64,000 bases of DNA from Crambe crambe (taxonomy: Eukaryota; Porifera; Demospongiae; Poecilosclerida; Crambeidae). How positions within the stretch are numbered: the stretch's first letter is position 1; each line of letters starts with the position of its first letter. The notes under the pieces are model-generated. The model saw only the letters and a list, made by a program, of their open reading frames with translations. It made no database searches and was not told the DNA's origin. The stretch lies in contig OZ004594.1 of NCBI GenBank assembly GCA_963924555.1, forward strand, positions 1 through 64,000, written 5' to 3'. This document shows, piece after piece, positions 1 to 64,000 of the stretch. A program made the position numbers and the translations under genes.

Positions 1-3000
1 CCTAGCCCTAGCCCTAGCCCTAGCCCTAGCCCTAGCCCTAGCCCTAGCCCTAGCCCTAGCCCTAGCCCTAGCCCTAGCCCTAGCCCTAGCCCTAGCCCTA
101 GCCCTAGCCCTAGCCCTAGCCCTAGCCCTAGCCCTAGCCCTAGCCCTAGCCCTAGCCCTAGCCCTAGCCCTAGCCCTAGCCCTAGCCCTAGCCCTAGCCC
201 TAGCCCTAGCCCTAGCCCTAGCCCTAGCCCTAGCCCTAGCCCTAGCCCTAGCCCTAGCCCTAGCCCTAGCCCTAGCCCTAGCCCTAGCCCTAGCCCTAGC
301 CCTAGCCCTAGCCCTAGCCCTAGCCCTAGCCCTAGCCCTAGCCCTAGCCCTAGCCCTAGCCCTAGCCCTAGCCCTAGCCCTAGCCCTAGCCCTAGCCCTA
401 GCCCTAGCCCTAGCCCTAGCCCTAGCCCTAGCCCTAGCCCTAGCCCTAGCCCTAGCCCTAGCCCTAGCCCTAGCCCTAGCCCTAGCCCTAGCCCTAGCCC
501 TAGCCCTAGCCCTAGCCCTAGCCCTAGCCCTAGCCCTAGCCCTAGCCCTAGCCCTAGCCCTAGCCCTAGCCCTAGCCCTAGCCCTAGCCCTAGCCCTAGC
601 CCTAGCCCTAGCCCTAGCCCTAGCCCTAGCCCTAGCCCTAGCCCTAGCCCTAGCCCTAGCCCTAGCCCTAGCCCTAGCCCTAGCCCTAGCCCTAGCCCTA
701 GCCCTAGCCCTAGCCCTAGCCCTAGCCCTAGCCCTAGCCCTAGCCCTAGCCCTAGCCCTAGCCCTAGCCCTAGCCCTAGCCCTAGCCCTAGCCCTAGCCC
801 TAGCCCTAGCCCTAGCCCTAGCCCTAGCCCTAGCCCTAGCCCTAGCCCTAGCCCTAGCCCTAGCCCTAGCCCTAGCCCTAGCCCTAGCCCTAGCCCTAGC
901 CCTAGCCCTAGCCCTAGCCCTAGCCCTAGCCCTAGCCCTAGCCCTAGCCCTAGCCCTAGCCCTAGCCCTAGCCCTAGCCCTAGCCCTAGCCCTAGCCCTA
1001 GCCCTAGCCCTAGCCCTAGCCCTAGCCCTAGCCCTAGCCCTAGCCCTAGCCCTAGCCCTAGCCCTAGCCCTAGCCCTAGCCCTAGCCCTAGCCCTAGCCC
1101 TAGCCCTAGCCCTAGCCCTAGCCCTAGCCCTAGCCCTAGCCCTAGCCCTAGCCCTAGCCCTAGCCCTAGCCCTAGCCCTAGCCCTAGCCCTAGCCCTAGC
1201 CCTAGCCCTAGCCCTAGCCCTAGCCCTAGCCCTAGCCCTAGCCCTAGCCCTAGCCCTAGCCCTAGCCCTAGCCCTAGCCCTAGCCCTAGCCCTAGCCCTA
1301 GCCCTAGCCCTAGCCCTAGCCCTAGCCCTAGCCCTAGCCCTAGCCCTAGCCCTAGCCCTAGCCCTAGCCCTAGCCCTAGCCCTAGCCCTAGCCCTAGCCC
1401 TAGCCCTAGCCCTAGCCCTAGCCCTAGCCCTAGCCCTAGCCCTAGCCCTAGCCCTAGCCCTAGCCCTAGCCCTAGCCCTAGCCCTAGCCCTAGCCCTAGC
1501 CCTAGCCCTAGCCCTAGCCCTAGCCCTAGCCCTAGCCCTAGCCCTAGCCCTAGCCCTAGCCCTAGCCCTAGCCCTAGCCCTAGCCCTAGCCCTAGCCCTA
1601 GCCCTAGCCCTAGCCCTAGCCCTAGCCCTAGCCCTAGCCCTAGCCCTAGCCCTAGCCCTAGCCCTAGCCCTAGCCCTAGCCCTAGCCCTAGCCCTAGCCC
1701 TAGCCCTAGCCCTAGCCCTAGCCCTAGCCCTAGCCCTAGCCCTAGCCCTAGCCCTAGCCCTAGCCCTAGCCCTAGCCCTAGCCCTAGCCCTAGCCCTAGC
1801 CCTAGCCCTAGCCCTAGCCCTAGCCCTAGCCCTAGCCCTAGCCCTAGCCCTAGCCCTAGCCCTAGCCCTAGCCCTAGCCCTAGCCCTAGCCCTAGCCCTA
1901 GCCCTAGCCCTAGCCCTAGCCCTAGCCCTAGCCCTAGCCCTAGCCCTAGCCCTAGCCCTAGCCCTAGCCCTAGCCCTAGCCCTAGCCCTAGCCCTAGCCC
2001 TAGCCCTAGCCCTAGCCCTAGCCCTAGCCCTAGCCCTAGCCCTAGCCCTAGCCCTAGCCCTAGCCCTAGCCCTAGCCCTAGCCCTAGCCCTAGCCCTAGC
2101 CCTAGCCCTAGCCCTAGCCCTAGCCCTAGCCCTAGCCCTAGCCCTAGCCCTAGCCCTAGCCCTAGCCCTAGCCCTAGCCCTAGCCCTAGCCCTAGCCCTA
2201 GCCCTAGCCCTAGCCCTAGCCCTAGCCCTAGCCCTAGCCCTAGCCCTAGCCCTAGCCCTAGCCCTAGCCCTAGCCCTAGCCCTAGCCCTAGCCCTAGCCC
2301 TAGCCCTAGCCCTAGCCCTAGCCCTAGCCCTAGCCCTAGCCCTAGCCCTAGCCCTAGCCCTAGCCCTAGCCCTAGCCCTAGCCCTAGCCCTAGCCCTAGC
2401 CCTAGCCCTAGCCCTAGCCCTAGCCCTAGCCCTAGCCCTAGCCCTAGCCCTAGCCCTAGCCCTAGCCCTAGCCCTAGCCCTAGCCCTAGCCCTAGCCCTA
2501 GCCCTAGCCCTAGCCCTAGCCCTAGCCCTAGCCCTAGCCCTAGCCCTAGCCCTAGCCCTAGCCCTAGCCCTAGCCCTAGCCCTAGCCCTAGCCCTAGCCC
2601 TAGCCCTAGCCCTAGCCCTAGCCCTAGCCCTAGCCCTAGCCCTAGCCCTAGCCCTAGCCCTAGCCCTAGCCCTAGCCCTAGCCCTAGCCCTAGCCCTAGC
2701 CCTAGCCCTAGCCCTAGCCCTAGCCCTAGCCCTAGCCCTAGCCCTAGCCCTAGCCCTAGCCCTAGCCCTAGCCCTAGCCCTAGCCCTAGCCCTAGCCCTA
2801 GCCCTAGCCCTAGCCCTAGCCCTAGCCCTAGCCCTAGCCCTAGCCCTAGCCCTAGCCCTAGCCCTAGCCCTAGCCCTAGCCCTAGCCCTAGCCCTAGCCC
2901 TAGCCCTAGCCCTAGCCCTAGCCCTAGCCCTAGCCCTAGCCCTAGCCCTAGCCCTAGCCCTAGCCCTAGCCCTAGCCCTAGCCCTAGCCCTAGCCCTAGC

Positions 3001-5833
3001 CCTAGCCCTAGCCCTAGCCCTAGCCCTAGCCCTAGCCCTAGCCCTAGCCCTAGCCCTAGCCCTAGCCCTAGCCCTAGCCCTAGCCCTAGCCCTAGCCCTA
3101 GCCCTAGCCCTAGCCCTAGCCCTAGCCCTAGCCCTAGCCCTAGCCCTAGCCCTAGCCCTAGCCCTAGCCCTAGCCCTAGCCCTAGCCCTAGCCCTAGCCC
3201 TAGCCCTAGCCCTAGCCCTAGCCCTAGCCCTAGCCCTAGCCCTAGCCCTAGCCCTAGCCCTAGCCCTAGCCCTAGCCCTAGCCCTAGCCCTAGCCCTAGC
3301 CCTAGCCCTAGCCCTAGCCCTAGCCCTAGCCCTAGCCCTAGCCCTAGCCCTAGCCCTAGCCCTAGCCCTAGCCCTAGCCCTAGCCCTAGCCCTAGCCCTA
3401 GCCCTAGCCCTAGCCCTAGCCCTAGCCCTAGCCCTAGCCCTAGCCCTAGCCCTAGCCCTAGCCCTAGCCCTAGCCCTAGCCCTAGCCCTAGCCCTAGCCC
3501 TAGCCCTAGCCCTAGCCCTAGCCCTAGCCCTAGCCCTAGCCCTAGCCCTAGCCCTAGCCCTAGCCCTAGCCCTAGCCCTAGCCCTAGCCCTAGCCCTAGC
3601 CCTAGCCCTAGCCCTAGCCCTAGCCCTAGCCCTAGCCCTAGCCCTAGCCCTAGCCCTAGCCCTAGCCCTAGCCCTAGCCCTAGCCCTAGCCCTAGCCCTA
3701 GCCCTAGCCCTAGCCCTAGCCCTAGCCCTAGCCCTAGCCCTAGCCCTAGCCCTAGCCCTAGCCCTAGCCCTAGCCCTAGCCCTAGCCCTAGCCCTAGCCC
3801 TAGCCCTAGCCCTAGCCCTAGCCCTAGCCCTAGCCCTAGCCCTAGCCCTAGCCCTAGCCCTAGCCCTAGCCCTAGCCCTAGCCCTAGCCCTAGCCCTAGC
3901 CCTAGCCCTAGCCCTAGCCCTAGCCCTAGCCCTAGCCCTAGCCCTAGCCCTAGCCCTAGCCCTAGCCCTAGCCCTAGCCCTAGCCCTAGCCCTAGCCCTA
4001 GCCCTAGCCCTAGCCCTAGCCCTAGCCCTAGCCCTAGCCCTAGCCCTAGCCCTAGCCCTAGCCCTAGCCCTAGCCCTAGCCCTAGCCCTAGCCCTAGCCC
4101 TAGCCCTAGCCCTAGCCCTAGCCCTAGCCCTAGCCCTAGCCCTAGCCCTAGCCCTAGCCCTAGCCCTAGCCCTAGCCCTAGCCCTAGCCCTAGCCCTAGC
4201 CCTAGCCCTAGCCCTAGCCCTAGCCCTAGCCCTAGCCCTAGCCCTAGCCCTAGCCCTAGCCCTAGCCCTAGCCCTAGCCCTAGCCCTAGCCCTAGCCCTA
4301 GCCCTAGCCCTAGCCCTAGCCCTAGCCCTAGCCCTAGCCCTAGCCCTAGCCCTAGCCCTAGCCCTAGCCCTAGCCCTAGCCCTAGCCCTAGCCCTAGCCC
4401 TAGCCCTAGCCCTAGCCCTAGCCCTAGCCCTAGCCCTAGCCCTAGCCCTAGCCCTAGCCCTAGCCCTAGCCCTAGCCCTAGCCCTAGCCCTAGCCCTAGC
4501 CCTAGCCCTAGCCCTAGCCCTAGCCCTAGCCCTAGCCCTAGCCCTAGCCCTAGCCCTAGCCCTAGCCCTAGCCCTAGCCCTAGCCCTAGCCCTAGCCCTA
4601 GCCCTAGCCCTAGCCCTAGCCCTAGCCCTAGCCCTAGCCCTAGCCCTAGCCCTAGCCCTAGCCCTAGCCCTAGCCCTAGCCCTAGCCCTAGCCCTAGCCC
4701 TAGCCCTAGCCCTAGCCCTAGCCCTAGCCCTAGCCCTAGCCCTAGCCCTAGCCCTAGCCCTAGCCCTAGCCCTAGCCCTAGCCCTAGCCCTAGCCCTAGC
4801 CCTAGCCCTAGCCCTAGCCCTAGCCCTAGCCCTAGCCCTAGCCCTAGCCCTAGCCCTAGCCCTAGCCCTAGCCCTAGCCCTAGCCCTAGCCCTAGCCCTA
4901 GCCCTAGCCCTAGCCCTAGCCCTAGCCCTAGCCCTAGCCCTAGCCCTAGCCCTAGCCCTAGCCCTAGCCCTAGCCCTAGCCCTAGCCCTAGCCCTAGCCC
5001 TAGCCCTAGCCCTAGCCCTAGCCCTAGCCCTAGCCCTAGCCCTAGCCCTAGCCCTAGCCCTAGCCCTAGCCCTAGCCCTAGCCCTAGCCCTAGCCCTAGC
5101 CCTAGCCCTAGCCCTAGCCCTAGCCCTAGCCCTAGCCCTAGCCCTAGCCCTAGCCCTAGCCCTAGCCCTAGCCCTAGCCCTAGCCCTAGCCCTAGCCCTA
5201 GCCCTAGCCCTAGCCCTAGCCCTAGCCCTAGCCCTAGCCCTAGCCCTAGCCCTAGCCCTAGCCCTAGCCCTAGCCCTAGCCCTAGCCCTAGCCCTAGCCC
5301 TAGCCCTAGCCCTAGCCCTAGCCCTAGCCCTAGCCCTAGCCCTAGCCCTAGCCCTAGCCCTAGCCCTAGCCCTAGCCCTAGCCCTAGCCCTAGCCCTAGC
5401 CCTAGCCCTAGCCCTAGCCCTAGCCCTAGCCCTAGCCCTAGCCCTAGCCCTAGCCCTAGCCCTAGCCCTAGCCCTAGCCCTAGCCCTAGCCCTAGCCCTA
5501 GCCCTAGCCCTAGCCCTAGCCCTAGCCCTAGCCCTAGCCCTAGCCCTAGCCCTAGCCCTAGCCCTAGCCCTAGCCCTAGCCCTAGCCCTAGCCCTAGCCC
5601 TAGCCCTAGCCCTAGCCCTAGCCCTAGCCCTAGCCCTAGCCCTAGCCCTAGCCCTAGCCCTAGCCCTAGCCCTAGCCCTAGCCCTAGCCCTAGCCCTAGC
5701 CCTAGCCCCTAGCCCTAGCCCTAGCCCTAGCCCTAGCCCTAGCCCTAGCCCTAGCCCTAGCCCTAGCCCTAGCCCTAGCCCTAGCCCTAGCCCTAGCCCT
5801 AGCCCTAGCCCTAGCCCCTAGCCCTAGCCCTAG
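1..5833. repeat. Telomere, (CCCTAG)n / (CTAGGG)n tract
   Basis: About 970 head-to-tail copies of CCCTAG, read as CTAGGG on the minus strand, so the G-rich strand runs 3' toward the window's left end as expected for a true chromosome terminus. No variant unit is visible over the first ~5.7 kb. Two units with an extra C (near 5707 and 5815) occur only at the inner edge, a usual pattern of proximal degeneration. The unit differs from the canonical animal TTAGGG by T to C at the first position. Every unit contains the palindrome CTAG, so both strands carry it. Confidence 0.95.
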
Positions 5834-5883
5834 GGATCCTTCTCCATGCCCCTAGCCCTAGCCCTAGCCCTAGCCCTAGCCCT
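5834..5883. repeat. Telomere-subtelomere junction with interrupted CCCTAG units
   Basis: The telomere tract is broken by a short unique stretch (GGGATCCTTCTCCATGCC, 5833-5850) and then resumes for about six CCCTAG units before the 20-bp satellite starts directly at 5884. The interruption marks the limit of the homogeneous array and may be an old end-healing or recombination joint. Confidence 0.8.
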
Positions 5884-6619
5884 ATGGTGGGCATCAATTA
5901 GATATGGTGGGCATCAATTAGATATGGTGGGCATCAATTAGATATGGTGGGCATCAATTAGATATGGTGGGCATCAATTAGATATGGTGGGCATCAATTA
6001 GATATGGTGGGCATCAATTAGATATGGTGGGCATCAATTAGATATGGTGGGCATCAATTAGATATGGTGGGCATCAATTAGATATGGTGGGCATCAATTA
6101 GATATGGTGGGCATCAATTAGATATGGTGGGCATCAATTAGATATGGTGGGCATCAATTAGATATGGTGGGCATCAATTAGATATGGTGGGCATCAATTA
6201 GATATGGTGGGCATCAATTAGATATGGTGGGCATCAATTAGATATGGTGGGCATCAATTAGATATGGTGGGCATCAATTAGATATGGTGGGCATCAATTA
6301 GATATGGTGGGCATCAATTAGATATGGTGGGCATCAATTAGATATGGTGGGCATCAATTAGATATGGTGGGCATCAATTAGATATGGTGGGCATCAATTA
6401 GATATGGTGGGCATCAATTAGATATGGTGGGCATCAATTAGATATGGTGGGCATCAATTAGATATGGTGGGCATCAATTAGATATGGTGGGCATCAATTA
6501 GATATGGTGGGCATCAATTAGATATGGTGGGCATCAATTAGATATGGTGGGCATCAATTAGATATGGTGGGCATCAATTAGATATGGTGGGCATCAATTA
6601 GATATGGTGGGCATCAATT
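5884..6619. repeat. Subtelomeric 20-bp satellite, ~36.8 copies
   Basis: Tandem repeat of ATGGTGGGCATCAATTAGAT: 36 full units (5884-6603) plus a 16-bp partial unit ending at 6619. I see no substitution between units, which implies recent expansion or strong homogenisation. It abuts the last CCCTAG units with no spacer. There is no open reading frame of note. Confidence 0.95.
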
Positions 6620-6779
6620 GGAGAAATATGCGTAGTTGGTAATTGACATGCGCAATTGTCTTAAATATGTGTGTGTTAAGAAAAGTCTAACAAAATTTGG
6701 GTGAATATTTCGAAAGTTAATAGTGAAGAGAATGTACTGGAGAGTTGAATTTTGTCAATATGGACAAAATATGCATATT

Positions 6780-7340
6780 AGCAGAAAGTTTACACAGAGA
6801 GCAATTTTATGATATCAAAATTATATGTATATACTTGATATTTCAAAATTTATGATAGCCAGAAGTCACCATCAGTTATGAACTTTGAAGAAACATTACC
6901 ATATTTTTAAATTATCGGAATGGATGAAGTAAGCATATGAACAGAAAGCATACATAAAGAGCAATGCTATGGTATTAAAATTGTATGTATATACATGATA
7001 TTTCAAAAGTTATGATAGCCAGAAGTCATCATCAGTTATGAGTAGGTTGAAATTTTGACGACCCTTTACCTTTGTTTTGAAAATTAGTAAGCATATGAAC
7101 AGAAAGCTTACGTAAAGAGCAATGCTATGATATCGAAATTATCTGTATACACTTGATATTTCAAAAGTTATGCTAATCGTCAGTTATTTTGAAGACCTTT
7201 TACAATATATTTTCGAAATTATCAGTATGGCTAAACTAAGCATATCGATAGAAAGATTAAATAGAGGGCAATGCTATTATATTTCTTTATATTTCAAAAT
7301 TTTTGATGGAATGAAAGTATTGTGGGTATCATATTTTACT
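6780..7340. repeat. Degenerate ~155-bp tandem array (about 3.5 copies)
   Basis: Copies start near 6781, 6941, 7100 and 7251. Each begins with a CAGAAAG...AAAGAGCAATGCTATG-like core, followed by a ...TTGATATTTCAAAAG core and a segment resembling GATAGCCAGAAGTCATCATC. They diverge by several percent with small indels. The DNA is AT-rich and non-coding. A short AT-rich reading frame at 7170-7355 falls inside the array and is not considered a gene. Confidence 0.8.
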
Positions 7341-7465
7341 GATATCCACAAATAATTTTAATATCAGTACATAGCTCTCTGTGTGTACTTTCTGATCACA
7401 TGTTTAATTTGTGAATATCAGTAAAATATGATACCCACAATACTTTCATTCCATCAAAATTTTTG
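7296..7465. repeat. Imperfect palindrome at the end of the ~155-bp array
   Basis: The left arm (about 7296-7353, core GGTATCATATTTTACTGATA) recurs in reverse complement at about 7410-7465 around a ~55-bp spacer. A further reverse-oriented, longer copy of the same family lies at 8160-8290 and ends with the complement of the array core. The array unit therefore exists in both orientations here, as a foldback element or a broken inverted duplication would leave it. Confidence 0.75.
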
Positions 7466-7559
7466 GGCTAGAGCTAGTTAATGACAGAAAGATTGTTGCT
7501 ATTACTGTGATTAACTTATTGTTCCTGCCCCCCCCAATAAATTTCCTATTCCTATTCCA

Positions 7560-7655
7560 CTGCTACTGTAACCTGCAATAACTCCTGTAACCTCCTAGTA
7601 ACCTACTGTAACTGCAGTAACCTCCTGTAACCTCCTAGTAACCTCTGATAACCTT
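7560..7655. repeat. Short degenerate minisatellite
   Basis: Runs of a 10-13 bp unit of the type CCTCCTGTAA / CCTCCTAGTAA / CCTACTGTAA, about eight imperfect copies. Non-coding. Confidence 0.65.
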
Positions 7656-8159
7656 CAGCTGTTGACGAACCTAGCTACTAAAGAGGTGTGCATGAGGTGG
7701 GGATCAGAACATAATGTCATAAAGACATTAGTCTTCCAAAAATAGTTTGGAGACACCCGCTAAAGTGACGTGGCTACATTGGAAACTTGCGATTGGAAAC
7801 TTGCATCACGATTGGATGGTTAATAGACACTTGCCTCGTGATACACCATTCCTATATAACAAGGGCTGCATCGTTGGAGTTCCTAGCTATATCATAAAAT
7901 ACAAAAACATTCGAAATTTGCCTCCCAATTGTATGGTTACAAGGGTGGAAAAAGATACCTCACTGCATTGTCGGAGTTCCTGCCGAGGCTAGCAAGGATG
8001 GCACTCTGCCTCAGTCTGCATCAGTCATAACCCCCGTAACCGGTTACAATTTCATACCTCAAACTGAACCAGTCGTGCCATTTCTACTAACTTTAAAAGA
8101 AATTTTCCTTTTGCTCGTAATGTTTTTATTATAAATTTATACAGATAATTCTGATATCC

Positions 8160-8290
8160 TCTCTGTGTGTACTTGATCACATGTTTAATTTGTGGATATC
8201 GATACCCACCTTTAACACAATACTTTCATTTGATCAAAACTTTTGAACTTTATATAACAGCATTGCCCTCTGTTTAAGCTTAATCTTCTA
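8160..8290. repeat. Reverse-oriented dispersed copy of the ~155-bp array unit
   Basis: Shares CTCTCTGTGTGTACTT, ATCACATGTTTAATTTGTG and AATACTTTCATT with 7372-7450, and continues into the complement of the AAGATTAAATAGAGGGCAAT core seen at 7251. Flanking DNA shows nothing else recognisable. Confidence 0.6.
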
Positions 8291-9356
8291 GCTGGATATG
8301 AATCTTCTAACGGATGGCTCTATTATAGATCTACCACAGCTTCCTATCCGAATATCAATTGTGCAGACCCTTGACTCTCACTGTTTTGGTCCAATTTGCA
8401 TCTACAGTATAGGCCTACCTCGAAATCAGATTTGGAGATCATAGCCCTGCTACAGCTTTCCTATATCATTTTGTTGTTAATTTGTATTCGTTATTATTAT
8501 TATTTTATGACTTTATCTACTTCAGAACAATTGTCACTGAGTAGCTGTTTTCGTAGCCCTATTGTTCTTAGCCACCAGCTCGTTGGTTGGTTATGGAGCA
8601 TCGACTGGGTACCGAGATCAGGGAGATGGAAGCACCAGGAGATCAGCCTCGAGAAAGCCTCTTCTGGAAGATGGAAGCACCGTGACATAAATCCTCTTTC
8701 CAAGCGGGTACCCCTACGTAAGTCCGTGGCTATAGCCAGTTTGTTAAATGGCAGTCTAAATAGCTATAGCTGATGTTTCCATTTCTGATGTAGGTGAGTT
8801 ACATTGACTATAGCCAGTTTGTTGAAATGTCGTAACCAGTTTATTAAAGTTATGCAGTAGGTGGACACGAGGTTGGAAATGGAATATTTAGCTATAGCTA
8901 CACACGCAATCTTACCTTCGTACCTGATTCAAGTTGATCACAGACTTCAGTAGATGATGATAGCAAACCCAACTCTTCTGATACGTTATCAGCCTTGCTG
9001 ATTAGCCATCAGCAGAAATCGGGTGCATTGCATATAGAACCTCGTCCATTCACACGTGACATTTTTTGAATTCGATTTCTTGTCCATTCATCGTGACAGT
9101 TTCCCACCCCATTTTGGTCAGTTATATGGTTTATCGATCCATGGCAGTCTAAATAGCTGTAGCTGTTGTGTTTCCATAGCCATTCCAACTGTAGGTACAC
9201 TGATGTTTCCAGTCTTAGCAAAAACCACCTTATAATTGTTGTGTGTATATTGGATGATCTTATCACACTACCACAGATGGCCCTTATTCCTATCTGAATA
9301 GCAATCGTCGACTCAATCTTCTAGCTGCATATCAATCTTCTAACTGAATGGCTCTA
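8281..9356. repeat. Dispersed direct repeats in the subtelomere
   Basis: A ~42-bp segment at 8282-8323 (AATCTTCTAGCTGGATATG then AATCTTCTAACGGATGGCTC) recurs at 9314-9356. A second pair, starting GGCAGTCTAAATAGCT, occurs at 8752 and 9144. This indicates local duplication of a ~1 kb segment followed by decay. No gene was recognised in 7660-9347. Confidence 0.55.
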
Positions 9357-9700
9357 CCATCCAGTGATCCTATACGATCAGATCACTTCCCAATACATCT
9401 AAACTTAAATATAAGAACGAAACAGGAATGCAGTAAGAAGCCTATGATTATCAGAAAGCTGACTGGATGGATGGATGAGGACTTTAGTGCTTGTTTTGAG
9501 TCGGAAGATGTAGAATTAATCTGGGCAATATTTAAGCTAATAACTACATCAGCTATGGAGAAGTTTATACATAGAGTGAGACTGAAGAATCACCAATTCC
9601 CGAAATGGTTTGATGCCGATCTGAGGTATAAGTCCAATTGCCTTAATACATTGTGGAGAAAATGTGGATGGATTGTGTTCTTATGTACACTAGGGTCAGA
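9348..9700 (+). mobile_element. Non-LTR retrotransposon (LINE) relic: end of the endonuclease domain
   Basis: The frame starting at 9348 reads ...SDPIRSDHFPIHLNLN..., the C-terminal SDHFPI signature of the AP-type endonuclease (EEP fold) of LINE ORF2. It is followed by a linker with FPKWFDADLRYKSN, which resembles the segment just before reverse transcriptase in several LINE families. The reading frame then collapses into the adjacent tandem array. No reverse transcriptase motifs (such as FADD) follow. This is a 5'- and 3'-truncated, inactive fragment. Family assignment (for example CR1/L2-like or RTE-like) is not possible by eye. Confidence 0.65.
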
Positions 9701-10545
9701 GAAAGGTATGTATCAATTTAGGAGCCAAGGGTGCAGCCTAAGAGATTGATTTCAGTGCAATGGATTGATCCAAACGTTCAAACTGCAAGAGATCCTTTCA
9801 TACAAGAGGGATTGTGTTCTTATGTACACTAGGGTGAGAGAAAAGTATGTATCGATTTAGGAGCCAAGAGGTTAAAGCTGCGGCCGAGGAGATTGTTTTA
9901 AGTTCAATGGATTGATCGAAACTTTCAAACTTCAAGAGATCCTTTCATACAAGAGGGAATTTTGAGGAATTGTGTTCTTAGAAGAGAGAAAGGTACATAT
10001 CAATTTAGGAACGAGGTGTTAAAGCTGCGGCCAAGAAAATTGATTTCAGTGCAAATGGGTTGAGCGAAATGTTCAAACTTCACAGATCCTTTCATACAAG
10101 AGGGAATTTGGAGGGATTGTGTTCTTGTGTCCACTAGGTTGAGAGAAAGCTATGTATCAATTAAGGAGCCAAGGAGTTAAAGCTGCTGCCAAGGAGATTG
10201 ATTTCATTGATCAAAGTGTTCAAACTGCAGAGGGAATTTGGAGGGATTGTGTTCTTATGTACACTAGGTTGAGGGTAAAGTATGTATCAATTTACAAGCC
10301 AAGGGGTTATAGCTGCAGCGAAACTTTTAAACTGCAAGAGATCATTTCAAACAAGAGGGAATTAGGAGGATTGTGTTATTATGTAGACTAGGTTGAGGTT
10401 AAAGTATGTATCGATTAAGGAGCCAAGAGGTTAAAGCTGCGGCCGAGGAGATTGATTTCAGTGCAATGGATTGATCGAAACATTCAAACTTCAAGAGATC
10501 CTTCCACACAAGAGTGAATTTGGAGGGATTGTGTTTTATGTACAT
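9655..10545. repeat. Tandem array of ~125-158 bp units derived from the LINE relic
   Basis: At least six copies of a unit with GGATTGTGTTCTTATGTACA, TATGTATCAATTTAGGAGCC and GTTAAAGCTGCGGCC cores. TATGTATC occurs at about 9708, 9847, 9992 (variant), 10152, 10280 and 10405. Unit length varies by internal deletion. The first copy is continuous with the LINE fragment and partial frames read WRDCVLMYTRLRxKYVSI, so the unit appears to be an amplified piece of the element just downstream of the endonuclease. All frames are broken and no functional protein is proposed. Confidence 0.75.
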
Positions 10546-10659
10546 GTTTTATGCCTGCCACTTAACACAGCAAATTTTCTAAAGACTTGAAGCACAAAAG
10601 TACTTGCTCGCTGGCTGTCAAATGTTTCACATTGCCTTAGTACGTATCCCTGATGTTTT

Positions 10660-11165
10660 TTGATGATCACTGAATGACTTGATAGAATTCTACAAATTCA
10701 AACATGTTTTTGAAATAATTATTATTATAAAAATCCCCTGATTTTCGAGATATAATAAACCTTTTAAGGGTAATCAGACATACCACCCATACATAGTTGC
10801 AGTCTCCAAAACTGCTAATGTGAAAATCCACATGACTAAGACACTACTATGTATCACACTGGAAATTTATGGTTAGTAATTACATTCACCACATGGTTAC
10901 TATGTCTGACTTCACAGATATGGTACAACAGTAATAACCCCTTAATGACTTGAGAGAATTCGAAGAATTTCAAATATGTCATGGGGAATTACCAGCATGT
11001 TATACATATGCAATTTCATAGAATTCCCCCTGATGGTTTTTGAGATATGGTATTGCAGTAATAACCCCTTAATGACTTAACGGAATTCAAAGAATTTGTA
11101 TGGAATTACTAGTATGTCATATATATGTAATTTCATAGAAATCCCTTTTGTTATTAAGGAGTTAT
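10660..11165. repeat. Degenerate direct repeats, ~110-125 bp
   Basis: The segment TAATAACCCCTTAATGACTT followed by AGAATTC...AATTTCATAGAA occurs at about 10932-11038 and 11060-11150. A more diverged copy lies near 10670-10760 (GAATGACTTGATAGAATTC). AT-rich, non-coding. Confidence 0.6.
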
Positions 11166-13094
11166 AACCATTTGTCATCATTGGGAGATACCTATACAAG
11201 TCCTAGCCCTAACCATTCTAGTTAAGACAGAACCTGTTCTAGCAGAACTCCGGTTCATATTGTTAACACTGTTTTATCTCTTCAATGCAGGTCAATTACA
11301 AAATGCCATCAATCCTTGCAGCCACTCCCTTCTAGTAGTTTGTAGTGTGTATATAGCTTTCTTAAGTGCTAGCTCTATGGATATACAGTAGTTACTTGCT
11401 CTTGCTGCAGCTTTACAATAATAAAGAGCATTCCAACACTTTTTACTAGCTACGTACTTTCCTCGCTTGCTTAAGATTTAGCTCCTAGTCACTACATTCC
11501 TATTGAGTCGATGACTACACTTGCTGTGGTGATTGTGTTTTTGTTTTTTGTTGTTTTTTGTTTGTTTGTTTGTTTTTCAGCAGTATGAGATTCATACTCT
11601 GATATTGGATATCAGGTTGCAACTGCTATAAGTTGCTTGTTCCTAAGTCATTGCCGTGTCAGCAAATCCAAAGATATCTCTGTCCCATTTGTTTCATTCC
11701 ATCATCTATTATCTGTGTGTTTCTCTTTCAAATCTGCCATGCCTGCCATGTCCATCAACTCCTTCCAGTCAGACATTATCTTGTCTAACATGTCGCCATG
11801 TCATAATGGCCAGTCAACTCTGACATGTTAGATTATTTTCCTCGCTAGTCCTTCAGGTCAGAGATCAAATATAACTCGTACCAGTACAGCCTGATCCCCA
11901 TGCAGTTGTGTAAACTGAGGACCCCGAACCATTTGCAATGGAGAGTATTATGGCTTCTATCTATACTTGCTGCATACAGTACCAACCTCACCATAGAAAT
12001 ATACATCGGGACTTAATTGCTAATAATTGCACGACACAATAATTGCCAATATTGCATTTTTTTGGTTGCAAAGCTCCAAATTCTGCTTGAATGTTCTCCT
12101 CTGACCCCTGAAAGGACGGTGAGCCAAGTCCAAGCTAAGTCATGGCCCGAGCTAAGTCATGGCCCCACGGAATTTGGGGGGCCAAATTTCAATTTAGCCC
12201 ACATTGTGGAATTTCACCACTAAATAAGACAGTGCTCGACAATGCATGATTGTGAAATAAGACAAATCTACGATTTGAGTTTGGTGAAGATGAAAAACAT
12301 GTGAGACTGTACCTCTGGCCACTCTCCTTTTATAAGGTGTGTTTCCATGATTTGCTGCCGACCTTTTCAATGTAACTGCTTTCTCAATTTGAACTTGCAC
12401 ACCGTGCTTTACAGCCTTCCCAAAAACTCCAGTTAATGCAAAGACACTGTTGAGTTTATGTTCAATGGGCAGTATATTAAGTCTTAGGGTACATGAAAGG
12501 GTCAGGTCCTTGTAAGCCACTACTTACTTCTTGTTCCTTACTGACAACCATCCTGAATGTTAGGAGCCCTATTGCAAGTTTGTTGTCAGAGTTCTTGTAT
12601 TCCAACCAACCAACAAGCTTAGAGATTCCTTTTCCTTGCAGGGACAAGAAGTTAAAGGATTAGCCTATATACCTGATTGCTACTGACCTAATTGGCCTTG
12701 TTTATTATTAGGTACCAGAAGAGTCTGGTTTGCTCTTTCCACTGAAGTGATCATCAGAAGGGTTTTAATCATGTCACTGACGATACAAAGTAGAACTAAT
12801 TACTTACAGCACACTAATTGCTGTTACTTTTATTGCCCAACAGTTGCATAAGAGGAAGACGAGGTGTAGATAGGATGCAGTAGAGGTGGAGAGAAGATAT
12901 CATTCGGATCAACTGACTAGTGGTGCTGTCCTTGTGATCGGATCAAAACTGTGATACTCAAAGCACACGCTTGGTTTTACTAAAGATCTGCAGTGCTGAT
13001 GAACCCTATAAATTTAGTCACAATAAAACCATTTTCCATTTTGAATTTTCAAACTGCTCAAAATATACTATGGAATGAAAGTGAAATCTTCTGA
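11166..13094. other. Gene-free subtelomeric stretch
   Basis: No supported gene. Visible items are a TG/T-rich microsatellite at 11537-11577 with repeated TTTG, and a short direct repeat AGCTAAGTCATGGCCC at about 12134-12168. A minus-strand reading frame at 12194-12520 (108 aa) has no recognisable domain and no splice or codon signal that I can defend. It is left uncalled. Confidence 0.5.
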
Positions 13095-14113
13095 TGTGGC
13101 ACCATAGATATAAGATGTTTACGGGATTGGAAACGGATCACGTGCTCTCGTTAGCAACTAACAACCGAGGCGCGTTGACAGCTGCACTTTTGTCAAAGTT
13201 GCTGTTCTGACAAGATCCGTGAGGTAAGACTTATGCCAATGATACTATAATACACTAGGGCATAGATTTACTGTATGAAATAAATTTCAGCTCAGATTTT
13301 CAAGTTTACTCCTACAAATACTACTGTAGTGGTTAATGGGACTGTAATCCCTCTTACGCTTGATGGAATCAATTGCTGTTGCCCATTTTCTGATCAAAAG
13401 GCATGTAAACTTTAGCTACATGGAATAGTAATGTTGGTTTTTGTATTAGCTGACATATATTGTCTCTAGCATTTGCAAGTGGTGTTAAAACTGTAATCCC
13501 TCTCCCAAGAAATAGATTAACAATATTGAAACTGTATTAGTTATTTCAGGGAAAGGATAGAACAGTAAATGGAATTGGTGCATTCGTTTTCTATACAATA
13601 GTCATCCTATGGAGATGGCAAGCTTACTATATTTCCCCCCTAATATCCATAGGGTCCACAGGACAGCTGACTGAGCCGAATTCTTGAGGTGGATGGTGTC
13701 AAAACCCAACAGCCAAAAGCTGGAAGTATTGCAATAATGTTGATGAGGGAGAACTGAGCAGAAAACTGGCGGATAACTTTGGGGCAAAAATTATCTAGCT
13801 ATAATAATAATGAATTTATGTCTAATTTTAATACCAAAAGTCATTCTGGCCTTTCTTTCAAATCAATCACATAAAATTAATGTATAATGAGCAATGATAG
13901 GTACTCATAGTTATAATTACAAGGAAAAAAGTTATGAATAATTAATAACTTCCTTCCTCAGACTCTCCAACTTCAACTCTCTGACTCTTCACTTCTTCAA
14001 TACCTTCCCCTTAGCTTACTTGTACTATTCTGTGAGCTGTAGGGGCAGAATATCACTTTAACTGCCTTGAAAGGAGTGAATATTGATCTCTTTTCACAAC
14101 GATTAATATGATA

Positions 14114-14393
14114 CAAGTAAAGAAAAAACATTTATTCGAATAAATGAAGGTGATGTAGGGATGACTATAGTTAACTGGTCAAAAAAGAGATGAAACAAGA
14201 TCTGAATAGATGAGATTATGCAAGGATGAAGTCGAATGTGGGCACGTCACACCTAGTGACTGCACCCGGATTCGACTTCATCCTTGCATAATCTCATCTA
14301 TTCAGATCTTGTTTCATCTCTTTTTTGACCAGTTAACTATAGTCATCCCTACATCACCTTCATTTATTCGAATAAATGTTTTTTCTTTACTTG
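14114..14393. repeat. Perfect palindrome: 124-bp arms, 32-bp loop
   Basis: Arm 14114-14237 and arm 14270-14393 are identical reverse complements over all 124 bases by my base-by-base reading. The loop is 14238-14269. The outer part of each arm also contains the 14-bp palindrome TTTATTCGAATAAA. Transcription would give a long perfect hairpin RNA. There is no protein evidence; a small frame crossing the palindrome (14210-14452) is a by-product. The alternatives are a foldback MITE or an assembly foldback artefact. Confidence 0.9.
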
Positions 14394-15366
14394 TTTCTTT
14401 CATTTTTTATTTATTAATTTTTTGCAGGTCATTATATCCATCTCATAGCTAGCTAGCTACTTGTTATGCCAGGCCCATTATTTTTGTGATTTCTTTTTCA
14501 GGAGGTGATCAGTGCTGTACATTTATAGCTTCTTTATTCTACACATACCAGTTATAAGTAAAGTCAGGCCTGGGATGAGGTTAATATGAGTGGTAGTGGG
14601 AGAGCTGCAGTTCATAAAGTCTTGTGTTGCAATGCACAATCAAGCCTGGTGAACAATTGAGTGAGACTAAAGCCTTCAGTTCTAAATAGATACAGCTGAG
14701 CAGCCTGCCAGGTTTCGTTTCTAAATAATGCACACCTCACGGGAACTCGAGCGTTACTTACCATTCAAAGTTTAAACCTGTCCTTAGTACAGATAGCCTT
14801 ATCTTAGAACTAGTTTTTTTGTTGACCTCAGAAGAAATGGCTTTTAAGTTTTGTTTGAGAAGAGTCATGGCAACTTTGTTGTTTACGCATGCGCGTTATG
14901 TTTAATGGCTTCTTCGTATAGTCTACTGTAGTAAGATAGCGGCTTTTTTCTGAGTGAACTAGAGGCTAAACCGATGGGACGTGGACCTGGTCCGAGTAAA
15001 ATGGAGCAGATTCATATATAGAACATGGCCCAAGCGTGGCCCATTTTTTCTCCAGATCGTGCCATTATGATTATGAACAAGAAAATAAGAAATCATGCAA
15101 AAAGTGCGCTTTTATTATTCTTCCGTGTTGAGTCTTTCAGCTTCCAAAATTCTCCTGCATGATAAGAATGTGCATAAAAGACAGGATAAGCAGTCATAGC
15201 AGCTACAACTTACTGTTTTCTGAGAAAATCCAACTTCATTTTGTATTAGTTCTATGGAGGGTCATAGGTCATCCCTACATAGAGAGCGCTACCGCGCTCT
15301 CTGATAATTAATGCTGCATGCGCGTGCGCATCTGTCAACGCGCCACGGTTGTGCAGTTCATTGGGC
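14394..15366. other. Gene-free stretch with GC-rich Nrf1-like patches
   Basis: No gene is supported. CG-rich alternating patches ACGCATGCGCGTTA (14885-14898) and GCATGCGCGTGCGCA (15314-15328) look like Nrf1-type promoter sites in otherwise AT-rich DNA. They could mark a non-coding transcript start, but no product can be read nearby. Confidence 0.35.
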
Positions 15367-16492
15367 CATAGATATACTAGACTACGTACACAGGATTGGA
15401 AACAGATCACGTGCGCCCATAACGACAATACTGACAATCCGTGTAGGCAGCTGTTCGTGCTAAATTGCCCCAAACAAACAGGGGAGGAGAAGTAGTGTGC
15501 CAAATTTCTGCTAAACTATAGCCAATTGGTAAGTTCAAAGAATGCAAAGAGTGGGCTAGTATAGTGCTAAACAAGCATAGTTCTTAAAAAGGCTGGTTTC
15601 TCAAGTGTTAGAGGGTATAATTGCGAGTAACAATGGTAGTTCGACTTTGTGGACCTCTGGAGCTTGGATGTTAAAAGTATAGTCTCTTTTTCCCCACTAA
15701 TCTGTTAGGTAGTGATCATTTATATGTACATATGTACTTTTTAAAGGTGCCTGAAAAAAAATCATGTCGATGTTACTGTTTCTTCAGATTACCCATGGCT
15801 GGCTGTCAAGAAAAGCTATAGTAAAGAAAGATACTATAATGTAACAACTAATACTGTCACTTTACACATATTTCCTTTCATATTATAATTAAAAAATGAT
15901 AATAACAAGTACTGATAGTGCACTGCTGAACATCCAATTCATCGAGAGATTTGTTGTGATATACTTGTTTTGAGGGATCAAGATGAAGAGTAAAGCTGCC
16001 CCAGTGTATCCTTTCCTGCCCCTGATACAAGAAGGTATCTCATCTCCTCATATAAGAACAACAACATAGTGAAATGGCTTCTTAAACCATCAATGGCAAA
16101 TGGCATGTCATCTCCAGCCCTGCACAAAATTAAAACTACTTGAGTACATATGGTCAACTAGTATCTTTCATTTTGTACCAAAAGTAAGGCAGCTAGACTT
16201 CTATTTTAGTAGTAGGAGTGCCACAAAACTTTTCAGTCACCTGTTTCCACGTTTTTCTTCCATAGCAACAGTAAATAGACTAAACTGACATGATAAACTA
16301 CTACAGCTATAGGTCATTGAGCCTTTTCACTTATAATCATAATTATTGCTGCGCTAAATACCTTGCCTTTCATCCTCTTTCTTATTTTGTGTAAGATTTC
16401 TCTGTTCGCCAGGTACCTACACGGATGGTCTATAAATTCTACGCGCGCATGCCCTGTTTCCAATCCTGTGTACGTAGTCTAGTATATCTATG
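15367..16492. mobile_element. Putative 1.13-kb non-autonomous element with identical 39-bp TIRs
   Basis: 15367-15405 is an exact reverse complement of 16454-16492 (core TAGACTACGTACACAGGATT). The 1.05-kb interior is AT-rich with no recognised coding sequence. This element lies inside the larger 13095-16538 inverted pair, and the two right-hand termini are only 7 bp apart. Identical arms over 39 bp suggest recent activity or conversion. Confidence 0.55.
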
Positions 16493-16593
16493 ATTGGGCG
16501 TTTCCAATCCCGTAAAACCTCATATCTATGGTGGCACAAGTAGTTAGCGCATGCTCAGGACATCCGGTAGAATATCCGGAATTTAAAAAATTA

Positions 16594-18241
16594 ATGGAGG
16601 ATTCGGTATTAAATCTGGCCAATAATGTGGCTGTTTGTGCTGGATTGTCGGGCTCCGTCTCTTCGTTGAAGCAGTGTAACTCGGACTTGTACCGTAGGTT
16701 TTATGAGTCCCTGACTGGATTACAAATCTCATATGGAAAAGAGTCAGAGGAGGATCAAAAGTGCCAGTTAATAATAGACTCGCTTGAAAGGCACCTATCA
16801 CCACTGCTCCACGTTAATTTGGATCATATTAGGGGTTCTGATATAGCATTAAATGATCAAGTAGCTATTAAAAATTTGCTGGATGTATTCTTCATATTAC
16901 TGAGTGCAACTTCGAAACCAGCTTCACACTCCAAGTCCAACATAGATGCCAGCACCAGTGCCGTACCCAATGCTGTACCAACTTTGCATGATGTTTTATG
17001 TACTCCAAAACGTTCAAATCGTGATGAGCAATGTATTCACGCTCCTCTTCTTCATTCTACACCTCATGCACGTACCCGTTCTAGGCTGCCACCAAGCCCT
17101 GCTACAAATTATGTATCCAAAAGAGCTGAGTCGGATTGCAGAAGTGATTCTCCTGTCAGTTTTGATAGTGTCCTCACTGCTCTCTATCGTGGTTATTTGA
17201 AAGATGTACAGTTTTATTCAGCAGATATCGGACAGAAAACACCTTTGATCACTTTACCCACAAAATATGCTAAATCAGAGGTTCTGTATGAGCTTCAGAA
17301 TACCAAAAAACATCGTAAGTTGCAAAAAATTCATAATAATTATTATTATTGTTCCTTGAATTAGCATCTGAGAATATCCTACAGCAAACTGAAGAAGCCT
17401 TACCCTTTATTTATACTGCTCCTTCGACTCTGAAGCTTTTGAGACGGAGAGAAGGTTGCCATGAGACGGAGAGAAAGTTGCCACCTTCTCATATGACCAG
17501 AACAGTTTTGGATGTTGGACGAAAGCAACAAGCTATGTTACATTTATTGGAAAAGGATTTGAATCATGCTAAAGTTCTACAAGAAAATAGACAGAGAAAA
17601 TTTCAAGAACGGTGTGTGAGAATGGCTATTCACTCGAAAAGGTCAGCTAGCGCCAGAGCATTCAAGTACTTCCAAAACTATGAACTTCAGCTAAAATCCA
17701 AGCTACAAAGAGCAAGAACAAGAGAAGAACAAATATTCATAGGAACGTTTAAAAGAGGCTTGAAGATGCAGCAACAGCATAGAAGAGAAACTAGAAAATA
17801 TACCAAGGAACAAAAGATCTTGCTAGAGCAGCAGGTCTGTGAACAACTCGAAGCAATGGAAACATTGTATCTTTAAGTATAAAAATATCCTTATACTGTG
17901 GCCTTTTTCTGTTAATTTGCATAGTATGGTGCATGCAAATGTTCACCTCTATTTCCTTAGCTTCATTCCCAAGTTATCGTGATCAGTTTGCAATGTTAGG
18001 TCATCTCCTTAAGCAAGAAAAGTGGATGGTGCAGAATGCAGAAACAGTACATAAACAGGTTTGCATTGTGTTGCTAAGATTATTTAACACTGAACCTCTG
18101 TTTGCCACCTAGGTACTGAGTTCTATCAAAGATGAATTTTGTGATAAAATTGAAATGGAAATAAAGCAACTGCAACAAGCAATAGACAGAGAAGAAGACA
18201 TATGTCATTTTAGAAACTTGGATGCTCGAAATCGTTATTAG
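16594..18241 (+). CDS. CEP95: Centrosomal protein CEP95-like
   Basis: Centrosome/basal-body protein of poorly defined function. Four exons read as 16594-17314, 17365-17866, 17974-18058 and 18113-18241, giving about 478 aa (human about 820). The N-terminal ~110 residues carry the family signature, a CH-like fold, visible as CQLIIDSLERHLSPLLHVNL followed by NDQVAIKNLLDVF. A disordered Ser/Pro-rich middle follows. The C-terminal ~200 residues are charged coiled coil with RARTREEQIFIGTFKRGL and YRDQFAML, as in vertebrate CEP95. An upstream in-frame ATG at 16528 lies inside an inverted repeat, so the second ATG (16594), matching the family N-terminus, is preferred. It is the first gene from the telomere. 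A half X-box (CCATAGCAAC) sits about 330 bp upstream. Confidence 0.85.
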
Positions 18242-18255
18242 ATTTTTTTATAACT

Positions 18256-18269
18256 GTTACCATGGTTAC
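18256..18269. promoter_or_regulatory. X-box-like RFX site upstream of the small gene
   Basis: GTTACCATGGTTAC fits the RFX X-box GTNRCC-(0-3)-RGYAAC with one mismatch and is nearly palindromic. It is 33 bp upstream of the ATG at 18303 and 14 bp after the CEP95 stop. RFX factors drive ciliary genes. Confidence 0.55.
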
Positions 18270-18302
18270 TGTTGTGGCACGTAGCTAGCTAGCTACTATA
18301 CT

Positions 18303-18631
18303 ATGGCCGACAGGAAGTTCAGCAACACCATCACGAAAGCTACCCTTCCTCCGCTGGAGTGGATAGCTACCAAGGAAACGAACATGGAGAAAAGAGAGCC
18401 TTGTGAAGTAATTTCCGTACTAGCTTGGCTTTAGTCATGAGATTGATTTAAATGCAGATATGGAGATCAGGAATCAATAAGCAGCTTCTGATAATGAAAG
18501 AACAAATGGTATTACATAATTAACTAACCTAGCTAGCGTTAATATAATTGACATTCTCTATTCTTTAGTCAATCTGCAAAGATATCGTACATCACTTGGA
18601 AACTGGCAAACAATTATTTAGATATTCGTGA
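18303..18631 (+). CDS. Small conserved-looking protein, 75 aa, possibly ciliary
   Basis: Not recognised. Three exons with clean GT-AG introns in phase 0 (18303-18416, 18458-18508, 18569-18631) encode 75 aa: MADRKFSNTITKATLPPLEW... then IWRSGINKQLLIMKEQM and a helical C-terminus ending QLFRYS. The composition is charged and helical, with no signal peptide or membrane segment, similar in size and style to small microtubule-inner or axonemal proteins. It follows CEP95 on the same strand with an X-box-like site and an AGCTAGCT motif just before the ATG. It converges on DCTN5, whose stop is 12 bp away. The ciliary role is an inference from the X-box only. The reading frame is too short for standard ORF cut-offs. 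Confidence 0.6.
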
Positions 18632-18643
18632 TTGCAAAAGCTA

Positions 18644-19346
18644 TCATGTCTTTTTAGCAGGTTGAAAGTGTTGGTAGTAACTTCTAGTTGCTTCGATCAT
18701 CAAATCTTGCGTTGAACTGGGTAGCTCCCCACTGATCCTTCCTGGTGACCCACTAAATACAGTAAATGGAGGTACTACAGTTTCAGGGGCCAATACTGTG
18801 TTATCTTCAATTCTACAGCAATCTTTCAAAATACAGGAACGGGACTGCATAACAAGAAAATCAATCTATGCTCGACGAAAAAATGGATACTTACTATCAC
18901 ACAGTTTTTTCCTATCGAAACATAGGAACCAATTGCAGAAGCATTAACTATTGTGTTTTCTCCGACAATCACATTGTCGCCAATTTGTAGAGGATAGAAT
19001 GCACCGCTACACAGACTCGCAAATAAAGTTAGGTCTATTTGGTAGCTAGTCTCACCCGTGAGAAAGTTTCCTAAATGGTGGAGTGATTACTGCTCCAGAG
19101 CCTATAACACACTGCCTACCCACATTGATATTTGCCAAATCACCACGAATGATGCAGCCTGTCTGAACAATAGTCTTTCCGTTCAGCACAATGTTTTTAC
19201 TGCCACATAAAATACAAGTTCTGCTCACTTTATTTCCAGATGCCTGCATCGGATTAACACAGTTTAATATATCATAAAAGAAAAGTAGCAGAAATAACCG
19301 TTTCTATGTACTCGGCACTCTCATAGTAGCTATCCAACTGTTCCAT
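18644..19346 (-). CDS. DCTN5: Dynactin subunit 5 (p25)
   Basis: Component of the dynactin pointed-end complex that adapts dynein to membrane cargo. Four exons (19346-19299, 19243-19056, 19006-18895, 18844-18644) give 182 aa, the same length as the human protein. The protein folds as a left-handed beta helix of hexapeptide repeats. Diagnostic segments are [59 protein letters not shown] and [16 protein letters not shown]. All are collinear with the vertebrate protein. The gene is head to head with RPTOR (166 bp) and tail to tail with the small gene (12 bp). Confidence 0.95.
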
Positions 19347-19512
19347 GATAATCTAAGGTCCAAAAGGTCAACTAAATGGCACGTGCTTGAGATCAACATG
19401 CTGATTGTGCAAACTGATGATTCAGTCACCTGTACGTGTAGTTTTCTGTATTTGGCAGCTTGTATCCAAACAGACATTGCTTTTTTTTTTTTTTACCTAG
19501 CCTGGCGCAGTA
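19347..19512. promoter_or_regulatory. Bidirectional promoter, DCTN5 / RPTOR
   Basis: Both genes start at the ends of this 166-bp gap. It contains a CACGTG E-box (19380-19385) and a T-run ending just before the RPTOR ATG. Confidence 0.5.
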
Positions 19513-22500
19513 ATGTCGCAACTACTAGGTGCTCTGCATGTGGACCCCTTTGCAGTAGAGGATCCTTCTGAACTTCCTGATTGGCAAATCCCTCTAAGCT
19601 TCATGAAAGATAGACATACTTCTAGCTTGGAAAATAGGGATGGCAAGACTAATAATGACTCTTGGAGGATTAAAGATCGGGTATGTAACCATGTGAAATA
19701 CTTGCTACAATGTAGATTGTTGTGTTTCCCAGATGAAGACTTGGAGTGTGGCATTGGTATTATGCCTGAATATTGGAGTAGATCCACCAGATGTTGTGAA
19801 GACCAATCCTTGTGCTCGCAAAGAATCCTGGATAGGTTAGTCTTTTCCTTCTATCCTGTTTCTAATAGTGATGATGGGTGGAATACAGATCCATTAGCAA
19901 TGAGCCCTCAGAAAGGTCTGGAGTTAATAGGAAATAATCTCCAGAAGCAGTATGAAAGATGGCAACCACGAGCCCGTTATAAGCAGCTGTTGGATCCAAC
20001 AACTGAAGAAGTCCGTAAACTCTGTCTTGCCCTCCGCAAGAATGCCAAGGTCAGAATTATTATAGTATTATTATAATAATCTTTATCGTCATTGATTTTA
20101 TTATTAGTATGAAAGGGTGCTGTTTCATTATAATGGCCATGGAGTCCCTAAGCCAACACAGAATGGAGAAATATGGGTGTTCAATAAAGTAATATTTGAA
20201 TTCATGATTACAGTGGAACCTCTAAATGCGGACACCTTTGGGACCAGCGAAAAGTGTCCTGATTAAAGAGGTGTCTTTATTTCAAGGGTTAAATTATACA
20301 CATTTATATTGTGTTGGGACAAGAAAAAGTGTCCTGATTAGAGAGGTTTTTGCATTTCAGGGAGTCCACATTTAGGGGTTCCACTGTATAAGTATTCAGT
20401 CTCTCTCTCTCTCTCTAGAATTATACTCAGTACATCCCCCTCTCCGTATACGACCTCCAGGCTTGGATGGGAAGTCCTTCTATTTATATATACGATTGCT
20501 CGCATGCTGGTATGAGAGTTTGCCCATCTGAATCTGCATTTTACACCCTTCGTTAATGTAGGCTTAGTGGTTGATTCCTTTAAAAATTTTTCTCGACAGC
20601 GAGACAGTGAATTCTTTCTCGAGGTTAGTATTGTGTGTTCTTCGCAAATCTTGTACCAACAAATTTGGTCTCATGATATAGAGTTCTTCTCCTGTGACCA
20701 CTAACGTGGGTCTCTTGGAAAGTAGTATACAGCTGGCTTCTTGTGGATCAAAGGAGCTCCTACCCATGAATCCTATGCTCCCTGCGGATTTATTTACTTC
20801 CTGCTTGACCACACCCATAAAAACTGCACTCCTCTGGTATTGCTATCATAAAGTGGGGCACATTAGTCTTGTTTCTGGAATCACTCCAGATATGATTGAT
20901 AAGTTAGTATTTTCATTCGTGAATTCTGGTGATGATGATGGTGGTGGTCGCCTCTTTCCTCCTTGCAGAGTTCCTGGTCGACTAAATGACAGGCGTACTC
21001 CTTTGGGAGAATTGAACTGGATATTTACGGCCATTACTGACACCATAGCTTGGAATACCATGCCCCGAGGTACGTATGTGGTAATTCTTGATTCCACTCG
21101 AAAAGCAATCCCCCCTCCCTCCTGCAGATCTCTTCCAGAAGCTATTCAGACAAGACCTTTTGGTTGCCAGTTTATTTCGTAACTTTCTTTTAGCTGAACG
21201 GATCATGCGCTCGTATAACTGCACTCCCGTATCCTATCCTTCCCTACCAACTTGTTACCAACATCCCATGTGGCAGGCTTGGGACCTTGCTTTGGATCAC
21301 ATACTAGCCCAGCTTCCTGCACTTTTGGAAGGAAAAGCCACCTATGAGGTTTTTACACTTCTGTAATTCATCACGTTTGTAAGAGTTTTTGTTTGTTTTT
21401 TTCCTACAGCCTAGCCAATTCTTTGCCCAGCAATTAGCAGCTTTCCAGGTCTGGCTAGTGAACTGCTCCAATGACCATAAACCTCCACAACAACTGCCAA
21501 TCGTTTTGCAGGTGAAATTGTGTCCTCCTCTTGTAATTCTTGGTGTTATTTCGTTCTCTTTATAGTTTCTCCTCAGTCAGGCTCACCGCTTGCAAGCTCT
21601 GGAGCTGCTAGGCAGATTTCTCGACCTTGGCCCGTGGGCTGTACATTCGGCTCTCTCGGTGGGCATTTTCCCTTACGTTCTGAAGTTGCTTGGAAGTAAG
21701 CTAAAGGAGCTTCAGCCCATTTTGGTGTTCATCTGGGCCAAAATCTTATCCGTGGACTCGGTGAGTTGCTGTGTGTTTGCAGTAGAAGTGCTAATGTAAT
21801 GCAGCATCCTTTGTAGTCTTGCCAAAGTGACCTGGTGAAAGATGGTGGTTACAAGTACTTTATCCAGATTTTGTCAGACCAGAGCATAAAGTTCGAGAAT
21901 CGGACAATGGCAGCCTTTGTGCTCTCTGTTATCATAGATAACTACAGCAAGGGTCAAGTAAATGTGGAATACGGAGAAAATATATTTCGTTTCAAATGGT
22001 GGATTTATTTCTACAGGAAGTTTGCCTGCAGAGCAATGTGATCTCCTTGTGTTTATCTCAGTTGGAAGAACCTAATCCACTCCTCAAACAATGGTTGGCT
22101 ATATGCTTAGGGAAACTCTGGTGCAGATATGACGCGGCCAGATGGTGTGGTGTGAGGGATACCGCTCACGAGAAATTGCAGAGCCTGTTGTGGCATGATA
22201 TTCCTGATGTGAATAGACCCTCCCTTTAACGCTGTCACTCATTTCCTTTGTGTCCCTTAGGTTCGTGCTGCAGCTGTGTTTGCTCTTGGGACTTACATCT
22301 TGAATCCCACAGAAGATGGGGGACACTCCGAACTTGCCACCAGCATAGACCACAATATCACTGTGCGCTTGCTGGCTTTGCTCACAGATGGTAGTCCCAT
22401 CGTCAGGCAGGTGCACGACCGCTTCCCCTTTCCTTTATTTTGTGGCTTACATTTTTTTAACCGTTGCCATAGGAATTGGTGAGTGCTCTGCATGGCCTCG

Positions 22501-24898
22501 TTCTCCTATACGAAAAGCAGTTTCAAATTGCTGCTCTGAGGAACACTGAAGCAGAACGTACTGGTGTCGGTAATTTGAGCACTTCGGTCACTCCAACTGG
22601 TTGGATCCATGTATCCATAGAGCCTTCTGAGATTGAGACTTCTTTCGAGTCTGAAAATTCTTTGTCACCGAGATCTGCTACAAGTTTTGTATCTTCCGGT
22701 TCACCGTCGTCTTCCCTCAATTCAGCTTCTGGCAAAAATTTTTATACGCACGTATGGAAGGGTATGATCTTCCTTGCTTCTGACCCCCACCCTTCTGTGG
22801 CACAGATGGCCCAGCATGTGATTCATAGTGTTCACGATAAGGTGAGTAACCCAATTATATGATATTTGACACTCTATCATACACTTGTGGCCATGCTTTC
22901 GATAGTTGCGTCAAAAATCACACACTCGCAGTATTGGGGTGACCCAAGCTACAGCGAGTTACCATTCTAACTCTCCGCCTCCCTCGAAAGATGCCCTCAC
23001 TTCCAAGTCTGCCACCTTGGGTCCGGCTACTGTGCGTCCTCCAGTTCGCCCTTTCCTCTCTCCTACGGCCTCTACTACTCATGAAATTAGAGGACAGTCT
23101 CTCGTCTCGATTTCTCATCATCGTGGCAATAGTGCTAAAAAAGCGGGCATGTCACTGCCTCCCAGTAGGAAGAGACCCAGCCCGTACGAAGAAGCAGATG
23201 ACGAGGATGATACTGATGGCACTAGCCGTGATCTTCAAGCAGTAACGACTGACTTTTATGATAGATGCTGCAAATACTTTGCAAATCCTCTGACCAAGGT
23301 GGTTTATTCTTTGGTTATAATTACACTCCTGGGTACGTATTTATGTATACTGCAGCAACCTGAAGATGCTGACACTGCCAGTCCGGGCTACCAGGCACGC
23401 GAGTATCGTTTCATCAGGAACCATCTTGCTAGAGATGAAGCAAAGAAAATGTGTCCTCTGCAAGCAAAGAGCAAACTCTCTGATCAAGTCTTTGTGAACA
23501 AGGTAGATAGGACTCCTCACCTTCTCAAGTTCCATCCTTACGCACCACACTTGGCAGTCATGCACAAGAGCGAGTGGAGGTTAGTGAATGATATTCACAG
23601 ATGACTACAGTTAATCTATTATGACTGACAGTATATGGGACATTGAAGAAGGTACGAGATTGGCAGTGCAGTACAATTCACCGGCTCGTATAACGGCAGC
23701 AGAATTTTTGAACCCTCACGACATCTCCTTTCTTCTTACTGGATCAGGTTAGAACCTGTTGAGCAGACTTGTACGTGTCATGCACTATTGTGTAACAGAC
23801 GATGGTGCTGTTCATGTGTGGAGAGACTATGATACGCAGCAGCCTTCTCTCGTTACTGCTTGGAGAGCTCTTACAGATATGCTTCCAGCCTCAAAAAGTA
23901 ATCAATGTTCCACTCCAATGTTCATTGAAGTCGTCTTACCTTGTATGTGAAGGTGCTGGCATGGTATTAGAGTGGGAGCAGGCCACTAGACTGCTCTACG
24001 CTGCTGGTGATGTTCGACATATTCGTGTCTGGGACACAGACAAAGAATTGAACATTCAGGACATTCCTACTGGTGCAGATAGCTGTGTTAGTTGCCTCAC
24101 TTCTGACTCTGCTGATCGTTCGTTGTTGATTGCTGGCTGTGGCGATGGTACAGTTCGTTTATATGATCGTAGGATGCCTCCAGCCAACTGGTAGTATAAA
24201 CTATGAATCCTCTGTAACCGTTTTTATCCATTCTCACTTCGTTTCAGCCTAGTACAAACTCTGAGAGAACACAAGAGTTGGATGATCAATGTGTACATGC
24301 AAATACACAATGCTGATAGAAATATAGTCACCTGCAGGTAAACCATCCGGTCCTTCTGTGATTCTTGATTCCGTCACAGGGTTTCGACTCTAATTACATT
24401 TCATAGCCATGGACTTATCTGTTAGAGTTAGGGTTAGGGAAAAGGTCGTTATTGTAGTCGTTGTCCTCTCTCTCGTATCATTGTTTTTGGTTTTAATGTT
24501 TTATTTTTTTTTGTATCAGTTCTGGGGGAGATGTCAAGATCTGGGATCCTCGATTTGCCAAACCCATCAAATCAATCTCTGGCTTACCCTCGTCTGTTAA
24601 TGTGTGTGAGGTTCACCCGCATTCTCCTCTACTGGCTTGTGCTTCACCACAGCAAGCGATTCGTATTTATAACTTGGAATCCGATGAAATGTTAAACCAC
24701 ATTCGTTATCATGATGGTTTTATGGGCCAAAAGATTGGCCCTACAAAGTGTTTAGCTTTTCACCCATATAAAGTAAGTTGTGAAGTTTCATGCAACTATA
24801 ATTCATTTGTGTAATTGGAATAGGTTTGGCTGGCAGCTGGAGGTACTGATGGATTCATTGCTATTTATTCAACTGAGAGAAAGAAATTAGGAATGTAA
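19513..24898 (+). CDS. RPTOR: Raptor, regulatory-associated protein of mTOR
   Basis: Scaffold of mTORC1 that recruits TOS-motif substrates and docks on Rag GTPases at lysosomes. About 25 short introns. The N-terminal RNC/caspase-like domain shows [15 protein letters not shown], then [20 protein letters not shown] (exon from 19733), the conserved His in [11 protein letters not shown] and Cys in YDCSHAG. The segment [17 protein letters not shown] and [20 protein letters not shown] follow, then HEAT repeats ([37 protein letters not shown]). A Ser-rich disordered linker precedes the seven-bladed WD40 ([26 protein letters not shown]). Order and length match animal raptor. A 176-bp MITE lies in the intron after HYNGHG. 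A frame around 23280-23360 that seems to encode a membrane segment is only intron read-through. Confidence 0.97.
20211..20386. mobile_element. pogo/Tc1-mariner-type MITE in an RPTOR intron
   Basis: 176 bp, begins CAGTGGAACCTCTAAATGCG and ends in the complement (GGGGTTCCACTG). It is flanked by a TA duplication (20209-20210 and 20387-20388). Internal AAGTGTCCTGATTA-type repeats mirror each other. No coding capacity; it depends on an autonomous relative elsewhere. It sits wholly inside the intron between 20190 and the exon starting near 20419. Confidence 0.9.
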
Positions 24899-24942
24899 AG
24901 TGAATGTGTTGTGTGATTTTTATTATTATTGTTGTTGCTATT

Positions 24943-24978
24943 GTTCTCTCTCTCTCTCTCTCTCTCTCCCTCCCTCCA
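24943..24978. repeat. (TC)n microsatellite in the RPTOR/arrestin 3' gap
   Basis: About 14 TC units followed by CCTCCCTCC between two convergent gene ends. A shorter (TC)n run lies in an RPTOR intron at 20400-20417. Confidence 0.9.
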
Positions 24979-25048
24979 TTCCATTTTTGAAGATAGGTTA
25001 TTAATACACATACTATATACACACAATGATAAAAAAGAAAATGAAGTG

Positions 25049-26815
25049 TCATAGTACGGGTTGAAATGAAGGCATTCCAGCAAATGAGTGAGATGCTGAA
25101 GTGGGTTTGCAATTATAAAATTTAAGATCAACGGTTTCATTACGACTCACCCAAAATACTATGAGGCACAGCACATAATCCTTTGACTTCTTCCTGTGAA
25201 CATCGTTGCACCCATTCAGGTGGTTTCCATGCTTCCCACTGCCCAATCACAAAACCAAATAATTACTCTTCTACCATAATATACGAGTCACTAACTGCTT
25301 TGTCTATTGAAGGTTTGATGAGTAAGGGCTGCCTCACTTCAATGTCAGGTGCCCAAGGTATATGAACATCGATATCGATAACATAATTGCACTATAGTCA
25401 AAGGTATAATGAGGATAAAGCTTGCACGCCACAACACTTACTTTAATCAGACATCCACCAGTAGAAGGAGGAAGTCCAACTTCAGACCCACATACAGTCT
25501 GTAAATCCAGCTCTAGGGATCTGAACCAACGATATTAAATAAGCTCCCATTTACCGTACCGTAAGCATTACGTCTTTTTGCTGCTATTTCTGGGACATCC
25601 AGAATGTACTAGTTCCAAGACAGAATCGTAAATCGTATGAGCTGAAAGCTCTTCTTCTTCTCTGCCCTTATCTGTGCCGTACAACTTGATCACTCTAATC
25701 ACCTACACAGTCAAGTGATGAATGAAGGCTATAATACAGTGAACCATCAGGTTGTACCTTGAGAGTGGAGTCCGACACGTCCACAGCAGAATTATTTTCC
25801 AAATGGAGATTAACAACAACTCGATCGTGAGGTTCATATGATAGCTTATCCAAACTGAATATAAAATAGATATTGATTACATTGCACACACGAAATGAAT
25901 AAATACTATTTACCTCGATGATACCTTGATGTCTCCTCTATTGATACAAAAAAAGGTTTTTACGCTACCAACAGCTGAACAGACATCCAGCCTCTTAGAG
26001 TTTGTTGGTTCACTGCACTCTATTGAATCCAAAACGACCAGTGACGTCTCTCCCTTCATTAAATTTTGTGTGATGGAATTTATAAAAGTCTATAAGCTAC
26101 AAAGACTTACTAATAACCGATGGTCTGGGGGGGCATCTGCGATTTCAAATACTGCTCCTATAGTGTATTTGATGACACCTTGCCATATTCGCCCACTAAC
26201 TGCATCTTCGTGCTTTGCACTGAATACTCCTTTACGTCACATTAATGGTCCAATAACTATGCAACAAACTCAAAAATAACTCACCTGGCAACCCGTGTGG
26301 TAATTGGTAGCGAAATGGATATGCAAAATAACCTTCAGGGAATCCGTCTACAAGAATATTAACATAAAGTAATCTACTCATAATTGGCCCATGCACAGTA
26401 TGTCTGAATTACCCATTCCCTCCAAGAATATAATCTATCCAGCTCTATATTTCAATGTGCATGGTATTATGATCCAAACCTTGATGTTCTGTCAGTTTTA
26501 TTTGAGTTCTGAGGAGATCTTTGCGTGCCTTGCGTTGGCCTACTTTAGTCTGAAAGGAATCCGCATCTGACTGCATCACATACTGGTAGTCGTATTCACA
26601 CAATTCTTGTCCACGTATAACCAATTTTAGACAAGTTCCTTTGCAGCCACTGGGAATGTACGCATACAGGGAACTAGGCAGATAGGAATTAGCAATTAGC
26701 TTCTGGCCCACTTATAAATCATCTCTGCTTACCCGTACACTGTATCTCCACCAACATACTGACTTTTATCTGTTCTGACCACTACTTCTATTTCTTTATC
26801 GCCACCGTTCATCAT
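25049..26815 (-). CDS. Arrestin-domain-containing protein (alpha-arrestin-like)
   Basis: Arrestin-fold adaptor, probably in membrane-protein trafficking. About nine exons read right to left. The N-terminal strand is EIEVVVRTDKSQYVGGDTVYG. It is followed by KGTCLKLVIRGQELCEYDYQ and a FPEGYFAYPFRYQLPHGLP segment equivalent to the conserved proline-rich FPF arrestin motif. Then comes VIKYTIGAVFEI, and later the C-domain LDKLSYEPHDRVVVNLHLENNSA. The C-terminus reads FVIGQWEAWKPPEWVQRC and ends ...MPSFQPVL. No PPxY motif is visible, so recruitment of NEDD4-family ligases as in ARRDC/TXNIP is not indicated. It also lacks features of visual/beta-arrestins that I would recognise. The exact subfamily is uncertain. 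It is head to head with ATAD5. Confidence 0.75.
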
Positions 26816-26903
26816 TGAAAGATAAGGTACACGCCCCTAGGCCCTGTACCCTGACTGTAGGTATGGATCGTCAGGGCACACCTAGCTAGCTAGCTAGCTA
26901 TAG
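26816..26903. promoter_or_regulatory. Bidirectional promoter, arrestin gene / ATAD5, with CTAG repeat
   Basis: 88-bp gap between divergent starts. It holds CCTAGCTAGCTAGCTAGCTA (26881-26900), ending 4 bp before the ATAD5 ATG. Confidence 0.5.
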
Positions 26904-29185
26904 ATGGACTTGGGCAATACCAAGGAGGGAAAGCTTTCCAGAACAAAAAATATTGCGTCCTTCTTCAAGCTTAGTCCTCCTAAAGAGAATAAAGATCTAG
27001 TGGATCGACCCAATGACTGTAATTCAGAGAAACTTGGATATCCTCAATTTGTACATGTGCAGCAAAAAAATGCCAGTGACAGATTCTGGGATCTATGTCC
27101 TTCTCATATTTTGAGTCAGCAAGATCCAGTCTTTCCCTCTGTGTCATCCAGCACAGAGGCGTGGCAATGGATGCATAGTAGGAATGGAACTATCTCGAGA
27201 GATCGGGAGGTAACTACTCTGTCCTAATCTTACAAGGTTTCACTTTTAATGCATAATTCAGTGCACTGAGAGTAGTTCTACGCTTTCTCTGAATGATGCA
27301 ATCAAAAAACTCCAGCGACAATTCCCATCTTTTGAGATTAAGCAAATGTTCGATCACTATTGCTCGTCAAGAGAAGACTCGAAACAAGGTGAAATGGTAT
27401 GCAGTATCCCTGTGGTTCAGAAGGAAGGGAGACTACATGTGGACGACTTGGCCTTTACCAGGAGAGGGAATTGTATATATGGTATTCCCTGGACACAAGC
27501 ATACCAACCCACTCGGGTTGAACTTATGATTGGAAATTTAAAGTCTTGCTCAGCTCTCCTGCAGTGGATGTCTACCTGGATAGGTAAACCTCTGGCATGC
27601 AGACGAGAAGCAAAGAAAGATGATCCTGATTTCATCTGTTCAAGTAAAATGACAAGTGCATCCTAACCACGTAACCCAACATCAGCAAACCCATGCTACA
27701 GGTGAATCGGATGAGGAGGAAGGACTAGCACCTGCTGCTTTGCTCCATGGACCTCATGGATGTGGTAAAACTACTGCAGTCTATACCTGTGCGGCAGAAT
27801 TGGGTTTATCGGTCAGTCTTTAGTAATGATATATTTTAGTGGCAGTATTAATTTGAATCATGTTTTTAGGTATTTGAAGTTAATGCCAGTGTGTTACGTA
27901 GCAAGTCCCAGTTGCTCCAAAAACTAAAGGAAGCCACACTCTCCCACCGAGTTCATTCTTTAAGTAACACAATGGAGAAAAGAAAATCGTCAGTTTGTTT
28001 ATCTACCAACACTGTCATTCTTTTCGACGAGGTATAATGATTTTTAATGCTACACTGTTAGATAATTTTTCATTAGGTTGATGTTGTCTTTCGTGAAGAC
28101 CATGGTTTCTTGCAAGCAGTTCAGGAAATCGTCTCCTCCAGCAAGCGTCCAGTCATTCTTACTTGCTCTGGTATATCCTTCGCAATCATGAGAGATCAAA
28201 GTGTCAAATCTTTGGTTATGTTCGTCTGTCTTAGACCCTCCTTTGGACCTGCAAGTGAAATTCCTCAAACTTCAATTTTCTTCCCCTTCTGAAGTAAGTC
28301 TCTTTCCTTTAGCCTTCCTTGTTATAAGTAATCATAATTATCAGTCTGAGGTAGCTGTTCACCTGTGTCTGTTGAGTTTGGCTAATGGATGGCCGCTTCC
28401 TCTAGACCAGTCTCTCCAGATCAGTCGTCATTTCCATTGTGATATACGCAAAGCAATTCTCTACATGCAATTGATGCTAAGTTGGCAACCAACTGATCCA
28501 TTTAAGCTACTCGATGACATCGATCCTGCACCTACGAGATTTACACCCCCATTGTCAATTTCTAAGGACATGTTTTTTCCTTGGCATATTCCACACCCTG
28601 TAACACACGACTACAATTTCAGTGACTTGGAAATGGAATCAATTTCTCTACTTGGTGACATAAAGGGAGCAGTGGATTGTATTAAAGGAAGAAGTCACCA
28701 CCTTATGGAGTGTGTTCATCGGTCTTGGCTCTCTATTCCAAAAGCTAATGTGCTAGACGAATTCCCTTCCGAAGGTTTTCCTCCACGCTGTTCGCTTGGA
28801 CAAGACGTTATAGAGACTTTATGCTTCCTGAGCGGTGTGGACCTTACCCCTGAAAGTGACATTCACGACAATGCTAAAAGGTATACGTTAGTTGTCGTAT
28901 GGTTGCATCCCTGATGACCTGCACGTTATAGGACTCCCAAACACCATGTCATCAAAAATGTCTTCCATAACCATTGGCTGTTGGCTCGCACCACCTTAGC
29001 TACGGAAGGCTTGCCTTTTTTGGAGATGATGTACAAGTATGATAACCTGAAGAGGGAAAATGGATCTGGACGAATGAGGCAGTGAGTTGTTGATTTCGAT
29101 TGTATACGATAATTATTACTCTCCTTGTAGATCTCGGCATTATTTTCATCCTCACTTCACACACTTAAAGGATTTCTTTGATTGA
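26904..29185 (+). CDS. ATAD5: ATAD5/Elg1-like PCNA-unloading clamp loader subunit
   Basis: Large subunit of an RFC-like complex that unloads PCNA from replicated DNA. Roughly nine exons, about 600 aa, much shorter than human ATAD5 (about 1840). Near the N-terminus TKNIASFF has the spacing of a PCNA-interacting peptide (hydrophobic-x-x-FF), with T in place of the usual Q. PWTQAYQP then gives the family lead-in. The AAA+ core shows Walker A GPHGCGKTTAV (near 27750), FEVNASVLRSKSQLL, Walker B VILFDEVD (split by an intron at 28034) and sensor-1 region SSSKRPVILTCSD. HFHCDIRKAILYMQ follows, as in Elg1 proteins. It ends HFTHLKDFFD. Convergent with PDAP1 (54 bp between stops). Confidence 0.88.
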
Positions 29186-29239
29186 AGAACACAATTTTTT
29201 TTTTTTTAATGACCACAAAATTATAATTATGATTATTGT

Positions 29240-30067
29240 TCATCTTTTTGAATCTGATATATAAAAAAGGATATTTGAACTAAAATTGATACCCAAACTC
29301 GTCTATTTTTACCTTTCTTTTTTTCTTCCTCTCTTTTCCTTGCAGCCTCTTCCCGCTGTTGTTTGATTATAGCTAGTCTAGCCAAGTCACGTCTTGCTTC
29401 TTCAGTCTTGCCAGCCTGATGAAGTTTTTTGTAGGCTTGTGTTGCACGCTGTTTCTCCAACTCCTCTCTGTCAATAAATTAGTATAGTGTCTTGAAAAAA
29501 AATGCTTGTAAATGTGCTCTGACCTTTCTCGGCGAGAGAGCTCAACTTTTGCATTAATATCAATATCTTTGGCCTTGAGCAACTTCTTGGGCATTCTATT
29601 TGGATTCTCCACCTCTATCAATCCATCGATACCTTTCTGCTTTGCTTGCTTCAACTGTGTAATACCATAGTCAATGCCCCAAGGCACCAATTATCAGTAA
29701 TACTTTTACATACGAGATCATCATCTTCACTTGATTCCCCTTCACTAGAGTCAGCTGGAGGGAGTTCTCCAGGGAGACCTCTAGATTCTCCACCCACTGC
29801 CACACCTTCTTCATCCTCTTCTGATTCCACTTCGATACCTTTTTTTCGCTGTTTGGAAGGAGTCAAATTTTCCTACATGCCCGTTAGGACTTACTTTCCA
29901 CTCTTTTTCCCTCGTCTTTCTTTCTTCTGCTACTCTTATCTCTTCCTCGGTGAGGTAACGTTTTCCTCTCCCTTTGTGCTGCACTTTGCTACGACCTAAT
30001 GGACACTTACATGGCATGGAACGGCTACCTACAGGCACCAAGCAATCAAACACCTACCTTTAGGCAT
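29240..30067 (-). CDS. PDAP1: PDAP1, 28-kDa heat- and acid-stable phosphoprotein
   Basis: Small, charged, disordered phosphoprotein associated with PDGF-A/translation-related roles in vertebrates. Reads [20 protein letters not shown] (start exon only 10 nt, 30067-30058), then an acidic Ser/Glu linker ([16 protein letters not shown]). [18 protein letters not shown] and ELSRRERE follow, and finally [20 protein letters not shown] and [17 protein letters not shown]. The block is collinear with human PDAP1. The last exon probably adds only DSKR after an intron ending near 29251; if that intron is retained the frame runs a little further to 29233. Head to head with CPSF4. Confidence 0.9.
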
Positions 30068-30138
30068 GATGACGACTTGCATTGATTTCCCAAATAACGC
30101 CCACTTCGTGCCCACTCTTCATCCCCTACCTAGCTGTA
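30068..30138. promoter_or_regulatory. Bidirectional promoter, PDAP1 / CPSF4
   Basis: Only 71 bp separate the two ATGs, the shortest divergent gap in the window. It contains CTACCTAGCT just before the CPSF4 start. Confidence 0.5.
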
Positions 30139-31155
30139 ATGCTTCAAGATCTAGTTAGTGGCGTTGAAGGATCCAGATTCGAGATAGAAGATGCTCTGGA
30201 TAAACAGCTGGGAGCAAGACCATTGCCGTTTCCTGGAATGGACAGTAATTGATCACCCCACAATTATATTAGCCATCATCATTAAATCTTTTTTTCAGAG
30301 AATAAAGCAGCACTTTGTGATTTATTCTTGAGTGGAGTTTGCACTCGTGGTGCTCACTGTCCCTTTCGCCATGTTCGTGGTGAGAGAACGATAGTTTGTA
30401 AACACTGGTTACGACATTTGTGCAAGAAGGGAGACGACTGTGAATTTCTGCACGAATATGACATGTCTAAGATGCCCATATGTTACTTCTTCCAAAAATT
30501 TGGTGAATGTAATAACAAGGACTGCCAGTATATGCATGTGGATGCCGAGTCACTGAAAATTCGGGATTGTGCCTGGTATGACCGTGGTTTCTGCAAGCAT
30601 GGTAGGTACCTAATTTTTCTCAGGTACTTTCTCTCATACTATCTCCTCCAGGACCTCATTGCCGTAACAGACATACCAGGAGAGTTCTCTGCCAAAATTA
30701 TCTCTGTGGTTTTTGTCCCGAGGGTTCAAAGTGTAACTTTGTCCAGTACGTGTTTGTGTAACTTTGTCTAGATGTTTGTTAATGTTAATGTTAGTCGTGA
30801 TCATTGCTAGTCCCAGATTTGAACTCCCAGTATCCAACCAACTCCCAGCAGCTAATCAGACCCTTAGCCTTCCGAGCTACCAGCCAACTGCACCAAAAAA
30901 TGCACAACCTCGAAGACCTTTGGACCAAGTTACTTGTTTCAAGGTACATTTTTAGTACCTAAAAAAGATCCTCATTTTGCCTTTTTTCCATGCAGTGTGG
31001 AGAGAAGGGACATTATGCAAACATGGTAAATTTGTTCTTCCATGAGAGAGGTTTTAAACTTTTGATCTTTTTAGTGCCCCAAATCATTTCGAGCTATGCA
31101 AATGGGCCTAATAGGATCTCAAGCACAGATTGCTGCGAATGTTGGAGTCAAGTAA
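30139..31155 (+). CDS. CPSF4: Cleavage and polyadenylation specificity factor subunit 4 (CPSF30)
   Basis: RNA-binding subunit that reads the AAUAAA signal with WDR33 in the 3'-end processing complex. The first exon encodes [20 protein letters not shown] then [12 protein letters not shown]. Five CCCH zinc fingers follow, for example [55 protein letters not shown] and DRGFCKHG. A linker ending [11 protein letters not shown] leads into the C-terminal CCHC knuckle [14 protein letters not shown] split over two introns. It ends QIAANVGVK. All features match the metazoan family. Tail to tail with RPS9 (89 bp). Confidence 0.96.
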
Positions 31156-31244
31156 AATTAATACTGACATTGTACACAAACTATTATAAAATGGAATCGT
31201 AAACATGAGCATCCTCATGGCACGTGAACCGCTTCGACTATAGT

Positions 31245-31937
31245 TCAGTCTTCTTCGTCCTCTTCCCCACCGCTTCCTCCTGCTCCGCCTTGAGCCTTGC
31301 GTTGGTTCTTCCTCTTTACACGACCTGGTCTTCCTCCACCAAGTGGTGAAGTCAGTGCAAGATCAATGTGTTTCTGCGAGTCCAATCGCACGACGAATGA
31401 AGGGACGTTCACAATTTGTTTGCGTACCCTACAATAGACGACCCACAATATTAAAACTTTTCGGGATTGATGTACTAACCTAATATGCCTGTGCCGTATG
31501 AGAACTCTGGCATGATGAATACTTTTGGCTAATCCAAGTTTAAACACTTGAGTCTGCAGTCGTCGTTCCATGAAATCTTCGACCTTTAGACCCAAGACGT
31601 AATCCAGTTTCATCCGTGCCTCGTCCAGAACACCTATCCTTACCAACCTTCGCAGAAGAGCATTACCTTCAAATAATCTCTTGGTATTCTTTTCGTCCAG
31701 GGTAAGTAATTCTCGAGCAGCTGTTCGAATTTTTGCCAGAGTTAAACGAACACGCCATACTTCCCGCTTGTTCCTCAACCCAAATTGACCTATGCAAAAG
31801 GAAACGACACACTCGAGACCTGTAGCTTCCATTATCAAAGGTGTTATACCTATTAACTTGAGTTCTTGGTCCAATCGAGCCTTCTCAAACGGCCGTCTTG
31901 GGGTCTGATAAGTCTTGGAACATACTGTCCGAGGCAT
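31245..31937 (-). CDS. RPS9: 40S ribosomal protein S9 (uS4)
   Basis: Small-subunit assembly protein near the mRNA entry channel. Starts [20 protein letters not shown]; an upstream in-frame ATG (31943) is not needed. Family blocks are [40 protein letters not shown], the S4 RNA-binding domain [20 protein letters not shown] and [19 protein letters not shown] with an acidic tail. Two introns (60 bp inside LIG|QFGLRN, and 51 bp inside HIR|VRKQ) are multiples of three without stop codons, so the unspliced gene reads as one open frame. A pyrimidine tract CCTTTTCTCT upstream could be the TOP element. Confidence 0.96.
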
Positions 31938-32048
31938 CTTCACTCTCTAATGACCATGTGCTCGCAGAGAAAAGGCAGACAGATTGCACGTGATTTCTTT
32001 CGAGTTACGCGCGCGCAGAGCTAGAGTTGAGCTACGGTACAGCTAGCT
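31938..32048. promoter_or_regulatory. Bidirectional promoter, RPS9 / BUD31
   Basis: 111-bp gap. The minus strand carries the TOP-like CCTTTTCTCT (31966-31975), appropriate for a ribosomal protein transcript start. A CACGTG E-box lies at 31987-31992. The plus strand has AGCTAGCT directly before the BUD31 ATG. Confidence 0.5.
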
Positions 32049-32887
32049 ATGCCGAAAGTAAGAAGAAGTAAGAAGAGGCCTCCTGAAGGATGGGAATTGA
32101 TAGAGCCTACTTTAGATGAACTAGATCAGAAAATGAGGGAAGGTTAGTCCTCCCAGATAACTTTTTGGAAACTCTAATTAATGTGCATCATTCAGCTGAG
32201 ACGGAGTCCCATGAAGGCAAAAGAAAAGTAGAGGCTTTGTGGCCGATTTTTAAGTGAGTTTTCATGATCACAAAGTTACTACTTATATATATATATATTG
32301 ACATGAAGGCTCCATCATCAGAAATCCAGATATCTATTTGATTTGTTTTATAAGAGAAAAGTGATCAGCAGAGGTAATTTTGTTTGTCTTCTTGTGGTGT
32401 CGTACCCTGATAATTTTTATTTTCTCCATTAGAGTTATACGAGTTTTGTTTGAATGAAGGTTATGCAGATAAAAATCTCATTGCAAAATGGAAGAAGGTA
32501 TGTAGTCTAATCACATGTAATGCACACTTGAGGGGAGCCATAGACAGCTGCATCATTGCAGGCTGACCCCATCCCTCTCTCTAGAAAAAAAAGCTACTGC
32601 TAAATTATACAACCCACACTATATCAGTGCCTTGAAATACAGTATTAATTTGGTGTCCTCTTCTAACTTGTGCTAGCCTGGCTATGAAAATCTGTGCTGC
32701 CTTCGCTGTATCCAGCCAAGAGATACCAACTTTGGCACAAATTGTGTATGTCGAGTACCAAAAAGCAAATTAGAAAGTGTAAGTCGTCATCTGACACCAT
32801 GCACTGTCACACTGATCTGACCCACTTGATTCACAGGGAAAGATTGTGGAATGCGTCCACTGTGGCTGCAGAGGATGCAGTGGATGA
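32049..32887 (+). CDS. BUD31: BUD31 (G10) spliceosomal protein
   Basis: Zinc-cluster protein of the catalytic spliceosome. Six exons give 144 aa, the family length. The start is [40 protein letters not shown] spans the first intron, then [20 protein letters not shown] and [14 protein letters not shown]. The cysteine-rich C-terminus reads [20 protein letters not shown] and ends [13 protein letters not shown]. All zinc-binding cysteines are present. Tiny introns (46-150 bp) break the frame, so no long ORF is visible. The true stop is TGA at 32885-32887. Confidence 0.96.
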
Positions 32888-33184
32888 CTAGCCTCGAACC
32901 CAGCATATTTTTTTTCCTTTTTTTTTTTTTTTTTGAGCTGATCTATTCATGTCATCCACCTAGCCTCAACCCGAGGCAGGGTTCAAGGCTAAGTGAATGA
33001 CATGAATAGACAAATTTTCAGCAAACACCTTTTGTTCCCACCTGTCCTTTCTAAGTCATCACTAAACAGCTGTATATTGAACACCTGGCTGCTTGGTTCT
33101 AATGTAATTTTTTTCTCCGCAGCTAAATTCAATTATCCTGTGATAGTGGGTACAGTAAAAATGTACACCAACCAAAACTGTAGT
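32888..33184. repeat. BUD31 downstream hairpin and T-run
   Basis: 32941-32972 and 32979-33011 are near-perfect inverted arms (core CTATTCATGTCAT / ATGACATGAATAG) around a ~6-base loop. They are preceded by a long T-run (32910-32933). The arm also carries TAGCCTCAACCC, echoed at 32890-32901 (TAGCCTCGAACC). It is probably a small foldback element at the convergent 3' ends. Confidence 0.65.
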
Positions 33185-33821
33185 TTATGCACAATCAGTT
33201 TGTCGCCTTCTTCTGGAATCCTGTTGTTGGCATTCTATTTCAGTCCTGTGCTTGATATGGATCCAAACAGCCCGACAGTTGCACATATCAGGAAAGCATA
33301 GCACTTCACTGCTGCTGTAAGGAGGGCATTCTGCAGAATTGGAACATGGGTCTGGGGAACATTCTCCTGAACCTGAACATGACAGAAAGTCTAGCTCATC
33401 TTTTTCATGACAATCATCGATGATACTCTCCGACTCGCGATCCACATAGACGGCCATTCTGCGCCCACACTTCTCGTGGACTATACACTGAGCTTCTGGT
33501 TTCACTTTACAAATCTTGTCTGCACAAATGTTGCCAATTCGCAAGCAAAGTTTACCTTCGAATCCTTCACAGCACTTTCTAGTGCTTTTCTGCCTTGTAA
33601 TGTTGACTCCGTCACTACAAGATTACAAAAGCAGTTGTTCTCATATCCCTTCCTATAATGCAAACTTACACAGTTTCTATTACAGTGTAATTGAAGTCAA
33701 CATAGCAATCATCCAAACCTTTAGGTCTCAGTACAAAGTTGGAAGACTCTGTAGTTGGTGGTGGTGGCAGGGTGGGAAATGCACCAACCACTGTTACTAA
33801 AAAGAGAATCTGCCAAAACAT
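33185..33821 (-). CDS. Secreted cysteine-rich protein with two related Cys modules
   Basis: Not assignable to a named gene. Two exons. Exon 1 (from 33821) begins MFWQILFLVTVVGAFP, a clear signal peptide, then a Pro/Thr stretch and DCYVDFNYTVIET. After a short intron exon 2 reads RKCCEGFEGKLC and continues to a stop at 33185. Two similar modules follow: CADKICKVKPEAQCIVHEKC...RMAVYV and CSNSAECPPYSSSEVLC...CNCRAVWI. Both have the Cx(4-5)C...C..C pattern ending in an aromatic AV(Y/W) strand, a pattern I associate with small extracellular Cys modules in invertebrate matrix/VWC-like proteins. An NIT glycosylation site is present. A basic RRRRQ near the C-terminus could be a furin-type site. Function unknown. 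Confidence 0.65.
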
Positions 33822-33953
33822 CTTGTTCAGGGAATTCTGCCACAGATATCAGCAAACCTGTGCTACCGTGCTACTTTTATACTATTTCATGCACGTGTGG
33901 TTATTTGATTCTACCACAATAATTGAATGTAACCACAATTACATTGACAATGA

Positions 33954-35844
33954 TTATGGCAAGTCATGATGATGAAGGTGAAGCCTCTGCACGGGTCTCA
34001 GCCTCCGAAATGTCAAGACTTTGAAAGGGATGAACAGTAAACGTGTGTAAACTGTGTTCCAGATAACCAGGTAGAATAAAGCATCACACAAAAAATATGG
34101 AACAAAAGGCCAGAGGATGGCTCCAAGGCTCACAGTCAGTAGAAAATTGAATACACTCTTCAAAAACAATCTACATAAAAAGACAATCTACATGAAAAGA
34201 TAAATGTGTATTAAAATTCATACTTTGTTAGAGCAGAAAATTTTTGCTTCCAATTAATTCGAGAGAGAGTAAAGATGAATGTAAATACCCCCTTTGCTTC
34301 TTTCTGCGTTGCCCACACACAATGCACTAGAATAGCTGAGCATAACCATGGATGAGTGTTGATCCAGTACCACGCTACCAAACCAACCACACAGTGTGGC
34401 AAAAGCACCAATTGAAAACCAAACAGGATCATTTGAGTACTGCTAAGATCGCCCTACACACACACATACATAATTATTGCAGTTATTACTTGGGGGAAAC
34501 ACTGTCTATACTTCATACCTTTCCATCTTCCAACTGCTCAGCACTTGCACCATAATGCCACACAGGCAAAAAGATATCATAATACTCAAAGAAATAGACA
34601 TAAAGGAAGGCAAATCTTGGCCACAGTTTATAAATGATCCCAATCAGGACAGTTTGCTTTCGATGAACAGCCTGCAGACATTATCATTAGTATCCATCCA
34701 GTTAGCAATCTTTAAAATATGTATATATTACCATAAACTCGTTAAAGTTCCTTGGAGTAGTATGGTCTTCAGTCACAAGATGTTTCACTGCAAGAAGCAG
34801 TGACTGAACTTCAAAATCCACACGTATGCCCAAACTTCTTATTATACCCTCCTCATTCAAAAGCAGTAATTGAGGACCAGTAATTTTCTGAACCAGAACA
34901 CAGCAATCAATCAGTAGTGGGATAAAAAGATCAATATATAAGCACCTCTTTCAGGAAAATACGAGATATATTGTGTGATGCCCAGTTTCCCAGTCCTTCC
35001 ACCCAAGCCATTACATCAGCATTGTCCCACTGAGAAACTGGCTTATGCATGAACTCTGTACTTCCTCCAGACGATACCAAAGTGAAAAGTGTAGCCACCT
35101 GCAATCCACTGATTTAAAATGTGTGCCAATCTGAACAATTGCGTTCTTACTATAGCTGTCAAACAGAGTCCACACGCGAGTCCTACAATGAGAATAAGCC
35201 AACACCACCATCTAGCAGGGATCACTGCTGGACGAGCAACATTCCGCTGCCCCCTTGTCCGCTCCCCGTCTTTAGCCTGATTAAACAAAGTCAGCATTAC
35301 TGCATCAGATTCAGTGCGCTGACTCCGACGAATCTGGACTGATTTGCCGTGGCTTTTTTCAATAATATTTCTGCGACATAAATTACATATTATGGTAAAC
35401 TATAGATAAACAGATGACTCACCTGAGTTGAATATTTACTCCAGGAAAGTTTGCCCATGGTTGTCGACAAATGGGACACAACTGATGTAAGGGTGACCTA
35501 CTCAAATTGCTCTTCCAGATAGAGGCAAGGCAGAGTTGGCAGAAACTATGACCACAGTGCAATGTACAAGGATCCACAAGCACTTCAGCACACACTGCAC
35601 AGGAAGTGTCGTCAACTAATAGTTTGCTAACTCTACTAGAAGCTGCCATCACACTGTCCCCGGTACTGCCAGGAGCCACATCAATCTCTTCATCGCTCTC
35701 AGCTTTGGCAGGATAACTAGACTCATCATAGACACAAGAATCGTCAGGAGATTCCTCTTTTCCGCTACTACCGACAACAGCAGCGGCTGGGACAGGCTCT
35801 TCTATGCTGGTATAAGACCTGCTAGTCTTCATTCCCTCCGTCAT
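33954..35844 (-). CDS. BFAR: Bifunctional apoptosis regulator (BFAR): RING-SAM-multi-TM E3 ligase
   Basis: ER-membrane ubiquitin ligase. The N-terminus is acidic and disordered. The C3HC4 RING reads CAVCAEVLVDPCTLHCGHSF then CQLCLASIW and CPICRQPW. A transmembrane segment RWWCWLILIVGLACGLCLTA follows, then a SAM domain WDNADVMAWVEGLGNWASHN. C-terminal hydrophobic segments read FQLVLLPHCVVGLVAWYWIN and LGAILWPFVPYFLCDALFYL, the latter close to the vertebrate C-terminus. The start is taken at 35844 (MTEGMKTS). An in-frame ATG at 35883 would add 13 residues. Head to head with NDE1/NDEL1. Confidence 0.9.
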
Positions 35845-36012
35845 GATCCTTATTTCTGAATGTTTATTTTCTAATTGATGCACCGTGTTTTTTTTTTTGC
35901 ACGTGACAGCGTCTTACGTAATAGACATGTAGAGCATATGCATAAGATCAGAGAAAGCACTTAGTGCTCTTGTTTCTGTCGGTTATCAGTACCTTTGGTA
36001 GAGTCTCTAAGC
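35845..36012. promoter_or_regulatory. Bidirectional promoter, BFAR / NDE1
   Basis: 168 bp between ATGs. Contains a T-run and a GCACGTGAC E-box (35900-35908) on the BFAR side. Confidence 0.45.
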
Positions 36013-37431
36013 ATGGCAGGTACAGGAGAAGATGATGGAGCTATCACCTTCAATTCTCTCGATGAAGAAGTGGAATATTGGAGAGAGAAAGCTATGGAAT
36101 ACAGAGCAAAGTACGTGTCGTGTATATCTTAAAGGCTGGGGTGTGAGTGGATTGGATTTCATAGCTTGGAAGAAGTCCGTGGGGAGTTTGATGACTACCA
36201 AGAAAGCAGTAGAGAACTTGAAGCAGAATTGGAGGCTCAACTGGAGCAGGCAGAGTCTACCAATAAGGACCTTTTGTCTCGTGTCCAGAGACTTGAAGAA
36301 GAAAATGAGTCTATCAAGGTACGAGTGTTAGTATTATCATCAGAACCATTTGGTGATAAGAATTTGCATTAGAACAAGCTAGAAATCCAAAAGAATGAAC
36401 TATATGCTAATGTGACGACTCTTGAGGAAGAGAGGGCAGAGTTGATGGCACTGAAGGACACATTGCAAAAGTATGTACGACAGCTGGAACAGTCAAATGA
36501 CGACTTGGAGAGGGGCAAGAGGTAGGTCTATCGTGTTAAAGGGGAATTTAATTGTTATTTCGTGTTAGGGTCATCATGTCTTCCTTGGAAGATTTTGAAA
36601 CTAAATTAAATCAGGTGAGAATGATATGGAATTTTGAGGGTGTATCTGTTAATGATGTGTTGTCATACAATTTTGGTCAGGCCTTTGAAAAAAATGCTAT
36701 GCTGGAAAATGAACTGGATGAGAAGCAGCGGATGGGAGAGATGTGTCAGCGACTGAAGGATGAAGTGAGAGGTAAGCATTGAGCTCTGATCCAGTGCTTG
36801 ATTCTATGTGCTAATGTAATGAACAGATCTTCATGCTGAACTAAGTAGACAGAACCGCAAGGTAGATACCACTGGCAATGAAACTACCATAGAAAAACAA
36901 ATTCCCGAAGGAGGACCTGTCCAGAATGGAATGAATGCTGCCTCCAGCAATTCTTCTCAGCAAGCCAATTTAGTGAACACACTTGACTCGTCTCTTATCA
37001 AAGCCAACCCATCACCCCAAGGGACTCCCATGCACACAACTTTTTCTGGTACTCAAAACTTTACTCCGTCCACGCGTATCTCGGCACTGAACATGGTGGG
37101 AGACTTGTTAAGGAAAGTTGGGGTGAGTCTGTTGCCAGCTGTCGCCAGCACATTTCTTTTCACTGCACAGCTGCCTCTCCTTACTCCCTCTACAGGCCCT
37201 TGAATCAAGACTTGCCTCCTGTAGAACGCATACATCTGGTAAAGAACTATCTCTACGTTATTCCCGGACAACCAGTCCTGGAGTAGATACTCCAAAGTAA
37301 GTGTCTTCCGTTAATTTTCATCTTCATTGCCAAGTACTGCTTTGTATACATCATCCAGGGCTAAACGACTGCAGAGAACACACAATAATCTCGAGACTCA
37401 GACTCATAATCTTACCAAAATTACCGTTTAG
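36013..37431 (+). CDS. NudE-family dynein/LIS1 regulator (NDE1/NDEL1)
   Basis: Coiled-coil scaffold linking LIS1 and dynein, needed for spindle and nuclear movement. The N-terminal heptads include ITFNSLDEEVEYWREKAMEY, then EEVRGEFDDYQESSRELEAE and LEAQLEQAESTNKDLLSRVQ. YVRQLEQSNDDLERGKR, SLEDFETKLNQ and AFEKNAMLENELDEKQ continue, and QRLKDEVR closes the coil. All are collinear with vertebrate NDE1/NDEL1. A Ser/Thr-rich C-terminal segment with many S/T-P sites follows (NPSPQGTP, TSPGVDTPK), fitting CDK-type phosphorylation. The last exon (from about 37364) ends TKITV. A single pro-orthologue of the vertebrate pair is likely. Confidence 0.92.
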
Positions 37432-37561
37432 GACGTTATCGTTGTATCATCTCTATATGTATTATTTTTATTACACCACTGTTTCTATCAGATCATGGAA
37501 TAAAAAAAAATTAGAATTGCATGGTCTCTTTATATAAATTATGACAAGATTTCTGTTGGTG

Positions 37562-40500
37562 CTATACACAAGACTCGTTGGCAGACTTTCTACTGCTTTG
37601 ACCCATGGAGAGTGTCCTGGTCCTGCGTGGTTGTGGTGTCATGAAGTGGGAGGCATTGTCCAAGGGAAGAATCTCCTTGGCAGACAGAGGAGGAGATGTG
37701 TGCACCGATATGTCTGGAATGGAGCGACTGGGAAGGGGGTAAGAGTGATTGTTCACAGAGAAATCTGCTGTCATGTTTGGGATGGAACGACTCGGTACGG
37801 CCAGACCTTGGCCAGAGGAAGGATAAGCAGGATGTGGAGGTAAATCTATGACTCTTCCTGAATCTGTCAACCCTCTTTGGTAGACTTGATGATACTGCGA
37901 GCCATGGAAACTGGTGCCACGGCGCAAATACTGATCTCCAGGCTGCTGTATTGTACCATCACAGCTGAGTTGACGAGGTCTACCGAGCCTGAGACTGGCT
38001 TGTCTACCACCAGAAGTACCTAGCTGATGATTACCAGGAGAGGAAAATGTATGTTTGAGAGGTGGGTGATGGTGGTGATACGAGGCAATACGTGTGGGAG
38101 AGAGCTGATGGTGGTGGAGAGGGGTGCTAGACAATAAAGGCTGAGAGCTGGGTGGGAGACTGACTCCAGAGTGGTTGTCAGAGGCACATCTACCATGCTG
38201 TACAAATACATCACTTTCGCTGGGACTCTGTGGAGATATTCCACCTGTCTTGGTTGGAATTGGTGGAGCAGACACAGCCGAGTGAGTACTCCCCAGCCTT
38301 GGACGTGAGGACTTGGCTTCATAATTGCCACCATTGTGGTTGGGACTGTAAGTGCCTTCTGATGACCCCAGACTACCAGTCACATCAAGTTGGAAGCGGG
38401 GGATGTGCATGGCCCAGTGGCTAGAGCTGCCACTGGAGGACGAAGAAGAGGAAGTGGAGCTCAGTGGTGGAAGCTGGTTCAGGAGTGACTGGCGAACATA
38501 AAACAAGAGGTAGGCACCAGCCGTGCCAAGTTGCTCTTCCGAGAGTGGTTGCACGTGATTATCGTCAAACATGTACCAATGCCCATCCGCTGGATTCCGA
38601 CAGAAAGCAGTGTAGTGACCTCGTGTCATGGTACCAAGGTGGTTGCATACTGCATACAGGTCATACACGTTATCGGTACTGGCAGGCTCCAAACTACCAG
38701 GGCTCCTTGAACGCATGTCACTGCCATCCACACTGTGAGCTGGAGAGTGGACTCTCTGGCCAGGAAACAAACTGTTTCCCACAGCGCTAGGAGCACTTCG
38801 CACACTTGATGGACTGTCACACACACCGGGAGTGAAATTACCTTCACTGCGTTTTGGACTCAATTCTCCTTCGTTCTTCTTTTTCTTCCATGGAAAGTGG
38901 AACTTGCTCTCTTTGGTTACACTGCGACCGACGTTCTTGCTTGATGGAGAGTCCTCCTCAAATCTTACAGACTTGGACTGACTGGGGAAGGTTTTCGTGC
39001 GTGTGGTATTGACCTGCGCTCGGCGCTGGAGTGTGGCAGAAGCAGGGCGATGAGAAGAGCGAGGAGCCAGAAAGGGAGTCATGTCGAGTCCTCGAATAGG
39101 AAAGGAAACTAAAGTGTTGAGCTTGGTACGACAATAGCCAATCTACAATTACAATCATTGTTATGGCAGTGAGAATAAGGAATAATTACCATCTTACGTG
39201 ACGAAATCTCTTTAGATGGATAACCAGTACATCTGGTAAGGTCCAGAGTGTGATTTTCTTGGTGGCATCCTGTTGCTGATGCTTGCAGTGGGGACAAAGC
39301 CACGAGTCTTCACGGTTGAGCTGTGTAGAGCAAATTAACGGCAAGTAATAATAACACAGTCAATTATTCACAGTTTCCTCCTTTGTGTATATCTTGAGAC
39401 AGTCGTCCAAGGTGGCATTGAGGGGTTGTTGGTAAAGTTGCCGCAGTTCCAACACACTCTGGTGAGGTTCTGGTACTTCGTCCGCTACCACACCAAATAT
39501 TCTAGCCTTGACATCTGGTTCCCACTCTGCCACTAGTTTGATATGGGCAGGACCTCCGTAGAGCATGCTGACATGCAATGCCCTATAGTTATGTATTAAA
39601 GGCAACATGCAAAATTTATAAGAAATCTGCTCACTTGTCTACAGAGGGTGAATAAAATGGGTGATCTGCATCTGCTGGCAAAACAGATCTGTCGGGTAGC
39701 CCATCCACTACTCTGCAATTAAACAGCACTCCACTCCGACATACATCTGCCAATCGAATGCCTTCTCTCAAATAGCCAACCATTGCCTTGAGGACCACTG
39801 ACTGAAATTGTGAATGTGTAAGGTCCCTCCACACCCTTAGGATCAGAGGACGTCCAAACCTGAGAAATGCAACACGTGCACACTTAGTAAGACTATCCTG
39901 ACAGACAGGAAAGTCTACACAAAACACGCTCCATTAAGTCTGCATTCCACAGCAGGCGCTTACTACATCAGTTTGTCATGTTATATGCATTCAATTCATT
40001 CCTTCCACTCCCAACCCTCACCCAGTCAGCAAGACTAGGATTACGATATCCTCACCTCTTCCCAAACTGGGTCTCCCCCAGCTTATTGATCACCAGGACT
40101 AGCATGAGCTCTTTGGAACCTGAAGGGTTAGATTGGGTGATGGCTTCAGGGTTGTCTCCACGGTAGGGAGGACACTCAAAGCCAAACACTAAATCACCAC
40201 TGTTGATGACTGAGAGGTGCTGATCGTCATAAAACGTCCTGTTAAAGCCACTGGGTTGTAGGTCTGTTAGCACCAGGTGATACCTGTTAGCATGGCACAA
40301 GCAATCCAATCAACACTTGAATAAGTTCAGATAACCAACCGGTTCACTCCACACAGTTGTGCCAAACTGTTGCGCATATCCCTAATGCTGGCATCGATGG
40401 GCACATTCACTCCATAGACACGATGGCTTCTAGAAGAACTTCGGTAAACAACAGTGACATAAATGGGACGCCGATCACGTTGGGGCAAAGGAAGTGACAC

Positions 40501-41623
40501 ACAGACATAGGGATCAAAGGTGGAAGATCGAGAGCCGCAAGAGGGACAGGTGACAGCAGATCGAAATTGACCCTGAAAGAGATTCTGAATGAAGGAATTA
40601 TTTCTCTTCTTGTGGCTCTGAAGAGTCTCTGCGGCCACTTCTTCATCGGGACGACCAGTACTGTCCTACAAACCATATGAAACTAGATCAACTGTGTTGA
40701 CTACACATGCCCGTTTTTATGAATCGATTAGCCACAACATGCACCCACCCTTTAACCACCTTTATTGGACGATACTTCTTCTTTCCAGCTTGATTTAAGT
40801 CTTCGTGAATATTATCCAACAGCCAGAGAAAGAATTCTTGCGCATCATGCTGAGAAGAGCCTTGGTACTGCGAGGCATGTCGGCCAATCATCTCCTTGAA
40901 TCGACCGGTAACAACGGGATCATATCGACCATTCCAAAGGCACTTGAGTAGCATTGCAAACTGCTCAGTTACATCCCCATGACCACCAAATGTACGAGCA
41001 GATAGTTTTTGGCGGTTCAAATCATTTTTGTACTGGTCAGTGACAAAGTATTCAGCCAGCTGGTCAGTGTTGCTCAAGCACTGCAGGATTGCATTCATGA
41101 AGCATGTATTACCGTGATTGTGAAGCCCACACAGACCGGGGATGTCGACTCTTGTAGGCGAGGTATGGGTAGAGGAAAAATGACCTTTCAAGGGGCCTGC
41201 ACCAGAGTTTCGTGAATGAGTTGGATCACTCCCTAAACGAATGGACACTTCTTTCTTCTGCTGGTAGTGAACAGGGATGATTTCTGAGTCATTTTCTTGC
41301 TGCTGTGATCCATGTATGCTCTGATGTCTTCGCAACCCCCCGAGAAAAACATGCATAAAACTCTTCAATTTCTTGAGTTTTTTCTTCTTTGCTTTCCTAG
41401 CTTCTTTACTTCCCTCTTGATAAGAAGAATAGTTGTCTAGAGCACTCCTTCTGCCCTCTCGTTCAAGGTTCACTACTTCCTTATCATCCAAAAGGGTTGG
41501 GTCGGAATTGTAACGTTGTTGATTCTTATTCCTCGCTCCCACAGGTTCAGTAGGATAATAACTAGCAGACTTTGTCACAACACCATGGAAACTGTTGTGC
41601 CTGAGATAAGAGGCTCCGTCCAT
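37562..41623 (-). CDS. Ubiquitin-specific protease of the USP31/USP43 type
   Basis: Cysteine deubiquitinase. The first exon (41623 leftwards) has a disordered N-terminus with a basic [11 protein letters not shown] patch. The Cys box is [20 protein letters not shown] with catalytic Cys in NTCF. Then [20 protein letters not shown] follows. Middle exons give a zinc-ribbon-like [14 protein letters not shown] and ubiquitin-like insert segments. The last large exon (from 39082) contains the His box [20 protein letters not shown] and [12 protein letters not shown], followed by a ~330-residue Ser/Pro/His-rich tail ending ANESCV. This organisation, with a long disordered C-terminus, is typical of USP31/USP43. 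The pre-duplication orthologue is likely. Alternative membership in another USP subfamily is possible but less so. Confidence 0.88.
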
Positions 41624-41761
41624 GCTGCTATTTACTATGTAGCGTAGTAGACGTTGTTAAGTTTACTACATATACACTACTCATCAAGTGGGTACAAAGT
41701 GGGTCCCCGCGCAGAAGGCGGGCCCCGGTTGAGAGGTGCGCTATAATTAGAATTCTTACAA
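41624..41761. promoter_or_regulatory. Bidirectional promoter, USP / MAD1-like
   Basis: 138-bp gap with a locally GC-rich patch (GGGTCCCCGCGCAGAAGGCG, 41700-41719) unlike the AT-rich surroundings. Confidence 0.45.
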
Positions 41762-43406
41762 ATGGCATCAAAAAGAAGCTGTAGATCTCATAGCACCTGG
41801 GAAGGAGTTCCCACCAATGCCCAACAGCAGGCCTTGCTCATCCGAGCACAAAGTCGTATGCTGAAGATGGAATGTGAACTGAGTCAGTTAAGACGAGAAG
41901 CTGCAGCAGGCCGACTTGTACAAACTTCATGTCTGGTCACAAAGGATCTCGTCACTGAGCAAAATATAGAGAGAGAACACAAGGTATATCTGTTATCATC
42001 ACTGATACACGTTATAGCTTTTAAGAATGTTTTCACAGTTGGAGAAGGAGAGATCTGAGCTCATTACTGAGTTGGCTGCTATGAAGACCAAGCTAGCAGA
42101 TGCAGAAAAGGAGCTATTGGAAGAAAAGAACAAAAATGAGAGACTTAAGGAAAGTTACGATACTGATACACAGGCTCTCAAGAACCAAGTAGAAAATGTA
42201 AGGCATGAATTGTATGGCACTTGCCTGCCGAGCATCGTAAATATTCTATTTCTCAGCTGATGAAGCAAGTGATGGAACTCGATTCACTAAATGATGAGAT
42301 GCAAGCTGAACTGAACGAAATGCACCTGCTGGAACCACAACTCCAGCTCCAGCAAGTTGAAGAGTTGCAGGAACACTATAGCAGGTTTATATTAATTCAT
42401 TTTATTAGTTTATTATTATTTGACCCCAACAGGTCAGTGGAAGTCTTGAAAGCAAGAATTACAGAACTAGAGGCTGTTGAGAGCAAATTATTAAGCAGCC
42501 AGACTGAAGTGAAATGCTTGCAACACCAACTGCGCATTCACCGACAGGACACTCATTTGGTGGAGACCATGAGAGACAAAATTTTGCAGTGTGAGGCACT
42601 AGAAAGACGAGTACAACTCTTGACGGAAGAAAATCATTCACTGTGTTTTGAGAGAGAAAACACAGACTTGCTGCGCTATCAGGTGCAAAGTTTAAAGAAG
42701 AAATGTGAAGAATTTGAGAGGATAGAAGATGAAGTAGCGCAATTGAGAGCCAAGAACAGTCAGCTGATGTCATTGGAAGGGAGTGGGGCACACACGTCTC
42801 AAACGTTGCAAGTACAGTTGGCTGAGCTGCAACAGAGGGAAGTGGTAAGCCTCATCAAACATGGAGAGCTGGCCACCAAGTAAGTTGGATGTAGTTTGGT
42901 GCTGAACTTGGTCGCATTAAATCTTTCGTTGAATAAGATTGAAGGTGTGTGAACAAGAGTTGAGCCAGTGTCAGGAACACATAAAGGAAATAAAAGAAGA
43001 AATCAAGCATGAGAAAGCAACTGTGACTGTTTTAGAAGGAAAGGTTCAGAAATTGGAGCGAAGACTTATATTTGTGACCAAGGTGGTGTGTTTGTATAAC
43101 GGGTCGTAATTGGGTGTGATTTTGATTCTTTTCAAGGAGAGAGATGGCTGTGTCAATGTCCTCAATTCTTACAAGTTAGATTCTGGAGTAGATGCTGTGA
43201 TGAAGGATTGGATTGCTGAGGTATGGAATCAGTTCTTCAATTGACATTATCATTGTTCACTGTAGATGAGGCTGCAGTTAGAAAGGAGTGGTAAAAGAAT
43301 TGCTGAGTTAGAGGTACAAACTACTGTAATTGTCGCTGTATTATTATGATTATATTATAATACACAGCATGAACTGGAAAGCCACAAAGTCCAAAGTGTG
43401 GAGTAA
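41762..43406 (+). CDS. MAD1-like spindle checkpoint coiled-coil protein, N-terminal half only
   Basis: Eight exons (41762-41983, 42039-42197, 42257-42384, 42433-42879, 42938-43082, 43137-43220, 43266-43313, 43368-43406) encode about 423 aa of continuous coiled coil. Best recognised segments are QVMELDSLNDEMQAELNEM, LLTEENHSLCFERENTDLLR and RRLIFVTKERDGCVNVLNSY, the last matching the VTKERDGLRxILxSYD motif of animal MAD1. Human MAD1 is 718 aa. This gene stops (TAA at 43404-43406) shortly after the VTKERDG motif. It lacks both the MAD2-interaction motif and the C-terminal RWD/Bub1-binding domain. The next 60 bp continue with stops and then the convergent SNX29 gene begins. It could be a truncated paralogue or a split gene. 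Confidence 0.75.
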
Positions 43407-43501
43407 CTGCTTGAAAAGGAGCCAAAACATGAACGACATTAACAACAGGAAAAAAATTTTTTTAAAACGGTTTAAAAAATAAGTCTGTGTACATGCTGCT
43501 A

Positions 43502-46467
43502 CTAGAGTCCACTGTATGAGGGATACTGGGTGGGTGGTGGTGTAGTGTCCACATTGAAGTCTTCCCTGTGTGAGAAATACTCAGCAAACTGATGATTGGT
43601 TGCATGCAGGAATGCTTACTTGAAGAATGGGAACATGGTGACAAGAGTTTCCTTTGTAATATCCGATGTGATGATGTTCTGCTTGGCTTTAGAACTACAA
43701 AACTTGATCACAAATCTAAGATATTCCTGCAACCGCATTCTCCTGTCTTCCACAACCTGTGAACTCTATATACACATTGTATATTCTCTCAGTTAATCAG
43801 CAAAATCAAATTACTTTATTTCCTATGGCCTTTTTTGGAGGAAAATTGAAGGTAGCAATCTCGGGAAGATATTTTTGAAGCTGACGATGAAATTCTCGAA
43901 ACTCTGTATACCTTCGATAAATGTTCCATTCCACTGCCTTGACACGAATAAACACCTTGAAGATGAGATGGGACAACCTACATGACACTGCCCTATACTA
44001 TTACTACTGTCTATAGGGGGATAAACACCTGATAAACATGGAATGCTTCAGGTCCTCTTCCTTTCTTGATGACAGAAGGGATCCAGATATCTACCAATCT
44101 ACTGAAACGATTATGATGATGATTACAATGCTTGTAATGTTCTTTCGACTTACACTTTGGTTTCCACTGCAGCTGGAGGAAGTTTCTGGGCCGAGACAGG
44201 CAACTGTATGGAGAATAGTCTTTAACGATAGCTCTACCAATATCGCCAGGTTCTTACCTCGACACTAGCATCTCTTAAAGAACGCACTAAGGTACATATG
44301 GTCGTGTCCTTGTCTGCTAAGTTCCTGTGCAAACGTTCATTCAATTCCATCAGTTCCCCATACATCTCAGCCATCTAACATCGAGTCAATAGTGATCATG
44401 AATACCATGTTTCAAGTTTACCTCTTGTAACTTCTGATCTCCTTCAGACAAAGATTCAACCACTTTTTTATCTTCTTGTAGCAGTGGAGTCTCGTTTTCA
44501 TCTCCGCGTGGAGGAATAGTGGTTACACCTACTGGCCCTCCAGATACAACTCCATCTACAATGATAGTCCAAGATTAATAAAGGTAGAGAAGCTGCTTGT
44601 AGAGACAAACCAGAGGTACCGGAGGTGAGGGAATCAGAATTGCGAACTTGAGTCTCTTTACGCTGAGCCTGTACCATTCCAACATATTTCTTCAGCTGCT
44701 CTCTGAGCAAGTCATTCTCTCTTTCCAAGGCTTGCTTTTGACCAGCATGAGCTTCCCTGATATCACTTGTTTCCTGCCTGCTAGCCTCCAGTTCCTCTTC
44801 AAGTACTTGGTAGCAACCCTGCAACTCTAATAACTCTTTATTCAATTTCCTAGCACACACACATTTAAGGTCAGTGCCCTCGTCATAATTACAATGATCA
44901 CACTTACTTATTCTTCAATTCCAGTTCATCCTTCATTTTTGAAAGGGCAAGCATAGCAGACCTCATTTCATCATCAGCTGGTAAGGTTTGGTGCACACTT
45001 GTAGGCCCCTGAACACTGTGAGCTTGGAGAGACCACATGCCAGTGGGGGCTGACTCCTCACCATCAGCACCATTCCCATCTCCAGGCAAATCACCTCTCA
45101 AAGGAGCGGAAGTTGCAGACAACACCAAGGCAGTTGCATTTGCTGCTGCCATGGCCTCTGAACTGACAAGGTCACTAGGTGTTGCTAGGGCGACGTACAT
45201 AGGGGCTTGTCCATCCTCATTGGTCGAGTCCAAACTCAGATGACTAGATGAGGAAGAAATGCTTTCCTTTTGAACTCCTGCAGCCCTCTCCTCAGGCCCT
45301 TCACTGCTCCCATGTAGTCCTGTTGGCTCGTTCACAGGAACCAACGATCCACTCGTAAATTGTGATGATTGTGGGGGCTTAGATTTCGACTTCTTATGCT
45401 TCTTCTTCTTTCCTTTAGCACTGATAGCTATGACATCATCATCATCAGGTTCTGCAGTATATTAAGCAATTACGTTACTGACACAAAAGAGCAATGAGGG
45501 ATCAAGCATATTCAGTACTACCTTCAGCATGCAATTGAGGAGGGAAAGCTGGAGTCGACTCAGAGAGTGGTGGTACAGTTTGGCCGACAGGAAGGAAAGA
45601 TTGGTACGAATGTTGCAAACTCGGAGGAGAAGGAGTACGTGGTCTTGATACAGGTGGTGGTTGCGAGTCGAGAATCACTTGCTTCATGTGTGAGGAGGAA
45701 GAGGGAGAGACAGAAGGTGCAGGCACTTCCACTGAACGAGAGTGAGTGTTCAGGTAAGTCGCATCCACAGGTATGGAAAATATGATAGAACTGAGGCCTG
45801 CAGCCATGACTGGAAGCATGCTACTACGCTCTTGATCCAACAAGAATCCATGAGATTCGTAAAGTTTCCTATAAAAGATGCAATATAAATGCTAGCTGCC
45901 ACACTTCACTTTTACCTCAATTGTTCGCCTTGGGAAAGCACAGTGTGCATATAATTCTCTAATGTCCGTTCGTTGATTGCAGCACGAAGCCAAGCTCGTC
46001 CTCTTCCTAATTCAGAATTGACGTGCTCGAGCCGATTGAAACGCTGGAGGTCCTCTGTACTAAGGCACAATTTTGCCAGAGGCCACAGGGAAACTCCTTC
46101 ATTTCGGCCAGTCAACCTGAGAGCATTCTTAGGTTTGGGTTTCTTGGCACCATGAGATAGGACCATCTCCCACTCAATGCACAAAGCAGACACTCTGAAA
46201 TGAAAATGGTGGTGGGTGGGGCTGCCAGCTAATTTATCATTGCTTACCTTGCATCACTTTCTGTGGCTATTTCCTGCTTTGCTCCAAAATGGGCCTGCAC
46301 CTAAAAAGAAATTCTAGTTACACCAATTGGATTAACTAACTTCTTGTACCAGCTCTGGCTATCAAGACTCGGCTACTTATCCTATTCCTTCTTACTTGCT
46401 TTACGCTATTGAGCAATCTGTCAAGCAGGTTTTGCCTAACCATGGATTCCGGACTGAAACTGTCCAT
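43502..46467 (-). CDS. SNX29: Sorting nexin 29 (RUN-coiled coil-PX)
   Basis: Endosomal phosphoinositide-binding protein. Starts MDSFSPESMVRQNLLDRLLN (46467). The RUN domain contains EWEMVLSHGAKKPKPKNALR, STEDLQRFNRLEHVNSELGR and GRAWLRAAINERTLENYMHT. It is followed by LDQERSSMLPVMAAGLSSII. A long Ser/Pro-rich linker with a lysine cluster (KSKKHKKKKK-type, near 45400) precedes the coiled coil LERENDLLREQLKKYVGMVQ. The PX domain is VKAVEWNIYRRYTEFREFHR and FNFPPKKAIGNK, the latter almost identical to vertebrate SNX29. The C-terminus ends DTTPPPTQYPSYSGL at a TAG (43502-43504). Head to head with DDX47. Confidence 0.94.
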
Positions 46468-46590
46468 AATCACTACTTAAGCGTCAATGTTTATGATGCC
46501 ATAGAATGCACTCTATGTCGAGGGGGGGCCGGGTCTGACAATCACATGTGTACGTCATGATTTTTTTATAGCTTGCGCATGCGCATAACA
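46468..46590. promoter_or_regulatory. Bidirectional promoter, SNX29 / DDX47, with Nrf1 palindrome
   Basis: 123-bp gap. TGCGCATGCGCA (46574-46585) is a perfect Nrf1-type palindrome 5 bp upstream of the DDX47 ATG. A G-run (46522-46529) lies nearer SNX29. Confidence 0.6.
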
Positions 46591-48577
<1,987 letters not shown>

Positions 48578-48586
48578 CCGTTCATA

Positions 48587-50628
48587 TCAAGTTTTATGTG
48601 CTACTTTCTTTTTCGTCAACCATTTCTGATAGTGTTGGTGTCCTCTGTCAATGCTTTCTCTCAGATGACTGACTATTCCAAGGCTATTATCCAAGACTTG
48701 CTCCAATTCCTTCAGTTGTGAAGTGCTGTAATCCACCAGATTTTGGTGCATTTTATGAGCCTGCAAGTGATCAAAGTCTTTACTAAAAAATGTGCAGTAT
48801 TGATTCCTACTTTGGCTTCCAGTTGAGTTGTCCTTGCTGGAAAACAATTCCAAAAGTGTCTTAGTAGTTCTGCAATGGCAGATTGATGACGAAACACTTC
48901 TTGCTGTTGCTTAGTTGTGAGCAATGTACTGCCCCTTTGACTACACCCACTTGGTAAGAGAAGTCCTCCAGGGGAGAGATGAGCAATTGCAGAGTGGGCA
49001 GCGGTTGGATCAACATCCTATGTAAAACATTGGGTAACACACATCAATCACTGCAGAGCTGTAGTGCTTTAATACCTGCTGTAGCTGCCATGAAGCCAAA
49101 TCATGGACCAGAGGAAGAAGTGAATCTGAGTGTAATGTATTGCATTGTGTATATTGAGATGGTAACAACTGCAAGTGAGGGTCTTTGGATGAAGCTGCAG
49201 TTGCCATAGGCGGAATGGTGGGAGGTGTACCCTTCATCAATGCCTGTAACACTCTGTTGCTATGGTGATTGCAGCGCTGGATGAGTGGGAAGGGCGTCTT
49301 GGATCCTTGGAACTCTTGAGTAATACTGTAACCCTGCAAAACACACACACAGTCGACACTGACATAAACACTAGTACTCACCTCATCACCTAAAATACTA
49401 CTAATGGTTTCTGAATTGTTCAGGCTAATTCCGATGTCACCACAATCGCTTGCTTCTACAAAGAACAGACTATACATTTTTCTCGCCAGTAGTGCTATTA
49501 TTTATTCACCCACTTTCAGAATTTTCCCCCGAGAGAAAGTCCATACTTGACCCACTAGCACCACTTTCATGGTGAAAGAAATGAGACTGAAAAAACTGTG
49601 TCCAAAATTCTTCTTCCTTCATCTTCTGAGGAACCATTTCAGCATGTTTCCTCTTCACTGGAGTCACATAATATATTCTTATTCCAGCTGACTCGGCACT
49701 AAGTATGTTGTACCTGAGGGATAAGTTTTGAAAATTGCTTGCATGGCATCAGTGCTGAGGTTGTAGCGCACAGCATTGCAGCCATCATATTCTGCCTGCA
49801 CATCTGCCTGCATTACCAAACACAAAAATTTAATTAATAATACCTCCAGCCCCTCTAAAACATACCAGAAATGCAGACGGTAAGCCACCTTCTTGTTGCT
49901 GGGTGGAGTCAGACCCCTGGTTTCCCAGCGCTACAGCCTGTTTGGTCCAAAATTCGTCAGCACTAATGAAGCCTGTGGTAACAAGATCCTTGTAGAGTTG
50001 GTAGAGCGTATGGTTATTCTTTAAAAGACTGTTCTTTGCTTCGAGTTCTGGACTGATTTGCACCGATTGCGTTTTGGCAAGCATCTGTGCTAAATATTCC
50101 TTCACCTGAAAGAAAGTTTTGACCAGCATCAGCACATGTGACAGTCGAGGGTAGAAATCAAATTTTATTCACGCTTTCTACTTTTGAAAAAGAAAGTTCG
50201 AAAGGCAGAAAATTTTATTGTAAAGCATCAGTCATGACAAAAGTAAACTTTAATTAAAACGTGAATAAAGTTTGATTTCTACCCTCGACTGTCACACATG
50301 CATTATACACATACCTGTTGGCGCTGTTCAAGAGCATTGACTGAAGTGAAATGAAAGTTAATCTGTGATCCAGAGTGAAGCACCAACTGAAGCTGAATCC
50401 TGGAACTTGACTCAGCACTGATCCTCTGAGCTAAAGTCATTATTAATCCAAAATAATAATAAAGCTTTTTCTACCTTTAATCTGTTGAAAGGGATGATCG
50501 ACTTGGAAAGTTTGGACAATCTCTCCAGGAGCCCATGCAACTCTGAAGGAGGTTAGAAGGAGCACACCATCCTGCTTCTTGTGCCTCACATTATGAAACT
50601 CTGCAACCAGCTTCTCTTCTTCAGCCAT
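48587..50628 (-). CDS. GTF2H1: TFIIH core subunit p62 (GTF2H1)
   Basis: Structural subunit of TFIIH for RNA Pol II initiation and nucleotide excision repair. The N-terminal PH domain is MAEEEKLVAEFHNVRHKKQD then RVAWAPGEIVQTFQVDHPFQ. BSD regions follow: LYQLYKDLVTTGFISADEFW and FWTQFFQSHFFHHESG. YDGCNAVRYNLSTDAMQAIF and RTYPSGT-type residues lie between them. The C-terminal helical region reads AELLRHFWNCFPARTTQLEA and ends QKWLTKKKVAHKT. All are collinear with animal p62. A 156-bp MITE sits in the intron at 50139-50294. Head to head with RPL10 and nearly touching DDX47 at its 3' end. Confidence 0.94.
50133..50300. mobile_element. 156-bp MITE in a GTF2H1 intron
   Basis: The element 50139-50294 has ~35-bp terminal inverted repeats (TGACAGTCGAGGGTAGAAAT and its complement). 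It is flanked by a 6-bp target duplication CACATG (50133-50138, 50295-50300). AT-rich interior, no ORF. The 6-bp duplication separates it from the TA-duplicating elements elsewhere in the window. Confidence 0.9.
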
Positions 50629-50812
50629 GCTTTTGGTTGTTGGTAAAGGGTCCAGCCTGGCGGTTGTTTGGGTTCAAAGGACGCCCGTTCTTTTTGCCGC
50701 GTGTATACTCTCCACGTCCAGAAAAGGAATCCATTGTGATCTTCCAGTTCGGATCGCAAAGATAGCTATAAGATAGTGTAGTTATCGATCTATTTACTAG
50801 CCATGGGCAGAA
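50629..50812. promoter_or_regulatory. Bidirectional promoter, GTF2H1 / RPL10
   Basis: 184 bp between ATGs. No single convincing TOP tract or core element stands out; GATAGCTATAAGATAG lies 30-45 bp before the RPL10 ATG. Confidence 0.4.
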
Positions 50813-51668
50813 GACCTGCGAGATGGTAAGCAAAATTTGTGGTGGGTACTGAAATGTTGACTCTCTTTCTGTTCAGTTACAGATACTGTAAAAATAAGCC
50901 TTACCCGAAGTCAAGGTTCTGTAGAGGTGTGCCAGGTATTTTTCTAAACTATTTTTCTTGCATGAACATAAATAAGCTTGCTATTTAGATTCCAAGATAA
51001 GAATCTATGACTTGGGTTCCAAGAAGGTTCCTGTGGACAATTTTCCCATGACAGTTCACCTTGTGTCTGACGAGTATGAGCAGTTGTCCAGTGAAGCTCT
51101 TGAAGCTGCTCGTATCTGTGCAAACAAGTACATGGTCAAACACTGTGGCAAGGATCAGTTCCACATGCGCATCAGAGTTCATCCTTTCCATGTCCTGCGA
51201 ATCAACAAAATGTTGTCATGTGCTGGAGCCGACAGGTAACAGTATCCAATTGAATATTCACAAGTGGTGCCATGTATGCCCTGATGTAGATTGCAGACAG
51301 GTATGCGTGGTGCATTTGGAAAACCCCAAGGAACTGTGGCACGTGTGAATATTGGTCAGATCATTTTGTCTGTGAGAACCAAGGACAACCACAAGGCCTC
51401 TGCTATTGAAGCTTTCAGAAGAGCAAAATTCAAGTTCCCTGGACGCCAAAAGGTAAGCAAGATTACAATTTTTTCTTAAATTCATAGTTGTGGTTCTTGT
51501 TTGTAGATTTTTGTGTCCAACAAGTGGGGCTTCACAAAGTGGAACAGGGATGTATACAAGCAGATGCGTGATGAGGGGAAATTAACTACTGATGGAGTTA
51601 CTGTGCAATACCGTCCTGACAAGGGTCCATTGGCCGCATGGAAGAACAGGACAAATAAAATGAAGTGA
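50813..51668 (+). CDS. RPL10: 60S ribosomal protein L10 (uL16)
   Basis: Large-subunit protein completing the peptidyl transferase centre. The first exon encodes only MGRRPAR and part of the next codon, then [19 protein letters not shown]. Further blocks are [79 protein letters not shown] and [11 protein letters not shown]. The end is [19 protein letters not shown]. Five short exons; all blocks align with animal RPL10. Tail to tail with EXOC7 (27 bp between stops). Confidence 0.97.
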
Positions 51669-51695
51669 TTTATTATTAAGTGGTTAATAAAATTT

Positions 51696-54600
51696 TTATG
51701 CTGCACCACCATCAAAGAAAGTGTGCAGTGTTTCGTCGAGTGATTCAGGTGTGTACTTCAAATACTTTTCGGGATTCTTGGTGAAGTTCAGACTAGCATA
51801 CCTGCATACAATATATAAAAAAAAAGCTTACTGAATGCCTACATCAATAGCATTTTATACATTGTATGAAATGTAGTGTACAGTGGTACAATTAGTTGAA
51901 TGTTGTCTTCTCTGAGCCTAGTTCTGAGCACAGGGTCTGGTAGTGACCAGTCTCTCTGGATGCGCTGAACTTCTTCCAGCTCTGTATTGAACCCTTTAAA
52001 TTTATCCTTCAAGAGTTGGCGTTTCTGGTTGCTTAACTAGCAAAGCAATTGTGATGAAATGTGTAAACTATCCATTTAAAGTCTCACTTTATCTCCACTT
52101 GAAGTATTGGTAAGGCTGATCTCTTGCCCGAGAAAACTGATCAACTTTTGGAATCTAAAACATGTTTATGCATTACTGATGGTTTTAGCTCTGATACAGT
52201 AGGACCTCGAGAGTTACGAACCAACTCTTTTGCATGAAGTAAATTGTGGATGTGTGCAATGAAATCTAACTGGTCAGTTTGTAACCGAGGTTTTACTGTG
52301 CTACTAATAAATTTAGCTGACCCCCTCTGATATGTTCGGCACTGTTGAGTAATAAGTCCTATGTATTGGTTTTCGATATCTGCAAAAGCCTCCTCCAGCA
52401 AACTCTGCATGTCGGTATTCCTGCACAAGTTGATTTCATAAATTACCGTAGAGCTAGGAAGCACTCGTTCACTCACTGTGTAAAGGTCTTGAACACAAAT
52501 TGAAAGTTATTTAGCAAAAACAGGGCAGCTAAGGGAGGAGACTCGAAATTTCTAGCCTTGTGTTCCATGTTCAAGTTGACCGCATCCAAAACCCTTACTA
52601 TAATTATAGTGATCACATGTCTGAACATCTGCAAAACCAAACCCACCTAAATACTGCCCAACAGCTTTTCTTTTTTCTGATTCTGTGATTCCATTTCCCA
52701 GCGAGAAGCTGTTGAGTCCCTGGAAGATGTCTCCCAGAAAGTCTGCAAATTCCAGCAGAGACTCAATGAACCTCATGGTCTGCATCCATAAGCAATATGC
52801 ACTGTTTTGAATTTTTCAATTTTACAGTTCTTACGCTGCTGGTGAGAGAGTGCACTGTCCCATCTTTAGGCAAATTAGATTGCTTCTCAGAGTCGACCTA
52901 TGTAGCCAAGACTATAATCACTTTTTCAACTACCACTTTTTACTACCAACCTTGATATACTGAATGAAGTCATGCTGTAGTGCTTTACAACACTGCAGAG
53001 AGAGAAGATAAAGGACACAGTGTCTGCATACTGCAAACCTGTACATACACATTACATACCAGTTTATCAAATTGCTGCAGAAGATGCACAAATCGATCAC
53101 AAGGCTTGGATTCCAAGTACTACACACATAATATGCAAGAAATAATGGACAATTGTGGCCTAGAATGAAATGGGTTTACCTGAAGTGCTTGCCTGTACTC
53201 GGGCAATAATGCTTTTATGTGACGCAAGAGCCGCAAACAAGAAATGACCACTGAATAATCATGGTAAGTCACATTCTTCCGTGCCTGCTGGAAGAGACTC
53301 TCCCCCTGACTGATAAAAAAATCAACAGGCTGTTTTATGAGGCTGTCCAAGACATGACTATGATGGAACTGGGGGATGACCTCCTTCATTAGAGTCATTT
53401 CGCTCTGGATCAGACGCAAGAAAACAGTGGCAGATGTCATAAAAGAAGAACAGCCTTCTAGCGAGTCATCAGGTATGTGGAAACTAGCATCTGGAGGCAA
53501 TGAAGAGGAGGCACCACCCTGTCCACCTTTCCGAAGAGTACCCTTGCGATTAGGGGTGTGGCCAGCTTTGATAACTGTACAAGGCACACTTTTCTTTTCT
53601 CAGTTATACCAGTACTATTATTTCACTTACAGGACGGCTTCTTAGGAATCTGATTAGTAATGGAGGATTAGTTAGATCTACACAATACTAGATTACTTAC
53701 ACTTGGTGGCAGGAGAGACTGTCCCTGGCTACTCTGAATGAGCGAGTTCATAGCTCTCCCCAACTGGTTAGAGCGAATCTGAGCATATACACTCATTATA
53801 TCTAGGAACATAAAACTATGTCAAATAAACTACTTCACAGATAGTTATTATACCAGTTTGATTTTCTCCAGGAGCCTTCACCAAGTAATCTGCTACGAGA
53901 CGCAAGTCATCCACCACCCTAGCAGGTAGTAGCACCAATTCAGGCATATCTGTGACAATGTAGTGTATATATGAATCTGCGGCTGTTACCACAGAAATGG
54001 CATGTAGATTTTACCTTCTGGATCATCACAGCCTGCAATATCATGTAGAGTAGCCACATGGACAGGCTTAGAGTGCCTCTTCAATAGTTGCAGAAATTCT
54101 CTAATGAGTGCTTCCCTCCCACTATAAAATAGTTCATTCAGGTGTTCTAGCTCCAGGCTATCTGAATTGAACTGATTAAAGTGGTCCGTGGCCTCTCTCA
54201 ATTGCTCAAGCAACTTAAGGTAAGCTGGAATCTCACCACTTGGCCCTGCTCTAAGTTTATCCTCTACCTCTTCACCAACATGATAGAAACCAATCACTCG
54301 CTCCATCCACATCAAACATTTGTCCACATCTGAAGAATGCATCATTTCTATGCCCTATTTAATAGGGAAGGCACACTTACTCTCCTGCATTCTAGTCAAC
54401 TGTAGTGTCTCATTGTACACTGGTAGAATGGTGTCATCCAATTTCTTCAATCGAGACGTGAAGGAGTCCAAAATTTTAACCTGTCAATGTTCAAATGATA
54501 GCTGGTTCTTTCATAAAGACTAATTAGTTTACCATGTCACCAGTCAATTGCTGGCTCTTCTCGAGGTTGACCTGCAGTTCTCCAAGCCTTGCCTCATCCT

Positions 54601-54714
54601 ATTTGAATAACAGAAATACAAAAATTAAGACATTTAAATTCTAATAGTTACCTGTGCCAGCTTATTCTCAATTCCTGTCCCACTAGGAGACCACCACATC
54701 ACTTTTTCATCCAT
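51696..54714 (-). CDS. EXOC7: Exocyst complex component 7 (Exo70)
   Basis: Membrane-targeting subunit of the exocyst. Begins MDEKVMWWSPSGTGIENKLA. N-terminal coiled coil is followed by WMERVIGFYHVGEEVEDKLR and LKLLEQLREATDHFNQFNSD. GREALIREFLQLLKRHSKPV continues. The mid region has TPNRKGTLRKGGQGG, FLRLIQSEMTLMKEVIPQFH and YHDYSVVISCLRLLRHIKAL. The C-terminal domain shows PPLAALFLLNNFQFVFKTF and NQYIGLITQQCRTYQR. It ends NFTKNPEKYLKYTPESLDET before GGAA at the TAA, matching the conserved FTKNPEKYIKY tail. A mariner-like MITE in one intron (52196-52296) makes that intron readable as coding, but it is spliced out between TYQR and FQKLISFLGQE. Confidence 0.95.
52196..52296. mobile_element. pogo/Tc1-type MITE in an EXOC7 intron
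   Basis: Starts CAGTAGGACCTCGAGAGTTA and ends with the imperfect complement (TTTGTAACCGAGGTTTTACTG), the terminal sequence typical of pogo-like elements. TA lies before the left end; the right flank is TG, so the TA duplication is degraded. About 101 bp and older than the RPTOR MITE. Confidence 0.75.
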
Positions 54715-55137
54715 AATGTTTTTTGTTGTTTTTTTTTAATGATTCTGGTTCAAAAAGGGTTAAACTAGTCATGTGACCTGTCGCAGGGCGCACGTGTCCC
54801 TTATCGATGCCACCGCCGTACACACGTGCAATACGGATAAAACACCCGTGACACGTACACGTGTACACGTACACATAATTATAATGTACAGTCGATGATT
54901 GCAGCTCCGTTCGAATGTCCGTCGGAAGCGTATGGTTTGTGTGGGCCATACAAATTTGGGCCTATCAACACTTCTATTTATGGCACGCACAAACCATATG
55001 CTTCATACGGAATGTTCAAACGGAGCTGCAATTGACTGTATCTGTGGTAATGCCCAGTAGGATTTGCCGTGTTTGCTTACTTGTTTTTGGCTAGAGAAAG
55101 GAAAAGATATTAATGGTTTAACGCAAAAAGCAAAAAG
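54715..55137. promoter_or_regulatory. Bidirectional promoter, EXOC7 / WBP11, with E-box cluster
   Basis: The widest well-resolved divergent gap (423 bp), lengthened by the MITE at 54889-55038. On the EXOC7 side are three ACGTG/CACGT sites (54791, 54822, 54858), including the perfect palindrome GTACACGTGTAC (54855-54866). Confidence 0.5.
54887..55040. mobile_element. 150-bp MITE in the EXOC7/WBP11 promoter gap
   Basis: Ends CAGTCGATGATTGCAGCTCC (54889) and complement ...GAGCTGCAATTGACTG (55038). Arms are ~55 bp and ~85 percent identical, flanked by TA on both sides. No coding capacity. It sits within 100 bp of the WBP11 start. Confidence 0.8.
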
Positions 55138-57028
55138 ATGGGTAGACGATCAACAAAAACTACCAAGGCTGGAAAATTTATGAACCCTACTGATCAGTAC
55201 AGTAAGCAGCTACTACCTTTGCTGTGCATACACGATTTTTTAGTTTATTTTCTTAGGAAAAGAGCAAAGGAGGAAAGAGCTGAAGAAGGTGTGTTGCATA
55301 TTTTTATATAATGCCCACCATGGTCACTACTACACTGTTGCTTTGCCATCCTTTCGGACTAGAATAAGAAGCAACGTGCACTTGTTCGTGAGGCAGTGCT
55401 GCGCATGAAAGATGTGGGTCAGATGTTGAAGGAAATCGAAGAGATTGAGCAACAGGAGTTGGAGAACTTGGGACAACCACAATACAATGAGAAAGGGCTG
55501 GAAGAGAAAAAGACTAAGCTTCATGCTTCCATCCATAGAGTAGCTCGCTATTATGTAAGATTCTACTTGACCCGTGATACACTGATTTTAATTTCACTCT
55601 CCCTTCCCTGAATAATAATATAATGTCTGCACTCATTATGGGTATGTACTTTTCTTTTTGCTAGTGCAGCAACAAGAAGACCCCAAAAAAGCACAAGAAT
55701 TAAAATTGTGAGTGACAAAATTATCGCTAGTCCCTGGTATTAAACACCCCTCTCTCTTTTGTCAGAATGATAATGGAAAGTGAACAGAAACGGAGAGAGC
55801 TGGCCAAGGTGTACAACTCTTACAGAGCTGCTAAATCTCAGTATTCCATTGAAGATATTCCTATGCCAGACTCCCATGAAGGTATTGTATTGATTCGTCT
55901 GAGATGTAGTGGTTTGCATGTGTGTGTGTGGTCCACCTCCCCGACTTTAATCCTTGTCCCAAGTTTGTTGTACAGTATTGTCATGGTTACATGATTACTC
56001 GCATGTGTGGCAATGCATGATACTGCAGCTTTAATTTGAAATATTCCTTGACGTCTAGCCAACCATATCTGTGCTGGCCACATCTTTGTATTGTTGTTAC
56101 AATATGCAGGTGGGCTGAGTGACATACCGATGCCTTCAGCATCTGGGTATGTTTAAACACAAGTGAACTCATGCATTTCACTCACTCACTCTCTATTCTT
56201 TCAATCTGTAGACCCTCTGAGGAACACAAGACAGCTCTGCACCATTCTTCTGAACTTGTACCCCCTCCACCCCCTCAAGGGCCACCACCACCAGATTTAA
56301 TTGAATATAATGTGATTGAAAGCTCTGCTAAGTCAGTGAGGTTCGCTGACCAGAGTGATGGTGATCTCAAACCAGCTGCTGTGCCTGCCAGTGACGAGGA
56401 CCAAGGTGACAATGAAAATGACAGCAAGAACAGTGAAGATGGAAGCACAAGAGATGAAGAGAAAGTGCAGGATGAAGAAGATGAAAAAGAAGAAGGGAAA
56501 GAACAGGAAAAAGAAGAGAGAGGAGTCAATGAACCCCCAGGTCCACCACCTGGCCAGCCCCCTCCCATTCCGCAGATCCTCCCCCCACCTCCCCCTGGAC
56601 CACCTCCATTATTTGGTCAGACTTTCCCTCCTAGATTTGGGTTGCCTCCTGGACCTCCTCCTGGAGCCCCGCCGAGATTTGGTGCTCCCCCTAGACCCCT
56701 CTTACGACCTCAAATTCACTCTGGTGCTGTGCTTAGTGCTCCACCCACTCGTATTCGACCTGGCCAGGCCAATGCTAAATCAGCAAGTGCAGTGATATCG
56801 GCCCAACCGCAATTAAGGAATATGGCTGCTGAAGTAACAAAGTTCATGCCTACAAGCTTAAAAGTTCGTCGAGACCAACCAAAACCAGCTAAACCCAGAA
56901 TGAAACTAAACCAAGAAATGACTCTACAACAGGCTGTGGGGCATGGGGTTAGTAGTGGTAGTAGGGCAGTACATATGCAGGGTGATGCTTATGACACCTT
57001 TATGCAGGAGATGCAGGGCTTACTGTGA
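55138..57028 (+). CDS. WBP11: WW-domain-binding protein 11 (WBP11/NPWBP) splicing factor
   Basis: Nuclear activator of pre-mRNA splicing that binds PQBP1 WW domains through PGR/PPGPPP motifs. Starts MGRRSTKTTKAGKFMNPTDQ, nearly identical to vertebrates. Then come RKELKK and NKKQRALVREAVLRMKDVGQ. QKRRELAKVYNSYRAAKSQY and an IPMPD site follow. The large last exon (from about 56212) has an acidic stretch and multiple proline runs (PPGPPPGQPPPIPQ, GLPPGPPPGAPPRFG), then ISAQPQLRN...EVTKFMPTSLKVRR. It ends DAYDTFMQEMQGLL, matching the conserved YEAFMKEMEGLL terminus. Confidence 0.95.
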
Positions 57029-57186
57029 GCTAGCTCTTCATTCTATGTTTACAGTACATACTGTTATGAAATCGAAAGTGAAACATATGGTATGGGGATT
57101 TCTAAGGTGGCGTACATAAACAGGTGACATGATTTGAATGAATGACAGTTAAAAGAGGACAGTTTCCGTGCTATGTGGATTATGCA

Positions 57187-58524
57187 CTAGTAGATGCTAG
57201 TTCCTTTGAGAAGGGGAGTTCTACACACTAAGCCAGCTGAGGAGTGAGTTGAGGAAGACGACCAACTCTGATCTGGAGACAACACGAGTCCATTTCCCCA
57301 TGGCTTGCTCACTTTAAACATGTTGCGTAGCTCGTGCATGGTGCTTTCTTTTGACTCTGCCCAGGGGTGGATTTGAGCAGAACCAGGAGACTGAGAATTG
57401 CCCTCTGCCCATGGTAACAGGACCTGTGGTGAAGGAGAATCTTGCTTTAGGACGACTTCCTCTAATAGTGCACCATGACTTTCGTCAATGAGGGGTGTGG
57501 CTGGGATTTCCACAGGAACAGCAGCTGCAACTGAAGTGGGAAGAACCAGAGGTGAGCAGAGTATGTTTTCTCCTGCCTGTGCTAAGTCAGGAGAACTAAA
57601 ACCAGGCTTGTATGGTTGGCTCGTTGCTCTCTGACTGCCTAAAAGTGATGACCAGTCCAGGTCTCCAGGCAAGTCAGCAGGCCCGTTCTTGCTCTCGCTC
57701 TCATATCTCTTTCTCTTGACTATCTTGTCTTGTCCTGTGCTGCCACTGTGACTATGAGCCCTCTTGCGCCCATAGCTGGCCTTCAGTTTGCTGCTACGTA
57801 ACTTGGAGTAATCGCTGCCATTGTGACTGAAATAAACACTGTCCTTGAGAAGATGATGATAGTCTGGATTAATCTTCCAGTAGTTTCCTTTTCTATGTGC
57901 ACGAGGAGCTTTGCTAAATAACTCGTTCAGAGAAAGGTTGTGTCGAATGGAGTTCTACAACCATCAATTTAATAATTATGACGCTCGTGCATAATAAATA
58001 ATGACTCACCTGCCAACCTGCTTCTGCATGTCGATAATATTTAAAGTTGTCCTTTATCCAACGATATATCTCATTCAGAGTAACCTTTCCAGTTTTGCTG
58101 TACTGGATAGCCAAGTAAATAAGAGTAGAGTAGGAAAATGGCGGTTTGTCAGGAATGCTGCAGTATTTATTAGGATGTTTTTTGAAATTGGCAGACTGCA
58201 GGAGACATTTTTTAATAGGGGAGAGAGAAATGCCAAGAGTATTGCGACTGACTCTGCTGTCTTCTGCTTTGTGAGGTGAGGACAGTGAAATGGAACTAGA
58301 AGTGAGCTGGTCAGGAGATGAAGAAACGCTCTTTACTCCACCAGGAGAGGAAATGAGGTCATGTACTTTCAAATTTTGCAGCCAACTCAGACTAGTTAAG
58401 CTGCTATCTAGCAATGAAACGTCTTCATCTTTCTCTTGCACTGAATTAGACTTTACCTGGAAAAAAATAATTACCATACAAGGACATTAAACTTTAATAG
58501 TTGCACCTCGTTTGCAAGAGTCAT
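57187..58524 (-). CDS. FOXJ1: Forkhead transcription factor FoxJ1
   Basis: Master activator of motile-cilia genes. Three exons (58524-58507, 58456-58010, 57954-57187) give 410 aa. The N-terminal LLDSSLTSLSWLQNLK (about residues 20-35) is the FOXJ1-specific motif. The winged helix spans about residues 110-196: KPPFSYSTLIYLAIQYSKTG, IYRWIKDNFKYYRHAEAGWQ, then NSIRHNLSLNELFSKAPR and GNYWKINPDY. Helix 3 recognition residues are intact. DLPGDLDWSSLLGS in the C-terminal half resembles the vertebrate FOXJ1 activation segment (NFDW). The tail is Ser/Pro-rich and ends LLKGTSIY. An X-box-like site lies ~330 bp upstream. The gene lies between WBP11 and UBALD. Confidence 0.9.
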
Positions 58525-59292
58525 TGTACAAGCTTCTCCGGATGCAGCCCAAGGCGTCACACAACTTTCAAAAAACGACGCTGCAGTACAGAATTAGACT
58601 CTTTTCAGCCTGCAGCACAAGCAGCCGCTTTATATCAGCTGCATGCAATAACTGCAACGCCCACTTATTGCGGTCGGGAATAATAAATTATTTCGCCTAG
58701 TGCTACAGCTAGCTATGGCCTTATAACAGCCACTAGCAGATTTTCTCCAACTCTGACACCTCTGCGCCTACTTATTTGCTTGTTGCATCTTTTATTTGAA
58801 TATCCTGAGAAATTCATCAGCTGAAATCACAAGAGCTGATTGTTTACCTTTACCGTTACCATGGCAATCTGGGGTATTCACGCTATTTTTAGATTTTCCT
58901 AAAGAAGCCATCAGCTTTACAGCAACGATTTCTAGTAAACAAAACCTTAAGACAGTCAGTAGGATGATATTATTGACATAACAATGACAAAGTAGAAACA
59001 GTATTAAATTTTGTTGCATAAAATCATGTGCAAAGGAGATAGAATAGGAGATGAGAGAGTGTACAGTGTTAGCACAGGTGTGTTGATACAGGGACAATAC
59101 TTCATGAGCTGATTGTGACAGATAATGCATTGAAGCAGAGTACAATAATTATATGGTGCCTATAAACTAACATTAAAGCAACATGATACGCACTTGCCTC
59201 TAGCCCAATGACTGACTACCCATTGTGAGTGAGACTTGTGCATCAATCACTCCTAACACAAAGTTCCTGACAGTCAGACAGCTCTATCCCAA
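58525..59292. other. FOXJ1 upstream region, 768 bp
   Basis: No gene supported. A minus-strand reading frame at 58792-59145 has no recognisable domain and a hydrophobic, low-complexity start. AGCTAGCTATGG (58708-58719) is near the probable FOXJ1 transcript start. The X-box-like site is annotated separately. Confidence 0.5.
58855..58868. promoter_or_regulatory. X-box-like RFX site upstream of FOXJ1
   Basis: GTTACCATGGCAAT matches the RFX X-box (GTNRCC-AT-RGYAAC) except for the last base. It lies 331 bp upstream of the FOXJ1 ATG in the 768-bp FOXJ1-UBALD gap. Confidence 0.5.
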
Positions 59293-60020
59293 TCAGCTCT
59301 TAGAGGCTTGTGTCTGGCAGTGAACGATGGTGGTTTCCTTCAGCAAACTAGAAGCAGAGCTTTCAGCAGGACTAGATGTTTGAAGTTGGGCAAATGCTGC
59401 CAATGTGTCTGGAAACTGGGGAGGTGTAGCTGGAGTGTTGGTCGGTACACAAGCTTGCTGCAAAATTGTTTATTGTTAAGTAAATTATTGTTAAGTACAC
59501 AACAATTCTCAGGCCTAATGCAACCACCCGAAAAAGATAATTCAAATACAGTATAGAAATAAATACGTGAGAAAGACTCACATATGACATTCTCGAGCCG
59601 AGTGAACTGCCTGCAGAACTGCCAGGATTTGTATTAGGAGTGGATGTAGGATGATGCTGTGTGGCCTGTTGAGGACCAGAGGGGGGTGTCACTGAATGCC
59701 CCTGGAAGAATAAGCTCAACGCAACCTATAATGGTAATACAAACAATCATTGATCAATTAACACCCTACAGTTACAGCTGAACTGAAGAAGTGGGTAGTC
59801 ACCTACCCTACTACTAGGCCTAGAACAGGGTCTCTAATAACCTTAGAACACGGTCTCTAGTAATCTTACTGATCAGGCTGATCAAGCAAGTACTACGAAC
59901 CTCTAACTGCCATCTTGCGGATGTGAGAATCTGTGTCGCCTCATCGGGTGAGCAGCCTACAGCATTCACAAACTGGCTGACCATGACCTGTTTTCTCAGT
60001 ATCTCAGTATTCGCTTCCAT
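59293..60020 (-). CDS. UBA-like domain protein (UBALD1/UBALD2, FAM100)
   Basis: Small protein with an N-terminal UBA-like fold and a disordered Pro/Ser/Thr tail; function unclear. Starts MEANTEILRKQVMVSQFVNA (60020), then VGCSPDEATQILTSARWQLE, an intron, and ALSLFFQ. These align with vertebrate QVMINQFVLxAGCAxDQAKQLLQAAxWQFETALSxFFQE. The last exon has the signature PTNTPATPPQFPDTLAAFAQ, present in all UBALD proteins, and ends CQTQASKS. A frame starting further upstream (60065) is not needed. Single orthologue of the vertebrate pair. Confidence 0.92.
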
Positions 60021-60582
60021 GATACTAGAACCAACAAAGTATTTCAGTTTGTACCGGTGGGCCACGGACTGGCTAGATAGTGAGCTGAGCTTGTAAACAA
60101 AGTGTGCGTGGTCTCGTGATTATTGTTTGTACATGTGATATACGGACCGTGTGCATATGCGCATGCATGCAAGACAAGGGTGGGGCCACGTATGCGCACG
60201 CGCATATTAAGTATGTCAGACATTTTTAGTATTCCTGCACTTCTGTTCATTAATCCCTTTCGAGCTTTTAACATTGAAACTTTGAACCTTTTGATGTAAA
60301 CCCCATGTAGCTTCACCACCTTACTGCCATACCAGCCTACTGCATCCCCTTGAGTTTAGTAGTGGATCTAGCGGCATTATCTGGGTGTGTCTTTGCGATC
60401 CTAGCTCATAACAGTATTCCTTCATTGCATACTCCCTTGCTAAGAATGAGAACAAGAGGGTACAGAGATGAAGAGGAAGTCAGAATGGCTGAAAATATTT
60501 ATAGCTGGCTTGGGCGTGGTATCTGGTAAGGTGCGATCTGGCGCGCAAGCACACTTTCGTCTATAGCATGCATGCATAACTA
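60021..60582. promoter_or_regulatory. UBALD / ABAT divergent intergenic region
   Basis: 562 bp with CG-rich alternating patches (ATGCGCATGCATGC at 60157-60170, TATGCGCACGCGCATA at 60191-60206) resembling Nrf1 sites near UBALD. No gene recognised; a minus-strand frame at 60044-60319 is not supported. Confidence 0.4.
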
Positions 60583-61012
60583 ATGGCATCTCGGATTGTA
60601 TCTGAAAGTGTTAAGGGGAGCTTGAAATCTTTCACTTTCAGTGTGAGATGTATTTCAAGCAGCCTTGATGGCCAGTTCACAGGACCTTCCATGAAGACTA
60701 CCATCCCTGGTCCCAAGAGCAAGGTATGATATCCCTTTTAATTTATGATACTTGTTTATAATCCTCTTTTCAGAAACTCGTTGCAGAGATGGCTAAGTTA
60801 AAGGTGCAGTGGATATGTTATTATAAATAATAATGATACTGATATTTGATAGCCGTGTGAAGAGATAGCATTTTTTGTTGATTACCAACATTCAGCTGGA
60901 AACTATGTAGTGGATGCTGATGACAATGTCCTCCTGGATTTGTTTCAGCAGATCTCTTCCCTTCCATTGGGTATCTAATCATTATTAATTTGAATCTCAC
61001 CTGCCAAGTTAG

Positions 61013-61047
<35 letters not shown>

Positions 61048-62769
61048 GTTATAACCACCCTGCTATCAAGTCTGCCCTCTCCCAACCTAATGCCTTGCTA
61101 TCCCTCATCAATCGACCATCTCTTGGGATACATCCTCCTCTCGACCTGGTGGAGAAAATGAACAGTGCTCTCATGAGCGTGGCTCCGGCTGGTTTGAACA
61201 AGGTCTGCACTCAGATGTGTGGAACTTGCTCCAATGAGAATGCTTTCAAAGCAGCCTTCATGAAATACATGGTGCAGTTTTATATATGCTGTGTCAGTAA
61301 TGTAATTATATCTCTCTCATAGAATGAGAATCGAACAGGACCTGTAGATATGAGCTCACCTGAGTATATGGATGTTCTTTATAATCAGGTTGTCTTGCGA
61401 TCATTCCTCTCTTTGCAAAAATCATCTTTAATTTATGTCATAGGGACCTGGTTGCCCAAACCTGAGTATCTTGTCTTTTATGGGAAGTTTTCATGGAAGG
61501 GCACTAGGTACTTTATCTTGCACACATTCCAAACCTATCCACAAGTTGGACATCCCTGCTTTTCAGTGGCCAGTTGCTCCATTTCCTAAACTTTCTTACC
61601 CATTGGAACAACACGAGCAGGAGAACTGTGCTGAAGAGCAAAGATGTCTCCAAGCGGTCTGTTGATCCATGCTACTGCATTAGTTATTCTATTCCCTTGC
61701 ATCATCAGGTTGAAGAGGAATTCAATATGTCACATCAGAAGGAGTGTCCCATTGCTGCTGTGATTGTGGAGCCCATTCAAGCCGAAGGAGGTGAGTCAGA
61801 TATAGAGTTCCATGGTGTCAGACTCCACCTAGTCCATGTCACCTGCTTCCTCACAGGAGATGTTCACGCTTCTCCAGAGTTCTTCATAGGACTACAAACA
61901 CTCTGTAAGAAAGTGAGTGAGTTAAATCACTACTTATAATGATGATGGCTATTGACTGTAGTTTGGAGCCAGCTTTATTGTGGATGAGGTGCAGACTGGA
62001 GGAGGACCCACAGGACACTTTTGGTGCAATAATAATCATTAGCTATTCTATTATTTATCACTGATTGATTATCGTGCAGGGCATTTGAGAGTTGGAATTT
62101 GCCAGAACCTCCGGATTTTGTCACCTTTGCCAAAAAGATGATGACTGGAGGTTTTTATTTTAAGTCTCCTGAGAAGTACGAGGTGAAGAGATGGAGTATG
62201 TAGCATTTCAACTGAGCATGTGCAGTGTGTACATAGGCTTATCGTATCATCAACACATGGATGGGGGACCACGCTAGATTAGTCACTTTGGAAGCAGTCA
62301 TTAAGGAGATAAGGGACAATGACTTGTTATCACTGGCCAAGGAATCTGGAAGCACGCTTCTCAGTGGCCTCAGGACTCTAGAGGTGTAGCTAACTTTGAT
62401 TTGTCTTGAACCGTGCATTCATATTAACTTATTTAGAAAACTTACCCTGACCTGCTGATGAATTCTCGTGGTAAAGGAACATTTTGTGCTGTTGATTGTC
62501 CTGATCCCAAGATGAGAGATGCATTGGTGGCAGCTGCCAGAAACAGAGGTGTGCTGCAAGCAAATACTCTCTCCCTCGGCTGAGAGAGGTTTGCTTGAGT
62601 AAACAATAGAACCATTACAGTGTTTGTGTGTACTGTGACAGGTTTTCATGTTGGTGGGTGTGGAGACAAGAGCATCAGATTCCGACCAGCTCTTATCTTC
62701 CAGCCTTCTCATGCAAACACATTTCTGGATGGATTTGAGAAAGTGCTAAGTGAAAAGGCATCTAAGTGA
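60583..62769 (+). CDS. ABAT: 4-aminobutyrate aminotransferase, mitochondrial (copy 1)
   Basis: PLP enzyme converting GABA and 2-oxoglutarate to succinic semialdehyde and glutamate. The N-terminus [20 protein letters not shown] is basic/Ser-rich, a likely mitochondrial presequence. Then [33 protein letters not shown], NPxAL...[17 protein letters not shown] and [16 protein letters not shown]. The last keeps the Cys pair that binds the 2Fe-2S cluster in the pig enzyme. [41 protein letters not shown] and [12 protein letters not shown] (PLP-binding Lys in KK) follow. The end is [16 protein letters not shown]...EKASK. About 15 short exons. It is followed by a tandem copy. Confidence 0.95.
61017..61044. 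repeat. (TA)n microsatellite in an ABAT copy 1 intron
   Basis: About 14 TA units just before the GYNHPA exon. The equivalent intron of copy 2 (63495-63515) has only a short AT run, a clear length difference between the duplicates. Confidence 0.9.
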
Positions 62770-63056
62770 AATGACAAGAACAAAATTATTATTATTATTA
62801 TTATGAAAGATCAGGTTTCTGCGGTCCTACTTATTTCCAAGTGTAGTAGGGTGGTGTCAGGCAACAACAAATATGGAGTCTGGAGGGGCTGAGTTGATGG
62901 AGATGTTCGGAGATGTTCGAAAATAGATTTGTTAGGCTGCAGGCAAGCAAAGCAGTGTCATCTCCCTGTACAGCAGTGCCAATCCAGCCAGGCAAGCAGG
63001 AATGTTCTAATTAAACCACGTGCGAAATCAAAGAGGCGTGTACTAGGTTCTAGAAA
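62770..63056. other. Spacer between tandem ABAT genes
   Basis: 287 bp with an (ATT)n run at 62787-62802 and a CACGTG E-box at 63018-63023 upstream of copy 2. This is the whole promoter space available to the second gene. Confidence 0.6.
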
Positions 63057-64000
63057 ATGGCATCTCGGATTTTATCTAAAAATGTCATAGAGAGCTTGAA
63101 ATCTTTCACATCCGGTGCGAGATGTATTTCAAGTAGCCTTGATGGCCAGTTTACGGGACCTTCCATGAAGACTACCGTCCCTGGCCCAAAGACCAAGGTT
63201 TCTTTTGTGGTACCTTAAATTATTAATCTCTTAATATTATGCAATCCTCTTTCAGGAACTCGTTGCAGAGATGACTAAACTAAAGGTGCAGTGGATATGT
63301 TATTATAAATAATAATGATACTGGTATTTGATAGCCGTGTGGAGAGATAGCATTTTTTGTTGATTACGAACATTCGGCTGGAAACTATGTAGTGGATGCT
63401 GATGGCAATGTCCTCCTGGATTTATTTCAGCAGATCTCTTCCCTTCCACTGGGTATCTAATCATTATTAATTTCAACCTCACCTGCCAAGTTAGTATATA
63501 TTTTTTTATAAAGGTTATAACCACCCTGCTATCAAGTCTGCCCTCTCCCAACCTAATGCCTTGCTATCCCTCATCAATCGGCCATCTATTGGGATACATC
63601 CTCCTCTAGACCTGGTAGAGAAAATGAACAGTGCTCTCATGAGCGTGGCACCAACTGGTTTAAACAAGGTCTGCACTCAGATGTGTGGAACTTGCTCCAA
63701 TGAGAATGCTTTCAAAGTAGCCTTCATGAAATACATGGTATGATGTTTTATATATGCTGTGTCAGTAATGTAATTATATCTCTCTCATAGAATGAGAATC
63801 GAACAGGACCTGTAGATATGAGCTCACCTGAGTATATGGATGTTCTTTATAATCAGGTTGTCTTGCAATCATTCCTCTCTTTGCAAAAATCATCTTTAAT
63901 TTATGGCATAGGGACCTGGTTGCCCAAACCTGAGTATCTTGTCTTTTATGGGAGGTTTTCATGGAAGGGCATTAGGTACTTTATCTTGCAGTCATACTAA
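63057..64000 (+). CDS. ABAT: 4-aminobutyrate aminotransferase (copy 2), cut by window edge
   Basis: Tandem duplicate of the preceding gene, offset by 2474 bp, with introns that are also alignable. Starts [20 protein letters not shown], then [55 protein letters not shown] and [16 protein letters not shown] follow. The last visible part is [18 protein letters not shown]. The Fe-S Cys pair is retained. No frameshift or stop is seen up to 64000, so it is probably intact. Differences from copy 1 cluster in the presequence. The catalytic Lys lies beyond the window. Confidence 0.9.

What the first reader, a model, noticed from the sequence alone, without database searches (positions are those of the whole stretch)
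1..5833. Chromosome end built of pure CTAGGG instead of TTAGGG
Seen: ~970 near-perfect CCCTAG units, with G-strand polarity right for a terminus and irregular units only at the inner edge. Known: animals ancestrally use TTAGGG. Vertebrate TRF Myb domains read YTAGGGTTR and POT1 reads TTAGGGTTAG; both are destroyed by CTAGGGCTAG. In humans, CTAGGG variant arrays are known to be replication-unstable. Inference: the lineage has changed its telomerase RNA template (to something like CUAGCCCUAG) and must have co-adapted its telomere-binding proteins. I do not recall a described animal with a wholly CTAGGG telomere.
Basis: partly seen in the sequence, partly recalled or inferred. Interest (0 to 1): 0.9.

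Follow-up and report, generated by a model that had tools for sequence, protein, structure and literature searches.

The report
Sponge telomeres built of CTAGGG
The chromosome tips of this animal, almost certainly the sponge Crambe crambe, are made of the unit CTAGGG instead of the usual animal unit TTAGGG, a one-letter change in the chromosome-end code that also makes each unit partly self-complementary.

Summary
Window 1-5833 is a terminal array of 971 CCCTAG units with no CCCTAA. The genome has 18 large contigs, whose lengths match the published Crambe crambe assembly (Demospongiae) for 17 of 18. Of 36 large-contig ends, 28 carry this repeat at the tip with correct polarity; none shows a TTAGGG array in what was read. 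In 14 left-end arrays read through, 13,806 of 13,856 units are exactly CCCTAG. Genome-wide, (CTAGGG)4 matches 40,889 times and (TTAGGG)4 twice. TERT, two POT1-type genes and two TRF-like Myb domains are encoded. Best explanation: telomerase templates CTAGGG after a template change. The telomerase RNA was not found, so that step is inferred. Co-adapted binding proteins are not shown, and "destroyed" is too strong: held papers say POT1 binds (CTAGGG)n efficiently in vitro and TRF1/2 binding is diminished. Each unit contains palindromic CTAG, so both strands can pair with themselves. My searches of one library found no report of CTAGGG as a main telomere unit. New variant of a known kind.

The parts
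1..5833 (.). Terminal telomeric array: 971 CCCTAG units on the + strand; G-strand (CTAGGG)n on the - strand, 3' end at base 1
5834..5849 (.). 16-base non-telomeric insert (contains GGATCC) near the inner edge
   Evidence: run limits
5850..5884 (.). Last five CCCTAG units plus CCCTA: inner end of the tract
5884..6619 (.). Subtelomeric satellite, 20-bp unit ATGGTGGGCATCAATTAGAT, about 36 copies; the same satellite family lies directly next to 8 of the 14 arrays read through (this one included)

Best explanation
The window begins at a natural chromosome end. In this species, inferred to be the demosponge Crambe crambe, telomeres consist of (CTAGGG)n instead of the usual animal (TTAGGG)n. Shown: the repeat lies at most chromosome tips with correct polarity, is nearly pure, and TTAGGG arrays are practically absent from the assembly. 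Inferred: telomerase makes it, using an RNA template changed by one base (A to G at the position that specifies the first T, e.g. CUAGCCCUAG), and the old TTAGGG tracts have been replaced by turnover. The ends are presumably bound by the POT1-type and TRF-like proteins that the genome encodes. Every unit contains CTAG, which is its own complement, so the 3' overhang can in principle pair with itself or with other ends, besides folding into the quadruplex with a G-C-G-C tetrad known for human CTAGGG.
For: 15 of 18 left ends are CCCTAG from their first bases (13, C17, C21; first unit at base 1-6) and 13 of 18 right ends finish in CTAGGG. In 14 arrays of 4.8-8.6 kb, 13,806 of 13,856 units are canonical and one token holds CCCTAA. 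(CTAGGG)4 40,889 matches against (TTAGGG)4 2; with C or T allowed at position 1, 40,932, leaving 41 mixed 24-mers. The two (TTAGGG)4 sites are short and interior. TERT RNA-binding domain over Pfam's cut-off; two POT1 OB-fold genes; two TRF-like Myb domains with TRF2 as best PDB match. Self-pairing of the G-strand: -5.2 kcal/mol for (CTAGGG)8, 0 for (TTAGGG)8.
Against: 8 of 36 ends carry no array at the tip: C1, C12 and C15 left; C1, C10, C13, C17 and C21 right; C1 and C12 instead have arrays joined head-to-head further in. The telomerase RNA was not found: Rfam's vertebrate model gave 0 matches and only 14 of 74 template-like sites could be read. No enzyme assay or raw reads. POT1 shows no obvious change peculiar to this species against 36 homologues of unnamed source. 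The C19 Myb domain also matches other Myb proteins such as SNAPC4 at a similar E-value. The (CTAGGG)8 fold is no better than any of its 200 shuffles, so self-pairing is not shown to be selected.
Confidence: 0.9

Rival explanations
1. The CTAGGG arrays are subtelomeric blocks, and a true TTAGGG cap lies beyond the assembled ends.
For: In humans CTAGGG occurs as a variant within TTAGGG telomeres; assemblies can lose the outermost bases.
Against: None of the 28 assembled tips shows a TTAGGG array; (TTAGGG)4 occurs only twice in 119 contigs, both times interior, so no unplaced contig of perfect TTAGGG repeats is in the assembly; arrays are 4.8-8.6 kb and nearly pure to their first bases.
Confidence: 0.04
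2. The sequence is a sequencing or consensus artefact of real TTAGGG.
For: Telomeric repeats are mis-called by some nanopore base-callers (recalled).
Against: If the species assignment holds, the data are 459-fold PacBio HiFi with QV 58.1; the change is uniform in both contig orientations at 28 ends, while two short interior (TTAGGG)4 sites are read normally.
Confidence: 0.02
3. CTAGGG tracts are kept up by recombination or as a terminal satellite rather than copied by telomerase from an RNA.
For: No telomerase RNA found; head-to-head arrays in C1 and C12 show that these tracts take part in joins, real or artefactual.
Against: TERT is encoded; 99.6% unit purity in 14 arrays that border different subtelomeric sequences fits copying from a short template.
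Confidence: 0.06

Closest known systems
Canonical animal (TTAGGG)n telomere
   Same: Six-base unit, G-rich strand towards the tip, kilobase arrays at most ends, TERT, POT1-type and TRF-like proteins encoded
   Different: First base of nearly every unit is C instead of T; TTAGGG arrays are practically absent
(CTAGGG)n variant blocks in human telomeres (Mendez-Bermudez 2009 and Lim 2009, seen only as cited in PMC3867476, PMC8492063, PMC3919612)
   Same: Same unit; known quadruplex with a G-C-G-C tetrad; reported in vitro POT1 binding and diminished TRF1/2 binding
   Different: There a minority variant inside TTAGGG arrays and unstable in replication; here the whole telomere at 28 of 36 assembled ends
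Lineage-specific telomere repeat switches in other organisms, e.g. Mimulus (PMC12169523, passages), Cimex (TTAGGGATGG)n (PMC11354137, search listing only), Hymenoptera (PMC9841428 and PMC8977481, search listings only)
   Same: Repeat unit changed in one lineage; in Mimulus tied to the telomerase RNA template
   Different: Here a single base substitution in a non-bilaterian animal that keeps six-base length and creates a palindrome; template not identified
Sponge telomerase RNAs (Logeswaran 2020, PMC8480181, passages and part of one section: three sponges incl. Amphimedon queenslandica)
   Same: Expected type of RNA: box H/ACA, CR4/5, template with P1.1 boundary
   Different: No such RNA located in this genome; the sponge templates were not stated in the text I read

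Membership tests
Telomerase-maintained telomere | Short G-rich tandem repeat at most chromosome ends | tested here: met
   28 of 36 large-contig ends
Telomerase-maintained telomere | G-rich strand runs 5'->3' to the tip | tested here: met
   CCCTAG at left ends, CTAGGG at right ends
Telomerase-maintained telomere | Near-uniform units | tested here: met
   13,806 of 13,856 units in 14 arrays
Telomerase-maintained telomere | TERT encoded | tested here: met
   Pfam PF12009, 57.9 and 34.6 bits, both over the 25-bit cut-off; the first stretch holds one stop
Telomerase-maintained telomere | Telomerase RNA whose template matches the repeat | tested here: inconclusive
   RF00024 0 matches; 74 template-like 11-mers, 14 read, none convincing
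Telomerase-maintained telomere | Telomerase activity; Bal31 sensitivity | not testable with these tools
   bench work
Canonical animal TTAGGG telomere | Unit TTAGGG at the ends | tested here: not met
   0 of 36 ends in the stretches read; (TTAGGG)4 twice, both interior
Human-type CTAGGG variant block | CTAGGG as a minority variant within TTAGGG arrays | tested here: not met
   41 mixed 24-mers and 2 pure TTAGGG against 40,889 pure CTAGGG
Shelterin-type capping | POT1 with OB-fold DNA-binding domains | tested here: met
   Two genes: PF02765 93.9 and 49.2 bits; PF16686 in both, 53 and 29.1 bits
Shelterin-type capping | TRF with Myb and TRFH domains | tested here: inconclusive
   Two TRF-like Myb domains; TRFH model PF08558 0 matches, and it rang in no control genome

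The most novel reading that the evidence does not exclude
A non-bilaterian animal has completely replaced TTAGGG by CTAGGG through a one-base change in the telomerase RNA template. The new unit makes both telomeric strands self-complementary (CTAG in every unit), so that chromosome ends can cap or pair by Watson-Crick hairpins or dimers besides quadruplexes, and the two POT1-type and two TRF-like Myb proteins have been retuned to it.
Probability: 0.25. Interest if true: 0.82.

Novelty: new variant of a known kind. Interest (0 to 1): 0.64.

Why it matters
A template mutation in telomerase RNA rewrites every chromosome end and should disturb the proteins that read it, so completed switches are natural experiments on how tolerant that system is. 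The same unit, as a minority variant, is reported as unstable in human telomeres, yet here it appears to cap the chromosomes. The first position of the repeat is one of two at which variants accompany telomere extension by human telomerase (PMC3919612, passages), which suggests a route. Several chromosome-level demosponge genomes are public, so the date of the switch and the co-evolution of template, POT1 and TRF-like proteins can be tested.

Tried and rejected
Telomerase RNA. Rfam RF00024 on the genome: three calls unanswered (30, 34, 40), then 0 matches (in 5 of 14 control genomes it rang, over the cut-off in none). Template pattern CTAGCCCTAGC with non-array flanks: 74 sites (38+36) against 12 for the reversed control; 14 of 74 were read (L053-L060, L074-L079). 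No CR4/5 motif at 5 or fewer mismatches lies 40-600 bases downstream of the 8 sites L053-L060 (best 6). Rfam at E up to 1 on 16 loci gave two weak sub-threshold matches (MIR7996, SCARNA7) and no telomerase RNA; nothing convincing by eye in the other six. CR4/5 (P6.1) pattern recalled from human telomerase RNA: 348 hits at up to 3 mismatches (reversed control 16), 100 listed, most of them one dispersed repeat; 41 exact hits of a shorter form against 29 for the reversed control; the nearest pair of these 41 and the 74 template sites is 10,047 bases apart. Other template permutations were not searched.

POT1 contact residues: aligned with human POT1 and 36 homologues. Of positions that I recall as contacts, F62 and Q94 are kept in both Crambe copies and R83 in POT1a only; others vary across the homologues, so no co-adaptation can be claimed. 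Which homologues come from TTAGGG species is unknown. The TRFH family search was uninformative. Rfam at gathering thresholds found nothing in the window.

Literature: a search with permuted units returned 3,331 papers, and none of the 20 listed held any permutation, so it is weak. TeloBase paper: CTAGGG and CCCTAG do not occur in its main text; the database itself was not seen. The Crambe genome note has no word beginning telomer.

Full report
What is there. The window is base 1 to 64,000 of contig C17 of an unnamed 143.14-Mb genome with 119 contigs. Bases 1-5833 hold 971 CCCTAG units, no CCCTAA and no TTAGGG; the only irregular units are two CCCCTAG close to the inner edge. A 16-base insert and five more units follow, ending at about 5884, where a 20-bp satellite of about 36 copies begins.

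Which organism. The 18 large contigs (140.97 Mb together) have lengths that agree with Table 2 of the genome note of the sponge Crambe crambe (PMC12166358; passages seen) for 17 of 18; the exception is 9.17 against 9.18 Mb. The total is 143.14 against 143.20 Mb, and 119 contigs against 124 scaffolds. I infer Crambe crambe (Demospongiae, Poecilosclerida), C17 being chromosome 14. That assembly rests on 459-fold PacBio HiFi reads plus Hi-C, with QV 58.1.

Is it genome-wide? Left ends: 15 of 18 large contigs are CCCTAG from their first bases (first full unit at base 1-6). C1 and C12 carry arrays further in; C15 has only three units in its first 10 kb. Right ends: 13 of 18 finish in CTAGGG; C1, C10, C13, C17 and C21 do not. 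So 28 of 36 ends carry the repeat with the right polarity, and no stretch read at any end shows a TTAGGG array. Right ends were read for 300 bases only, and the C21 left end likewise. The other 101 contigs share 2.17 Mb; of them I looked at the starts of five (C2, C4, C7, C22, C23) and the end of one (C2), without arrays. In the 14 left arrays read through (4.8-8.6 kb), 13,806 of 13,856 units are exactly CCCTAG; the commonest deviations are CCCCTAG (18) and CCTAG (11), and a single token, in C13, contains CCCTAA. Genome-wide, (CTAGGG)4 matches 40,889 times (21,790 + 19,099), (TTAGGG)4 twice, and the pattern with C or T at each first position 40,932 times, leaving 41 mixed 24-mers. Both (TTAGGG)4 sites are short and interior. 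This excludes a local variant block and makes a hidden TTAGGG cap very unlikely.

What makes it. The genome encodes the TERT RNA-binding domain (PF12009, 57.9 and 34.6 bits; the first stretch contains one stop, which I take for an intron read through). It encodes two POT1-type proteins: C20:502097-502486, within a 591-residue reading frame, and C21:151856-152215; both match the POT1 families for the first and second OB folds. The first is found at 100% identity over its full length in a public protein set (P0001). Two TRF-like Myb domains lie at C18:1936517-1936666 and C19:2171514-2171666, with human TRF2 as best match in the PDB; the C19 copy also matches other Myb proteins at similar E-values. 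In the recognition helix the C18 copy keeps the S-V...K-D...R pattern, while the C19 copy has N-Q where TRF2 has V-M; that this V contacts DNA is my recollection. The telomerase RNA could not be found (see Tried and rejected). The step from CTAGGG DNA to a CUAGCCCUAG-type template is therefore inference from how telomerase works.

Do the binding proteins have to change? The passages I read are milder: PMC3919612 states, citing other work, that TRF1 and TRF2 binding is diminished in vitro by CTAGGG, and PMC8492063 states, citing other work, that (CTAGGG)n binds POT1 efficiently. An alignment of the Crambe POT1 proteins with human POT1 and 36 homologues shows no clear change peculiar to Crambe. 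Co-adaptation is possible but not shown, and may not have been needed for the single-strand binder.

A physical consequence. CTAG is its own complement, so each unit of either strand can pair with another. Folded as single-stranded DNA, (CTAGGG)8 gives a ladder of CTAG pairs separated by G-G mismatches at -5.2 kcal/mol, whereas (TTAGGG)8 gives 0. All 200 shuffles of the same dinucleotides fold at least as well, so this is no sign of selection, and the calculation ignores quadruplexes. For human CTAGGG an antiparallel quadruplex with a G-C-G-C tetrad is known (PMC3867476, passages). C1 and C12 contain head-to-head telomere joins; no N was found in the stretches read; the C12 junction is rich in CCTAGG palindromes. 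These may be assembly artefacts.

Known or new? I searched a library of 5.39 million open-access papers for CTAGGG with telomere (58 papers, 40 listed), CCCTAG with telomer (37, all listed), CTAGGG with telomer and genome assembly (4, all listed), for sponge telomere terms (81, 20 listed), for TeloBase terms (158, 10 listed) and for two of Crambe crambe, telomer, Poecilosclerida (128, 25 listed); no title or shown start of an abstract reports CTAGGG as the main telomere unit of an organism. The TeloBase paper does not mention it in its main text; the database itself, most subscription journals and preprints were not seen. Telomere unit switches as such are well known. I file this as a new variant of a known kind: a telomerase-type telomere with a unit for which I found no earlier report in an animal.

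Confidence. Genome-wide CTAGGG telomere: about 0.95. Made by telomerase with a changed template: about 0.87. Species Crambe crambe: about 0.97. Co-adapted binding proteins: open.

Noticed in passing
G000:C1 from 10215 to 24999 (L010) and G000:C12:765-9999 (L021): Telomeric arrays joined head-to-head (CTAGGG, then CCCTAG). C1: CTAGGG seen at 10,215-10,828 and 15,000-18,755 (between them not seen), then CCCTAG to at least 24,996; C12: about 7 kb, then at least 2.2 kb. The C12 junction is a run of CCTAGG palindromes. Real fusion, fold-back or assembly join; not decided.
   Followed up: partly
G000:C21:5671025-5671324 (L062): The right end of the smallest of the 18 large contigs is GC-rich and reads like a bacterial gene (a PotC-type permease end by my recollection, no search run), so perhaps a symbiont misjoin.
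   Followed up: no
window 5884-6619 and next to the arrays of C5, C10, C11, C14, C18, C19, C20: A 20-bp satellite (core GTGGGCATCAATT) directly abuts the telomere at 8 of 14 arrays read through, and lies inverted beside the C12 array.
   Followed up: partly
window about 7300-7470: A near-perfect inverted repeat with arms around the motif ATGGAATGAAAGTATTGTGGGTATCATATTTTACTGATAT, like a small fold-back element; seen by eye.
   Followed up: no
window 16516-17364 (+), 31245-31946, 37562-41656 and 57187-58486 (-): Protein-family matches begin about 11 kb inside the telomere: DUF5745, then a ribosomal S4/S9-type protein, a ubiquitin hydrolase (UCH) and a forkhead gene (9 frames scanned).
   Followed up: partly
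G000:C20:502097 and G000:C21:151856: Two POT1-type genes; the second has K-G where human POT1 and the first copy have H-R (positions 82-83 of human POT1), which suggests divergent roles.
   Followed up: partly
G000, e.g. C1:874266 and C5:3880280: A dispersed repeat carrying CAAGAATTCGGCTCAGTCAGC or a near form makes up most of the 100 listed of 348 hits, at some places in clusters about 1 kb apart.
   Followed up: no
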